43,389 nt of DNA from a virus (IMGVR_UViG_3300036859_000219:1-43389), one strand, 5' to 3'. Positions 1 through 43,389 are shown, counted from the stretch's first letter. Notes: generated by a model not told the origin, from the sequence alone. Translations and numbers: made by a program.

Positions 1-127
1 ACGGATAGTCCGGGATCGACAGCACCACGCCGATCGCTACCTGGTCCAAGGTCCAGTTCTGCTCCGGGTTGCCCTTCGCCAATTCGAGTAGCCATTCGGC
101 GCGGTCTCCGTTGTGCAGGGCCTGCTG
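1..127. repeat. Terminal direct repeat, left copy (assembly overlap)
   Basis: Bases 1-127 are identical to 43263-43389. The repeat falls inside a single open reading frame (the PurD-like gene) and joining the two ends restores that frame without a break. A length of exactly 127 is typical of the k-mer overlap left by an assembler on a circular molecule. It is therefore read as a circular or circularly permuted genome of about 43,262 bp, not as biological terminal repeats. Confidence 0.93.
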
Positions 128-967
128 GATGTTCATCGTCGGCCAGCCGAAGCGCGTCGTGAACTCCAGCGGCCAGGGCTGGCCTTCGTCGTCGATGATG
201 CAGTTGACGTCGATATATCCGGTGTGGCCGGCCTGCGCGAGCGCCTCGGCGAGCGGCTCGAGCACGATGCTCGCCAGCTTGGACTTGCGCACGAAGCGCA
301 GGATGGTGCCCTGCTCGCCGGTGGCGCAGCCCATATCGCCGTTCATCAGCTTCTTGAACTCGAAATTCTCGCACCATGGCCCCTGGAACCCGGCTGGCCC
401 GAAGAACGCGCCGACGGCCATCTCGCAGCCCGGGACAAAATCTTGCAGGATGAACTCGCCCTTGAGCGAGCCGAGCTTTTTCCAGCGCTCCAGCATGTAG
501 ACCAGATCGGCCGGCGACTGCGCCACATAGGAGAGCTTCTTGTCGGCATCTCCGGATGGCTTGCTGACAAAGCGGCTATCCTCCTTTTTCACATAGGCTA
601 TCGCCTTGTCGTAATCCGTGAACGTCTTGTAGGCGGGGACCTGGATGCCGGCCTTGCGCAGGATTTTCTGCCCGGCCTCCCGGTCGAGCTCCCACGCGGC
701 GGATTTCTGCGTCGCGCCGATGACGAGGCCGCCCTCTTTGCGGTGGGCATCGACGTCGCGCATGTAGAACGTATTGTCCGTGAGCACGAGCAGGTCGGAC
801 CAGCGCAGCCACTTCTGATATTCGTCGGGGATGTCGACGAGCCCGCGCCCGATCGCCTTGGTCTTGTCGGTCTGCCGGATGAATAGCTTCACCTGATGGC
901 CGTCCGCCTGCATGCGCAACGCCAAGTCGAGGCCGTTGCCGGCGGGGTCTAAAATGAGGACCCTCAC
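1..967 (-). CDS. PurD-like ATP-grasp ligase, N-terminal part (gene crosses the window ends)
   Basis: The gene starts at GTG 967-965, overlapping the stop of the preceding virion gene (GTGA), and runs off the left edge. It continues at 43262 and stops at 42901, giving 442 residues, close to the 420-430 usual for phosphoribosylamine-glycine ligase. An N-terminal Rossmann-like strand (VRVLILDPAGNG, residues 1-12) is followed by an ATP-grasp fold from about residue 95: KPSGD near 136-140, GCEMAVGAFFG at 180-190, and LEFTTRFGWPT at 267-277, which matches the PurD signature LEFN-RFGDPE. The C-terminal part carries WRTDIGRR, as in PurD. The usual N-terminal GxGGREHA loop is absent, so the substrate may not be phosphoribosylamine. 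Assignment to the PurD-like ATP-grasp family is firm; the reaction is not. It is the last gene but one of a long late virion operon, which is unusual for a purine-synthesis enzyme. Confidence 0.85.
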   Translation of the reverse strand, partial: MRVLILDPAGNGLDLALRMQADGHQVKLFIRQTDKTKAIGRGLVDIPDEYQKWLRWSDLLVLTDNTFYMRDVDAHRKEGGLVIGATQKSAAWELDREAGQKILRKAGIQVPAYKTFTDYDKAIAYVKKEDSRFVSKPSGDADKKLSYVAQSPADLVYMLERWKKLGSLKGEFILQDFVPGCEMAVGAFFGPAGFQGPWCENFEFKKLMNGDMGCATGEQGTILRFVRKSKLASIVLEPLAEALAQAGHTGYIDVNCIIDDEGQPWPLEFTTRFGWPTMNIQQALHNGDRAEWLLELAKGNPEQNWTLDQVAIGVVLSIPDYP

Positions 968-2676
968 CGCGTGCTCTCATAGAGGTTCTTGCGGCGGCGC
1001 TCGTCGAGGTCTTTCTCCAGCGCCGTGGCCAGCCCGCGCCAGCCGCCGCCGCGGAAGTCGCCGCGCTGAAGTGGCCCCGCCGCCGTCTGGTTCTTCAGAT
1101 AGTTTTGCATCCACGGAGACATGACCGCCCGGCCCATGAGCCCCGCCGGCAGCGCCGCCGTCAGCCCGCCGATGCTGGTCCAGGTCGACCGTTCGGCCGT
1201 GCCGGACGATGGTGGCGGCTTCAGGATGACGTTGGAGGAATGCGCCAGCTCGTTGAAGTCACCGCGGCCCTGCGCGTAGCCCGTCTTGCCTTCCATGCGA
1301 GTGGCCGCCGCGCGCAAATTGGGAGGCGTGATGATGCCGGCCGCCGCCTCGGGGCCGGCCGCAGAAGCCATCTGCTCGGCGGACAAGAGGTTGCGGTATT
1401 GGTTGCGCACCTCCTGCCAGGCGCCGAGGTCGCGCGGATTGTTGGCCGCAATTGAGCGGTCCATCATGTCATCAAGCGAATCGCGGACCTCGGCGAGAAA
1501 GCTGCTCAGCTCCGGGTCGGCCTTCTGGCCGCGGCGCATGCGCTCGATGCGCGAACGGAACGCCTTGTACTGCCCGCCATCCATGACCCTATTGCGGGTC
1601 AGGTAATTGAGCGCCGACTCCATGACGCTCTCGACCATCGGCTTGCGCAGCGGGTCCGTGAACAGGTGATCGTATTCGGCCTGCGCCTGGATCAGCCGCT
1701 GCACGTACGGCACATCCTGCGTCGCTTGGTTGCGGGCCGCGAGCGTGTCGAACGTGCCGCCGATGCGCTGCCGGGCGCCGGACAGCACCTGCGGGGTTGC
1801 CTCCTCGGCCGCAACGCCGATCCGGGCGAGCGCCGCGCGCGTGACCTCGCCGCCGATGCGCTCGCGCGCCGCCTCATAGCCGCCGCCGGAAAACGGCGAG
1901 CTGCCGAGCCCGCTTTCGGCAAACTTCACCGGCCGGTTGCCGCTGATATCGCCCGCAGTCGGCTCGATGCCCTCCCGGCGCAAATTGGCCACGTGCCCGG
2001 CGCGACCCGGAGAGATCGGCAGCGGCGTCACCGCACGCGCCGCCGAGCCCGGCAGCATACCGCCCGCCATGCCGCCGGCCGCGCGGGCATACGGCTCGGC
2101 CGACGTGCCTTCGGTGATCTGGCCGGCCGCTTCCGAGCCCAAGCCAGCCGTCGCCGCCATGCCGGCTTTCAATGCCACGCCGCCGGGGCCGGCGTAACTC
2201 ACCGGGTTGGTTACGAACGACGCCGCCGTGCGGGCAAACTTCTCCGGCCGCGTCTTGGCTTCCGGGAACTGGCCGGTGAACATCTCGGCGACGCCCTTGG
2301 TCTCCTGTGATGTCGGCGCCATGCCGATGCCGGGCAGCAGCTTCATTGCCGCCTCAAGCGCGGTGTTCACGGCGCCCTTGATCTCCGGCGACACCTCCAT
2401 GCCGAGCGCCTCGGCGCCCATCATCGGGGCTTGGGCGATTGTCTTGCGCAGATCGCCGACGCCGCCGAGTCCCTCGACGGCACCCGCGCCGATCTGCTTC
2501 GCAATGCCGGTGACGCCTTCCGCAAGGTCGGCGAACGGCGTACCGACGCCCGGCTCACCGCCACCGCCTCCAGCTTGGGCGCGCACTCGCGCCAACGCAT
2601 CCTCCTGCGTCGCACCCTCCGGCGCCGTCACGCGGTATTTCTTGCCCTCCGGCGACGTGATCTCGAACGTCGGCAT
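964..2676 (-). CDS. Putative internal virion / DNA ejection protein (570 aa)
   Basis: This 570-residue Ala/Gly-rich protein begins FEITSPEGKKYRVTAPEGAT, the short beta motif often seen at the start of phage internal virion or ejection proteins, followed by long helical stretches (for example about residues 260-430). There is no signal peptide. The start chosen is ATG 2676, sharing its A with the TGA stop of the upstream gene (TGATG); a GTG one codon upstream is possible. The stop overlaps the GTG start of the PurD-like gene. It is the third of three consecutive large low-complexity proteins placed after the connector genes, the position of gp7/gp20/gp16-type ejection proteins in P22-like phages. 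The role is inferred from position and composition only. Confidence 0.72.
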   Translation of the reverse strand: MPTFEITSPEGKKYRVTAPEGATQEDALARVRAQAGGGGGEPGVGTPFADLAEGVTGIAKQIGAGAVEGLGGVGDLRKTIAQAPMMGAEALGMEVSPEIKGAVNTALEAAMKLLPGIGMAPTSQETKGVAEMFTGQFPEAKTRPEKFARTAASFVTNPVSYAGPGGVALKAGMAATAGLGSEAAGQITEGTSAEPYARAAGGMAGGMLPGSAARAVTPLPISPGRAGHVANLRREGIEPTAGDISGNRPVKFAESGLGSSPFSGGGYEAARERIGGEVTRAALARIGVAAEEATPQVLSGARQRIGGTFDTLAARNQATQDVPYVQRLIQAQAEYDHLFTDPLRKPMVESVMESALNYLTRNRVMDGGQYKAFRSRIERMRRGQKADPELSSFLAEVRDSLDDMMDRSIAANNPRDLGAWQEVRNQYRNLLSAEQMASAAGPEAAAGIITPPNLRAAATRMEGKTGYAQGRGDFNELAHSSNVILKPPPSSGTAERSTWTSIGGLTAALPAGLMGRAVMSPWMQNYLKNQTAAGPLQRGDFRGGGWRGLATALEKDLDERRRKNLYESTR

Positions 2677-4070
2677 CACTTGATCTCTTGAATGGACCAG
2701 CCGTCCGCGGACGGCTTGGCGCCGCCGCCCTCCAGGCCGCCGAGCTGCCGTAGCGTCTCCGGCAGCATCATGTCGTCAAATTCCTTGGCCGGGAGGCCGG
2801 TCGACTTGATGTACTGCTGCTTGAGACCGCGCAGCTGCCCGGCGAGCAGCTTCTTGATGGTGGCGGTCGCGCCGGCAAGCTGCTCCGGCGATCGCGCCCG
2901 GTTCCAGGCGTCGGCCGCCTTCTCGCGCTCCTCTTTCGTGCCGGCGCCGGCAATGCCGATCGCCTTGATGATTTCCGGGCCGACGATCGCCTTGGCGTTG
3001 TCGAGGTTGGTCGGCGTCGCGCTGCCGGTCTGCTCGGCGATGGCCTGCGCCAGGCGGTTGAACGCCAGCGTGTCGCCGTTCTTGAGCGCCTTCGCCAGAT
3101 CATCCACCGTCGACAGGTGGTCGATCGCCACATTGAGCGAGCGCGCGGTGTTGCCTTGCGGCCCGCTCTCGAACCGCTGGATCGCGACCTGCGCCGCCTT
3201 GTACTTCTGCCAGTTTTTGGCCAGGTCCTGAGCGCTGAGGCCCTGCTCCTCGGCCATCTCGGCGGCGCGCGTGCGGATTTGTCCCGTGATCTGCCCGGCC
3301 ACGACCCGGGTGCCGATATTGGTCGGCATCTTGCCGGTCTTGTTGAACAGCTCGGCCGCAGTGTCGATCGACTGCTGCGTCCAGCCGCGCGGAAGTTGGC
3401 CATCTCCGGCCCCGCCGCCGCCTCCGGCCCGAGTCTGGGCAATCCGTTCATGCGACTGCTGCGCCATGATGGGGCCGAACTGCTGCATGCCCTGCTGGAA
3501 TGCCTGCATGAGCACTTGCGGCGGCGCGCCCGGGTTGGCCTGGACGATCGCCTGCATCAGGGTCTGCGGGGTGACTTGGCCGCCCCCACCGCCTCCAGAC
3601 GGCATCCCGCCGCCCGGCGGCTGGCCAGCCATAGGCTGTGGGGGGCCGGGTGGTGCCCCACCACCCATGGGGGGCAGCGGCGCAATGGGCGAGGCTCCTA
3701 CGGGCCGCTGCATGCCCGGCGGCTGCATCGCCGGGAGGCCGCCACCCGCGCTGCGGGTCGGCTCCCACGCACCGAAACGGCCGCCAAAGGCGGAATTGGG
3801 GTCGGCGGCAGCCAGTTGCGGCCCGGGAGGGGGCGAGGCAGGTCCTGCCGGTACGGACGACTGCCCCGGCATCGGCGGCGGTGGCGCACCCTGTCCGAAC
3901 ATGAGCCCGAGCGCTCGGCCCCAGGCGTCGCCGCCGGCCTGCTGCTGCATGCCGCCGCGCATCTGTGTCTCCAGCTGCGCAAGCCGCATCTGCTGGAACT
4001 CGTTCTGCCCGGCCTGTTGCTCGCCTTGCAGATAGCCGGGATAGAGCGCGGAGAGACCGCCGAGGTTCAT
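2676..4070 (-). CDS. Putative virion ejection protein, Pro/Gly/Gln-rich (464 aa)
   Basis: The N-terminal 60 residues are Gln-rich (ALYPGYLQGEQQAGQNEF). Residues about 60-220 are a Pro/Gly low-complexity linker with runs such as GAPPPPMPG and GGGGGG, and about 225-464 form a helical C-terminal domain (LNVAIDHLSTVDDLAKAL). It starts with ATG 4070, 3 nt after the stop of the preceding gene, behind GGGGGTGAGCG. It shows no catalytic motif and no membrane segment. It lies between two other Gly/Ala/Gln-rich late proteins and is most likely an internal capsid protein ejected with the DNA, by analogy with podoviruses; I do not recognise a specific family. Confidence 0.7.
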   Translation of the reverse strand: MNLGGLSALYPGYLQGEQQAGQNEFQQMRLAQLETQMRGGMQQQAGGDAWGRALGLMFGQGAPPPPMPGQSSVPAGPASPPPGPQLAAADPNSAFGGRFGAWEPTRSAGGGLPAMQPPGMQRPVGASPIAPLPPMGGGAPPGPPQPMAGQPPGGGMPSGGGGGGQVTPQTLMQAIVQANPGAPPQVLMQAFQQGMQQFGPIMAQQSHERIAQTRAGGGGGAGDGQLPRGWTQQSIDTAAELFNKTGKMPTNIGTRVVAGQITGQIRTRAAEMAEEQGLSAQDLAKNWQKYKAAQVAIQRFESGPQGNTARSLNVAIDHLSTVDDLAKALKNGDTLAFNRLAQAIAEQTGSATPTNLDNAKAIVGPEIIKAIGIAGAGTKEEREKAADAWNRARSPEQLAGATATIKKLLAGQLRGLKQQYIKSTGLPAKEFDDMMLPETLRQLGGLEGGGAKPSADGWSIQEIK

Positions 4071-4073
4071 CGC

Positions 4074-5087
4074 TCACCCCCACCCGTAGGCAGAACTGCC
4101 CCAGCCCGTCCCGCCACCACCGCCCCAGCCAGTCTGCGGCCGGCCGTACATGGTGTTGAGGCTGCGGCCGAGCCCGGAGAGCGACGAGCCGAGGTTTTGG
4201 CCAAGCACCTGGCCCTGGTTGAAGCCCATGTTCGCCTGATTGAGCCCGACTTGGGCAAGCTGGTTGCCGACCTGCCCCGCTTGGTTGCCGACGCCGAGAT
4301 AGGCAAGGTAGTCCTGGATCTGCTGCTGCGGGATTTGCGACGCCGCCTGCCCGGCGCCCTGAAGCTGGCCGAGGCCGGAAAACTGATCCGAGCCCATGCC
4401 GATCATGGTCCGGTACGGCAAGGTGGCGGCATCCGTGAGCGTCCCGTAACCCTGCTGGCCGAGCCCGGCGCCGGTCTGCATCGCGCCGCCCGCGGCGCCG
4501 AGCAGGCCGCCCGCGCCCTGCGCGCCCTGGGTCATCCGGTTGAGCAGGTTGTTCTGCCAGTCGATGTTGAAATCCGACATGGCCTTGTTCTCGACGCCCG
4601 CGCCATAGGGTGACATGTCGAGGCCGCGCGCGGCCAGCCCGGCCCGGGTCTGCTCCTGCAATTGCTGCTGCGTGCGGTTGTAAAGCGACTGTTGCGGGTC
4701 AAATCCGGCCTGCAACAGCGAGGTCGTGTAGGGGATCATCGACGCGCCGCCCTGCGAGAGCATGTTGCCGGCGTTGATCTGATTTTGCCCGACGCCCTGC
4801 CCGGCCCGCGCCGCGCCCTGCACGTCCTGGAGCGCCGACCCCATGAACGGGTTGCCTTGGTAGAAATTGCCATAGGTCGACTGGTAGCCCGGATAGATGT
4901 CGGCGGCGTAGTTCGGCAGCGAGCCGATGCCGCCCATCGCGCCGCCCGCGGCCTGGTTCATGCCGGGCATTTGGAAGCCCTGCGGCAACCGCACGTTTTG
5001 GGCGTTGTTCTGGCCACCGCCGAACAGGCCGCCGAGCGCGCTGATGCCGCCGAGCGCCGAGCCGATGCCGCCGATCATCGTTCCCAT
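4074..5087 (-). CDS. Putative virion ejection protein, Gly/Gln-rich (337 aa)
   Basis: The start ATG 5087 follows GGGAGCTGACC. The N-terminus (MIGGIGSALGGISALGGLFG) is a glycine-rich hydrophobic stretch that could insert in a membrane, as in podoviral ejection proteins. The rest alternates Gln/Gly-rich segments such as AGQVGNQLAQVGLNQANMGF and ends in a glycine-tryptophan tail (GWGGGGGTGWGSSAYGWG). It is the first of three adjacent ejection-type genes with overlapping or 3-nt junctions. The function is inferred from position and composition. Confidence 0.7.
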   Translation of the reverse strand: MGTMIGGIGSALGGISALGGLFGGGQNNAQNVRLPQGFQMPGMNQAAGGAMGGIGSLPNYAADIYPGYQSTYGNFYQGNPFMGSALQDVQGAARAGQGVGQNQINAGNMLSQGGASMIPYTTSLLQAGFDPQQSLYNRTQQQLQEQTRAGLAARGLDMSPYGAGVENKAMSDFNIDWQNNLLNRMTQGAQGAGGLLGAAGGAMQTGAGLGQQGYGTLTDAATLPYRTMIGMGSDQFSGLGQLQGAGQAASQIPQQQIQDYLAYLGVGNQAGQVGNQLAQVGLNQANMGFNQGQVLGQNLGSSLSGLGRSLNTMYGRPQTGWGGGGGTGWGSSAYGWG

Positions 5088-5089
5088 GG

Positions 5090-5194
5090 TCAGCTCCCGC
5101 GATAGGGCGAATGCACCACGCGCGCCCACTGCTCGAGCTCGCCGCTTTCGAGCCGGCGCCGGCGGAATAGCCAGTTGAGCAACAGCGTCATCAT
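5090..5194 (-). CDS. Small basic protein (34 aa), coupled to the acetyltransferase gene
   Basis: A 34-codon reading frame starts at ATG 5194, overlapping the stop of the acetyltransferase gene (ATGA), and ends 2 nt before the next gene. The sequence is a short hydrophobic start (MMTLLLNWLF), an arginine block (RRRR) and a polar tail. Tight coupling on both sides supports it as real. It may be a membrane-associated late peptide; no family is recognised. Confidence 0.6.
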   Translation of the reverse strand: MMTLLLNWLFRRRRLESGELEQWARVVHSPYRGS

Positions 5195-5730
5195 GCCAAC
5201 ACCTTGGCCCAAATCTGCTCGATCGGCCGATAGCCCAGCCGCTTGAAGATCACGCCGACGCGACCACCCTTGAAATGCAGCTTCTCCGACACGTGCAGCA
5301 CGCGCACGTTGAGCTCGCGCATCTTCTCCTCGAGCCGCCGGAACATGGTCACTCCGGTCCATCCGAAACGATGCACCGGGTTAAGCCAGAACATGTCCAC
5401 CACCGCCCACGTCGTCGAGGCGTAGTGCAGATGTGGCCCGACACAGACAAACACGTAACCGATCAGCGCGCCTTCCGACCGCACGGTGAGCACATGCAGA
5501 ATGCCGGCCATCTCGAAGGTGAGATACCGTTCCCAATCGGGGTCGAGCGGCACCTCGTCCTTGTTGAGCGCGATCTCCCACCAGTGCTGTCGGAACAGCG
5601 GCTTGATCTCGCGGGCGAGCGCGCTGACCTTCTCCCACGCGAAGACGATCTCGGGCTGCGTCTTTTCAGGCGACGCGGGGACCGAGGGTCTTGGGCGTGG
5701 GCGCGGTGCTGGATCGGGTCGTGTCAGCAT
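5191..5730 (-). CDS. GNAT-like acetyltransferase (179 aa)
   Basis: The ATG at 5730 is preceded by GGGAG at 5-6 nt spacing. The 25 N-terminal residues are a Pro/Arg linker. The rest has the GNAT layout: an N-terminal helix pair, a central beta-sheet (LTVRSEGALIGYVFVCVG) and a C-terminal segment with ARG/GLY-type cofactor contacts (KGGRVGVIFKRLGYRPIE). The catalytic or CoA-loop residues cannot be fixed by eye. Similar proteins occur among virion genes of many podoviruses and are often annotated as internal virion or acetyltransferase proteins; a target in the host or in the virion is not known. The start lies inside the end of the upstream 54-aa gene in another frame. Confidence 0.72.
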   Translation of the reverse strand: MLTRPDPAPRPRPRPSVPASPEKTQPEIVFAWEKVSALAREIKPLFRQHWWEIALNKDEVPLDPDWERYLTFEMAGILHVLTVRSEGALIGYVFVCVGPHLHYASTTWAVVDMFWLNPVHRFGWTGVTMFRRLEEKMRELNVRVLHVSEKLHFKGGRVGVIFKRLGYRPIEQIWAKVLA

Positions 5731-5830
5731 TGACGCTCCCGCCTTTCGGCTTCATCGAGGAGTCGGTTGCCGCCGGCGAGCGCGTCGTCATGCCGGCTTT
5801 CAGATCGGTGGTTGCGGAATTGCTGGCCAT
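5666..5830 (-). CDS. Small hydrophilic protein (54 aa) overlapping the acetyltransferase start
   Basis: ATG 5830 follows AGAGGAG at 8 nt spacing, a good ribosome site, and the frame stays open for 54 residues, rich in Ser, Thr, Ala and Pro (MASNSATTDLKAGMTTRSPA). Its 3' 65 nt overlap the start of the acetyltransferase gene in a different frame. No domain is recognised. The alternative is a leader for the acetyltransferase gene. Confidence 0.5.
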   Translation of the reverse strand: MASNSATTDLKAGMTTRSPAATDSSMKPKGGSVNADTTRSSTAPTPKTLGPRVA

Positions 5831-5908
5831 GGTTGCATCTCCTCTGATTCGCGCATCAATACACGATTACGTCGTTGACAATCAGCCCCTGGTCTAACCC
5901 GTTGACAT

Positions 5909-7012
5909 TCAATACCTGATGATTTTATTGACGATTTGGACGGGAGGCAGCGTGGCAAGGGCTGTCCCCGAACCACCGGAACTGACGGAGACGGTTGCAG
6001 CAGACGGGCCGCCGGTCGTACCGACTTGTCCCCCCTGTGGGTAAGTAAAAATATTGCTGGATGGCCCTTGGTCACTTGACAACCCAAGGACAGCCGTGAA
6101 GTCGTGCGTATGATTTGGCAGCGCACCCGTGAAATTCACGGCGGGTAAATTAGCCTGGAGAATTGCCTTTTGCTGCGCGCCACAGAGGGTACCTCTCGTT
6201 GTCGATCCGGTCCCGGCAATAATGTTGTTGGCGCAACTTGTAGATATCAAAGCGCCGTTATCAGACCCTACATATGAGACCCCGCCGAAAGGCAGACGAA
6301 AGTCCGTACCCGCGCAGATCGAAGACGGATCGAAGGCTGTGCCGATAATTGCAAACAAATCGGCATAGGTCGTCCGAGAAACGCAGGCCGCGTTCGCAAG
6401 CAAGTATCCAGCTGGTGCGGCACTCCCAACATAATCCTTGACTACGCCAACATAAATCGTCTCGGTGTCCAGGACAAAATTCGTCCCGTTGTAGACGACG
6501 GTATAGGGATTTCCAGCGATGATCTCGCCACCCACGGTCGCGGTGGCGCCGAGCTGCGTCTTGCGGAAGACGTTGACGAGCCCGGCCGAATGAACGTTGA
6601 GCGTCATCGCGGCCGTGTTGGTGAACCCGGCAATGAACGTGACGCGATAGCCGGAGGTCAGCGCGAAGCTGTTCGGCGAGGTCGATGCCAACGTTTGCGC
6701 GTTGGCCGACCCGCCGGTGGTGGTGCCGACAAAGACCGCGGTGCCGCCCTGGCTCGGCGACAGCGGTGTCGTCAGCCCGGTCAGGCTGGTGATGTCGCTG
6801 TTCGCGCCCGACGATGCCGCATTGGCAAAGCAGGCGAGAATTGCCGAGAAGTTCGAGTTGACCTGGCTGGCAACCGCCGTCGTCCCGGCCGTGAACGTGA
6901 ACGGCACCGAGCACGTCACCGTCGCGCGCGCGACAGGGTTATTGGCGACGTAGATCCCCGCCGCCACGATCAGTCCGGAAATTCCAATCAGCCACTTCCG
7001 CATGGTGCTCAT
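5909..7012 (-). CDS. Tail collar-domain protein with N-terminal signal-like segment (367 aa)
   Basis: The C-terminal half carries a phage tail collar domain (Phage_Collar): PAGYLLANA near residue 200, then TYADLFAIIGTAF and GTDFRLP, followed by NLPAVNFTGALPNHTHDF and a glycine/serine-rich end. The N-terminus (MRKWLIGISGLIVAAGIYVA, then NNPVARA) is a clear hydrophobic signal or anchor, unusual for a virion fibre. Start ATG 7012 overlaps the upstream stop (ATGA). It is placed after the connector genes and probably forms a tail fibre tip or receptor-binding part. Around residues 85-160 lies a beta-rich repeat-like segment (TTPLSPSQGGTAVFVGTTTG). Confidence 0.82.
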   Translation of the reverse strand: MSTMRKWLIGISGLIVAAGIYVANNPVARATVTCSVPFTFTAGTTAVASQVNSNFSAILACFANAASSGANSDITSLTGLTTPLSPSQGGTAVFVGTTTGGSANAQTLASTSPNSFALTSGYRVTFIAGFTNTAAMTLNVHSAGLVNVFRKTQLGATATVGGEIIAGNPYTVVYNGTNFVLDTETIYVGVVKDYVGSAAPAGYLLANAACVSRTTYADLFAIIGTAFDPSSICAGTDFRLPFGGVSYVGSDNGALISTSCANNIIAGTGSTTRGTLCGAQQKAILQANLPAVNFTGALPNHTHDFTAVLGLSSDQGPSSNIFTYPQGGQVGTTGGPSAATVSVSSGGSGTALATLPPVQIVNKIIRY

Positions 7013-8688
7013 TGCTGCAAAAATCCAAGTTGTTCATACCGAAGATGAAGCCGGCCGACCTTTACCGCGCTGGCCGATTGCCCGGTGGCCTGGATCGCCA
7101 GCCGGCGGAACACGATCGGGATGTGCCAGCTCAGCTGCCGCGGCGACAGCGCCGAGATGCCGCTGTCCCATACGCCGGTATCCCAATCGAACGCATCCCA
7201 CAGCGACGACGAGCCGCCGGCCGATATCTGCACGGTGTCGTAGACCTCGGCCGCCTCGTTGAGCGCCACGCAATTGACCGCCGGCACGCCCTGCGCCAGC
7301 GCCATGTGCAGCGTGGTCTCGATCATCGCGTTCTCGGACATCTGATCGGTGTCCGGCAGCATCGACGACTGCCATGTCCAGGTCATCTGCGTGCCGTTCT
7401 CGACATAGGTCGACGTGGCGGACGTGACCGCATCGCTCTGGAACAGCTTGGCGTTGACGCCAAGCGGCGTCATGATGAACGTCTGCTGGTAGGGCTGGAT
7501 CAGCGACGGCGGAAAATCGTGTGGTCCGGACCAGCACTCGCGGCTGAAATCGATCCACCAGTCCTGATTCGGCGAGCCGGCGGCGTTGCCGTTCTGCACG
7601 CTGACCCGATAGGTATCGGCCGAGAACGTCGCCGCGATGCGCGACGGCTGCGCCGCGAAGATGAACGGCACCGTCACGCCCTTGCCGGCATCGCCGATCG
7701 GATCGCTCACTTGCGCATTGAAATCGATCAGCCGCACGCCATCGGGCGACATGAACGCCAACCCCTTCGGGGTCGGCACGATGGCGTTTGGCGCCAGCGT
7801 GCCGGTGGCAACGTTGAGCGCGTTCCTGGCAAGGTCGCTGCCGCCTGGCGTCGCCGCGTCGCCGGTGACCTGGTACATCGCCGACACGCCCTTGAACACG
7901 ATCAGCGCCTGCAAAATGCCGCCCGTCGTCTGTGATACGCCGAGCCCGCCGAGGGCGGTCAGCGGGATATTGTCGTCGAAGGTCAGGACCTGCGTCGCAT
8001 TGGTGATCGTCTGCGCCGCCAGCACGTCCGAATAATAGGCGCCGGGCTGTCCGGTCGACGGGTTGACCAGATACCAGGCGCGGCCATTGAAGTTCTTCAC
8101 CGCAACAGGAACAGCCGGCAGCGCGTTGACGCCGGTGTTGCCCGCGGTCCAGGTCAGCGCCCCCGGGTTGCTGATGTCGATATAGCCGAAATAGCCGTTG
8201 ATAGTGTTGAACCCGGGATGCGTGAAGACGACCTTGGTGCCGACCACGTCGACGGTCGGCGGCGTCCAGGCGCCGGTCGTCGCCGGGCTGGTCGGCGTGT
8301 TGGCCGCAGTGGCGCCGGTAATGGCCACCAGCGCATCGGTCGTGATGTCATAGCAGAACGGAAAATCCGTCCCGGTATTGGGCAGCGCGATCAGGCCATA
8401 GGCGCGCGACCCGACCACCTTGAGCGCGGAAATGAAGCTCGCCGCCGAGGTGGCATGCGGGCCGAACGCCGACGAGAATCCGCTCGACCACGGGCTGCCG
8501 AACGAGGCGGCGGCAAAATCAAACAGCTCGATCGACGCCGGGCGCGGCCCCCAGAGGTTCTTGGTGGTTGGATCGGGGATCAAGTTGCGCAGCTGCGCCA
8601 TCGCGCCCTTCGGCAGATCGGTCGTGTCGAGCGCGTCGGTGCAGCCGACCGGAGAGAAGGCGAGCGGAACGGTGCGGCGAAGGGTCAT
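7009..8688 (-). CDS. Head-tail connector / packaged DNA stabilisation-type protein (559 aa)
   Basis: A 559-residue beta-rich protein starting MTLRRTVPLAFSPVG, with the early segment DLPKGAMAQLRNLIPDPTTK typical of phage stabilisation or tail-tube closing proteins that follow the head-tail adaptor in P22-like podoviruses (role of gp10). It begins 1 nt after the stop of the adaptor-like gene and overlaps the collar-protein start. No signal peptide or catalytic motif. Confidence is high that it is structural and moderate for the exact role. Confidence 0.72.
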   Translation of the reverse strand: MTLRRTVPLAFSPVGCTDALDTTDLPKGAMAQLRNLIPDPTTKNLWGPRPASIELFDFAAASFGSPWSSGFSSAFGPHATSAASFISALKVVGSRAYGLIALPNTGTDFPFCYDITTDALVAITGATAANTPTSPATTGAWTPPTVDVVGTKVVFTHPGFNTINGYFGYIDISNPGALTWTAGNTGVNALPAVPVAVKNFNGRAWYLVNPSTGQPGAYYSDVLAAQTITNATQVLTFDDNIPLTALGGLGVSQTTGGILQALIVFKGVSAMYQVTGDAATPGGSDLARNALNVATGTLAPNAIVPTPKGLAFMSPDGVRLIDFNAQVSDPIGDAGKGVTVPFIFAAQPSRIAATFSADTYRVSVQNGNAAGSPNQDWWIDFSRECWSGPHDFPPSLIQPYQQTFIMTPLGVNAKLFQSDAVTSATSTYVENGTQMTWTWQSSMLPDTDQMSENAMIETTLHMALAQGVPAVNCVALNEAAEVYDTVQISAGGSSSLWDAFDWDTGVWDSGISALSPRQLSWHIPIVFRRLAIQATGQSASAVKVGRLHLRYEQLGFLQQ

Positions 8689-8689
8689 T

Positions 8690-9427
8690 TCACCACCCGA
8701 TCGTCTTCGTTGAAGGCAAGCTATTGAACGCGCGGCCGAACCGTCGCTTGTCCAGCCGCACCGTCTTGGCGCGGTTGGTGTTGTCGTCCTTCATCTTGAG
8801 ATAGCGCCGCAGGATCGACCCGGCGCCGTCCGGGTGTGCCTCCTCGCTGTCGGAAAGAAACGCCTGCATACGGTCATCGTTGGTGATCCGCATCAGCTCG
8901 CCGGCAAGCCGCGTGATCAAATAGTTTTGGTTCGGAAACCACGGGACCGTCGTGCTCGTCTCCGGGGTCGTGATCGCCGTCATCTGCTTCTGATAGAGCT
9001 GCGTGACCGGATAGGAACCGGACGGCGGCGGCCAGAAGTATTCCGTCATGTAGCCGAGCGTTTGTAGGGTCGAGACATTCACCGCAAACATCTGCGGATA
9101 ATCCTGGAATCCGGAGGTCTGCGGCAGCGCCAGATATTCCTCGTAGTCGATCGGCGTCATGCGGTACGGCACGCCGGTGATGGTGAAGAACTCATCGTCG
9201 TCGCGCGGCGTGCGCAGATAGTCTGTTGGCAGCGTATAAGGACCCGAGCCGGTGCCGGTCGCCGAGTTGAAGCTGAAGGAGAAGACGCCGCGCGCCAGCG
9301 CGAAATCATAGGTCTGGCACAAATCCTCGAGGATGACGTTCAGGAACGTCCCGGCCTGGCTCGTGAAGTTGGGACACTTCGCGATGCTGCAAGCAAGAGC
9401 GACGATTTGGCTCGCATTGTACGGCAT
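8690..9427 (-). CDS. Head-tail adaptor protein, P22 gp4-like role (245 aa)
   Basis: The N-terminal helices (ASQIVALACSIAKCPNFTSQ, then FLNVILEDLCQTYDFALARG) and the following segment YTLPTDYLRTPRDDDEFF are the pattern of tail accessory/adaptor proteins of the gp4 type that bind beneath the portal. The centre is Tyr/Pro-rich and the C-terminus is basic (RAKTVRLDKRRFGRAF). Start ATG 9427 shares its A with the stop of the HNH gene (TGATG), showing that the endonuclease sits in-line in this operon. Confidence 0.72.
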   Translation of the reverse strand: MPYNASQIVALACSIAKCPNFTSQAGTFLNVILEDLCQTYDFALARGVFSFSFNSATGTGSGPYTLPTDYLRTPRDDDEFFTITGVPYRMTPIDYEEYLALPQTSGFQDYPQMFAVNVSTLQTLGYMTEYFWPPPSGSYPVTQLYQKQMTAITTPETSTTVPWFPNQNYLITRLAGELMRITNDDRMQAFLSDSEEAHPDGAGSILRRYLKMKDDNTNRAKTVRLDKRRFGRAFNSLPSTKTIGW

Positions 9428-9915
9428 CAGTCGTCGTCCCCCACGCGCGCAAATTCCCCATAGTGCTCGCGCGCTGCACGTGCGTAGGCTTCATGTGCCA
9501 ACTCCGGCGATTTAAAGGACCCGAGATAAGTGGGGTGCCCGTTGATACGGATCATGCTCTGCCAATATCCAGGACGCTTGTATTGAGCGCCCTTCAAGCC
9601 TGATCGTGGCTTCCGCAGCATGTTCCGCATGTTTTCGCTGTGAGAACATTCGCGCAGGTTAGCTATCCGATCATCGGCGGGCTGACGATTGACGTGGTCA
9701 ATCTGACCGCGCGGCCATCGGCCATGCACAAAGGCAAAGGCCACCCGGCAAGCACGATAATTGCCGCCACGGATGCTAAAGTGTCGGTATCCCCCTGATA
9801 TCCGGCCCGCAATATCGCCGACATGGCAGCGCTGGGCTACGCGTGTTTTCCAACGAAAAATACCGGTTACGGGATCATAATCCAGAATCTCGCGCAGCTC
9901 GGAAATGGACAGCAT
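9427..9915 (-). CDS. HNH homing-type endonuclease with AP2 DNA-binding domain (162 aa)
   Basis: The N-terminal segment LDYDPVTGIFRWK is the typical opening of phage HNH proteins. The HNH core has IDHVNRQPADDRIANLRE (Asp73-His74, Asn about 86). The C-terminal part is an AP2-like DNA-binding domain (YLGSFKSPELAHEAYARAAR). CAGGAG lies 8 nt upstream of ATG 9915. It is a free-standing endonuclease between two virion genes. A second, clearly related copy with the same domain order is at 34613-35131. It probably spreads its own locus by cutting DNA of related phages. Confidence 0.93.
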   Translation of the reverse strand: MLSISELREILDYDPVTGIFRWKTRVAQRCHVGDIAGRISGGYRHFSIRGGNYRACRVAFAFVHGRWPRGQIDHVNRQPADDRIANLRECSHSENMRNMLRKPRSGLKGAQYKRPGYWQSMIRINGHPTYLGSFKSPELAHEAYARAAREHYGEFARVGDDD

Positions 9916-9918
9916 GCC

Positions 9919-10365
9919 TCATGCTCCTGCCCCGTTCAACATCCGGCGGCAATCGGAGAGATCGCGCTCCACATCGCCGATGATCAGATCATGGCGCGAG
10001 ATGGTGGATTCGAGGTTCTGCTTCGCGGACTCTTCGGTCTGCGACAGCTTCATCGGCGCACGCCGCGGATTGGCTGCATACTGCTCCTGCGCCTTCTTCT
10101 CGACGCGATCGATAGCCTTGGTCGCCTCTTCGCGCAGCCGCTTCTCCTGCACCAACTGGCGCTCGAGCTGGCGGGCGCGATAGCGCGCCTCCATGCGGTC
10201 GAGCTGATCGGCGATCTTGTCCAGGGCGCGGCTGATCTGCTCGGGATCGGCGTCCGCCGGCACGTGCGTCTGCGCCGTCAGAATGCGCCGTTCGTCGATC
10301 TGGGTCTGGAACGACCAGCCGATGGCAATCGCGCTCGGCTCTGCAATCGCGATCTTCCCGCTCAT
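9919..10365 (-). CDS. Coiled-coil late protein (148 aa)
   Basis: After about 35 residues (SGKIAIAEPSAIAIGW) the chain is almost all charged helix with heptad character (RALDKIADQLDRMEARYRAR, then QLERQLVQEKRLREEATKAI). No family is recognised. Its ATG overlaps the stop of the preceding gene (ATGA), and it precedes the HNH gene by 3 nt. Position between capsid and adaptor genes suggests a structural or assembly role. Confidence 0.68.
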   Translation of the reverse strand: MSGKIAIAEPSAIAIGWSFQTQIDERRILTAQTHVPADADPEQISRALDKIADQLDRMEARYRARQLERQLVQEKRLREEATKAIDRVEKKAQEQYAANPRRAPMKLSQTEESAKQNLESTISRHDLIIGDVERDLSDCRRMLNGAGA

Positions 10366-10838
10366 GCCGACACCGCCTGCACGTTGCCGCCGGAGGCGGG
10401 ATCGATCGGGCCGGAGCGGACCATGCCGGTCTTCATCGACATCGTGGTATTGCGCGGCCGGCGGTAGAGATCGCGATTGGCCCCGCCGATCTCGTCCTCG
10501 TGCTTCCAGCCGCGCGCCACGATCTCGCGCATCGTATTAGCGACCGAGCGCGTCACCTCGTAGGTCTGGCCGTGGAAGAACTGCACGCCGTCGAGCATGA
10601 TGTACGGCGCGTGACCCGCCATATCGAGCAGGATGTATTCGAGCTGCTCCTCCGGCTTGTCGACCAGCTCGGCCTCGTGGATCGCCTGCTGAAAATACTC
10701 GTCCTCGGCCTTCTCCACGCGCTTCTTGGTGACGTGCTCCAGCGCTTTCGCGCGCAGCGCCTTCTTCTGCTCGTCGCTGATCAGGTCGGCGTTGAGCGTC
10801 AGAACCTTCGGGGCTTTCAACTTCGGCTCTTTGGCCAT
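10362..10838 (-). CDS. Hypothetical head-completion-region protein (158 aa)
   Basis: The start chosen is ATG 10838, with GAGGA 4 nt upstream; the longer frame to 11018 is Arg/Ser-rich and reads through the neighbouring gene, so it is rejected. The first half is basic and helical (KAPKVLTLNADLISDEQKKA), the second half mixed (AHAPYIMLDGVQFFHGQTYE). It is coupled to the downstream coiled-coil gene by ATGA. The protein belongs to the capsid-to-connector cluster; no function can be assigned. Confidence 0.68.
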   Translation of the reverse strand: MAKEPKLKAPKVLTLNADLISDEQKKALRAKALEHVTKKRVEKAEDEYFQQAIHEAELVDKPEEQLEYILLDMAGHAPYIMLDGVQFFHGQTYEVTRSVANTMREIVARGWKHEDEIGGANRDLYRRPRNTTMSMKTGMVRSGPIDPASGGNVQAVSA

Positions 10839-10845
10839 CACGTCC

Positions 10846-11139
10846 TCACGAATGGATGAAATCGGCGCTTGACGCGGCGTTGGCCGAGAGCAGGATCGGC
10901 CAACCCGACGTCGACCCGACCGCGACATAGTCGCCGGGGAAGCACTTGAGAACGCCGCGGTTGGGGATGTAGAGCAGGCCATTGGCCGCGAACGCGCCCG
11001 GATAGACCGGCGCGCCATTGATCATGTCGTTCTTGATCGCGAGCGTCAGCAACGCGAGGTCGCTGGGCGCCATGGTCTGCGAGAACAGCAGTGCCGCCAG
11101 CGTGTTCGTCGCCGCCGATCCGAGGGTGAGCGTAGTAAT
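10846..11139 (-). CDS. Small late structural-region protein (97 aa), probable ATT start
   Basis: The obvious ATG (11073) has no ribosome site. In frame 22 codons upstream, ATT 11139-11137 follows GGGGAGG at 5 nt, the correct distance, and the added residues (TTLTLGSAATNTLAALLFSQ) look coding and join smoothly to MAPSDLALLTLAIKND. An ATT start is rare but would explain the arrangement. The C-terminal part (NRGVLKCFPGDYVAVGSTSG) is a short beta-rich segment of the kind seen in phage decoration or head-fibre proteins. No family is recognised. Confidence 0.6.
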   Translation of the reverse strand: MTTLTLGSAATNTLAALLFSQTMAPSDLALLTLAIKNDMINGAPVYPGAFAANGLLYIPNRGVLKCFPGDYVAVGSTSGWPILLSANAASSADFIHS

Positions 11140-11154
11140 GGCAACCTCCCCTGC

Positions 11155-11454
11155 TTATCCCTGCCCCGCGAGAAAGTTGTTGATGCGCGTCATCTGCGCG
11201 ATCAACTGGTTGGATGCGTCCGACGCCATGTTGTTGGTCAGCGTCGTCACGTCGCTCGACGCGAGCGCGCCGGTGGTCGGCGAGGTTGCCGCACCGGCGA
11301 TGATCTGGCCGCCGGTGGTGTTGAAGAATGCCAGCGTCTGTGCGAGGCCGGCGCCGCCCACGCCGCCTTGCAGCGGCGAGAGACCGGCGGCCATCTGTCC
11401 GACACCGGACGGCAGGACGTCGATCCAGAATTGATAGCGAAGACGGAACGCCAT
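11155..11454 (-). CDS. Small protein directly after the major capsid gene (99 aa)
   Basis: ATG 11454 is preceded by GAGGAG at 8 nt and starts MAFRLRYQFWIDVLPSG; the longer frame to 11604 is a shadow of the capsid gene. It contains glycine-rich and Thr/Ala-rich stretches (GLSPLQGGVGGAGLAQTLAF) and ends in a helix (SNQLIAQMTRINNFLAGQG). The place right behind the capsid gene suggests a capsid-associated protein; unproven. Confidence 0.7.
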   Translation of the reverse strand: MAFRLRYQFWIDVLPSGVGQMAAGLSPLQGGVGGAGLAQTLAFFNTTGGQIIAGAATSPTTGALASSDVTTLTNNMASDASNQLIAQMTRINNFLAGQG

Positions 11455-11470
11455 CGTGGTCTCTCCTCTA

Positions 11471-12823
11471 TCAGCCGAACGTGGTGTTGAACGCCGACGT
11501 GCTTTCGATCCGCATCGCAAACTGCTGATTGAGCCAGATCGACCCGTAGTAGGTTTTCCAGCCAACCACCCGGAGCTGATTGAGCGGGTCGGACTTGTCG
11601 GCATCCCTCAAGTACGTGAACTGCGTGTTCTTCAGCACGACCTGCCCGTAGGCGCCGCGCCCGAAGATGAAGTTCGGATAGACCGTGACGCCGGTGGCCG
11701 GCGCCGCCGGCGGGATCTGCTGCACGCCGACGCCGGTGATCACGATGGTCTGGCCGCCCGCGAGCTGCGTGGCCTGGCCGGCAAGCGGCCCAACCGATGG
11801 GCCGGACCCGCTGAGCCCCAGATTGACCGGGTTGGCCGCCGAGCCCTGGCCAATGTAGACGCTCCAGGTGAAGCCGGTCGGGGTCGACGGGATCGCAACC
11901 GAGATCGATCCGGTCGGGCCGGTCACGGCGATGTCGTTCGAGAGCTGATAGATACGGCTTTCGTACTGGTTCTGCGTGTCCGACGCCGTGAGCTGGATCG
12001 TATAGGTCGCGGTCGCCAGCGAGCCGATCGCACCCGCCGTGCCCTGTACCGCCGCGACGCCGGTGAAGCTCGGCACCATGTTCGAGAAGCAGAACCGGAT
12101 GCCGTTCCACTCGCCAAGCTCGAAGTTGTAAAGCCGGTTGATGTCGGAATAGGACCATGCCGTCTGGATGGTCTGGTTCTGCCGCAGGTCGGCCGCAACG
12201 AGCGGATGAATGACCGACGTGTAGTGCGGCATGGAGCGCGGATTGCTCGACGCCTTGGCGCCGCCGGCATCGGCCTCCAGCCGCGTGTCGGTCATCTCGT
12301 CGCCCATGTAGCGCGGCGCACCCAGGGTGTGCAGCATCGCATAGGCGCGGTTGAGTTCCGTGATATTCATCACGTCGCCGGCCACCAGCGAGGCGCGCGC
12401 GCCGCGGCTGTTGACGTAATTGATCTGCGTGCCGGCCATCAGCGCATTGAAGGTGTTGCGCTCCAGCGTCTCCGCGACCTGCAGGCCGACCAGCTCGATC
12501 GCCTTCTTGAACAGCGGGTGCTTGATGGTCAGCTCGGCGACGTCAGTGATCGTGACCTTGTCGCCCCACTGCTGCGCCGTCGCCGTGACCTGCTGAATGG
12601 TCATGTTCTGACCGACCGGCGGCACGCCCTCGGCCAGCGTCGCGTACGGCAGCGGCACGCGGTTGTAGCGGGTGGCGGTGTAGGAGGTGCCGCGGCCCTC
12701 GGGGAGCGAGAGCGGATCGCCGAACTGATAGACGACCAGCTGGCGGCGGGCGAGAGGCAGCGTCTTGTCTGCGATATAGGCTTCAATATCGGCAGCAAAT
12801 GAACCGGCGGTGTTCGTCGCCAT
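11471..12823 (-). CDS. Major capsid protein, N4-gp56 family (450 aa)
   Basis: The N-terminal 130 residues show the N4-gp56 family pattern: LARRQLVVYQFGDPLSLPEG, RYNRVPLPYATLAEGVPP, then QQWGDKVTITDVAELTIKHP. Later SMPHYTSVIHPLVAADLR is also typical. Between about residues 255 and 400 there is an extra beta-rich segment (AIPSTPTGFTWSVYIGQGSA) that looks like an inserted Ig-like or surface domain. The C-terminus returns to the fold (GQVVLKNTQFTYLRDADKSD). GGAG lies 8 nt before ATG 12823. The scaffold gene is immediately upstream, as usual for capsid modules. Confidence 0.92.
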   Translation of the reverse strand: MATNTAGSFAADIEAYIADKTLPLARRQLVVYQFGDPLSLPEGRGTSYTATRYNRVPLPYATLAEGVPPVGQNMTIQQVTATAQQWGDKVTITDVAELTIKHPLFKKAIELVGLQVAETLERNTFNALMAGTQINYVNSRGARASLVAGDVMNITELNRAYAMLHTLGAPRYMGDEMTDTRLEADAGGAKASSNPRSMPHYTSVIHPLVAADLRQNQTIQTAWSYSDINRLYNFELGEWNGIRFCFSNMVPSFTGVAAVQGTAGAIGSLATATYTIQLTASDTQNQYESRIYQLSNDIAVTGPTGSISVAIPSTPTGFTWSVYIGQGSAANPVNLGLSGSGPSVGPLAGQATQLAGGQTIVITGVGVQQIPPAAPATGVTVYPNFIFGRGAYGQVVLKNTQFTYLRDADKSDPLNQLRVVGWKTYYGSIWLNQQFAMRIESTSAFNTTFG

Positions 12824-12861
12824 ATCTCAAGCTCCGCTATGGCCGGCGACGACCGCCCGGC

Positions 12862-13665
12862 TCAGATGGGCACGTTCTCCAACCGCTGCTCGAGAGACGC
12901 CGCGCCACGGCGATTGCCGCCCACGTCGCCCCGCGAGTTCGTCGGCCTGGTCGTCTGCCGGCGAATGCGGTCTTGCGCACCACTCGCACGCTTGTCCGCG
13001 GTCGAACGCTGCTTGTCGACGAGCGCGCGGCCGAGGACGTAGAACAGGACAGCTTGGCGGGGGACGTTGCCGCCCTCGCTGCGAATCTTGGTCAGCTCGC
13101 GATCGACTTCCGCCGCATACTTGCGGGCGAGCGGATTCGCCGCGCACTCCTGCTGGAATGCCTGCGTGTCGATGCGATCCATGGTCTGGAAATTCTGCAC
13201 GGCGCTGGCCTGCTGGAACCGCTCCAGCGCCTTGTTCACCTTGTAGTCGGCGCGCTGGTCCGGCGTCATCGCCTCGAGCAACCGCGCTTCTTCCTGCGGA
13301 TCGACCTGCTGCGCGGGCCGCTGGCGCGCTTCGAAGTCGCGCACCCGCCGTTCGTTGTCCTCGGCGCGGCGGTCGGCCTCCTGGGCGCGGCGCTCGGCTT
13401 CCTGCGCCCGCGCGCGCAATGACCGGATGGTGTCGCCGGCCCGGCCGCGCGGCTCGGCGTCCGGCTCGCGCTGTTGCGCTCCGCCGGCCGCTGCCGCACC
13501 CTCTTCCGGCTCGCCGGCAGGGTCGGTTACGTCTTCGTCGTCTTCGGGATCGGTCTCGGTATCGACCGGATCCAGCTCGAGATCATCGGTCGGGCTCGCG
13601 CCGCCCTCGTTCTCGGGCGCGCGGCAGATGTCAGAAAGCAAGCGCAAGCGTAGTGAGCGCAGCAT
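12862..13665 (-). CDS. Capsid scaffolding protein (267 aa)
   Basis: A highly acidic N-terminal half (PTDDLELDPVDTETDPEDDE) precedes a long charged coiled coil (RAQEAERRAQEADRRAEDNE, about residues 80-115) and a basic C-terminus (RIRRQTTRPTNSRGDVGGNR). This acidic/coiled-coil/basic layout and its place directly before the major capsid gene identify a scaffolding protein that nucleates procapsid assembly. AGGAG stands 6 nt before ATG 13665. It is the first gene after late promoter A. Confidence 0.85.
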   Translation of the reverse strand: MLRSLRLRLLSDICRAPENEGGASPTDDLELDPVDTETDPEDDEDVTDPAGEPEEGAAAAGGAQQREPDAEPRGRAGDTIRSLRARAQEAERRAQEADRRAEDNERRVRDFEARQRPAQQVDPQEEARLLEAMTPDQRADYKVNKALERFQQASAVQNFQTMDRIDTQAFQQECAANPLARKYAAEVDRELTKIRSEGGNVPRQAVLFYVLGRALVDKQRSTADKRASGAQDRIRRQTTRPTNSRGDVGGNRRGAASLEQRLENVPI

Positions 13666-13755
13666 TTCACTCTCCTGGGAACGACCGATCGCGTCGGTCA
13701 GGCGGTTGGCCGGTATCGTCGGCCGGGCGGCGGCCCCTTACGGGAGCCAGTCGGG

Positions 13756-13800
13756 TAACAAAGTTGCGCGATGTATCACGCTTTTGAAATTATCTGTCAA
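13756..13800 (-). promoter_or_regulatory. Late promoter/operator element A (drives scaffold-capsid unit)
   Basis: On the minus strand TTGACA (13800-13795), a 17-bp spacer, GATACATC (from 13777) and then GCAACTTTGTTAC, one mismatch from the palindrome GCAA-N5-TTGC. The same order and spacing recur at four other places at the head of late units. It lies 90 bp upstream of the scaffold start, and its -35 overlaps the 3' end of the glycosyltransferase gene. Confidence 0.82.
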
Positions 13801-15428
13801 TGGCTCGCGGATTGACACGCCGCAACCCACAAGCGGCGGTAGGCGCGCTCCAGATGGGCGACATAGAGGCCCGCGTCGCCGATCACGGTCTTTTTCATCC
13901 GCTCACGCATTCCCGCGCGCAATTCGGCGAGCTGTACCTTGTTGGCCAGCGCCACCGCCTTGAGCACGTAATCGTCGCGGTCGCGCGCTACAAAGCCGGG
14001 CAGCCCCAGCGTGGTCATGACCGATGCGCCGACGCGGCCGGAGGGCCGATCGCCGGGCAGGGTGAGCACCGGAACGCCCATCCACAGCGCCTCGAGCGTC
14101 GAGACGCCGCCGTTGGTCGGCCAGGGGTCGAGCCCGATATCGATCCGGCCATGATCGGCGAGGTGCGGATAGTGGCCGTTCTGCACCAATGTTTCGACGC
14201 GGTCGGCAGGCAATCCCAGGAGATCGCGCGCCCGTTGACGGTGCTCCTCCTGCCCGAAGGTCTTGTCCTTGATCACCATCTTGGCCGATGGGATCGCCTG
14301 CATGACATCGCACCAGACTGCGGCCACCTCCGCCGTCACCTTGGACCAGCGGCCGAGGTAGCCGAACGTGATATGACCGTTCTTGCGCGCCGGCAGCGGT
14401 GCCACCGCAGGCGCCTCGGGAGCGCGATAGTGGAACACGCACGGCAGATGCGCCGACGCGGGGTCGAGCGCCGCATCAAGGATGGTGTGCGGAATCTCCG
14501 GGATGCCAACGCCATTGAGATAACCCCAAGCGTGCAACTGGATAGGTGCCGGCCGCATGGTGAACAGCGGCAAGCGGTTGCCGGCGGTGTAGCCGGACAG
14601 ATCGACCAGAATATCGATCTTGTCGTCGCGGATACGCTGCGCCGCCACTTCGTCCGTTAGGCCGATGATGCGGGTCCAATGATCGACTGATTCGCGGAAC
14701 CGCTCGGTTGCAGGATCCTCGCGCATCGTGGTCGAATAGCAGAACACCTCGAATTTCCGGCGATCGTGGCCGAACAGCACGTTTGCGAAGGCAAACGCGA
14801 CGCTGTGCAAGCGGAAGTCGCCGGACACATAGCCGACGCGAATCCGGCGATCGGGATCGGGGTCGGTGATGGCCGCCGGCTCGGCCTTGATCGCGTGCGC
14901 GGCATGCCAGCGCGCCTTGACCGCCGCGCTCTCCTCGCGCGTCGTGCGCGGGTCCATGTCCCTGGTGTAGACGAGGCTCGCGTGCGCCGCGGCATTCTTG
15001 GGGTCGAGCGCGATCGTCTTCTCGTAGCACTCGTAGGCTTCATCGAAACGGCTGAGCTCGCGATAGATGCCGGCCAGATTGTGCCAGATGACGCCGATCG
15101 CCGGCTCTATCGCCAACGCGTGGCGATAGAGCTTGATCGCATCCTCGTAGCGGCCGAGCTCCTCGGCGACACAGCCGAGATTCGACGCCGCCCGCGAGAA
15201 ATTGGGCTGCACCTCCATGGCGCGCCGATAGGCAATGGCGGCCTCGCCGGTGCGTCCGGTGGTCTGGAGCAGGATGCCGAGATTGTTGTGGGCCTCGGCG
15301 TAGGCGCCCGCCGGAACCAGCGAGATCGCGCGCCGGTAGGACGACTCGGCATGCTGGAACATGCCCTTCTGATACAGAGCAAGTCCGAGATTGTTGGCTT
15401 CGATCGCCGGATGAACGGCCGCGGTCAC
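13797..15428 (-). CDS. TPR-containing O-GlcNAc-transferase-like glycosyltransferase (GT41/SPINDLY type)
   Basis: The first 150 residues are about four tetratricopeptide repeats (NNLGLALYQKGMFQHAESSY; NNLGILLQTTGRTGEAAIAY; SNLGCVAEELGRYEDAIKLY; HNLAGIYRELSRFDEAYECY). The C-terminal about 350 residues match the GT41 catalytic region: RVGYVSGDFRLHSVAFAF, DILVDLSGYTAGNRLPLF, RPAPIQLHAWGYLNGVGIPE, ITFGYLGRWSKV and GLDPWPTNGGVSTLEALWMG, ending with GDRPSGRVGAS. These parallel the UDP-GlcNAc-binding blocks of eukaryotic OGT. The start is uncertain: GTG 15428 (4 nt after the upstream stop) is preferred to TTG 15440. It closes a three-gene late unit behind promoter B, next to a Ser/Thr-rich virion protein that is a plausible acceptor. 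No transmembrane part is seen. The family is sure; the sugar and acceptor are not. Confidence 0.93.
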   Translation of the reverse strand: MTAAVHPAIEANNLGLALYQKGMFQHAESSYRRAISLVPAGAYAEAHNNLGILLQTTGRTGEAAIAYRRAMEVQPNFSRAASNLGCVAEELGRYEDAIKLYRHALAIEPAIGVIWHNLAGIYRELSRFDEAYECYEKTIALDPKNAAAHASLVYTRDMDPRTTREESAAVKARWHAAHAIKAEPAAITDPDPDRRIRVGYVSGDFRLHSVAFAFANVLFGHDRRKFEVFCYSTTMREDPATERFRESVDHWTRIIGLTDEVAAQRIRDDKIDILVDLSGYTAGNRLPLFTMRPAPIQLHAWGYLNGVGIPEIPHTILDAALDPASAHLPCVFHYRAPEAPAVAPLPARKNGHITFGYLGRWSKVTAEVAAVWCDVMQAIPSAKMVIKDKTFGQEEHRQRARDLLGLPADRVETLVQNGHYPHLADHGRIDIGLDPWPTNGGVSTLEALWMGVPVLTLPGDRPSGRVGASVMTTLGLPGFVARDRDDYVLKAVALANKVQLAELRAGMRERMKKTVIGDAGLYVAHLERAYRRLWVAACQSASH

Positions 15429-15429
15429 G

Positions 15430-15648
15430 TCACGCCGCAAGCTTTACGGGGTCGGGCAGCGACGCCGCTGCCTCGGCCACCTGCTCCTGCAGCTGCGCCT
15501 GCTCGGCGGCGTGCTCCTGCCGCGCAACCTGTTGGGCGATCTCGTTGAGATGATTTGCAACATCGTTGTAGATGCCGCGCTTGAGGTGCTCGGCAATCTG
15601 TTGCACTGCGGCGAGTGAAAGCTTGAGGTCGTAGCTCGGAAGCTGCAT
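15430..15648 (-). CDS. Small helical protein upstream of the glycosyltransferase (72 aa)
   Basis: MQLPSYDLKLSLAAVQQIAE begins a protein that is helical throughout, with a Gln/Ala/Glu-rich coiled-coil section (ARQEHAAEQAQLQEQVAEAA). AAGGA stands about 6 nt upstream of ATG 15648. Its stop is 1-4 nt from the glycosyltransferase start, so the two are translationally linked. No family is recognised; a partner or chaperone of the glycosyltransferase is one idea. Confidence 0.7.
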   Translation of the reverse strand: MQLPSYDLKLSLAAVQQIAEHLKRGIYNDVANHLNEIAQQVARQEHAAEQAQLQEQVAEAAASLPDPVKLAA

Positions 15649-15660
15649 CGCTGATCCTTG

Positions 15661-16278
15661 TCAAAATACGGGGATGTAGCCGACACGGCCGGTCGAATCG
15701 ATGAAGTTGAGCCAGCGCTGGATCGACGTCGATGCGCCGGTGGGCGCCGAGGTGGCGGTGAAGGTCGCGGCGACGGTGCCGTTGGCTGTGACCGGCCCGG
15801 TCGATCCGAACTTGATCGTGCCGGTGCCCTTCGGGGTCAGCAAAATGTTGAGATGCGAGCCAGAGCCGAAGGCCGACAGCTGCGGATCGGAGCCCGACGC
15901 CGCGCCGGACACCGCAAGGCCGTTGACGCTGGTCGAGTTGCGCGCGACTTGCAGCGCGGCACCAGCCGCGTTGGTGACAATGCCGCCGAGCCCAACGACG
16001 CCGGCCGGCGCATTCCCGCCGAGGATCAGGTCGACGGAGGTTCCGGCGGATGGCCCGCCAACCGTGATGACGGCGGGCGATCCGGTGGCGCCGCCGGCCA
16101 GAGAAACGAGATTGACCTGAGACGACCCGGCAGGCAGGAAGACTGCTCCGGAGAGCGAGCCCGCGCCGGCCGGCGATAGCAGATTGGCGATGGACGAGCC
16201 GAAGGTGTTGAGCGTGCCGATGATCTGGGACGCCTCGGCGAATGCCGGCGTAGACGAAACGAGAGGAATCGCGACCAT
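15661..16278 (-). CDS. Ser/Thr/Gly-rich virion (fibre- or decoration-type) protein (205 aa)
   Basis: GGAGG lies 7 nt before ATG 16278, which is preferred to the in-frame ATG at 16308 because that would sit in the promoter B palindrome. The protein is Ala/Gly/Ser/Thr-rich and beta-repetitive (GSGSHLNILLTPKGTGTIKF, a stretch common in phage fibre or head-decoration proteins) and ends RWLNFIDSTGRVGYIPVF. It is the first gene of the three-gene unit that ends with the glycosyltransferase, so it is the most likely acceptor if that enzyme acts on virion proteins. Confidence 0.7.
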   Translation of the reverse strand: MVAIPLVSSTPAFAEASQIIGTLNTFGSSIANLLSPAGAGSLSGAVFLPAGSSQVNLVSLAGGATGSPAVITVGGPSAGTSVDLILGGNAPAGVVGLGGIVTNAAGAALQVARNSTSVNGLAVSGAASGSDPQLSAFGSGSHLNILLTPKGTGTIKFGSTGPVTANGTVAATFTATSAPTGASTSIQRWLNFIDSTGRVGYIPVF

Positions 16279-16307
16279 CGGATGGCCTCCATGGGTTCCG
16301 GACGCCA

Positions 16308-16354
16308 CGCAACAAAGTTGCGGGATACATCGCGCAGGCGAAAGATTATGTCAA
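16308..16354 (-). promoter_or_regulatory. Late promoter/operator element B (drives the glycosyltransferase unit)
   Basis: On the minus strand TTGACA (16354-16349), 17-bp spacer, GATGTATC, then the perfect palindrome CGCAACTTTGTTGCG (16322-16308). The first gene starts 30 bp further on. It differs from the other copies only in GATGTA for GATACA. Confidence 0.82.
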
Positions 16355-16359
16355 TGGTC

Positions 16360-17298
16360 CTAGGGCACCCACGGCCCTGGTTGGTATTGCCCGCCGCGTA
16401 TCGTCAGGACCTTGGTGCCGACGAAAGGCCCGCTGATCGACAAGCTCGCGCCATAAACGACCGAGCCGGCATCGATCACGAAAAACCCTTGCGTGAACGT
16501 CGGGTTATTCAAGATAGTGATCGGGATCGTCGGCGAGCCGCTGTCGCTGTTGCCCTGCACCGTGCCGGTTGCCACCTGCATGAAGCTTCCGCCGCTTCCG
16601 GACACCGTGATTGCGCCAGTAAACAGGACCGACGACCCCCAGGCGGCGCCGATGACCAGAAAACTCTGCGGGTAACCGCAATTGCCAAACCACACATTGC
16701 CGATCTCAAGATGCGAGTTGGCAAAAACGTCGATGCAGTCTTGGTTCACGCCGCTAGTGTCGCAGGTGATGCCCTCGACCTTGAGCGCCGCCTCGGACAT
16801 CGAAATGCAGGGCCGCGAGCCGAACGAGGCCGGAAAGAAGAACGCGCCGTTCACGTTCGCCGGGTCACCGCGCAGCGTATAGGGCAGATATTTGCCGATC
16901 GGCAGCGTCTGCGGCGGCGCGCCCCATTTCAGCGGGGCGACGGTGCCGCATTGCCCCAGCAATCGCCCGGAGATCAGCAGGCCCGGATAGTACCATTGTG
17001 AGCCGACATTGGCGACGCCGAGCTGAATCGTCGGCTTCCACTTGCATTGGAAATCATAGAGCGCGGCCAGCGTGTCGTGTGCCTTCTGCGGCGTCGCGAA
17101 CGGCGCCGCCTGCGTGCCGTCGCCGGTGGCGTCGCTGCCGCAAGTCGTCACCGCCACATTCGGCGTTCCCGGCCAATAGCCGTTGGCGCAACTCGCCGGT
17201 GGGGCAACGTACATGGTGACGTCGGCGGTCGGCACGATGCGTTGGGCAAGCGCCGAAGACGCCAAGAACACCAAAAATGCTGCCAGAAATGCCCGCAT
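16360..17298 (-). CDS. Secreted-type tailspike/beta-helix-like protein (312 aa)
   Basis: The N-terminus MRAFLAAFLVFLASSALAQ is a textbook signal peptide with an Ala-x-Ala cleavage site. The body is rich in Gly, Val, Ser and Asn with the rhythm of a right-handed beta-helix (ALKVEGITCDTSGVNQDCID, then NSHLEIGNVWFGNCGYPQSF). Several cysteines occur in the first 230 residues, fitting an exported protein. GGAGG is 5 nt upstream of the second of two consecutive ATGs, so 17298 is chosen. It is coupled to the tail fibre gene by TGATG. It may be a tailspike or an exported surface protein; the signal peptide is unusual for a virion part. Confidence 0.72.
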   Translation of the reverse strand: MRAFLAAFLVFLASSALAQRIVPTADVTMYVAPPASCANGYWPGTPNVAVTTCGSDATGDGTQAAPFATPQKAHDTLAALYDFQCKWKPTIQLGVANVGSQWYYPGLLISGRLLGQCGTVAPLKWGAPPQTLPIGKYLPYTLRGDPANVNGAFFFPASFGSRPCISMSEAALKVEGITCDTSGVNQDCIDVFANSHLEIGNVWFGNCGYPQSFLVIGAAWGSSVLFTGAITVSGSGGSFMQVATGTVQGNSDSGSPTIPITILNNPTFTQGFFVIDAGSVVYGASLSISGPFVGTKVLTIRGGQYQPGPWVP

Positions 17299-18518
17299 CA
17301 TCTCCTCCGACGTGCAAACACTGTCCCGTAAGTGGACCCTGACCCCGCTGAAAAGGTTGCATTCGCCAAGAGAAAGACCGTTGTCGTTGTACTCGTGATG
17401 ACGCGCGTGGCCCCGGTAGTGACGAATTGCGCGCCAGCCCCTGCCCCAAAAGATGCGGCAATCAGCGTAAATCCCGGCAATCCAAGCGTCGGCATGGTCG
17501 CAGAGCTGCTGCCGACCGCTGCCTGGAGGATTGTCATTGCAAACGACGCGGTTGTTGTGAGCGAAAGCAGGCCTTCAACATCCCAATCACCCGCCGTCAA
17601 GCTCATCGAGGCGGCGTTCGAGGTCAATCCCGTCGTGAGCGCTATGGCCCCGGCGACCGTCGTTGTCACCGACGAGTATTCACCCATGTTACCGGAGCTG
17701 GCGGCAACGCCTGTCGTGACTCCCGGAATTTGACCGGCATTGACCCACGACGATGCGACCGGATTGAGACCGTTGGTCGCCAATATGAATCCCGCTGTGC
17801 CCGTGGATGCCGGCAGAAGAACGGTGAACGATGAACCGGACGGATTCGCGCCCAGCGTCGCGGCAGAGGTCGCATTTGAACCTGCCAACGTCAACGATCC
17901 TGGCGTCGTCCCCGGAACGCCAAGCGTCGGACTCGCGGTGAACGCCGATCCGGTCCCGGCAACGCCGGCAAGAACCGTGCCTGATGCGCCAGATGGGTTG
18001 GTCGCGATTGTGGTCCACGCCGTGTTGCTGGCGCCGTCCGTGGTCAAAGCCTGGCCAGATGCCCCGATTGATGGGGGAAACCGCAGCGTCCATGACGCGC
18101 CGGAGGCGTTGGCCGCAAGCGTAACGGTGGAGGTCGCATTGGAGCCGGCAAGCCCGAGCGTGCCGGGCGTGGTGCCGGGATTGCCGAGAACGGGGGCGGT
18201 GACCCATGACGCCGCGGTACCGGCGGCCGGTTGCAACACGCTGCCGGTGCCGCCGAGCGCCAGCCACGACGGCGCGGTCTGCCCGGCCTGCAACAGCGAT
18301 CCGCGCGAGCCGAGCACCAGCACCACCGGATCAGTGGACGCTGCCGGATAATAGAACATGCTGCCGGTCGACGCGCTGGGCGTCAGCACGAACACAGCCG
18401 AGTCGATCAGCTCGTTGAGAAAATTGCGCGTCCCGGTCGGGGTGATGAGGCCGGTCGTGTTGTCCGTGAAAGTCGCCGCAACGTCCGACGACGCGGTGGA
18501 TTTGCTGACGATCGTCAT
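17298..18518 (-). CDS. Tail fibre-like protein with an internal duplication (406 aa)
   Basis: A Ser/Thr/Ala/Gly-rich fibre protein. It contains two adjacent copies of an about 65-residue unit beginning LGNPGTTPGTLGLAGSNATS (about residue 110) and LGVPGTTPGSLTLAGSNATS (about residue 198), each ending in a TTDG/ATNG turn. The C-terminal 130 residues form a separate beta-rich domain ending STYGTVFARRRR. There is no signal peptide. It stands second after the portal gene, in the unit driven by promoter C, and probably builds a tail fibre shaft and tip. Confidence 0.75.
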   Translation of the reverse strand: MTIVSKSTASSDVAATFTDNTTGLITPTGTRNFLNELIDSAVFVLTPSASTGSMFYYPAASTDPVVLVLGSRGSLLQAGQTAPSWLALGGTGSVLQPAAGTAASWVTAPVLGNPGTTPGTLGLAGSNATSTVTLAANASGASWTLRFPPSIGASGQALTTDGASNTAWTTIATNPSGASGTVLAGVAGTGSAFTASPTLGVPGTTPGSLTLAGSNATSAATLGANPSGSSFTVLLPASTGTAGFILATNGLNPVASSWVNAGQIPGVTTGVAASSGNMGEYSSVTTTVAGAIALTTGLTSNAASMSLTAGDWDVEGLLSLTTTASFAMTILQAAVGSSSATMPTLGLPGFTLIAASFGAGAGAQFVTTGATRVITSTTTTVFLLANATFSAGSGSTYGTVFARRRR

Positions 18519-18528
18519 GTCGCCACCC

Positions 18529-18831
18529 TCATGATTGCGCGATCACGCTGACGACATCGCTCGCGTTCACGCCGAAGAAGGCTTCCGCATTCGCCGCCAG
18601 CCGCGAGCCCGTGCTCGCCGAAACGGTCGGCGCCGCGCCGAACAGCACGCAACAGGCCGTCGAATCCGTCGCCGCGCGGATAAATCTGGTCGCGGCATTG
18701 AAGGCCGCGGATTTGGTCTCCCCGCCGATCGCGATCCGCTGCGTCGTGATGGCGGGCTCCTTGCCGGAGCGGATGTCTCCATTCGGCGACGTCACCCAAT
18801 TCGAATATTCCGTGATGTACAGGAAAGCCAT
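18529..18831 (-). CDS. Small structural protein after the portal gene (100 aa)
   Basis: GGAGG stands 6 nt before ATG 18831. The sequence MAFLYITEYSNWVTSPNGDI and the beta-rich following part (APTVSASTGSRLAANAEAFF) look like small conserved virion proteins found beside portals in proteobacterial podoviruses. No domain name can be given. It lies 4 nt after the portal stop. Confidence 0.7.
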   Translation of the reverse strand: MAFLYITEYSNWVTSPNGDIRSGKEPAITTQRIAIGGETKSAAFNAATRFIRAATDSTACCVLFGAAPTVSASTGSRLAANAEAFFGVNASDVVSVIAQS

Positions 18832-18834
18832 GGC

Positions 18835-21063
18835 TTACCTCCGTGGTGCCGCAGCGGGATCGCGCATCTGATCGCGGTGAATGGCGCCGGGCGGCATCTG
18901 GCCATTGCGCTGCGCCCCGGCCTGTGCGCCCTGCCGCGGCGTGCCGGCAACACCGGGACCACCCATCCCCGGAACGCCTTGCCCCGGTGCCGCGCCGGGA
19001 GCTTGCTGCTGCTGCATCGCTTGCTGCTGCGTCTTCTGCGACATCTGCATGACGTGCTTCATCACGTGCACGCGGATCACGCCGGACGGGTCGCCCATCT
19101 GCATCGCCTGCTGGTGCGCCTGCAAATGCTCGGCGTCGTTGTCGAGCACGTGCACCGGCAAATCGATGGCCTGCTCGAGGTAGGAGTTCTCCAAGCGCGG
19201 GTCCATCGCCAGCTGCGAGCGCATGTCCTTGAGAATCTTCGGCCCGATGCGCGGCCCCATCACGTTCGAGGTGATCTGCACGAGTGCCGGCGTCAAGTCG
19301 AGCTGATAGCCGGGATATGCCTGCGGGCCGAGCCCGCGCAGCACGTTCATCCAGGAAATCTGCTGCTGCATCTGCTGCGCGCTGCGGGCGGCCTCGACGC
19401 CGTACCAGCGAAATTCGAACCGCCGATGCATCTGCGTCGGCGGAATCTGCTCCATGTTCATGTCGGACCCGACCTCGCCGAACTGCGGCACGGTCAGCGC
19501 GCGGTCGCGGTACTGGTGGTCGAGCTCGAGCCAGCGCTGCAACATCGGGGTCAGCACCTCGCCCTCGAGCGTGGTCACCGCGTCGGCGGTGGTGAGAACG
19601 TCGACCTGCTGCTCGTTGGCGATCTCGGCCTGGTTCATGCGCCGCTTGCCGGACGACGCCTGCTGCGGGATGGCGGCCGGCGACACGCTCAAGGTCTGGT
19701 TCACCTCGGTCTTGGCCGCGGTGACGATCTCGAATGCGTCCTTCCACAGCTGCGGGAAGTTGGCGAAGCTCGTGTCTTTCGGCGAGGTTTCCCAGATTGC
19801 GGCGACGCTGAGCACCATCGATCCGACGCGCGGATTCTTGGCCGGATCGGTCATGATGATCGGCAGCAGCGCATAGGCCGCCGAGTCCATGCCTTCGTTG
19901 ACCGCATCGTTGGCGGCATATTGCAGATCGGCGACGGCGCGGATTTTCGAGATGCCCTTGAACGCGCCCTGCTCCTTGTCGACCGGCGCCGAGATCAGCG
20001 GGCACTTGTCGGACCAGTTCGGGTTGCGCTTGACGGACAAAACCTTGTCCTCGCCGCCGAAGTAGAGGCGGCACAAGCGGCGCTCTTTCTTGATCTTGAT
20101 CACGCTCCAGGTCTCGTAGACCTGGGCGAACTTGCTGCCGCCGGTGATCTTGATGCCGGCGGCATCGACCATCTTCGCCTGCTTGTCGGGCTGGTTGGAC
20201 TTGCCGGACGAGCGCAAGGTCGAGATCAGCGCGCGCCCGCGCTTCTTCTCGATCTCGCCGTCCGCGATCATCTGCTTGATCTTGGATTCCGACCAGCGCC
20301 GGATGATGGTAGCCGAGCCGCCCTGCGAGAGCGCGTCATCGACGCTGTCGGCGGTCGCCGGGAGCACGCTCACGTCGCTGTCGGCCAGCACCTCCACATG
20401 CGGAAAACCGTGCACGATCTCGGTTTCCTCGATGTCGTCCTCGCCCTCGTCCTCGTCGAGCTCGACGCCATCGAGATCCGGCGGGCGCGGCTTGCGCCAG
20501 GCGACGTGGTGCTTGTTCTCGATCCAGGTCACATAGAGGTTGTACTGGCCCTCGATGTCGCCGTTCTTCACCAGCGCCGGCATGACGCGGGTGCGCAGTT
20601 TGGACTTGCGGATGTAGTGCTCGAGCAGCGACGTGATGGCGCTCGGCGGGGCGTCCGAGGACAGCACCTCGACGTGGCGGCCGGACTGCGGAAAAACCTG
20701 ATTGACAAAGCGGGTTTTTCGGGCGTCGACCGCGTTGCGCACGATCGGCACGAAAATCTTGGAATTTCCCGAGTAGAATTGCCGCGGCCCGAGTTTGCAG
20801 TGGTAGACGTCCCACCAGTCCATCATCTCGTCGGAACGGCTGATCTGGTCCTCGAAACCCTTCTGCACGGTCGAATAGAGCTTGAGCGCGGCATCCTCGA
20901 CATATTTGAAGGTGACGAGCTCCTCGTCGCGCTCCAGTTCGGGCGAGTGTCGGTCGAGCGGCTCGCGGACGACCGCCGACGCCCCCTCCTCGGCCTCGTC
21001 AGCCTCGATCTCGTCGGCATCGGTCAGAGGATCGGCCTTGGCGTCCATTGTCCCGCTCGACAT
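18835..21063 (-). CDS. Portal protein (742 aa)
   Basis: A 742-residue protein with the acidic start DADEIEADEAEEGASAVV, then a portal-type core: KGFEDQISRSDEMMDWWDVY, SGNSKIFVPIVRNAVDARKT, YNLYVTWIENKHHVAWRKPR, and later NQAEIANEQQVDVLTTADAV and the C-terminal Gln-rich barrel/tail (QMSQKTQQQAMQQQQAPGAA). Length and order match portals of P22/N4-like podoviruses. Start ATG 21063 follows GGCGAG; ATG 21048 and an ATG at 21093 are alternatives, but the latter lies in the promoter C palindrome. TerL is encoded just upstream. The portal forms the dodecameric ring through which DNA is packaged and ejected. Confidence 0.88.
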   Translation of the reverse strand: MSSGTMDAKADPLTDADEIEADEAEEGASAVVREPLDRHSPELERDEELVTFKYVEDAALKLYSTVQKGFEDQISRSDEMMDWWDVYHCKLGPRQFYSGNSKIFVPIVRNAVDARKTRFVNQVFPQSGRHVEVLSSDAPPSAITSLLEHYIRKSKLRTRVMPALVKNGDIEGQYNLYVTWIENKHHVAWRKPRPPDLDGVELDEDEGEDDIEETEIVHGFPHVEVLADSDVSVLPATADSVDDALSQGGSATIIRRWSESKIKQMIADGEIEKKRGRALISTLRSSGKSNQPDKQAKMVDAAGIKITGGSKFAQVYETWSVIKIKKERRLCRLYFGGEDKVLSVKRNPNWSDKCPLISAPVDKEQGAFKGISKIRAVADLQYAANDAVNEGMDSAAYALLPIIMTDPAKNPRVGSMVLSVAAIWETSPKDTSFANFPQLWKDAFEIVTAAKTEVNQTLSVSPAAIPQQASSGKRRMNQAEIANEQQVDVLTTADAVTTLEGEVLTPMLQRWLELDHQYRDRALTVPQFGEVGSDMNMEQIPPTQMHRRFEFRWYGVEAARSAQQMQQQISWMNVLRGLGPQAYPGYQLDLTPALVQITSNVMGPRIGPKILKDMRSQLAMDPRLENSYLEQAIDLPVHVLDNDAEHLQAHQQAMQMGDPSGVIRVHVMKHVMQMSQKTQQQAMQQQQAPGAAPGQGVPGMGGPGVAGTPRQGAQAGAQRNGQMPPGAIHRDQMRDPAAAPRR

Positions 21064-21085
21064 ACACTCGCCGCCGTCGCGCGCT

Positions 21086-21136
21086 CCGCGCAATAATGTT
21101 GCGCGGATGTATCGGGTTTTTGTAATTTTCTGTCAA
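21086..21136 (-). promoter_or_regulatory. Late promoter/operator element C (drives portal-fibre unit)
   Basis: On the minus strand TTGACA (21136-21131), 17-bp spacer, GATACATC, then a perfect inverted repeat with 8-bp arms, CCGCGCAA-N5-TTGCGCGG (21106-21086). The portal ATG is 23 bp downstream. The -35 abuts the terL stop codon. Confidence 0.85.
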
Positions 21137-23131
21137 TCAGTGTCGGGTCGCCAGCGCCGAGAGATAGCGGCGGCCGGTGTCTGTGTAGGCGTAGTTGCGG
21201 CTGGCGTCGACCTCCTCAACCGCCCCAACCTGGAGCAGCGCGCAGAAGCTCTCGATCCCCTCCATCAGGGTCCGGTGCGGCCCTTCCTTGGCGAGCGGCG
21301 TCAGGGTCCCGTCCTTGGCGACGTCCTGGCAGTAGCCGCCGGCAAATGCTTGCAGGGTGAGCCGAGCCGCGCTCGACACCAGCACGCACGGCAGCCCGTT
21401 CATGTTCCGCCGCATCAGCGCGCGCACCTCCTCGCGGCCGAGACTCTCCTGCGCACCGGTGCGGACCTCGATCGGCACCCGTGCCGCCGCTGCCTTGAGC
21501 CCGAGCGTATCGTACGCCTGGAAGTGCCGGGGCGGGGCAATGACCCGCATGGTGCGCCCGGCCTCGAGCGCGGCGGCCTGCACGATCCCGAGCAGCGCCT
21601 CGCCGGGCCCGCCCTCGCGGGCGAAGTCGGCCAGGAGATGCAGCGAGCCGTCGACCAGCTGCGCCAGCGCGGCAACGGTGTAGCGCGGCTCGGCGTTGAC
21701 GATCAGCCACAGCGGCGCGCGATCGTGGATCCGCATCCCCTCGACGATGAACTGCTGCGCGAAGCCGGGAAAGATCGCCTGCCCCGGCCGCATTCGCAGC
21801 GCGTACGCCAGCGCGTTCGGGAAGTCGATGTTGCCGGTCGGATAGCCCAGGAGCTGCGCCTTGGCCTCGTCCGACACGTTGACGAAGATCACCTCGCCGG
21901 CGCGGAAGAACGGCTGCAAGCCCTCAATGAACTGGAGCTTACCCCGCGGCGGCGGCAGCGGCTCCAGGTTGAGCACCACCCGCCGCCGGGTCATCTCGGC
22001 GCGCAACGGCTGCTTGATCCATTCGTTGAGCCCGGTTTCCTCGATCCCGATCACGGTCGGGGAAAACTCCCGATCGGTGGCAAACACGTCGTTCACCAGC
22101 TGGTCCGGCATCCACAGCTTGGCCTCGCCTGACCAGACCACCAGCCGGGGACCGATCCAGGAAAACACCACCTTGCCGGTGGAGGCGGATTTCTTGTTCA
22201 CGGTGCGCGCCGGATCGTACGCGACGTCGACCCGGTGCCAAGTGCGCACCAGCGCCTCCGTCTTGATGTCCTCGGCGCGGAACGTCTTCACCGCCGGGTC
22301 CTCGGCCTCGCACAGGTATTCGCAGTTGAAATCCGATAAGAGCCCTTGGCGTACGTACTCCATACGCTTCTCGCCGATCCAGGCCAGCGGGTACTTGCCG
22401 GGCCACATCGGCACCCACTTCCCCGGCGGCAGGTCGTCGTGCTCCTCCCCGGAGTTGGCCTGGTACATGATCGGATAGCGCTGGTGATACCAGCCGGAAT
22501 CCTTCGCCACCCGCACGATCACCGCATCGCTGTCGAGCCGGTTGCCGATGAGCCGGATTTGCGCGTGCTTGGCAAACGCCGGCAGCGCGGTGCGGTAGAG
22601 CCAGCGCAGCCGATCGCGCCGTGCCTCAGGGGTCCGCACCGTCTCCTCGTCCTCGAGGTCGTCCATCAGCCCGAAGTCCGGCCGCTTCTCGTGGTGCTTC
22701 GACCCGCGCAGCGACTGGCCGGAACCGAACGCCCGGATCGAAACCCCGTTCTTGAGCACCAGATGGCTTTCACCCCAGGTCGGGCCGCGTAGGTCGCCGA
22801 ACAGGTGCTCGAGCATCTCGTTGGTCTCGAGCTCGAACTTGATCGCCTGCAACCGCTCGACCGCGCGCTCATAGCTGGCGCCGATCACGATGCCGTTGCC
22901 GAACTTCTGGAACGCGGCCCGGATAACGAAAACCTCCTCCATGATCGTCGACTTCGCCGCGTCGCGGAACGCCTCGGTCACGATCCGCGGCCGGTCGGAG
23001 TGCCAGGCGTCGATGATCTCGAAATGAAACGGCGGCGTCGCCTGCGGATGCCGGTGCTCGAACAGCGCCTGATGCGCCAGCCGGGGATTGGTCCCGAGCC
23101 GCAGCAGCAGCGCCTCTTTGTCGGATGCCAT
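21137..23131 (-). CDS. terL: Terminase large subunit (664 aa)
   Basis: The ATPase part has a deviant Walker A, TEAFRDAAKST (residues 52-62), of the (G/A)xxKS/T kind used by many podoviral terminases, and a Walker B, FGLMDDLED (153-161). The coupling motif region is RLIGNRLDSD. The RNase H-like nuclease part has an acidic residue in VDVAYDPA (Asp302), IEETGLNEW (about 364) and a late Asp in TGNIDFPNALAYAL. The start ATG shares its A with the stop of a 44-aa membrane protein (TGATG). The enzyme cuts the concatemer and drives DNA into the procapsid via the portal, encoded next. No small subunit is recognisable by sequence. Confidence 0.9.
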   Translation of the reverse strand: MASDKEALLLRLGTNPRLAHQALFEHRHPQATPPFHFEIIDAWHSDRPRIVTEAFRDAAKSTIMEEVFVIRAAFQKFGNGIVIGASYERAVERLQAIKFELETNEMLEHLFGDLRGPTWGESHLVLKNGVSIRAFGSGQSLRGSKHHEKRPDFGLMDDLEDEETVRTPEARRDRLRWLYRTALPAFAKHAQIRLIGNRLDSDAVIVRVAKDSGWYHQRYPIMYQANSGEEHDDLPPGKWVPMWPGKYPLAWIGEKRMEYVRQGLLSDFNCEYLCEAEDPAVKTFRAEDIKTEALVRTWHRVDVAYDPARTVNKKSASTGKVVFSWIGPRLVVWSGEAKLWMPDQLVNDVFATDREFSPTVIGIEETGLNEWIKQPLRAEMTRRRVVLNLEPLPPPRGKLQFIEGLQPFFRAGEVIFVNVSDEAKAQLLGYPTGNIDFPNALAYALRMRPGQAIFPGFAQQFIVEGMRIHDRAPLWLIVNAEPRYTVAALAQLVDGSLHLLADFAREGGPGEALLGIVQAAALEAGRTMRVIAPPRHFQAYDTLGLKAAAARVPIEVRTGAQESLGREEVRALMRRNMNGLPCVLVSSAARLTLQAFAGGYCQDVAKDGTLTPLAKEGPHRTLMEGIESFCALLQVGAVEEVDASRNYAYTDTGRRYLSALATRH

Positions 23132-23265
23132 CAGAACGGCCCGTGACGCTGATTGTGCCCGGGATGATGAGGGTCACCACCACCGCCCCCGACTTGCCAG
23201 AATGCCTGGACGATCGCCCAGCAGGCGAAAACCACGAAGCCGTAGACGACAAGCTGCCGCAGCAT
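23131..23265 (-). CDS. Small membrane protein upstream of terL (44 aa)
   Basis: ATG 23265 opens a 44-codon frame with one clear membrane segment (QLVVYGFVVFACWAIVQAFW) and a Gly/His-rich tail (GGGGGDPHHPGHNQRHGPF). Its TGA overlaps the terL ATG (TGATG). It is the first gene behind late promoter E. The ribosome site is weak (CTGGGTG). It resembles small conserved phage membrane proteins and could act in lysis; this is only an inference. Confidence 0.62.
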   Translation of the reverse strand: MLRQLVVYGFVVFACWAIVQAFWQVGGGGGDPHHPGHNQRHGPF

Positions 23266-23282
23266 GACACCCAGGGGAAAAG

Positions 23283-23307
23283 GGGCCGGGACACCCGCCC
23301 CCGGCCC
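23283..23307 (-). terminator. GC-rich hairpin in the terL leader (attenuator or terminator-like)
   Basis: GGGCCGGG (23283-23290) pairs perfectly with CCCGGCCC (23300-23307) across a 9-nt loop. Read on the minus strand the stem is followed by CTTTTCCCC, a short U-run. It lies between promoter E and the first gene, so it may attenuate the unit or terminate upstream read-through. Confidence 0.4.
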
Positions 23308-23365
23308 AAGTCAGGGAGGCCTCACTAAACGCCCGACACATCCCACCCAGAACCCGCCGCGTCAA

Positions 23366-23415
23366 CGCAAGAATGTTGCCGAAAATGCAAATCAGTTGGA
23401 AGATTATGGCGTCAA
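23366..23415 (-). promoter_or_regulatory. Late promoter/operator element E (drives terL), divergent copy
   Basis: On the minus strand TTGACG (23415-23410), then the shared ATAATCTTCC-type spacer, a less conserved -10 region (ATTTGCATTTTC) and the palindrome half-sites GGCAA-CATTC-TTGCG. Relative to copies A-D there are 3 extra bases between -35 and palindrome. It is weaker in consensus but in the expected place, 100 bp before the terL unit. Confidence 0.62.
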
Positions 23416-23905
23416 TGCCACAATGTATTATGGAATATTTTCAGAATTGCCTTAATGTTCTTTCGATAAATCAACATCTTGAGACCCCCCCTTGACTGCG
23501 AAGCAGCGCAGGAGAAAACGACCGATATGCGGTCTCGCGCGCGCAACCACCTCTTACTTCCTTCCTTCCGGTCGAGAACCGTAACCCGCGAATCAGTCAA
23601 ATTCGAAAATCGGCCGCAGATTTCGGGACGGGGGCCGAAAAAGTTGAGACCCGTCCTGGTGGCCCGGGCCATTCCCGAGTTCGAAACGGCGCCTGGCGAG
23701 GTCGGAAACGAGGGCGTTCGCAGCCCCGATGACTGTCTAGCATCAACGATATCAACGGCTTAGGTGTGATTACGCGCATATGGGGCATGTGCGGAGCGAG
23801 GGGTCCTAGGGATAAAGTCCTAGCCGAGGGGCTGGACAGAGGGGGAGCGGGCGCCTTATTCATCCCCTGCGTAACCCATTGATGCATCGTCGATAGGTAG
23901 CTCTG
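23416..23905. other. Intergenic region between divergent terL and plus-strand genes, no gene seen
   Basis: About 490 bp without a convincing gene; frames here are short, Arg-rich and lack ribosome sites. The region is AT-richer at 23416-23480 and contains a C-run (GACCCCCCC), a direct repeat of TCCTAG (around 23805-23825) and possible AT-rich promoter boxes on both strands (TAATAC on the minus strand near 23430). It separates the leftward late block from the small rightward cluster at 23.9-24.6 kb. It could hold cos/pac or origin functions, but nothing in the sequence proves that. Confidence 0.5.
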
Positions 23906-23908
23906 GTG

Positions 23909-24181
23909 ATGGGTCTCTCGACGGCAAACGGCGGTCCTCGGTTCATAGAGCGGTACGACGACGGTCGCGCGCTGCGTACGCGTCGGCTGCGGCGCGCGCT
24001 TGCTGATCTGAGCGAGTACAGCGACGATGTTCGTGCAGTGCGGCGTGCAGCCGAGCTTGTGGTGGCTGCTGAGGATATGCGGCATCGTGCGGCGTACGGT
24101 CAGCCGGTGAATATGCCGCTGCTCCTGCAATTGGATGCGCGGGCCGAGCGCGCGGTGGCCAAGCTGAAGGGTGGCAAATGA
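23909..24181 (+). CDS. Hypothetical helical protein (90 aa)
   Basis: ATG 23909 (a GTG precedes it) opens a basic, helical protein: FIERYDDGRALRTRRLRRAL, LADLSEYSDDVRAVRRAAEL, ending LDARAERAVAKLKGGK. The stop overlaps the next start (ATGA). It heads a three-gene plus-strand cluster next to terL, where a small terminase subunit might be expected, but no HTH is evident, so no role is assigned. Confidence 0.65.
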   Translation: MGLSTANGGPRFIERYDDGRALRTRRLRRALADLSEYSDDVRAVRRAAELVVAAEDMRHRAAYGQPVNMPLLLQLDARAERAVAKLKGGK

Positions 24182-24258
24182 GCTGGGTAATCATTGGGCT
24201 GCTGCTGTGGGTGGCGTTCGGGGTGTACTATGGGATCGTGGCAGGAGCATCACGATGA
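24178..24258 (+). CDS. Membrane peptide (26 aa)
   Basis: A 26-residue, almost wholly hydrophobic peptide (VIIGLLLWVAFGVYYGIVAG) fits exactly between its neighbours with ATGA overlaps at both ends. Such coupling makes chance unlikely. One membrane span; function unknown. Confidence 0.58.
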   Translation: MSWVIIGLLLWVAFGVYYGIVAGASR

Positions 24259-24596
24259 GCGACGAAGCGCCCGCGCCTGTTCACTTCCCGCTGCGGGCGG
24301 CAACGCCGGTGAAGGCCCCACCGATTATGGGCAACGGCGGCGTCGCGGGCGATCGGCCTGTCGGGCCGCCTGACGCGCGCAAGCAGACGCCGGACGAGCG
24401 CAAGGCCAGGGCGCGGGAGCGGGCCGTAGCGTGGCGGGCGCGCAAGGTTGCCGATGCGATGACGGGCGGGTTGCCGTCGACGAACTCGGTCAAGGCGGTC
24501 AGCGGCGCGGTGACGGCTATTGCCGGCGCGCTCGAGCCGCTGTCGCAGGAGGACCGCCAGCGCGCGCTCGACGCCGTGGTGGTGATGCTGGGCTAG
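24255..24596 (+). CDS. Hypothetical protein, basic middle and helical C-terminus (113 aa)
   Basis: Start ATG 24255 (MSDEAPAPVHFPL) behind GGAG; the longer frame to 24171 is a shadow. A Pro/Gly-rich N-terminus leads to a basic helix (DERKARARERAVAWRARKVA) and an Ala/Val-rich C-terminal helix (QEDRQRALDAVVVMLG). Its stop codon shares CTAG (24593-24596) with the convergent minus-strand gene. No family recognised. Confidence 0.65.
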   Translation: MSDEAPAPVHFPLRAATPVKAPPIMGNGGVAGDRPVGPPDARKQTPDERKARARERAVAWRARKVADAMTGGLPSTNSVKAVSGAVTAIAGALEPLSQEDRQRALDAVVVMLG

Positions 24597-24892
24597 GCGC
24601 CGGGTGGATCGTCCGGCTTCGGCGGAACACCAAACACTCCGGGGAATGGCACCACCGTCAGCGTCGGCGAGAGTTTGTCGAGCGGCTTGGTCGCTTGGCC
24701 GTTCTCGAAAATCAGCATCCCGGCGTACAGCAGCGCGTCCTGCGGCATGATGAACAGGTCGTGCACGATCGCGCCTTCGTACTTCATCAGCGAGAATATC
24801 TGCTGCATGGTCTGATTGGGGCCGAGCGGGAGGTCGAGCCAGTGCTCGCCGTTGGGCTTGAGGAAGAAACGCACTACACGGGTTTGGGTCAT
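24593..24892 (-). CDS. Hypothetical protein, last gene of the left early operon (99 aa)
   Basis: Start MTQTRVVRFFLKPNGEHWLD at 24892, overlapping the upstream stop (ATGA); the longer frame is a shadow. A beta-rich N-terminus is followed by MQQIFSLMKYEGAIVHDLFI and a Pro-rich end. No family recognised. Confidence 0.65.
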   Translation of the reverse strand: MTQTRVVRFFLKPNGEHWLDLPLGPNQTMQQIFSLMKYEGAIVHDLFIMPQDALLYAGMLIFENGQATKPLDKLSPTLTVVPFPGVFGVPPKPDDPPGA

Positions 24893-25362
24893 GCCGCCGG
24901 CTCCTTCGATGTGACGTTCGTGTCGAAGACATCGTGCATCAGCTTGGACAACCGCTGTAGCATGGTTGCCCGGTGCTCGTCGCTGTAGTGGGGCTCGGGC
25001 GGTCTCTCCGCAATGGGCCGGTACGCCGCCAGCTTCTGATGCCAATCCAGCCGCGTGTCGCACCATTCGACCAGGCATGAGATCGTAGGCGGAAACTCAC
25101 GCGAGCGAGACAGGCCACGGCGTGGGTCGACGCACTCCTCGACGAGACCGAGCGGGTACTGCGTCAGGACGGCGGCGAGCGCAGCCGCATACGTCTCCGG
25201 ATCTGCGGGCTTGGCGTGCGGCCACTGCCCTACGAGCTTTTTTGCCGCCTCAAGAGCGGCGCGGGGTGACGTCGACAAGGCTAGAATCGTCTTCGACTGT
25301 TCCGCCTTCTGTTCGAGCGATAAGGTCGTCGAAGGCCGCCATGGTTGGATTTCCTGCGCCAT
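24889..25362 (-). CDS. Replication-region helical protein (157 aa)
   Basis: Start MAQEIQPWRPSTTLSLEQKA at ATG 25362, GGAG 5 nt upstream. Helical segments (LALSTSPRAALEAAKKLVGQ; YAAALAAVLTQYPLGLVEEC) then EFPPTISCLVEWCDTRLDWH resemble phage proteins annotated as replication-linked (loader or P-like), common in rhizobial phages. It overlaps the end of the upstream gene by 113 nt in another frame; both look coding. Confidence 0.65.
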   Translation of the reverse strand: MAQEIQPWRPSTTLSLEQKAEQSKTILALSTSPRAALEAAKKLVGQWPHAKPADPETYAAALAAVLTQYPLGLVEECVDPRRGLSRSREFPPTISCLVEWCDTRLDWHQKLAAYRPIAERPPEPHYSDEHRATMLQRLSKLMHDVFDTNVTSKEPAA

Positions 25363-25750
25363 TTTTGCTCCGCATCGATGCGACCACATATTCGCGCGGG
25401 TCGCTCTTGGTGGCCGCTGTGTCGACCATGCGGCGCGCCGCCGCGAGATCGTAGTTGTGATGGCGAATGAGCGACGAGATCAGGCCGCCGGCGCTGCGCC
25501 CCATCAGGCGCTTGCCCAGAGCGTAGAGTTCTTTCTCTGCGGTCTGCGATGGTGTTGCCTGTTGTTGCCCGATGTTGCCATTTGTTGCCGGTTGTTGCTG
25601 TTTGTTGGCTCGTCTTGCCTTCTGTCGCTCACGTTCGCGCGCTCTTTTTGGCGCCTTTTCAGCCTCATGCTGGCGCCAAAGCTCGATGATCACCTGCGCC
25701 GTCGCGCCGGCGGCCGCGAGCTTTTCGAGCATGTCGAAGTCTATTTTCAT
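25250..25750 (-). CDS. Replication-region protein with basic linker (166 aa)
   Basis: The N-terminal segment MLEKLAAAGATAQVIIELWR is a small helical domain found at the start of phage replication-related proteins in Hyphomicrobiales. It is followed by a basic Gln-rich linker (RERERQKARRANKQQQPATN) and a helical C-terminus (LISSLIRHHNYDLAAARRMV). The ribosome site before ATG 25750 is weak. The role is inferred from position in the left early operon. Confidence 0.62.
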   Translation of the reverse strand: MKIDFDMLEKLAAAGATAQVIIELWRQHEAEKAPKRARERERQKARRANKQQQPATNGNIGQQQATPSQTAEKELYALGKRLMGRSAGGLISSLIRHHNYDLAAARRMVDTAATKSDPREYVVASMRSKNGAGNPTMAAFDDLIARTEGGTVEDDSSLVDVTPRRS

Positions 25751-26023
25751 TCGGCCTGTGATGTCTGTTCTTCGCTACAAGTTCTTCCTCGGATGTCGCA
25801 GGCCAGCACCCCCTTACCCCCACGGAGTTGGACCGTGCAGGGCAGGGAGAGCTGTCCGATCTTGAGCGTGCGTCGTTGCGCCGTGCCCTACTCGGGCCGC
25901 CTCGATCAGTCAGACTCGGCATTTACCACTGCATCCATCCGAGCTAGCTCTCCCGCTTACGCGGGCGCTCACACCCTGGATGCGCCGCTACAGCTACGCC
26001 GGCTACGCAACCACTCTGTCCGT
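25751..26023. other. Gap between gcrA and the replication genes
   Basis: No convincing gene in 273 bp. A small perfect hairpin, CCCGC-TTAC-GCGGG (25952-25965), lies just after gcrA and has no U-run. It may be an RNA-processing or pausing signal. Confidence 0.4.
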
Positions 26024-26566
26024 TCAAGCCGCCGTCCTCGCCTGATAGTTCTTGCGCGCTTGGCGTACGCGCCGCGCATGCTCTTCGTTCGAATAGCGTA
26101 TGGTTCTGCCGCGTGCGCGTTCGGTATGCGTACGGCAGTACGGTACGCCTGCGTACACATCGGCCTCGGGCGCGCCGCAGTAGAAGAATCCCGGATCGCG
26201 CGGCTCGCCGATCGGCCAGCGGCAGTGGCAGTTCTCCAGTTCCAGCAGCGTCTTGCGCTGCTTGATCGGGGTAGCGAGATCATCCACATCGTCGGTCAGC
26301 GCCAGCGGCTCGGCCTTAGGCTCGACGGCGAGGAAGCGCTCGGCTGGCCGTCGCTTGCGACGGCGCCTCACCTTCTGGGCCTTGACCTCCGGATTCCGCC
26401 TCGGCCCCTTCAGCCCGAGGCCGCTCGACAGCCCGAGCCGGAACAACTTTCCCAGCACCATCGACCTGGTGACGTCGCGGCCGAGCTCGGCCGCGATCAT
26501 GGTTGCTGACAGCCCGTCGCCTTGCAGCTTCACGATTTTCCCGATCAGCTCGTCGTCCCAGGTCAT
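26024..26566 (-). CDS. gcrA: GcrA-family cell-cycle transcription regulator (180 aa)
   Basis: The N-terminus TWDDELIGKIVKLQGDGLSA followed by ATMIAAELG-RDVTRSMVLGK and LFRLGLS is the GcrA helix-turn-helix. The C-terminal RNA-polymerase-binding part is also present: KTLLELENCHCRWPIGEP, FFYCGAPEA and VPYCRTHTERA, including the Cys/His cluster. In Caulobacter GcrA binds methylated GANTC promoters together with sigma70. The linker is very basic (KVRRRRKRRPAERF). Start ATG overlaps the upstream stop by 4 nt. Phage copies are known in alphaproteobacterial phages and could redirect host or phage transcription; the target genes are not visible from sequence. Confidence 0.9.
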   Translation of the reverse strand: MTWDDELIGKIVKLQGDGLSATMIAAELGRDVTRSMVLGKLFRLGLSSGLGLKGPRRNPEVKAQKVRRRRKRRPAERFLAVEPKAEPLALTDDVDDLATPIKQRKTLLELENCHCRWPIGEPRDPGFFYCGAPEADVYAGVPYCRTHTERARGRTIRYSNEEHARRVRQARKNYQARTAA

Positions 26567-26808
26567 GCGCCCTCCACCAACCGGCGCTTGCTTGCGCTCG
26601 GCATTCCGGAATGAGGTGCAACCGTGACGACGGTTCCCCTGCGATCCATCTCAAATTTATGGCCTTCAGCGTGAAGTGCGATCGACCCGGCTTGGGCTGC
26701 TGGGGCGCAGAGTTCGGCGATGTGTCGGCGGATGCCTGCAATATCCACGCGCCTGACCCGCTCGAGATAGCGCAGTACGGCGTGATCAGTGACGCGGGGA
26801 AGTTTCAT
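26563..26808 (-). CDS. Small conserved phage protein (81 aa)
   Basis: MKLPRVTDHAVLRYLERVRR (residues 1-20) resembles the opening of small phage or host proteins of the form ITDHALVRYLERV, seen near RusA in alphaproteobacterial phages; the C-terminus is beta-rich (KFEMDRRGTVVTVAPHSG). ATGA overlaps join it to rusA and gcrA. Function unknown. Confidence 0.65.
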   Translation of the reverse strand: MKLPRVTDHAVLRYLERVRRVDIAGIRRHIAELCAPAAQAGSIALHAEGHKFEMDRRGTVVTVAPHSGMPSASKRRLVEGA

Positions 26809-27488
26809 GCGGGCACCCGATATTTTTTGTTTGGGCCTTTCGCGTAACTAGGAGCCCGACATTCTACACAGATATTTCCCCTGCCCTGCCTACCCTTCCT
26901 GTCGTTTGTAAATTCGTGCAGTTCCTTGATTGTCCCACAATAGCTACAAGCCTTTGAATTAGATGCCCCTACTTCTTGAGCTAAACCAATGAAAAGGTGA
27001 GGATTAACTTTGTTAATCGACCAATCCAGGCAACGAATCGAATACCATCGATCGTCGAGCGGAATCGCAGCCTTGATGCCATCACAGACCAGATCAAGAA
27101 CGTTGACGGCGTCGCCTTTATTTTGCGGCTTTTCGACGAAAATGTCGATCCAGAGCTTGTCCTGCTTTAGATCAATACCTTTCATGGCCTGCCTGGTTAG
27201 AAGCGTTATCGCATCTCGATAACCCCTTGCCGCAGCCCGAAGAAATGGTCGCTTGTGGCGCGTAGCAGCGCGTCCATAAGTAGAGTTTTTAGAGGCCGCC
27301 CACGAAAATGGCAGTTTGAACCGGACAATCCAAGCAAGGTCTGGGGCGTCAGCCGGACAGCTCACAGTATGAGCATTCTCAATTGATCGTTTGAGTCCGC
27401 GGGCGCGCGCTGGTTCGAGCGCGGGCCGGAATGGTTGCTCACCAACATCGGCCGGCACATAGACGCCGTGCACCAATCGCGTTGCCAT
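26805..27488 (-). CDS. rusA: RusA-type Holliday junction resolvase with C-terminal zinc finger (227 aa)
   Basis: Residues about 50-170 are RusA-like: LPFSWAASKNSTYGRAA, then acidic positions in NKGDAVNVLDLVCDGIKAAI (Asp126, Asp132) and PLDDRWYSIRCLDW (Asp145/146), the usual metal-binding pattern. A tail of about 50 residues carries C181xxC184 and C207xxC210 (KACSYCGTIKELHEF ... GNICVEC), a zinc finger like that at the front of endonuclease VII/HNH proteins. The gene is AT-richer than its neighbours. It would resolve branched DNA before packaging. The fusion is unusual. Confidence 0.8.
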   Translation of the reverse strand: MATRLVHGVYVPADVGEQPFRPALEPARARGLKRSIENAHTVSCPADAPDLAWIVRFKLPFSWAASKNSTYGRAATRHKRPFLRAAARGYRDAITLLTRQAMKGIDLKQDKLWIDIFVEKPQNKGDAVNVLDLVCDGIKAAIPLDDRWYSIRCLDWSINKVNPHLFIGLAQEVGASNSKACSYCGTIKELHEFTNDRKGRQGRGNICVECRAPSYAKGPNKKYRVPA

Positions 27489-27532
27489 TGCGACCTCGAG
27501 GATGGGAGACGGGAACGCAAAGCAACCAGCAA

Positions 27533-27787
27533 CTACGCTCGCGTGATCTCCACGATGACGGCAGCAAGGATCGCGGCCGGCGCTTCGAATTCGCCGGCTA
27601 TGATGCGCGCTGCGTGTCGTTCACTGATCTTGCCGATGGCCGCGATGTGAGCCGCGGTCTTATGCGGCCACAGCACTTTCGCGACCGCTCCGAACTTTCG
27701 ACTGACAATTTTGTCAGTGCCCGGACGAAACTGTCCGTCGATTTCCGTGGTTCCGCAGACGGAACCGCGGTCAACTCGCTGCAACAT
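27533..27787 (-). CDS. Small left-operon protein, HTH-like (84 aa)
   Basis: Residues about 35-80 (AVAKVLWPHKTAAHIAAIGK, then ERHAARIIAGEFEAPAAILA) are the conserved core of a small HTH-like protein seen in many alphaproteobacterial phages and prophages. The start is uncertain: ATG 27787 gives 84 aa, but three inverted repeats (27701-27766) fall in its first third, so a later start, such as GTG in AKVLWPH, is possible. Coding support is good for the C-terminal half. Confidence 0.6.
   Translation of the reverse strand: MLQRVDRGSVCGTTEIDGQFRPGTDKIVSRKFGAVAKVLWPHKTAAHIAAIGKISERHAARIIAGEFEAPAAILAAVIVEITRA
27701..27766. promoter_or_regulatory. Three consecutive inverted repeats
   Basis: ACTGACAATTTTGTCAGT (27701-27718, 8-bp arms), CGGACGAAACTGTCCG (27722-27737, 5-bp arms) and GGTTCCGCAGACGGAACC (27749-27766, 7-bp arms, extendable to 11 with one mismatch). 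They sit at the head of, or inside the start of, the 27533-27787 gene and look like an operator cluster or a structured leader. The second resembles the immunity operator core GGAC-N5-GTCC but has a 6-bp spacer. Confidence 0.55.
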
Positions 27788-28148
27788 GAGAACGCCCCCA
27801 CTACGCTACCGACAGATTTCGCTGTGTCCCCCGCCCCCCGATGACGATGACGCAGCGGAAGGCCGGCGGCCGACGACGGTGTATCGCGTACTGACCGTCG
27901 AGCCGCCGGCACCATCGTCGCCGAGACGAAAATTGCTATGGCTGCGCGGGAATTGCCGGAAAGTTCCACGGGGGAAAGTAGGTCAATACCCCTGCTGGAG
28001 TTTTCCACAGCATATGATACCATCGCGCGGTATATCGGTAGCGATGCAACAATTACCGCGTGCGAGAATGTGTCAGGTGTGCGACATTTCTCGGAATAGT
28101 GGCGTTGTTCCGGGAGGTTACGATCGCAACCATTCTCAAGTTTCCGCG
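27788..28148. other. Unresolved 360-bp stretch after the Cro-like gene
   Basis: No gene can be supported. A minus-strand frame from ATG 28152 (ATGA overlap with the Cro-like stop) runs 184 codons but its composition is poor and it would overlap the next gene by 190 nt. Another minus-strand frame (GDDGAGGSTVSTRYTVVGRR) looks coding but has no start. Palindromes are present: GGTTACGATCGCAACC (28116-28131) and CGAGAA-N19-TTCTCG (28063-28093). It may be a decayed gene or a regulatory region. Confidence 0.45.
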
Positions 28149-28376
28149 TCATGCGCCGGCCTCGGAAGGCTCACGCGCCGCCAACTCCGCCAAAAGCTCA
28201 GCGGTCAACCCATGTTTGCGCGCAGTCTCTGTGCGCAGCAGCGGCGACCACCATTCGGCAGGGATCATCCGCCTCTGTGGCCACTTGCGAACAGCCCAGA
28301 CGCCAGCGCCGAGCTCGGCCGCCAGCGCCTCGGGCGAATCCCACAAGTCCACGATCTCTCGGAAGCTTGAAACCAT
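28149..28376 (-). CDS. Cro-like HTH regulator, carph-isopro type (75 aa)
   Basis: Start MVSSFREIVDLWDSPEALAA at ATG 28376; the longer frame is antisense to the repressor and rejected. The helix-turn-helix is SPEALAAELGAGVWAVRKWP followed by the diagnostic RRMIPAEWW, as in Cro-like and carph-isopro proteins of alphaproteobacteria. It is the first gene of the left operon, with its ATG only 8 nt after the PL -10 box, so the mRNA would be leaderless or nearly so. It probably opposes the divergent repressor. Confidence 0.8.
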   Translation of the reverse strand: MVSSFREIVDLWDSPEALAAELGAGVWAVRKWPQRRMIPAEWWSPLLRTETARKHGLTAELLAELAAREPSEAGA

Positions 28377-28383
28377 GGAGCCG

Positions 28384-28412
28384 TCTCTAGGACACTCCGT
28401 CCTAAATTGCAA
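28384..28412 (-). promoter_or_regulatory. Left early promoter PL with operator O1 in the spacer
   Basis: On the minus strand: -35 TTGCAA (28412-28407), 17-bp spacer, -10 TAGAGA (28389-28384). The spacer contains a perfect inverted repeat AGGAC-GGAGT-GTCCT (28403-28389). The layout is nearly identical to PR (TTGCAA, 3 bp, AGGAC-GGAAT-GTCCT). Confidence 0.72.
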
Positions 28413-28445
28413 GCCCATTCTGTCCCGTGATTGTGGGAAGATTCC

Positions 28446-28460
28446 CGGACAAACTGTCCT
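28446..28460. promoter_or_regulatory. Operator O2 upstream of the repressor start
   Basis: CGGAC-AAACT-GTCCT, matching AGGAC-N5-GTCCT at all but the first base, ends 1 bp before the repressor ATG and occupies the ribosome-site position. Binding here would give autoregulation. Confidence 0.65.
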
Positions 28461-28461
28461 T

Positions 28462-28761
28462 ATGACAGGGAAGGACCTGAACGAATATGAACGGGCGTTT
28501 ATCGAACGCGTGCGCGCGGCTCGCCGTCTGCGCTTCAAGGCCCAGGAAGATTTATGCACGGTCCTTGAGATCGAACAAGATACCTACAAATGGTACGAAA
28601 CTGAGCGGCTCATGCCTCACGATCTGATCGGCCGATTTTGTTTATCGACCGGCGTTTCGATTGATTGGCTGGTGACCGGAAAAGGCGCGGGCCCGGCCGT
28701 AGAGCCATTGCCCAAGCGGCGGAAGCGGCGAAAGCCACGCGAAAAGAAAGTTGCGGCTTAG
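28462..28761 (+). CDS. Prophage repressor, XRE-type HTH (99 aa)
   Basis: Residues about 11-72 form an XRE/CI-type helix-turn-helix (RAFIERVRAARRLRFKAQED, LCTVLEIEQDTYKWYETERL, then CLSTGVSIDWLVTGKG), ending in a very basic tail (PKRRKRRKPREKK). There is no C-terminal dimerisation or LexA-like peptidase domain. No Shine-Dalgarno sequence precedes ATG 28462, which is next to operator O2, so translation may be leaderless or weak. It is flanked by four AGGAC-N5-GTCCT sites and diverges from the Cro-like gene, as expected for an immunity repressor. Confidence 0.8.
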   Translation: MTGKDLNEYERAFIERVRAARRLRFKAQEDLCTVLEIEQDTYKWYETERLMPHDLIGRFCLSTGVSIDWLVTGKGAGPAVEPLPKRRKRRKPREKKVAA

Positions 28762-28774
28762 GACAAATAGTCCT
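28760..28774. promoter_or_regulatory. Operator O3 after the repressor gene
   Basis: Perfect inverted repeat AGGAC-AAATA-GTCCT overlapping the repressor stop codon. Its centre is 23 bp (about two helical turns) from that of O4, which suits cooperative binding of a repressor dimer pair. Confidence 0.7.
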
Positions 28775-28802
28775 TGCAACGTAGGACGGAATGTCCTAAT
28801 AA
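28774..28802 (+). promoter_or_regulatory. Right early promoter PR with operator O4 in the spacer
   Basis: TTGCAA (28774-28779), 17-bp spacer and TAATAA (28797-28802). Perfect inverted repeat AGGAC-GGAAT-GTCCT (28783-28797) fills the spacer. The first gene starts 27 bp after the -10, behind AGGAGG. Confidence 0.78.
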
Positions 28803-28829
28803 TGCCCTCCTGATTTTTAGGAGGGCCAC

Positions 28830-29081
28830 ATGGCTGCACAAGATACCGCCTGCAACCGCTATCGCACAAGGCTTGACGCGCACCTCGCCACACTGACCGA
28901 CGACGCCGCGCGCCGCCGGTTCCTGGATCGCGAATACGAGCGCTGGCAGACGCTCTACCAACGGTTTGAGGCCGACTCGAGCATCCTTCCGGGCGCCACG
29001 GCCTTCGATTTTTTCATCACGCTGAGCGACATCAGCGTTCGCCAAATCCGCTACGGCCATGCGCTCGTGAGGGCCGCGTGA
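28830..29081 (+). CDS. First gene of the right early operon, helical (83 aa)
   Basis: AGGAGG lies 5 nt before ATG 28830. The protein is helical with charged and aromatic residues (LATLTDDAARRRFLDREYER, then WQTLYQRFEADSSILPGATA). No family recognised. Its stop overlaps the next start (TGATG). Confidence 0.7.
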   Translation: MAAQDTACNRYRTRLDAHLATLTDDAARRRFLDREYERWQTLYQRFEADSSILPGATAFDFFITLSDISVRQIRYGHALVRAA

Positions 29082-29158
29082 TGGTCGCCAGCGCGCTTCT
29101 CACCCTGCCGGCTTTGATCGCCGTGGTCGTGGCCATCTGCTTGGTGTGCCCGCCATGA
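29081..29158 (+). CDS. Membrane peptide (25 aa)
   Basis: A 25-residue hydrophobic peptide (MVASALLTLPALIAVVVAIC) nested between two genes with TGATG and ATGA overlaps. One membrane span. It parallels the 26-aa peptide at 24178. Confidence 0.55.
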   Translation: MVASALLTLPALIAVVVAICLVCPP

Positions 29159-29394
29159 ATCGACTGACCCCAGCGGGCCGGGCAGCGGTGCTCCGTCTCG
29201 CTTTTGAGGCACCGTCAATCGCCATCCCGGAAGCCACGGCCTACTACCTGATGCGGCTGCGGCTGGTTCGGCGTACCGGCTCACGGCACCGAACGGTGAT
29301 GCTGGCGGATCGCGGCCGGCGGATGATCCGGCGCCTTGCCCGCAATACCCCCACGTATTGTGCGGCCATCATAGGGCATCGCCAGCATGCTTAG
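29155..29394 (+). CDS. Small basic protein (79 aa)
   Basis: Start MNRLTPAGRAAVLRLAFEAP at 29155. Basic and helical (YYLMRLRLVRRTGSRHRTVM), with winged-helix-like character (LTPAGRAAV and VMLADRGRRM). Overlaps the exonuclease start by 8 nt. No certain family. Confidence 0.65.
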   Translation: MNRLTPAGRAAVLRLAFEAPSIAIPEATAYYLMRLRLVRRTGSRHRTVMLADRGRRMIRRLARNTPTYCAAIIGHRQHA

Positions 29395-30172
29395 CCCCGA
29401 CCAAATCAAAGCTCGCGCCGGGAAGCTTACCGCGTCGCGGGTCGCCTGCCTGATGACCGGAGACGCCGCCAAAATCATGCAGCTCTATCTTGAGTTCATC
29501 GGCGATGCAGTGCCTGAGGACCTGTCCGACGTCTGGGCTGTTCAACTCGGCACTGTCACCGAGGCGCTGCAACTCGATTGGTACGAACGCAAAGGCTCGT
29601 TGGTCACTCGGCGCGGCGAGGTGGTCGTACATCCGACGCTGCGCTGGGCTGCGGCGACGCTCGACGGTTGGGACGAGACGCTGCGCTGTCCGGTCGAATG
29701 TAAGCACGTCGGCGGACGCGAGCCGCTCGAGGTCATCATCGATCGCTATCAGCCGCAAATGCAGTGGCAGATGGTAGTCACCGGCGCCGAGCAGTGCGGG
29801 CTGTCGGTCATCATGGGCGCCAACGAGCCGATCGTCGAATATATCGAGGCCGACGACGACTACGCGGGCGAGATGATCGAGCGCGCTGTCGCATTCATGG
29901 AATGTGTGCAGAGGCGCCGCCCACCGGTCGCGCTGGATCCTATTGCCGCGCCAATCGACGCGAGCAAGGTCTACGATTTTGCCGGCAACAATTCGTGGGC
30001 CGCAAGCGCCGCCGATTGGCTGGCGAACAAGGCCGGCGCCGAGCTCTGCAAGGATGCCGAAAAGGTTCTCAAGTCCATCGTTCCCGCCGATGCCAAAAAG
30101 TGTCACGGGCACGGCGTTCAAGTCACCCGCGACCGCGCTGGTCGCTTATCCCTGCGAGAGGCCACGTCATGA
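29387..30172 (+). CDS. YqaJ-type viral recombinase / exonuclease (261 aa)
   Basis: The protein has the lambda-exonuclease/YqaJ PD-(D/E)xK pattern: [16 protein letters not shown] at the front, [15 protein letters not shown] with Glu59, Asp93 in LDGWDE, and the ECK motif in CPVECKHV (Glu104, Lys106), then [17 protein letters not shown]. It resects double-strand ends 5'-3' to expose ssDNA for the annealase encoded directly downstream (ATGA overlap), forming a lambda Red-like pair. Confidence 0.88.
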
Positions 30173-31071
30173 ACGTTCCGGTTCCGACCAAGAGCAAGAC
30201 AATCGCCGCCGCGTCACGGTTCAATCCCGATCAGGTCGACTTGATCAAGCGCACCATTTGCAAGGGCGCCAGCGACGACGAGTTGCGCTTGTTCATGTAT
30301 CAGGCCGAGCGCACCGGCCTCGACCCGCTGGCGCGGCAGATTTACGCGATCAAGCGCTGGGACAGCCAACAGCGCCGCGAGGTCATGGGCATCCAGACGT
30401 CGATCGACGGCTTTCGGCTGATCGCCGAGCGCACCGGCAAATACGCTGGGCAGGTCGGGCCGTTCTGGTGCGGCGCCGATGGCGAATGGAGCGACGTTTG
30501 GCTCGATACCAAGCCGCCGGTGGCGGTCAAGGTCGGCGTGCTGCGAACCGATTTCAAGGAGCCTTGTTGGGGCATCGCACGGTTTGCCTCTTACGCGCAG
30601 AAGAACAAAGAGGGCAACCTTACCCGTATGTGGATGGCGATGTCTGACGTGATGATTGCGAAGTGTGCCGAGGCGCTCGCCTTGCGCAAGGCATTTCCGC
30701 AGGAATTGTCCGGGCTCTACACCGGCGATGAGATGGATCAGGCGATTGCAGACGCGCCGCGCACGCCGCCGAAGCCCGCGCCGAATGCCATTGAGGCGCA
30801 CGACGAAAAGACCGGAGAGGTCATCGAGGTCCCGACCGGAGACGCGGCGGACACGGCCCCTGCTGCTGAACCGCCAATTGCCACGGCAGGGGCCGTCACC
30901 GCGCCGAACACAATGACGATCGAAGACATGGCGCGCGAGGCCGCACAACGCGGCGATGCGGTGTTTGCGACGTTCTACAAAGGCCGCAGCGCTGCCGAAA
31001 AAAAGAAAATCAACGCTATCGGAGACGAGCTCCGCGGGCTGATGCAGGACGCGGCGGCCGAAGCGAACTGA
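30169..31071 (+). CDS. bet: Bet/RecT-family ssDNA annealing protein (300 aa)
   Basis: Residues about 15-200 show the Bet pattern: [80 protein letters not shown], and [21 protein letters not shown] Pro/Ala-rich linker (about 205-250) leads to a short helical C-terminus ending [15 protein letters not shown], the usual site for SSB or partner contacts. With the upstream exonuclease it carries out single-strand annealing recombination in phage replication. Confidence 0.92.
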
Positions 31072-31135
31072 CAACAAGTCTGCTCGCTGATGCAGACCAC
31101 AGGTACGGAATGTGCGGACAGATAGGAGCAGGGCA

Positions 31136-31336
31136 ATGGGCATCCTGGAATCAATTCAGGGCGAGATCGGAGAAGCCGCCGATATTCTCCGACCGCATCT
31201 CAATGGCCTGCCGGAAAGCGAACTCCGCTCTATCGGGCAAGCAATGTTGGGCGAGCGGTATCAAAAGGGTCGCTGGCCGAATGACGAGGAACTGAAAGAG
31301 TTTCTGCGGCGATCTGGAATTACGCTCAGCACATGA
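31136..31336 (+). CDS. Small hypothetical protein (66 aa)
   Basis: AGGAG stands 7 nt before ATG 31136. Sequence MGILESIQGEIGEAADILRP, later NDEELKEFLRRSGITLST; all helical and acidic/basic mixed. No family recognised. Confidence 0.65.
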   Translation: MGILESIQGEIGEAADILRPHLNGLPESELRSIGQAMLGERYQKGRWPNDEELKEFLRRSGITLST

Positions 31337-31375
31337 TTGATCTGCGTACCAAGTAACAACCAACGGAGAACGAGA

Positions 31376-31591
31376 ATGCATGCTTCGACTTACGAGTACC
31401 TAAAGCCGACTGACGAACAGATGGCGCGGATGGCCCGCGTCAGAGCCGCTGCGAAGGTCTACGGCGACGTGCTGGAGGCAGAGCTTCCCGACGGGCCGGA
31501 CAAGACCTTCACGATCCGCGGTCACCGCTCCAACGCTATGTGGGCCAACATCGCTATCACGCGGTTGCCGGACGGGACGCCACGGACGTGA
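31376..31591 (+). CDS. Small hypothetical protein (71 aa)
   Basis: Start MHASTYEYLKPTDEQMARMA at 31376 behind CGGAG. Helical first half, then FTIRGHRSNAMWANIAITR. Tyr/Lys-rich N-terminus of the type seen in small phage operon proteins (YEYLKPTDEQM). Next gene overlaps by GTGA. Confidence 0.68.
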   Translation: MHASTYEYLKPTDEQMARMARVRAAAKVYGDVLEAELPDGPDKTFTIRGHRSNAMWANIAITRLPDGTPRT

Positions 31592-31782
31592 CTGAGCCCT
31601 GTCCATACTGCGGTGGCGACGAATCGAAATGCGATTTCGATTGGAAGCTCGATTATTGCTCGCAGATGGACAGGAACGCGAAGGCCTGTCCTTACAGCGA
31701 GGCCGAGATTAAGCGCAGCCAGAGATTTCTTGCTGCGCTCCTCGGCGAGCCGCAGACCAAAGGGGTACGGAGCGATGACTGA
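31588..31782 (+). CDS. Small Cys-rich protein (64 aa), probable zinc binding
   Basis: GTG 31588 overlaps the upstream stop (GTGA). The chain starts MTEPCPYCGGDESKCDFDWK with CxxC plus later Cys residues (DYCSQMDRNAKACPY), then a helix. The C-terminus ends GVRSDD, encoded by the recurrent linker that also supplies the next ribosome site. Confidence 0.65.
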   Translation: MTEPCPYCGGDESKCDFDWKLDYCSQMDRNAKACPYSEAEIKRSQRFLAALLGEPQTKGVRSDD

Positions 31783-31996
31783 GTGGCAACCGATCGAGAC
31801 GGCCCCGCTGGGGGACGATGATTTCTTCCTTGTCTGCGGAGTAGGCGACGACCGATCCCCGTTTGTCGTTCGCGGCAGCATTCTAAAAAGCGCTCGCCGA
31901 GCAGATACGCCATCGCATCTGCATCTGCACTACCTCACGCACTGGATGCCGCTGCCAGCGCCGCCGACTTCTGCTCTGCGGAGTGACCAGAAATGA
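31775..31996 (+). CDS. DUF551-type small protein (73 aa)
   Basis: MTEWQPIETAPLGDDDFFLV begins the conserved DUF551 pattern, and HWMPLPAPP is its usual ending. The start is inside the preceding gene, directly behind TACGGAGCG. A second member lies at 38673-38957. Function unknown; common in phage accessory operons. Confidence 0.75.
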   Translation: MTEWQPIETAPLGDDDFFLVCGVGDDRSPFVVRGSILKSARRADTPSHLHLHYLTHWMPLPAPPTSALRSDQK

Positions 31997-32190
31997 CAAC
32001 CGACGAGATAGTCGCTGCGGTGAAGGAAAAATTCCCCTGTTTCGGAGGGGGCGATGAACGCGTGCGCGACAACCCAATTGCTGCCGCCCTCAAAGACCGT
32101 CCACTCATGTTCGCCATGGGCGTCGATGTTAAGAGCGTCGTCGAATTCGTGATAGACGCGCTCACCCCTCCAGTGCGGAGCGGCGAATGA
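31993..32190 (+). CDS. Small hypothetical protein (65 aa)
   Basis: ATGA overlap with the DUF551 gene. MTTDEIVAAVKEKFPCFGGG then ALKDRPLMFAMGVDVKSVVE; ends VRSGE, another version of the recurrent linker. No family recognised. Confidence 0.65.
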   Translation: MTTDEIVAAVKEKFPCFGGGDERVRDNPIAAALKDRPLMFAMGVDVKSVVEFVIDALTPPVRSGE

Positions 32191-33092
32191 CCGAGCCCAC
32201 CCGCCCCGCACTACGCTGGCACGGCGGCAAGTGGAAGCTTGCGCCATGGATCATCAGCAACTTTCCACCGCACCGGGTCTATGTGGAACCGTTCGGCGGG
32301 GCGGCGTCCGTCCTCATGCGCAAGCCACGGGCCTATGCCGAAATCTACAATGACCTGGACGACTGGGCTGTGAATCTGTTCCGCGTACTGCGAGATGAGG
32401 CCTTATCGGCGAAACTTCACGCGCAGCTTCTATTGACCCCATTCGCTCGCACTGAATTCGAATGCGGCCGGGAATTGGGCGAGGCCTCCAGCGATCCCGT
32501 GGAACTGGCGCGGCGCCTGGTCGTCCGTTCGTTCATGGGGTTTGGATCGAATGCCCACAATGGCCGATCGACCGGCTTCCGAGCCAACAGCAATCGCTCT
32601 GGCACAACGCCGGCCGCCGATTGGGCCAACTACCCGCAAGCCATGTTGGCGCTCGTGGCGCGGCTCCAAGGCGTTGTGATTGAGAACCGAGATGCAACGG
32701 CGGTTATGTGCCAGCATGACGGCCCCGAGACGCTACATTATGTCGATCCGCCCTACATGGCTGAAACCCGTTCGCCGGCGAACAAGTATGATCTGAAATA
32801 CCGGATGTACCGCCACGAACTGGACGACGCCGCCCATGCGCGCCTCCTGGATGCGCTGCAAGAACTATCCGGGATGGTTGTGCTGTCCGGCTATCCGGCG
32901 CCGCTGTACGAGCGCGCGCTGAGCGCCTGGCGGCGTGTTGAAACGGCAGCGCATGCCGATGGCGCGCGCCCGCGTACCGAGGTCCTTTGGATCAATCCGC
33001 AGGCCTGCGCCGCGATCGATGAAGCCCGCTCGCAGGGAACGCTTTTCGCGGCAGGCACACAGACCACCGCTTTGGGGAGCGACGACAAGTGA
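32187..33092 (+). CDS. dam: Dam-family DNA adenine methyltransferase (301 aa)
   Basis: Class D12 N6-adenine methylase motifs are in order: LRWHGGKWKLAPWI (residues 9-22), YVEPFGGAASVL (32-43), NDLDDWAVNLFRVLRD (55-70), and the catalytic DPPY at 187-190 (HYVDPPYMAETR). Length fits Dam. No partner endonuclease is encoded nearby, so it is an orphan methylase. It may protect phage DNA from host restriction or mark it; the recognition sequence cannot be read off. It overlaps the radical SAM gene (GTGA). Confidence 0.92.
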   Translation: MTEPTRPALRWHGGKWKLAPWIISNFPPHRVYVEPFGGAASVLMRKPRAYAEIYNDLDDWAVNLFRVLRDEALSAKLHAQLLLTPFARTEFECGRELGEASSDPVELARRLVVRSFMGFGSNAHNGRSTGFRANSNRSGTTPAADWANYPQAMLALVARLQGVVIENRDATAVMCQHDGPETLHYVDPPYMAETRSPANKYDLKYRMYRHELDDAAHARLLDALQELSGMVVLSGYPAPLYERALSAWRRVETAAHADGARPRTEVLWINPQACAAIDEARSQGTLFAAGTQTTALGSDDK

Positions 33093-34012
33093 GACCGACC
33101 GGGCACTGGGTCAACGGGCTCGCCGAGTGGACGGACGACGATACGGCATATCTGTCGGTCGCGTTCACGTGGCGGCTCAATGACGCCTTTGCCCGCGCGT
33201 GCTGGTATCGCCAAGCCGGTTTTAAGGTCCGCGCTGGCGGCCCCGGCATCTTCACCCGCAAGCACTTCCTGGCCGACGTGGCGGAGATCGGCGGCGACTA
33301 CCCCGACGCGATCGCCCGGCACAATCCGATGGCAACCTTTGCGAGCCGCGGCTGCCCGGTCGGCTGCTGGTTCTGCATCGTGCCGAAGATGGAGGGTCGC
33401 GCCTTCACTCTCCTGCCCGATTTTGTCCCGCGGCCGGTGTTGTGCGACAACAATCTGTCCGGCCTGCCCGGCGACTATCAGGACCACATCGTCGCGCGCT
33501 ATCAAGCGGCCGGCGTGCCGCTCCTCGATGCCAATTCGGGCTTTGAGCCGAAGACATTCGACGATGAGGTGCTGGCACGATGGGCGCCGATCAACAAAGG
33601 ACCATGGCGCTTTGCCTTCGATGAGTGGGGCGAGGTCGGGGACGTTCTCCGCGTCCTTGAGATGCTTAAGGACTACTCCCCGCGGCGAAAGCAGGTCTAC
33701 ACGCTGATCGGCAACGAGCCCTTTGCTGAGTGCATGGCGCGGATCATGTTCGTGATCGAGCACGGCGGCGAGCCCTACGCGCAGCCGTACATGAAGCTCA
33801 ATGCACTAGAGCGCAAGCCGCACGTCCGGTTCGATTGGACGCATCGCGAATTAATGGCTGTGCAGCGATGGGTGAACGGCCGGTTCTGGAAGTTTACCAA
33901 GTTCGACAACTATCGATCGTCGATCAGGACCGGACGCGGCCCAGAGGCACTGCTCGCCGACCTGTTTCCTGACACGCCGCAAACCGCATCTGTACGGAGC
34001 GACAAGCCGTGA
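33089..34012 (+). CDS. Radical SAM protein (307 aa)
   Basis: The CX3CX2C cluster is at Cys89, Cys93 and Cys96 (ASRGCPVGCWFCIVPKMEGR), as in TSRGCP-type radical SAM enzymes that hold a 4Fe-4S cluster and cleave S-adenosylmethionine. Upstream residues (about 20-80: LSVAFTWRLNDAFARACWYR, GFKVRAGGPG) resemble a B12-binding-like or small Rossmann part. The rest (about 100-260) would be the partial TIM barrel. Starts with GTG overlapping the dam stop, so the two are coupled. A role in DNA base modification alongside the methylase is a reasonable guess, not shown. Confidence 0.82.
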   Translation: MRPTGHWVNGLAEWTDDDTAYLSVAFTWRLNDAFARACWYRQAGFKVRAGGPGIFTRKHFLADVAEIGGDYPDAIARHNPMATFASRGCPVGCWFCIVPKMEGRAFTLLPDFVPRPVLCDNNLSGLPGDYQDHIVARYQAAGVPLLDANSGFEPKTFDDEVLARWAPINKGPWRFAFDEWGEVGDVLRVLEMLKDYSPRRKQVYTLIGNEPFAECMARIMFVIEHGGEPYAQPYMKLNALERKPHVRFDWTHRELMAVQRWVNGRFWKFTKFDNYRSSIRTGRGPEALLADLFPDTPQTASVRSDKP

Positions 34013-34185
34013 TCCAAGATCAGGATAAACAGCGCTTCAATGATCTGACGAAGGCCATTGATGATGCCAAGGCCGAATGCGATCGGACCTATGCTCCATG
34101 GCGAGAGGCTTGCGATCGGCTCAAAAGCTTAGAGCGCGAGCGCACTGATGTTTGGCGTCGAATGATTGATGATCTCCGCCGATGA
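34009..34185 (+). CDS. Small coiled-coil protein (58 aa)
   Basis: GTG 34009 overlaps the radical SAM stop (GTGA) behind TACGGAGCGA. All-helical, charged: FNDLTKAIDDAKAECDRTYA, then WREACDRLKSLERERTDVWR. No family recognised; 58 residues. Confidence 0.6.
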   Translation: MIQDQDKQRFNDLTKAIDDAKAECDRTYAPWREACDRLKSLERERTDVWRRMIDDLRR

Positions 34186-34215
34186 CCGCACCGCAAACAC
34201 CTCAAGAGTGAACCG

Positions 34216-34371
34216 ATGCGAACGGTTGGCGCTTTCCTCTACGCTTATGCACCGCCGCTCTGGCGGCTGTGGAGTTGCTGGCGCTGTCCCTATGACAGTT
34301 CACTCAGCGCCAAGCGATGCCGGGAGGAATATGGCTGCGGCTGTGACAATGCGGAGCGGAGAGAAGGATAA
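34216..34371 (+). CDS. Small Cys-rich protein (51 aa)
   Basis: MRTVGAFLYAYAPPLWRLWS then CWRC, RC and CGC motifs (REEYGCGCDNAERREG). The Cys pairs suggest metal binding. The start has only a weak ribosome site (AGAGTGA). Its end carries the TGCGGAGCGG linker. Confidence 0.45.
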   Translation: MRTVGAFLYAYAPPLWRLWSCWRCPYDSSLSAKRCREEYGCGCDNAERREG

Positions 34372-34376
34372 GCAGC

Positions 34377-34685
34377 GTGAGTGATCTCCCCCTGTACCCG
34401 TCCGAGGCCCAGATCGCCCGCGAAGTGCTCGGGCCGAACCGGCTGGATGAATGGAAGGCGCTGGCGCAGGGGCTCGAGCGCGAAGGTCTGCCGGAAATCG
34501 ATCCTCGTTTCGGTGGACGATATTGGCCGGCGGTTGAACTCTGGTTCCGCGTGCGCCACGGCATCGCTACAGTCGAACCGGGAAAACTCGGAAAACAGGA
34601 TGGAGGCGAGACATGCCCGGAACCAAAGAAGGGGAAGCAATCACCCAAGCAGAACTCAAGCAATATCTTTCCTATGAACCGATGA
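34377..34685 (+). CDS. Winged-helix-like small phage protein (102 aa)
   Basis: GTG 34377 starts MSDLPLYPSEAQIAREVLGP, then ERLDEWKALAQ-type helices (NRLDEWKALAQGLEREGLPE) and DPRFGGRYWPAVELWFRVRH. The pattern (pick a helix, then RYWP) is seen in small proteins next to phage integrases, perhaps excisionase-like. The last 70 nt overlap the HNH gene. Confidence 0.6.
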   Translation: MSDLPLYPSEAQIAREVLGPNRLDEWKALAQGLEREGLPEIDPRFGGRYWPAVELWFRVRHGIATVEPGKLGKQDGGETCPEPKKGKQSPKQNSSNIFPMNR

Positions 34686-35131
34686 CCGGCGTATTTGTTT
34701 GGCGACCAAGCGGCAACATGCGACGACGCATGTGGAACAAAGTGGCTGGTAGCCTTCACTATCGAGGTTACATCCACATTGAACTTAACGGGCACCACTA
34801 CGCGGCACATCGTCTTGCTTGGCTGTACATGACGGGAGAGTGGCCACCAAATCATATCGACCACATAAACATGAGCAAATCCGACAATCGGTGGTCGAAC
34901 CTTCGAGCCGCGACAAAATCACAAAATCACGCCAATAGAGCGATCTTCCAAAACAATAGATCGGGCTTCAAGTGGGTGCGTTTCGAGCCCCGGAATGGTC
35001 AATGGCAAGCGCGCATCACTCTAAATTACAGGCAGAAGCATCTCGGATATTTTGCCGATCCTGAAACAGCCCACAAAGCATATTGCCGCGCCGCTGAAAA
35101 AACGTTCGGAGAATTTGGGAGGGGAGCATGA
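34613..35131 (+). CDS. HNH endonuclease with AP2 domain, second copy (172 aa)
   Basis: Homologous to 9427-9915 with the same order: LSYEPMTGVFVWRP, the HNH core NHIDHINMSKSDNRWSNLRA (Asp83-His84, Asn96), and a C-terminal AP2-like domain (HLGYFADPETAHKAYCRAAE). It is noticeably AT-richer than its neighbours. GGAGGCGAG precedes ATG 34613. Overlaps both the upstream gene and the integrase start, so it inserted in-line. Confidence 0.92.
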   Translation: MPGTKEGEAITQAELKQYLSYEPMTGVFVWRPSGNMRRRMWNKVAGSLHYRGYIHIELNGHHYAAHRLAWLYMTGEWPPNHIDHINMSKSDNRWSNLRAATKSQNHANRAIFQNNRSGFKWVRFEPRNGQWQARITLNYRQKHLGYFADPETAHKAYCRAAEKTFGEFGRGA

Positions 35132-36303
35132 CGGGCACACCGGGTTTGATCTGGCGGAAGCGTCGCAACGGTGCATCGGTTGCCTACTGGACGGCCCGAC
35201 GCGACCTCGTAAAGGCCGGCTATCGCCCGAAGTCGGTTCGGCTGCACTACTCCCCGGGTGACCCGGCCTTGGCCGCGCGCTGCCGTGCCCTACAGGACGA
35301 GATGCTTGCCTGGTCATCGGCCGGCCGACGATCGCCGAGTGTTTACGATGGCACCTTTGCATCGTTGGTCCGGTTCTACGAGACGCACCCGGATTCGCCC
35401 TACCATGACCTGCGGCCGGCTGCGGCGCGGACCTACAGCAAGACCATGGCCATCCTCATGAAGCACAAGGGCGCCCGCCGCATCGACGCCGTGGACGGCT
35501 CGGACGTGCGCCGCTGGTACAAGGAGCTTGTCGAGGCCAAGTCGAAGGGCTGGGCCTACTACACGATCAACGTTCTCAAGGCGGTCCTGTCCTTCGGGGC
35601 AACCAAGCGGATCGCGGAGTGCCGCATCCTTCGCGCCGAGCTCCGGGAGGCGAAATTCCAGGCCGGCAATCGCCGCAAGGAACGCCTGACCTACCCGCAG
35701 GTCGTGGCCTTTCGCGAAGCCGCTGAGGCGTTGGATCTAGGGTGGATGGGGCTTTGCCTCACGCTCCAATTCTGCGGGCTGCGCCGGCGGGACGTGATCG
35801 GCGAATGGATCAACGACGAACTCGGAACGGACGGCATCCGCCGTGGCAAGCGCATCTGGCGGGACGGTCTGACCTGGGCACACATCGACGCCCAAGGCAT
35901 CCTCCGCAAGCTCATCTCGAAAACCATGTTCACGTCGGAGCTGGTCGCGGTCCACGCGATCGCCGACTATCCCGATGTCGAGGCCGAGCTGGCGAAGATA
36001 CCGCCCGAGCGTCGCGTTGGCCCGATCGTCATCAATACCCGCACGGGCCTGCCGCCGACCGAGGAGCAGTGTCGCCACTACTTTCGGCTGATCGCGCGCA
36101 AGGCCGGCATCCCGGATACGGTGTGGAACATGGATGCACGGGCCGGCGCCAATACCGAAGCCTATGAGGCTGGGGCAACGACCGAGGAAGCCATGGCGCT
36201 GCTCACGCATTCGGAGGCGAGCACGAACCGGATATATCTGCGTGACCTGACCGAGCAGTCGCGACGTGCGGCGGCGAAGCGCGTAGCTTCGCGGAAGGAA
36301 TGA
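35128..36303 (+). CDS. int: Tyrosine recombinase / integrase (391 aa)
   Basis: N-terminal arm-binding type region (GLIWRKRRNGASVAYWTARR), a core-binding helical domain (about 75-165) and a catalytic domain: Arg219/220 in FCGLRRRDVIGEW, Lys265 in LISKTMF, Arg338 in NMDARAGANTEA, His361 in LLTHSEASTNR and the nucleophile Tyr370 (RIYLRD). The first position of HxxR is Met (MDAR), a departure from the canonical motif. It indicates a temperate life style. No tRNA-like attachment core is evident on either side. ATGA overlap with the HNH gene. Confidence 0.88.
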   Translation: MTGTPGLIWRKRRNGASVAYWTARRDLVKAGYRPKSVRLHYSPGDPALAARCRALQDEMLAWSSAGRRSPSVYDGTFASLVRFYETHPDSPYHDLRPAAARTYSKTMAILMKHKGARRIDAVDGSDVRRWYKELVEAKSKGWAYYTINVLKAVLSFGATKRIAECRILRAELREAKFQAGNRRKERLTYPQVVAFREAAEALDLGWMGLCLTLQFCGLRRRDVIGEWINDELGTDGIRRGKRIWRDGLTWAHIDAQGILRKLISKTMFTSELVAVHAIADYPDVEAELAKIPPERRVGPIVINTRTGLPPTEEQCRHYFRLIARKAGIPDTVWNMDARAGANTEAYEAGATTEEAMALLTHSEASTNRIYLRDLTEQSRRAAAKRVASRKE

Positions 36304-36398
36304 TGAACACCAATGACGAACACTCACGGGCATGTGTTTGTCAGTTCAATGGGTTAGTTGGAGTTTTCGTCAAGGTCGTAAATACCATAACTGCTTGA
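36303..36398 (+). CDS. Possible small protein after the integrase (31 aa)
   Basis: ATG 36303 shares its A with the integrase stop (TGATG) and runs 31 codons: MNTNDEHSRACVCQFNGLVG then VFVKVVNTITA. No Shine-Dalgarno seen. It may instead be non-coding attP-containing DNA, as the 113-bp gap is the usual place to look for attP. Confidence 0.3.
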   Translation: MNTNDEHSRACVCQFNGLVGVFVKVVNTITA

Positions 36399-36416
36399 TC
36401 CATAAGGGAGGCGTTC

Positions 36417-36614
36417 ATGAAGGTCAGCCGCGAAGTCCGTGAAACCTGGAAGAAGCTATATCGGCTTGCGAAGTGGCGCCCAAGCCTCGGACGCCGAGCC
36501 GGCGCGCTTGCGAGCAACCTGATCCTGCTGGAACAGCGGCCGCACGATCTGGCCTTCCGGGCGATCATCACCGAGCAAGCGGCGGACCTCGATCGGGCTA
36601 TCCGTGGCGAGTGA
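36417..36614 (+). CDS. Small basic protein (65 aa)
   Basis: GGGAGG stands 5 nt before ATG 36417. MKVSREVRETWKKLYRLAKW, then LASNLILLEQRPHDLAFRAI; helical. No family recognised. Confidence 0.65.
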   Translation: MKVSREVRETWKKLYRLAKWRPSLGRRAGALASNLILLEQRPHDLAFRAIITEQAADLDRAIRGE

Positions 36615-36693
36615 GGCACACTTCGACCAAGTGATCAGGGCCATTGATATCGTTGAGTCGAAACAGTCATCGGCAGGCGCACGGGACCAATAG
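36604..36693 (+). CDS. Possible overlapping peptide (29 aa)
   Basis: GTG 36604 begins before the previous stop and gives 29 residues (ASEAHFDQVIRAIDIVESKQ). Composition looks coding and a coupled start is plausible, but it is short and without a clear ribosome site. Confidence 0.3.
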   Translation: MASEAHFDQVIRAIDIVESKQSSAGARDQ

Positions 36694-36711
36694 GGACGCA
36701 GGGAGCAACAG

Positions 36712-37182
36712 ATGGGTACGCCTTACGCAGGCGCGACGAGCGGAGCCACGGCGCGCGATGAGATCACCAAAATTTTGCGCCGCTTTGGGTGCGAGTCGGT
36801 CGGGTTCATGGACGACTTCGAGAAGCATGAAATCCTGCTCGCCTTCACCCACCGCGGCCGGCCGATCCAGCTTCGGGCGTCGGCGAAGGGATGGGCCGCC
36901 ATGTTCCTAAAGGAAAACCCATGGACCCATCGCCGTCGAGGGACGCGCCAGGAACATGAACAGGCCGCCCTTCGGCAGGGTCACGTCGCGGTCAACTCGA
37001 TCCTCCGGGACTGGATCAAGGGACAGGTGACGGCGGTCGAGTGCGGCATACTCTCGTTCGAGGCAGTGTTTATGCCTCACATGCTGACCAGCGATGGGCG
37101 TCCGCTGGTCGAACGCCTAGCCGAGACCGACCTGCTGCCGAAGCCGCAGGAGGCCAAGATCGTATCGTTACCGACAAGGTGA
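36712..37182 (+). CDS. Hypothetical phage protein (156 aa)
   Basis: ATG 36712 is preceded by GGGAG. Contains ARDEITKILRRFGCESVGFM, then RGRPIQLRASAKGWAAMFLK (beta) and helical RQEHEQAALRQGHVAVNSIL, AVECGILSFEAVFMPHMLTS. Such proteins are frequent in phage early operons; the function is unknown. Confidence 0.72.
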   Translation: MGTPYAGATSGATARDEITKILRRFGCESVGFMDDFEKHEILLAFTHRGRPIQLRASAKGWAAMFLKENPWTHRRRGTRQEHEQAALRQGHVAVNSILRDWIKGQVTAVECGILSFEAVFMPHMLTSDGRPLVERLAETDLLPKPQEAKIVSLPTR

Positions 37183-37198
37183 TGGAGGAGCGGAGAAA

Positions 37199-37441
37199 AT
37201 GAGCATAGAGATCAAAAAAATGTCCCGAGACACGTACCTCAAGGCGCTTGGCCTGTTCACGCTCGCCCACGAACACAGCCTGAAGGCGTACGAATTCGAG
37301 AGCGCTTTGAAGCGGCTGCTCGGGGCCGGCGAAGAAGTCGCTGGCGATTTCGGCCACGTCTCCGATGAACTATATTCAAGCGACGAAAAGGTTGATTTTG
37401 ACGAGGCGCTGCGGCGCGCGAACTATTTCGTCGCGGACTAG
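37199..37441 (+). CDS. Small acidic protein (80 aa)
   Basis: GGAGGAGCGGAG precedes ATG 37199. MSIEIKKMSRDTYLKALGLF, TLAHEHSLKAYEFESALKRL, and an acidic tail (SDEKVDFDEALRRANYF). Helical; no family recognised. Confidence 0.65.
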   Translation: MSIEIKKMSRDTYLKALGLFTLAHEHSLKAYEFESALKRLLGAGEEVAGDFGHVSDELYSSDEKVDFDEALRRANYFVAD

Positions 37442-37596
37442 CCCGCCGATGCGTCGTTTGCGGAGCAGATAGGAGAGGACAAGTAGTTTGCGGAATGGAA
37501 AAGTGCACCACCCAGACACGGGGTCACAAGGTGAAAGACCCGGAATCTGCGGGGGCTCAGTGTCAACCCGCAGGGCGCACAAACAGGTATGGACCA

Positions 37597-37809
37597 ATGT
37601 TCAAGCTCCCGAACTTCAAAGCGATGTATCAAGACATGGCCATGTCAAGCCCGCAGATGGCGCGGAACCAAGTCTGGTGTCATAACTGCGGCACAACACA
37701 ACAGGTGGACAGCGCGGAATGCCTGCGCCACGGCTGGCCGAAGTGCTGCAATCGCACCATGTCGATCGATAGCCCCGAGGAGCGGCGCAAGCGCCCCGCC
37801 AAGCCATAG
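37597..37809 (+). CDS. Small zinc-finger-like protein (70 aa)
   Basis: The start MFKLPNFKAMYQDMAMSSPQ at 37597 is chosen because the longer frame from 37495 has poor composition; either is possible. Cys pairs (VWCHNCGTTQQ, ECLRHGWPKCC) suggest a zinc-binding fold and MSIDSPEERRKRP ends it. Confidence 0.55.
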   Translation: MFKLPNFKAMYQDMAMSSPQMARNQVWCHNCGTTQQVDSAECLRHGWPKCCNRTMSIDSPEERRKRPAKP

Positions 37810-37848
37810 GCGCGCAGACATCACAACTGCTGACAGGAGAAGAACACC

Positions 37849-38112
37849 ATGAACCCAAACGGCGATTTGATGAAGAAGGGCGACGGCGCCCTATCCCCGA
37901 GGATCATTGCTGACGGCGAGCCGGCCAATCCGATCCCGTGGCCTGACCCCACGCCAGAGATGTTGCAATCGCCAGAGTTCGAGGCCGTATGGCAATGCAT
38001 CAAAAAGTGGGACATCAACGTGCCAGATCGCTATGCCGGATATATGGGAGCAAACGGCAACCATGTGCGCGCGATCCTGGATGCCCTCGAAGCGGCTCGC
38101 ACTCAAGCATGA
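37849..38112 (+). CDS. Hypothetical protein (87 aa)
   Basis: AGGAG stands 9 nt before ATG 37849. MNPNGDLMKKGDGALSPRII, a Pro-rich stretch (PIPWPDPTPEMLQSPEFEAV) and a C-terminal helix (NHVRAILDALEAARTQA). Next gene overlaps by ATGA. Confidence 0.65.
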   Translation: MNPNGDLMKKGDGALSPRIIADGEPANPIPWPDPTPEMLQSPEFEAVWQCIKKWDINVPDRYAGYMGANGNHVRAILDALEAARTQA

Positions 38113-38339
38113 GTTGCCTTGGCGAAATCCTGAAGTGTCTTCGAAAGAAGCAAGAGCTATCCTTGCAGGATGTTGCTACGGCTGCCGATATCTCGAAGGC
38201 TCATGTTTGGGATTTGGAACGCGGCGTGTCGGTTAACCCGACAATCGAAACGCTCTGCAAGTTGGGGCACGCCTTGAAAACGGATGTGACCCTGCTTTGT
38301 TCGGCGGCGATTGCCGACCATGGAGCCCACAAACGATGA
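38109..38339 (+). CDS. XRE-family HTH regulator (76 aa)
   Basis: ATG 38109 overlaps the preceding stop. A classic HTH_3 motif: ILKCLRKKQELSLQDVATAA, DISKAHVWDLERG, then NPTIETLCKLGHALKTDVTL. It is single-domain and encoded in the middle of the accessory operon, so it may control an operator other than the immunity sites; the late GCAA-N5-TTGC palindromes are one candidate. Confidence 0.75.
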   Translation: MSCLGEILKCLRKKQELSLQDVATAADISKAHVWDLERGVSVNPTIETLCKLGHALKTDVTLLCSAAIADHGAHKR

Positions 38340-38494
38340 CACAGCAACGAGCGGAAGCAGAGCGTGATACCTGGACGGCGCTGTTTGAGCTTCGCAAGAA
38401 GTCTCACATTGCTGCCGGCAAGTCCGAGGAGGAGGCCGACGACGTGGCATCCGCCGAGGTCCGCCGCTTGATCAGAGAGGCGCCTACACGATGA
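38336..38494 (+). CDS. Small helical protein (52 aa)
   Basis: ATGA overlap with the XRE gene. MTQQRAEAERDTWTALFELR, SHIAAGKSEEEADDVASAEV; helical and charged. Next gene overlaps too. No family recognised. Confidence 0.58.
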   Translation: MTQQRAEAERDTWTALFELRKKSHIAAGKSEEEADDVASAEVRRLIREAPTR

Positions 38495-38676
38495 CTCAGC
38501 GCGGCGACGAGAAAGTCTTTTGGGCGCTCACTCGCAATGGCGAACTCTATAGCATCTGGATCACGCGAACGGTCGCGAGAGAGAAGCGGGACTCGTATCA
38601 GCCCGGCAGCAAGCATAAATGGGGCGTCGAGAAGGTGCTTGTTCGCCGCGCAGACGGTGAGGATGACAAGCGATGA
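38491..38676 (+). CDS. Small hypothetical protein (61 aa)
   Basis: ATGA-coupled. MTQRGDEKVFWALTRNGELY, then IWITRTVAREKRDSYQPGSK and a basic tail with VLVRRADGEDDKR. Compact beta-like fold probable. No family recognised. Confidence 0.58.
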   Translation: MTQRGDEKVFWALTRNGELYSIWITRTVAREKRDSYQPGSKHKWGVEKVLVRRADGEDDKR

Positions 38677-38957
38677 CTGTGCTTAGCGGCTGGCAACCAA
38701 TTGAGACCTGCCCCGAAAATACTTGGGTGCTGCTCTATGCTCCATGGGAAGACCAGCCGTACAAGGTCGGCAAATTCATGTGGAGCACCTCGCATGGATG
38801 GGAGGTAGAGAGCGAAACGCAACACGCTTCCGGCAAGCGGCAAGTTCGCCGCGAAAGGATAGAACGGTTCCGTGAGTGGGATTATGATTCCGGGGATTTT
38901 TGGATGCCGCTGCCGGCGGCGCCTGCAGGCGGTGAGAGTGGGGAGCAGAAAGAATGA
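38673..38957 (+). CDS. DUF551-type protein, second copy (94 aa)
   Basis: MTVLSGWQPIETCPENTWVL, VLLYAPWEDQPYKVGKFMWS and the ending WMPLPAAPAGG show the DUF551 pattern, shared with 31775-31996. ATGA overlaps at both ends. Confidence 0.75.
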   Translation: MTVLSGWQPIETCPENTWVLLYAPWEDQPYKVGKFMWSTSHGWEVESETQHASGKRQVRRERIERFREWDYDSGDFWMPLPAAPAGGESGEQKE

Positions 38958-39148
38958 TCGAAGGACATACCCACGATTTTGCCGAGGTGATGTACGACGA
39001 CGCTTCTGGAACAGAACTGCGTTGCCGCTGTGGCGCTCGGCTATGGGAGCCGCCGGCCACCAAAATCGTTGAGGTTCTGTCGTTCAAGAATGGCAGCATC
39101 TTTAAAGAAGGCGGCCGACTCGTGTTTCGTCGGCGAGCAGATACCTGA
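38954..39148 (+). CDS. Small hypothetical protein (64 aa)
   Basis: MIEGHTHDFAEVMYDDASGT, ELRCRCGARLWEPPATK (one CxC pair), ending GGRLVFRRRADT. ATGA-coupled to the DUF551 gene. Confidence 0.62.
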   Translation: MIEGHTHDFAEVMYDDASGTELRCRCGARLWEPPATKIVEVLSFKNGSIFKEGGRLVFRRRADT

Positions 39149-39179
39149 AGGACGGAGTTGATCGAAGGGAGATACCCGA

Positions 39180-39389
39180 ATGAACCTCATGGAAATGGAT
39201 CGCCAAGACGATGCCGCAAAGGCCCTGGCTACCGGTTTCCCGGTCTGCATCGAATGTGGCTGGGGCTGTGATGATGCCGAGCTTGATCTCTGCTGCGATT
39301 GCGCCGACACCGAATTCATGACGCAGATGCTTCGCGGCGATCATGGCCGCACAGAACAGCGCGAGGCCCGCGAGTCGATACGCCGATAA
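39180..39389 (+). CDS. Small Cys-rich protein (69 aa)
   Basis: AGGGAG precedes ATG 39180 by about 8 nt. CIECGWGCDDAELDLCCDCA contains CxxC and CC/CxC groups, a likely zinc site, between helical ends. Confidence 0.6.
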   Translation: MNLMEMDRQDDAAKALATGFPVCIECGWGCDDAELDLCCDCADTEFMTQMLRGDHGRTEQREARESIRR

Positions 39390-39407
39390 GCGAAGAACGG
39401 AGCGACC

Positions 39408-39575
39408 ATGGAAAACGACCATTTAGCGGATGCTGTGTTGTTTTTGCGGAGCGCGCTTGAGCAAGACGCCGAATATGGGCGCGTCTCTCGCTACGATCTG
39501 GAGCGGGCTCTACAAGAAATCGAGGCCGAACAGCGCAAGCGAGCAGATGGGCAATCTGGGGAGAACAGAAAATGA
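39408..39575 (+). CDS. Small helical acidic protein (55 aa)
   Basis: ATG 39408 stands behind AACGGAGCGACC, a linker variant. MENDHLADAVLFLRSALEQD, then RYDLERALQEIEAEQRKRAD. Overlaps next start (ATGA). Helical. Confidence 0.58.
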   Translation: MENDHLADAVLFLRSALEQDAEYGRVSRYDLERALQEIEAEQRKRADGQSGENRK

Positions 39576-39787
39576 CGGCGACTGCGGTTCTCATCTTGGT
39601 GGTGATCTATTCGCCATTTGCGATCGGCATCGAGCCGCGCGGTGACCTTGGCTCATGCATCGAGGAGGCTCGCGGGAAGATCGGCGAGAGTATGCGAGTA
39701 CTTGCTTGGGACGACATGAACGGATCGAATCCGATCCCGAAAGTGATCGCGGCATTCTGCGCACAAGGCGCCGCCGCAGATAGATGA
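39572..39787 (+). CDS. Small protein with N-terminal signal-like segment (71 aa)
   Basis: MTATAVLILVVIYSPFAIGI is a hydrophobic segment that can export or anchor the protein; the rest is polar with two Cys (GSCIEEARGKIGESMRVLAW; AAFCAQGAAADR). ATGA overlaps on both sides. Perhaps periplasmic. Confidence 0.58.
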   Translation: MTATAVLILVVIYSPFAIGIEPRGDLGSCIEEARGKIGESMRVLAWDDMNGSNPIPKVIAAFCAQGAAADR

Positions 39788-39981
39788 AGAACGCGCCGGC
39801 AAATTGGAATGAACTGTCGGACTTCGAGCGCCGATCGTACGCGACGAAGCGGCGCTACAAGACTGAGCCGCCACTGCCGAGCATGATGTTCCGCGCCTAT
39901 GCCTGCTCGTTCTGCGGCGGGTGGCATTTAGCAAGCCGCTTTAAAGAGCGGCCAGCAGACAAGAGAGGTACGGAGCGATGA
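39784..39981 (+). CDS. Small zinc-finger-like protein (65 aa), last gene of the right operon
   Basis: MKNAPANWNELSDFERRSYA, a basic KRRYKTEPP stretch and one CxxC (YACSFCGGWHLASRF). After it the linker GTACGGAGCG is followed by a vestigial ATG ATC CGA AAG TGA and a hairpin. Confidence 0.6.
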   Translation: MKNAPANWNELSDFERRSYATKRRYKTEPPLPSMMFRAYACSFCGGWHLASRFKERPADKRGTER

Positions 39982-39982
39982 T

Positions 39983-40009
39983 CCGAAAGTGAAACCGTTT
40001 CACATTCGG
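39983..40009. terminator. Palindrome between convergent operons, probable bidirectional terminator
   Basis: CCGAA-A-GTGAAAC-C-GTTTCAC-A-TTCGG forms a nearly perfect 13-bp stem between the right early operon and the lysis unit, which read toward each other. U-tracts are weak (ATTTG on the plus strand), so an operator is also possible. Confidence 0.55.
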
Positions 40010-40047
40010 ATTTGCACCGCACCGATCCGTACTTGCCTAATCGGCGG

Positions 40048-40419
40048 TCAGCCGCCGATCCCAAGCACCGCGCAGAACACCACCCGGCCGTGGTTGGGCG
40101 GTTGCATGCAGACGTGCGAGCCGCTGTCAGGGCTCTCTCGCGGAATAGCATCCCTGCGATTATGTTCGAGGACGCCAGGCGGAACGAAAATCCATTCCGC
40201 ATCTTCCCGGCGCAGCGCAAACCACTGGCCGTTGACCATCTTGAACTGCGTCGGATAGCAGTCCTTTTTATCGCAGCAAGACTGATGCGGATTGTTCGGC
40301 CGCATCCACGTCGAATAGAACCGATCGTGCAACGCTTGGTCCTGTGGGGGATGCCGATGCTCCTGGGCGAGTGCGGCTGTGGCAAGCAGAGCGAGCATGC
40401 AGGCAATGAGCGCGCGCAT
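40048..40419 (-). CDS. Small exported protein, lysis-cassette region (123 aa)
   Basis: A signal peptide (MRALIACMLALLATAALAQ, Ala-x-Ala site) precedes a polar domain with Cys pairs (HQSCCDKKDCYPTQF) and an aromatic part (AEWIFVPPGVLEHNRRDA), ending HVCMQPPNHGRVVFCAVLG. It resembles small secreted proteins of rhizobial genomes. As the last gene of the lysis unit it sits where a spanin might be, but no lipobox is present. Starts directly after the upstream stop. Confidence 0.65.
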   Translation of the reverse strand: MRALIACMLALLATAALAQEHRHPPQDQALHDRFYSTWMRPNNPHQSCCDKKDCYPTQFKMVNGQWFALRREDAEWIFVPPGVLEHNRRDAIPRESPDSGSHVCMQPPNHGRVVFCAVLGIGG

Positions 40420-40680
40420 TCAAATTCCGTGCAGGGGCTTGCCCTGCCCCTGCGCCCACATTTCGAGGCGCATCGTAGCCAGCTTCTGCGCTTCAAACCG
40501 CTCGAAATCGAGCTTCTCATGTGCGTCGATTTTATCGCTCAACACCTCTTTGACTACGGCAATCCGCTCATAGACGCGATTGAACCGCGAGGCGAGCCAC
40601 CACGCTAGCATCGCTACGCCTCCCAGCGCGCCAACAAACGCGGAGCCGGCCGCAAGTATCATTTGGAATGCTTCTGGCAT
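40420..40680 (-). CDS. Membrane-anchored coiled-coil protein, lysis cassette (86 aa)
   Basis: One membrane segment (SAFVGALGGVAMLAWWLASR) near the N-terminus is followed by a charged coiled coil (RFNRVYERIAVVKEVLSDKI, DAHEKLDFERFEAQKLATMR). This is the layout of i-spanins (Rz-like). ATG 40680 shares its A with the preceding stop. The exported protein next to it could be the partner. Confidence 0.6.
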   Translation of the reverse strand: MPEAFQMILAAGSAFVGALGGVAMLAWWLASRFNRVYERIAVVKEVLSDKIDAHEKLDFERFEAQKLATMRLEMWAQGQGKPLHGI

Positions 40681-40874
40681 CACTGCGGCGTGGTGCCGCC
40701 GGTGACGTTGGCGTCCTTGGCGACTAGACCCATCACGCCCGTGATGATCACGCCGCCGTCGACCGCGAGCGAGCTGAAGTCGCCCGCCGCGACGCTCGAG
40801 AGCAGATGACCGCCTGCGGTCAGAATCGCGGCAATGCCGAGAGCGGTGGTTTTCCAGTTGGTCAGAAAATTCAT
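40680..40874 (-). CDS. Holin-like small membrane protein (64 aa)
   Basis: AGGAGG is 5 nt before ATG 40874, which is better than the GTG at 40880. Two hydrophobic stretches (LTNWKTTALGIAAILTAGG; LAVDGGVIITGVMGLVAKD) suggest two spans as in small holins that form pores for endolysin release. It lies after the endolysin and the 111-aa protein. Confidence 0.62.
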   Translation of the reverse strand: MNFLTNWKTTALGIAAILTAGGHLLSSVAAGDFSSLAVDGGVIITGVMGLVAKDANVTGGTTPQ

Positions 40875-40883
40875 GGCCACCTC

Positions 40884-41219
40884 CTATCGAACGAAGATGA
40901 TGACGCCGGCAACGGCGACAATGAACAGGATGGCGCCAACGGCCCAAGCGCGCGCCATCAGCCTGCTGCTGTCCTGGGTGATGTAATCGGCCCGGTCGGG
41001 CTCGCGCTTTATCCGCGCGAACACATCGCCGGACTCGTTGCGCTCGGCAATCCAGCGGCTGTCGCCGATGCGCAACCAGCTCGCTTTGAGCCCGCTGTGG
41101 CGCTCGAGCACGTCGTACCGCCCTCCGCGCCTTACGATCTCTTCGGTGACCGTTTTACGATCGCCCGGAACGCGGTGGACGTTGAGCTTGTCGACGATGA
41201 TGGTTGCGACCTCGCGCAT
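40884..41219 (-). CDS. SH3-like protein with C-terminal membrane anchor (111 aa)
   Basis: AGGAGG lies 6 nt before ATG 41219. A beta-rich part (VIVDKLNVHRVPGDRK-like, here IIVDKLNVHRVPGDRKTVTE, and LKASWLRIGDSRWIAERNES) reads like a bacterial SH3 cell-wall-binding domain, and the C-terminus is a membrane segment (AWAVGAILFIVAVAGVIIFV). It probably helps place the lysis machinery at the envelope. It follows the endolysin gene. Confidence 0.62.
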   Translation of the reverse strand: MREVATIIVDKLNVHRVPGDRKTVTEEIVRRGGRYDVLERHSGLKASWLRIGDSRWIAERNESGDVFARIKREPDRADYITQDSSRLMARAWAVGAILFIVAVAGVIIFVR

Positions 41220-41229
41220 GGCGGGCCTC

Positions 41230-42567
41230 CTATTGCTTCGGCAGATTGGCGAGAACCTTGTCGAGCGTGGCCGTGACCTGCTTCGTCGCGTCGTTGGCCT
41301 TGCGCAGCTTGTCGCCGACGCCGATGCCACCAAGGCCGCCGAAGATCGTGAGCAGCGTCATGATGAAATCGGAGTTGAGCGGCGTCTTCGTATAGAGCGA
41401 TCCGAGGATCGTCATGACCAGGCCGCCAATGCCGAGGTTGGTCTTGGACATGAACGGCTTGAGCAGATCGATGATGCCCGGCTGCGGCGGCGGCGCGGGC
41501 GGCGGGTTGCCGCGCATCGATGCGGCCAGCCGGTCGAAAAACTCCTGGGTAAATTGCGGTTGCGGCTGAAGCTGCTGGTTCATGATCTTCTCCAACATTG
41601 CACGCTGCTCGGCGAGCTCGCGGCGGATCGCGGCTAGATCAGGCGGGTCGACGTCGGCGGGATCGGGTGTGATCGGCGGTCGGTCGGGCGGAGGATCCGG
41701 CAGCGGCCCCATGCGGTCGCGCAGTCGGTAGACCTGCTCGGCCTGGTCCGTCGGCGGCAGTCCTTCGAGCCCGAGCGGGACCGGCGCGGGCCGCCAGCGA
41801 AACGCGCCATCGGTCGGGAAGTTGCGCGGCGTGTAGCCAAACCGCTCAGCTGCGACGGCGCTGATATCTATGGCTCGTCCGGTACGTGGATTGGGGCCTA
41901 TGTCAGTCTGCTGCTCGATTGACTTCACGCCGTTGGGGGCCTCGACTTCAAACCAATGGCCCAGCGTCGAATGATCGTAGAGGGCAATGCCCTGATAGTC
42001 GTCCGGCACGCCGAGCGCCGCAGATCCGGGCTCGTCGCCTTCGTCAACCCATCGATATTTTCCGACGAATTGCGAGTACCAGGAGCCCTTGCCGCTCTGC
42101 CACGCCTCGCCAGTGTGGGGCGGCGGCGGATGGTCTGGCGTCGCCGCCCCATCAATCGCCCACGGCCGCGTATCGTCGGCCAGCGCGTCGTCGTGCGAGA
42201 CCGATAGATGCATGTGCGCGGTGTGCGGGTTCTCCCCATGGTAGGCTTTCCACACCCACGCAGTAGCACCATTGGCTTCGGCCGCTTCTGCACCGAAGAC
42301 GATCTGCGCGTTGGAGATGATGTAGCGGATGCGGGGATCCCGCGACGTTAACAGTGTCTCGGCGAGCTGCCGGGAGACGAGCTGCGGAGGGTCATTGGAG
42401 ATGTCCATGGCTCGGACGACCCCCTCACCGTCAGGATTGTGGTCGGATTTAGTCGCTTGGTGGCTGGCGTCGCCAATGATGCCGTCCGACGATTTATCCC
42501 GGCCGGGCCATTTGGCGTCGACCTGGTTGCGCAGGGTCAGCAGGCTCTTTGCAGGGCGCCACGACAC
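41230..42567 (-). CDS. Modular endolysin: M15-like peptidase, DPBB-like domain, coiled coil and membrane tail (445 aa)
   Basis: GTG 42567 has GGAGG 9 nt upstream; the longer frame from ATG 42615 lies over the promoter palindrome. Residues 1-130 are a D-Ala-D-Ala carboxypeptidase-like (M15) domain with zinc ligands in SDHNPDGEG (His43), RAMDIS (Asp55) and HTAHMHLS (His118/120). About 165-255 resembles an RlpA/DPBB fold (YQGIALYDHSTLGHWFEVEA). A Pro-rich linker, a coiled coil (IRRELAEQRAMLEKIMNQQL) and two C-terminal hydrophobic segments (LGIGGLVMTILGSLYTK; DFIMTLLTIFGGLGGIGVG) end it. It likely degrades host peptidoglycan; the membrane tail is unusual. First gene behind late promoter D. Confidence 0.78.
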   Translation of the reverse strand: MSWRPAKSLLTLRNQVDAKWPGRDKSSDGIIGDASHQATKSDHNPDGEGVVRAMDISNDPPQLVSRQLAETLLTSRDPRIRYIISNAQIVFGAEAAEANGATAWVWKAYHGENPHTAHMHLSVSHDDALADDTRPWAIDGAATPDHPPPPHTGEAWQSGKGSWYSQFVGKYRWVDEGDEPGSAALGVPDDYQGIALYDHSTLGHWFEVEAPNGVKSIEQQTDIGPNPRTGRAIDISAVAAERFGYTPRNFPTDGAFRWRPAPVPLGLEGLPPTDQAEQVYRLRDRMGPLPDPPPDRPPITPDPADVDPPDLAAIRRELAEQRAMLEKIMNQQLQPQPQFTQEFFDRLAASMRGNPPPAPPPQPGIIDLLKPFMSKTNLGIGGLVMTILGSLYTKTPLNSDFIMTLLTIFGGLGGIGVGDKLRKANDATKQVTATLDKVLANLPKQ

Positions 42568-42608
42568 AAGCGCGCACCTCCATGGCAATAGGTACGCACC
42601 GCAACTGA

Positions 42609-42654
42609 GCAACAAAGTTGCGGGATGTATCGGTTTTTAGCAATTATCTGTCAA
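42609..42654 (-). promoter_or_regulatory. Late promoter/operator element D (drives the lysis cassette)
   Basis: On the minus strand TTGACA (42654-42649), 17-bp spacer, GATACATC, then the perfect palindrome GCAACTTTGTTGC (42621-42609). The -35 is inside the last codons of the upstream gene. The endolysin start is 42 bp downstream. Confidence 0.87.
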
Positions 42655-42904
42655 TACGCGGCGCGGTCTTGAGCGGGGGCAGGCCCTTCTCCACCCGCTC
42701 AATTGCGGCCAGAATGCGCGGCATGGCGTCGGCGGTCTGCCGGCGCAGCTCGTTCTCGTCGACCCGGAGCTGCGTGGTCAGCACGAGCTGCGCGGTCTGC
42801 ACCACGGCGCGCATGTCGGCGCCGTAATGCTCCGTATTCGGGTCTGGCGTCAGCTCAAGGATGCTCTCGATCTTGCGCAGCGCCTTGCCGGTGAGGCGGC
42901 TCAG
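42644..42904 (-). CDS. Small helical protein at the end of the main late operon (86 aa)
   Basis: The frame is clearly coding from about LTGKALRKIESILELTPDPN to ERVEKGLPPLKTAPRIDR. No ATG/GTG/TTG start lies near the PurD-like stop; a CTG at 42904, overlapping that stop (CTGA), would be unusual. ADMRAVVQTAQ offers an ATG start inside the gene. Start uncertain. Function unknown. Confidence 0.5.
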   Translation of the reverse strand: MSRLTGKALRKIESILELTPDPNTEHYGADMRAVVQTAQLVLTTQLRVDENELRRQTADAMPRILAAIERVEKGLPPLKTAPRIDR

Positions 42905-43389
42905 GACCGTTGCGTGCTCGGATAGCTCATGCCCGTCGCGTAGCCATGCGTCTGGATTTTCGGCAGCTGACTGGCGAGCCGCCGACCGATGTCGGTTCGC
43001 CACTGGGGGGAATTGGGCACGGTTAGACGGTTGAGCCTTCGGTACACGGTTTCCCGCGCGTCCTGCACGCTGTCCGCCGCCGCCGACATCACCAGCACGT
43101 AATCCCCCGCCGTCACCCAGCACGGCGCCGTCGCGATCCCGCCGCGAATCTCCATCGGCGCCTCGCCCATCTTCATCTCGCACGGGTGCACGTGCGGCAG
43201 CAGGTCCGGCTTCAGGCCGTAGACCGGCACCCCCACCACTTCCTTGCGGGTCAAATGGCTGTACGGATAGTCCGGGATCGACAGCACCACGCCGATCGCT
43301 ACCTGGTCCAAGGTCCAGTTCTGCTCCGGGTTGCCCTTCGCCAATTCGAGTAGCCATTCGGCGCGGTCTCCGTTGTGCAGGGCCTGCTG
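42901..43389 (-). CDS. PurD-like ATP-grasp ligase, C-terminal part (continues from 1-967)
   Basis: Continuation of the gene at 1-967 across the circular junction; the shared 127 bp give the same residues. The C-terminal part includes GVVLSIPDYPYSHLTRKEV, a PurD-like AGDYVLVMSAAADSVQDARE segment and WRTDIGRR. Ends PSTQRS at 42901. Full product 442 aa. Confidence 0.85.
   Translation of the reverse strand, partial: QQALHNGDRAEWLLELAKGNPEQNWTLDQVAIGVVLSIPDYPYSHLTRKEVVGVPVYGLKPDLLPHVHPCEMKMGEAPMEIRGGIATAPCWVTAGDYVLVMSAAADSVQDARETVYRRLNRLTVPNSPQWRTDIGRRLASQLPKIQTHGYATGMSYPSTQRS
43263..43389. repeat. Terminal direct repeat, right copy
   Basis: Identical to bases 1-127; see the left copy. It marks the circular closing point. 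Confidence 0.93.

Follow-up and report, generated by a model that had tools for sequence, protein, structure and literature searches.

The three-gene unit and its phage genome

We analysed the 43,389-base record of a soil phage, referred to as the window, by which we mean this whole stretch of DNA. On its minus strand, from position 16278 to 13797 and within the cluster of virion genes, a unit of three genes encodes proteins of 205, 72 and 547 aa. Both this unit and the assignment of its last gene to a TPR plus GT41 enzyme had been put forward in a preliminary description and were confirmed by our analysis. The 205-aa protein (15661-16278) is rich in Ser, Thr and Gly (S+T 22.9%, G 15.6%), has a fibre- or decoration-like character and is a candidate acceptor. 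The longest open reading frame for this gene begins with a GTG at 16308 and comprises 215 aa; the ATG at 16278 is the better start, as it has GGAGG upstream and a better promoter spacing. The 72-aa protein (15430-15648) is a helical orphan with Pfam matches only below the cut-off, no PHROG match and no relative in the loci compared. The glycosyltransferase (GT) gene (13797-15440) starts with a TTG, or alternatively with a GTG at 15428, and its start overlaps or abuts the stop of the 72-aa gene at 15430.

A 45-nt promoter-like element (ATTGACA...GATACATC-CGCAACTTTGTT), in which a perfect TTGACA box is combined with a conserved downstream block, is present in four copies in the window. All copies are on the minus strand, which is each time the strand that encodes the late genes: before the 205-aa gene and thus the unit (16311-16355), 3′ of the GT gene and before the scaffold and major capsid genes (13757-13801), before the portal gene (21093-21137) and before gene 42615-41230 (42611-42655). 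The pattern gave three matches, compared to none in 100 shuffles. In the related phage L002, an intergenic stretch bearing TTGACA is found at the position matching the copy at 13757-13801. Since two copies flank 16278-13797, the three genes correspond exactly to the interval between them. Intrinsic terminators were not detected above the level of shuffled sequences, so that read-through from the portal and fibre genes is possible and 'dedicated' applies only in a relative sense. The proposal that the unit has its own promoter is supported by the promoter-like element in front of it. Judged by its position, the unit would be expressed late.

Family searches of the window detected terminase, portal, fibre, collar-type tail and capsid genes, and the GT gene lies between the portal and fibre genes on one side and the scaffold and capsid genes on the other. 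On the minus strand we found the terminase large subunit (21137-23131; phrog_38, 5.4e-52), a portal or head-tail adaptor protein (18835-21093; phrog_332, 7e-6), a 406-aa tail fibre with an S+T content of 29.6% that is an alternative acceptor (17298-18518; phrog_11393, 4.7e-12), and a 313-aa protein, possibly a beta-helix, with a signal-peptide-like N-terminus (MMRAFLAAFLVFLASSALAQ) and a weak tail PHROG match (16360-17301). Beyond the GT gene, also on the minus strand, follow a probable scaffold protein of 267 aa (12862-13665), which has no family match and is named by its position between the GT and capsid genes, and the 450-aa major capsid protein (11471-12823; phrog_1357 major head protein, 2.2e-34). 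A scaffold-like gene precedes the capsid gene in most relatives of the window phage. ARAGORN called a tRNA-Ile(gat) at 11271-11361 on the plus strand, antisense to a small late gene 3′ of the capsid gene, which is possibly spurious.

Direct terminal repeats of 127 bp (1-127 and 43263-43389) indicate that the genome is probably complete. The phage is probably temperate, judging from an integrase-like gene (35128-36303; phrog_1, 1.9e-12, with a Pfam integrase match below its cut-off). It also encodes the cell-cycle regulator GcrA (26024-26566, minus strand; PF07750, 1.1e-27). GcrA is an alphaproteobacterial regulator, and its gene therefore points to an alphaproteobacterial host. Together with a DNA methyltransferase gene (32187-33092), the gcrA gene suggests an interplay with methylation-based control of the host cell cycle. 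A radical-SAM-like gene (33089-34012, plus strand; phrog_9298) adjoins the methyltransferase gene.

The phage enzyme shares its fold with SPINDLY

Both domains of the enzyme were found above the Pfam cut-offs: PF13844 (Glyco_transf_41) at 1.3e-39 and TPR_1 at 1.4e-29 with four repeats. In a phmmer search of the PDB, SPINDLY (SPY), the GT41 protein O-fucosyltransferase of Arabidopsis (PDB 7y4i, 8dti), was the best match (about 1e-101 over residues 15-543), followed by the OGTs. The TPR region covers residues 15-156 (14973-15398, minus strand), as delimited by the sequence, the Pfam TPR match and the model helices. An Asn is present at TPR position 6 in all four repeats (N17, N53, N87 and N121), forming the asparagine ladder that holds the acceptor backbone in OGT and SPY (PMC9715652). 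The GT-B catalytic domain covers residues 197-543 (13812-14852, minus strand), and in it we mapped, by SPY numbering, D208, H212, S213, V214, W305, R364, K367, K391, H426, D429, T442, G445, V446 and E450. K367 is the equivalent of the essential Lys (OGT K842, SPY K665) and is invariant in 58 sequences.

An AlphaFold2 model built from 58 homologues reached a mean pLDDT of 95.2 and a pTM of 0.92. It superposed on SPY over the full length of TPR and GT-B domains (TMq 0.91, 2.4 Å over 543 residues, Z 47.5) and on TtOGT with a TMq of 0.85, while XcOGT and human OGT superposed less well; the TPR plus GT-B fold and the catalytic Lys are common to all of them. Like SPY, the phage enzyme has no OGT-type insertion domain, and it keeps the catalytic Lys, the guanosine Lys and the equivalents of D491, H495, S496, V497, H728 and E752. 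In contrast to SPY, it has four instead of 11 TPRs, belongs to a different clade and is encoded in a virion gene cluster. Against that of L002, the GT shows 66% identity and a dN/dS of 0.24, which indicates purifying selection and hence that the gene is kept. From its sequence and model, the phage enzyme looks intact.

A virus-enriched GT41 clade

A single-protein scan of IMG/VR found no close relatives of the enzyme. With an alignment-based scan we obtained 56 GT41-bearing loci from IMG/VR and, from bacterial genomes, the 80 best. In an IQ-TREE tree, the clade of the window enzyme comprises 39 of the 72 rows on one side of a branch (SH-aLRT 99); a FastTree tree gave the clade a support of 0.943. 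After the addition of 30 alphaproteobacterial GT41 loci the FastTree support was 0.997, and the clade then held, in addition to the window, 34 loci from viruses and 13 from bacteria. Its signature residues are W, R and G at the positions of SPY 592, 662 and 747 (W305, R364 and G445 in the window). GT41 genes were present in 127 of 289 alphaproteobacterial genomes, and six of the 30 best-scoring loci belong to the clade (judged from these loci, about six of the 289 genomes). A virus-specific clade was considered, which is weakened by the bacterial members; given these, we call the clade virus-enriched, and as viral and bacterial collections are sampled differently, this denotes enrichment in viruses and nothing beyond.

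Neither the window enzyme nor any of three clade members that we tested had a full-length match in 50,697 GenBank phage records. BFVD returned only TPR or generic GT-B matches and no full-length GT41 model, an absence that is no proof. Within the family of the window phage, the GT is present in two of 89 phages (the window and L002, at matching positions), PF13844 being found in one of the 88 records of relatives, and the gene is thus accessory. The region between portal and scaffold genes is hypervariable in this family. In the relatives this region carries endolysins, which are lysis genes, five OMP beta-barrels and four Wzy_C O-antigen-ligase-like genes, apparently for host-surface modification.

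The sugar donor

SPY uses GDP-fucose as donor. UDP-GlcNAc, which had been named in the preliminary description as the donor of GT41 enzymes, can thus not be taken as general for this family, and the corresponding residues of OGT are not found here. Three residues separate SPY (K689, A731, Y744) from OGT (L866, R904, C917), according to Kumar et al., and those of OGT select uridine and GlcNAc (PMC10027727). At these positions the window enzyme has K391, D429 and T442, and the L002 enzyme is identical. Hence the OGT/SEC-like pattern is absent; of the SPY pattern, the guanosine-contacting Lys is present, but not the Ala and Tyr. In addition, the pocket differs from that of SPY at I592 (W305), N662 (R364), T747 (G445) and T748 (V446). 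With such a K/D/T pattern and a remodelled pocket, neither UDP-GlcNAc nor GDP-fucose can safely be assumed. The residues suggest that the donor is probably one other than UDP-GlcNAc, with the guanosine-type Lys kept and the sugar pocket remodelled.

Two readings concern the donor only. The enzyme might be a canonical O-GlcNAc transferase using UDP-GlcNAc, which would be compatible with a role on virion proteins. Family and fold are shared with OGT, and a prokaryotic GT41 group has mixed donor residues (PMC10027727); however, all three discriminating OGT residues are replaced and the nearest fold is that of SPY, then TtOGT, rather than human OGT, so that we regard this as improbable. Only slightly better are the prospects of a SPINDLY-type O-fucosyltransferase using GDP-fucose. 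K391 corresponds to SPY K689, and three Azospirillum homologues (39-40% identity) with the full K/A/Y pattern are encoded a few genes from a GDP-L-fucose synthase gene. Against this, Y744, T747 and T748, important for fucose transfer in SPY, are all replaced, and the window enzyme belongs to a clade other than that of SPY and the Azospirillum proteins.

Near the GT41 genes of L106, L114, L122 and the bacterial clade member L177, we observed genes of nucleotide-sugar type, a possible pathway that hints at the donor. PfkB kinase, cytidylyltransferase-like and transketolase-like genes are common to L177 and the phages L106 and L122, the last two of these genes also to L114, and radical-SAM genes occur near the GT41 gene in the phages. 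No counterpart of this kinase, nucleotidyltransferase, transketolase-like and radical-SAM cassette was seen in the window, and the radical-SAM-like gene of the window had no blast match to the genes neighbouring the clade GTs.

Clade members adjoin capsid, fibre and flagellin genes

The suggestion that the enzyme has a virion-related role gains far better support from the gene order across the clade than from the window alone. Counting the window and L002, 19 records contain a recognised capsid gene; the GT gene precedes it by less than 1 kb in 13 of them, and both genes are on one strand in all 19, a set that includes close relatives and represents about six or seven separate lineages. As many contigs are short, real weight against chance comes only from the long contigs (window, L106, L136, L137 and L146), at 1-5% each. 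The capsid genes near the clade GTs belong to three PHROG capsid families. For instance, the order in L137 is portal (3e-118), head maturation protease (1.4e-33), GT and major capsid protein (8e-55), and in six more records the GT lies just upstream of a capsid gene of the L137-type family. As a control, 18 virus records with GT41 genes outside the clade were inspected; two of them hold that capsid family, in both cases many kb from the GT. The GT of L103-L106 precedes a capsid gene of a different family, phrog_3437, and in L110-L122 the GT comes after long fibre-like or beta-helix genes. In the bacterial L177, two flagellin genes and fliD lie directly downstream of the GT, and additional bacterial GT41 genes are also located near flagellin genes.

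Candidate acceptors

Being Ser/Thr-rich and part of the same unit as the GT, the 205-aa protein is a reasonable candidate for the acceptor. Its residues 106-159 correspond to a segment that virus contigs contain at 22 loci, and its N-terminal motif is common to proteins of relatives, some of which are encoded right 3′ of the capsid gene. In L009, L012, L013, L016, L024, L027 and L064, we noticed small proteins in which the motif PSxPxYSEPSQIIGTLN comes after a signal-peptide-like N-terminus; the genes of L012, L013 and L024 are directly 3′ of the capsid gene, and the 205-aa protein carries the motif without a leader. No match to the 205-aa protein was found in GenBank phages. The capsid proteins of the two GT-bearing phages (window and L002) have not gained Ser/Thr, and within the clade the proteins encoded beside the GT were not significantly enriched in these residues (P=0.14 and 0.78). 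The acceptor would most likely be the 205-aa protein, the fibre or the capsid protein.

A possible role in virion glycosylation

Virion glycosylation, as proposed in the preliminary description, is partly supported by these data. With a probability of roughly 0.6, we propose that a late, cytosolic, TPR-guided enzyme O-glycosylates a virion protein with one sugar. The enzyme would be a soluble TPR-GT41 protein O-glycosyltransferase, predicted to be active and made late alongside the virion proteins. Its TPR groove with the asparagine ladder may hold a phage structural protein by an unstructured stretch that contains Ser/Thr, and the GT-B domain would move a single sugar from a host nucleotide-sugar onto this acceptor. 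Catalysis would involve K367 and be substrate-assisted, like that of OGT and SPINDLY, and the sugar would be transferred before or during particle assembly. Glycosylation of DNA was considered and set aside given the protein-type TPR-GT41 fold and the late position.

As the main alternative, the enzyme might modify a host flagellin, pilin or outer-membrane protein, acting as a conversion gene that alters adsorption or excludes superinfection. The probably temperate nature of the phage and the flagellin genes beside the GT of L177 fit such a role, and the lysis, OMP-barrel and O-antigen-ligase-like genes in the portal-scaffold region of relatives make host-surface targets possible. Still, the GT lies among virion genes and not beside the integrase-like gene, copies of the promoter-like element stand before the capsid and portal genes as well, and clade GTs repeatedly adjoin capsid or fibre genes; we thus consider modification of a host protein unlikely. 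That the gene is a captured bacterial one without a role in the phage, carried as transient cargo, would be in line with its accessory nature and its hypervariable surroundings. This is hard to reconcile with the purifying selection, the conserved position in L002 at 66% identity, the conserved active site and the recurrence of the clade in unrelated phages, and appears very improbable.

Modification of a virion protein, our preferred reading, would resemble the way in which FlmG glycosylates flagellin, with the virion as the target. In Caulobacter crescentus, the TPR domain of FlmG binds flagellin and its C-terminal GT modifies flagellin in the cytoplasm (PMC7591256). The two enzymes are alike in their described architecture (soluble, about 600 aa, N-terminal TPR and C-terminal GT-B), FlmG acts on a self-assembling surface protein, and a bacterial relative in the phage enzyme's clade neighbours flagellin genes. 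They differ in that FlmG uses pseudaminic acid as donor and that its substrate is flagellin instead of the proposed phage protein. The mycobacteriophages Che8 and Rita likewise have phage-encoded glycosyltransferases that are thought to modify the capsid protein (cited in PMC11256854).

A wider proposal, which we hold tentatively and at slightly less than even odds, is that this virus-enriched GT41 subfamily O-glycosylates virion proteins (capsid, decoration or fibre) in the cytoplasm during assembly, having been placed independently beside capsid genes in unrelated phage families. The donor would be neither UDP-GlcNAc nor GDP-fucose, and the ancestry, in some phages including the kinase and nucleotidyltransferase sugar cassette, would be shared with bacterial flagellin glycosylation islands. 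Eukaryotic signalling and bacterial flagella are the best-known settings of intracellular protein O-glycosylation with a single sugar, and to our knowledge very few cases of virion protein glycosylation in phages have been described. GT41 genes beside capsid and fibre genes in unrelated phages suggest a little-known route to sugar-coated phage particles. If true, this type of glycosylation would be a recurrent virion trait across unrelated uncultured phages, and the clade would be a source of compact protein O-glycosyltransferases and allow a direct test of how TPRs choose their acceptors.

Finally, in L136 (14224-16061) and L137 (10645-12464), a GT2-type gene (PF00535, 2.6e-8 in L137) and another glycosyltransferase-like gene were observed 3′ of the capsid gene, where they perhaps produce a longer glycan.
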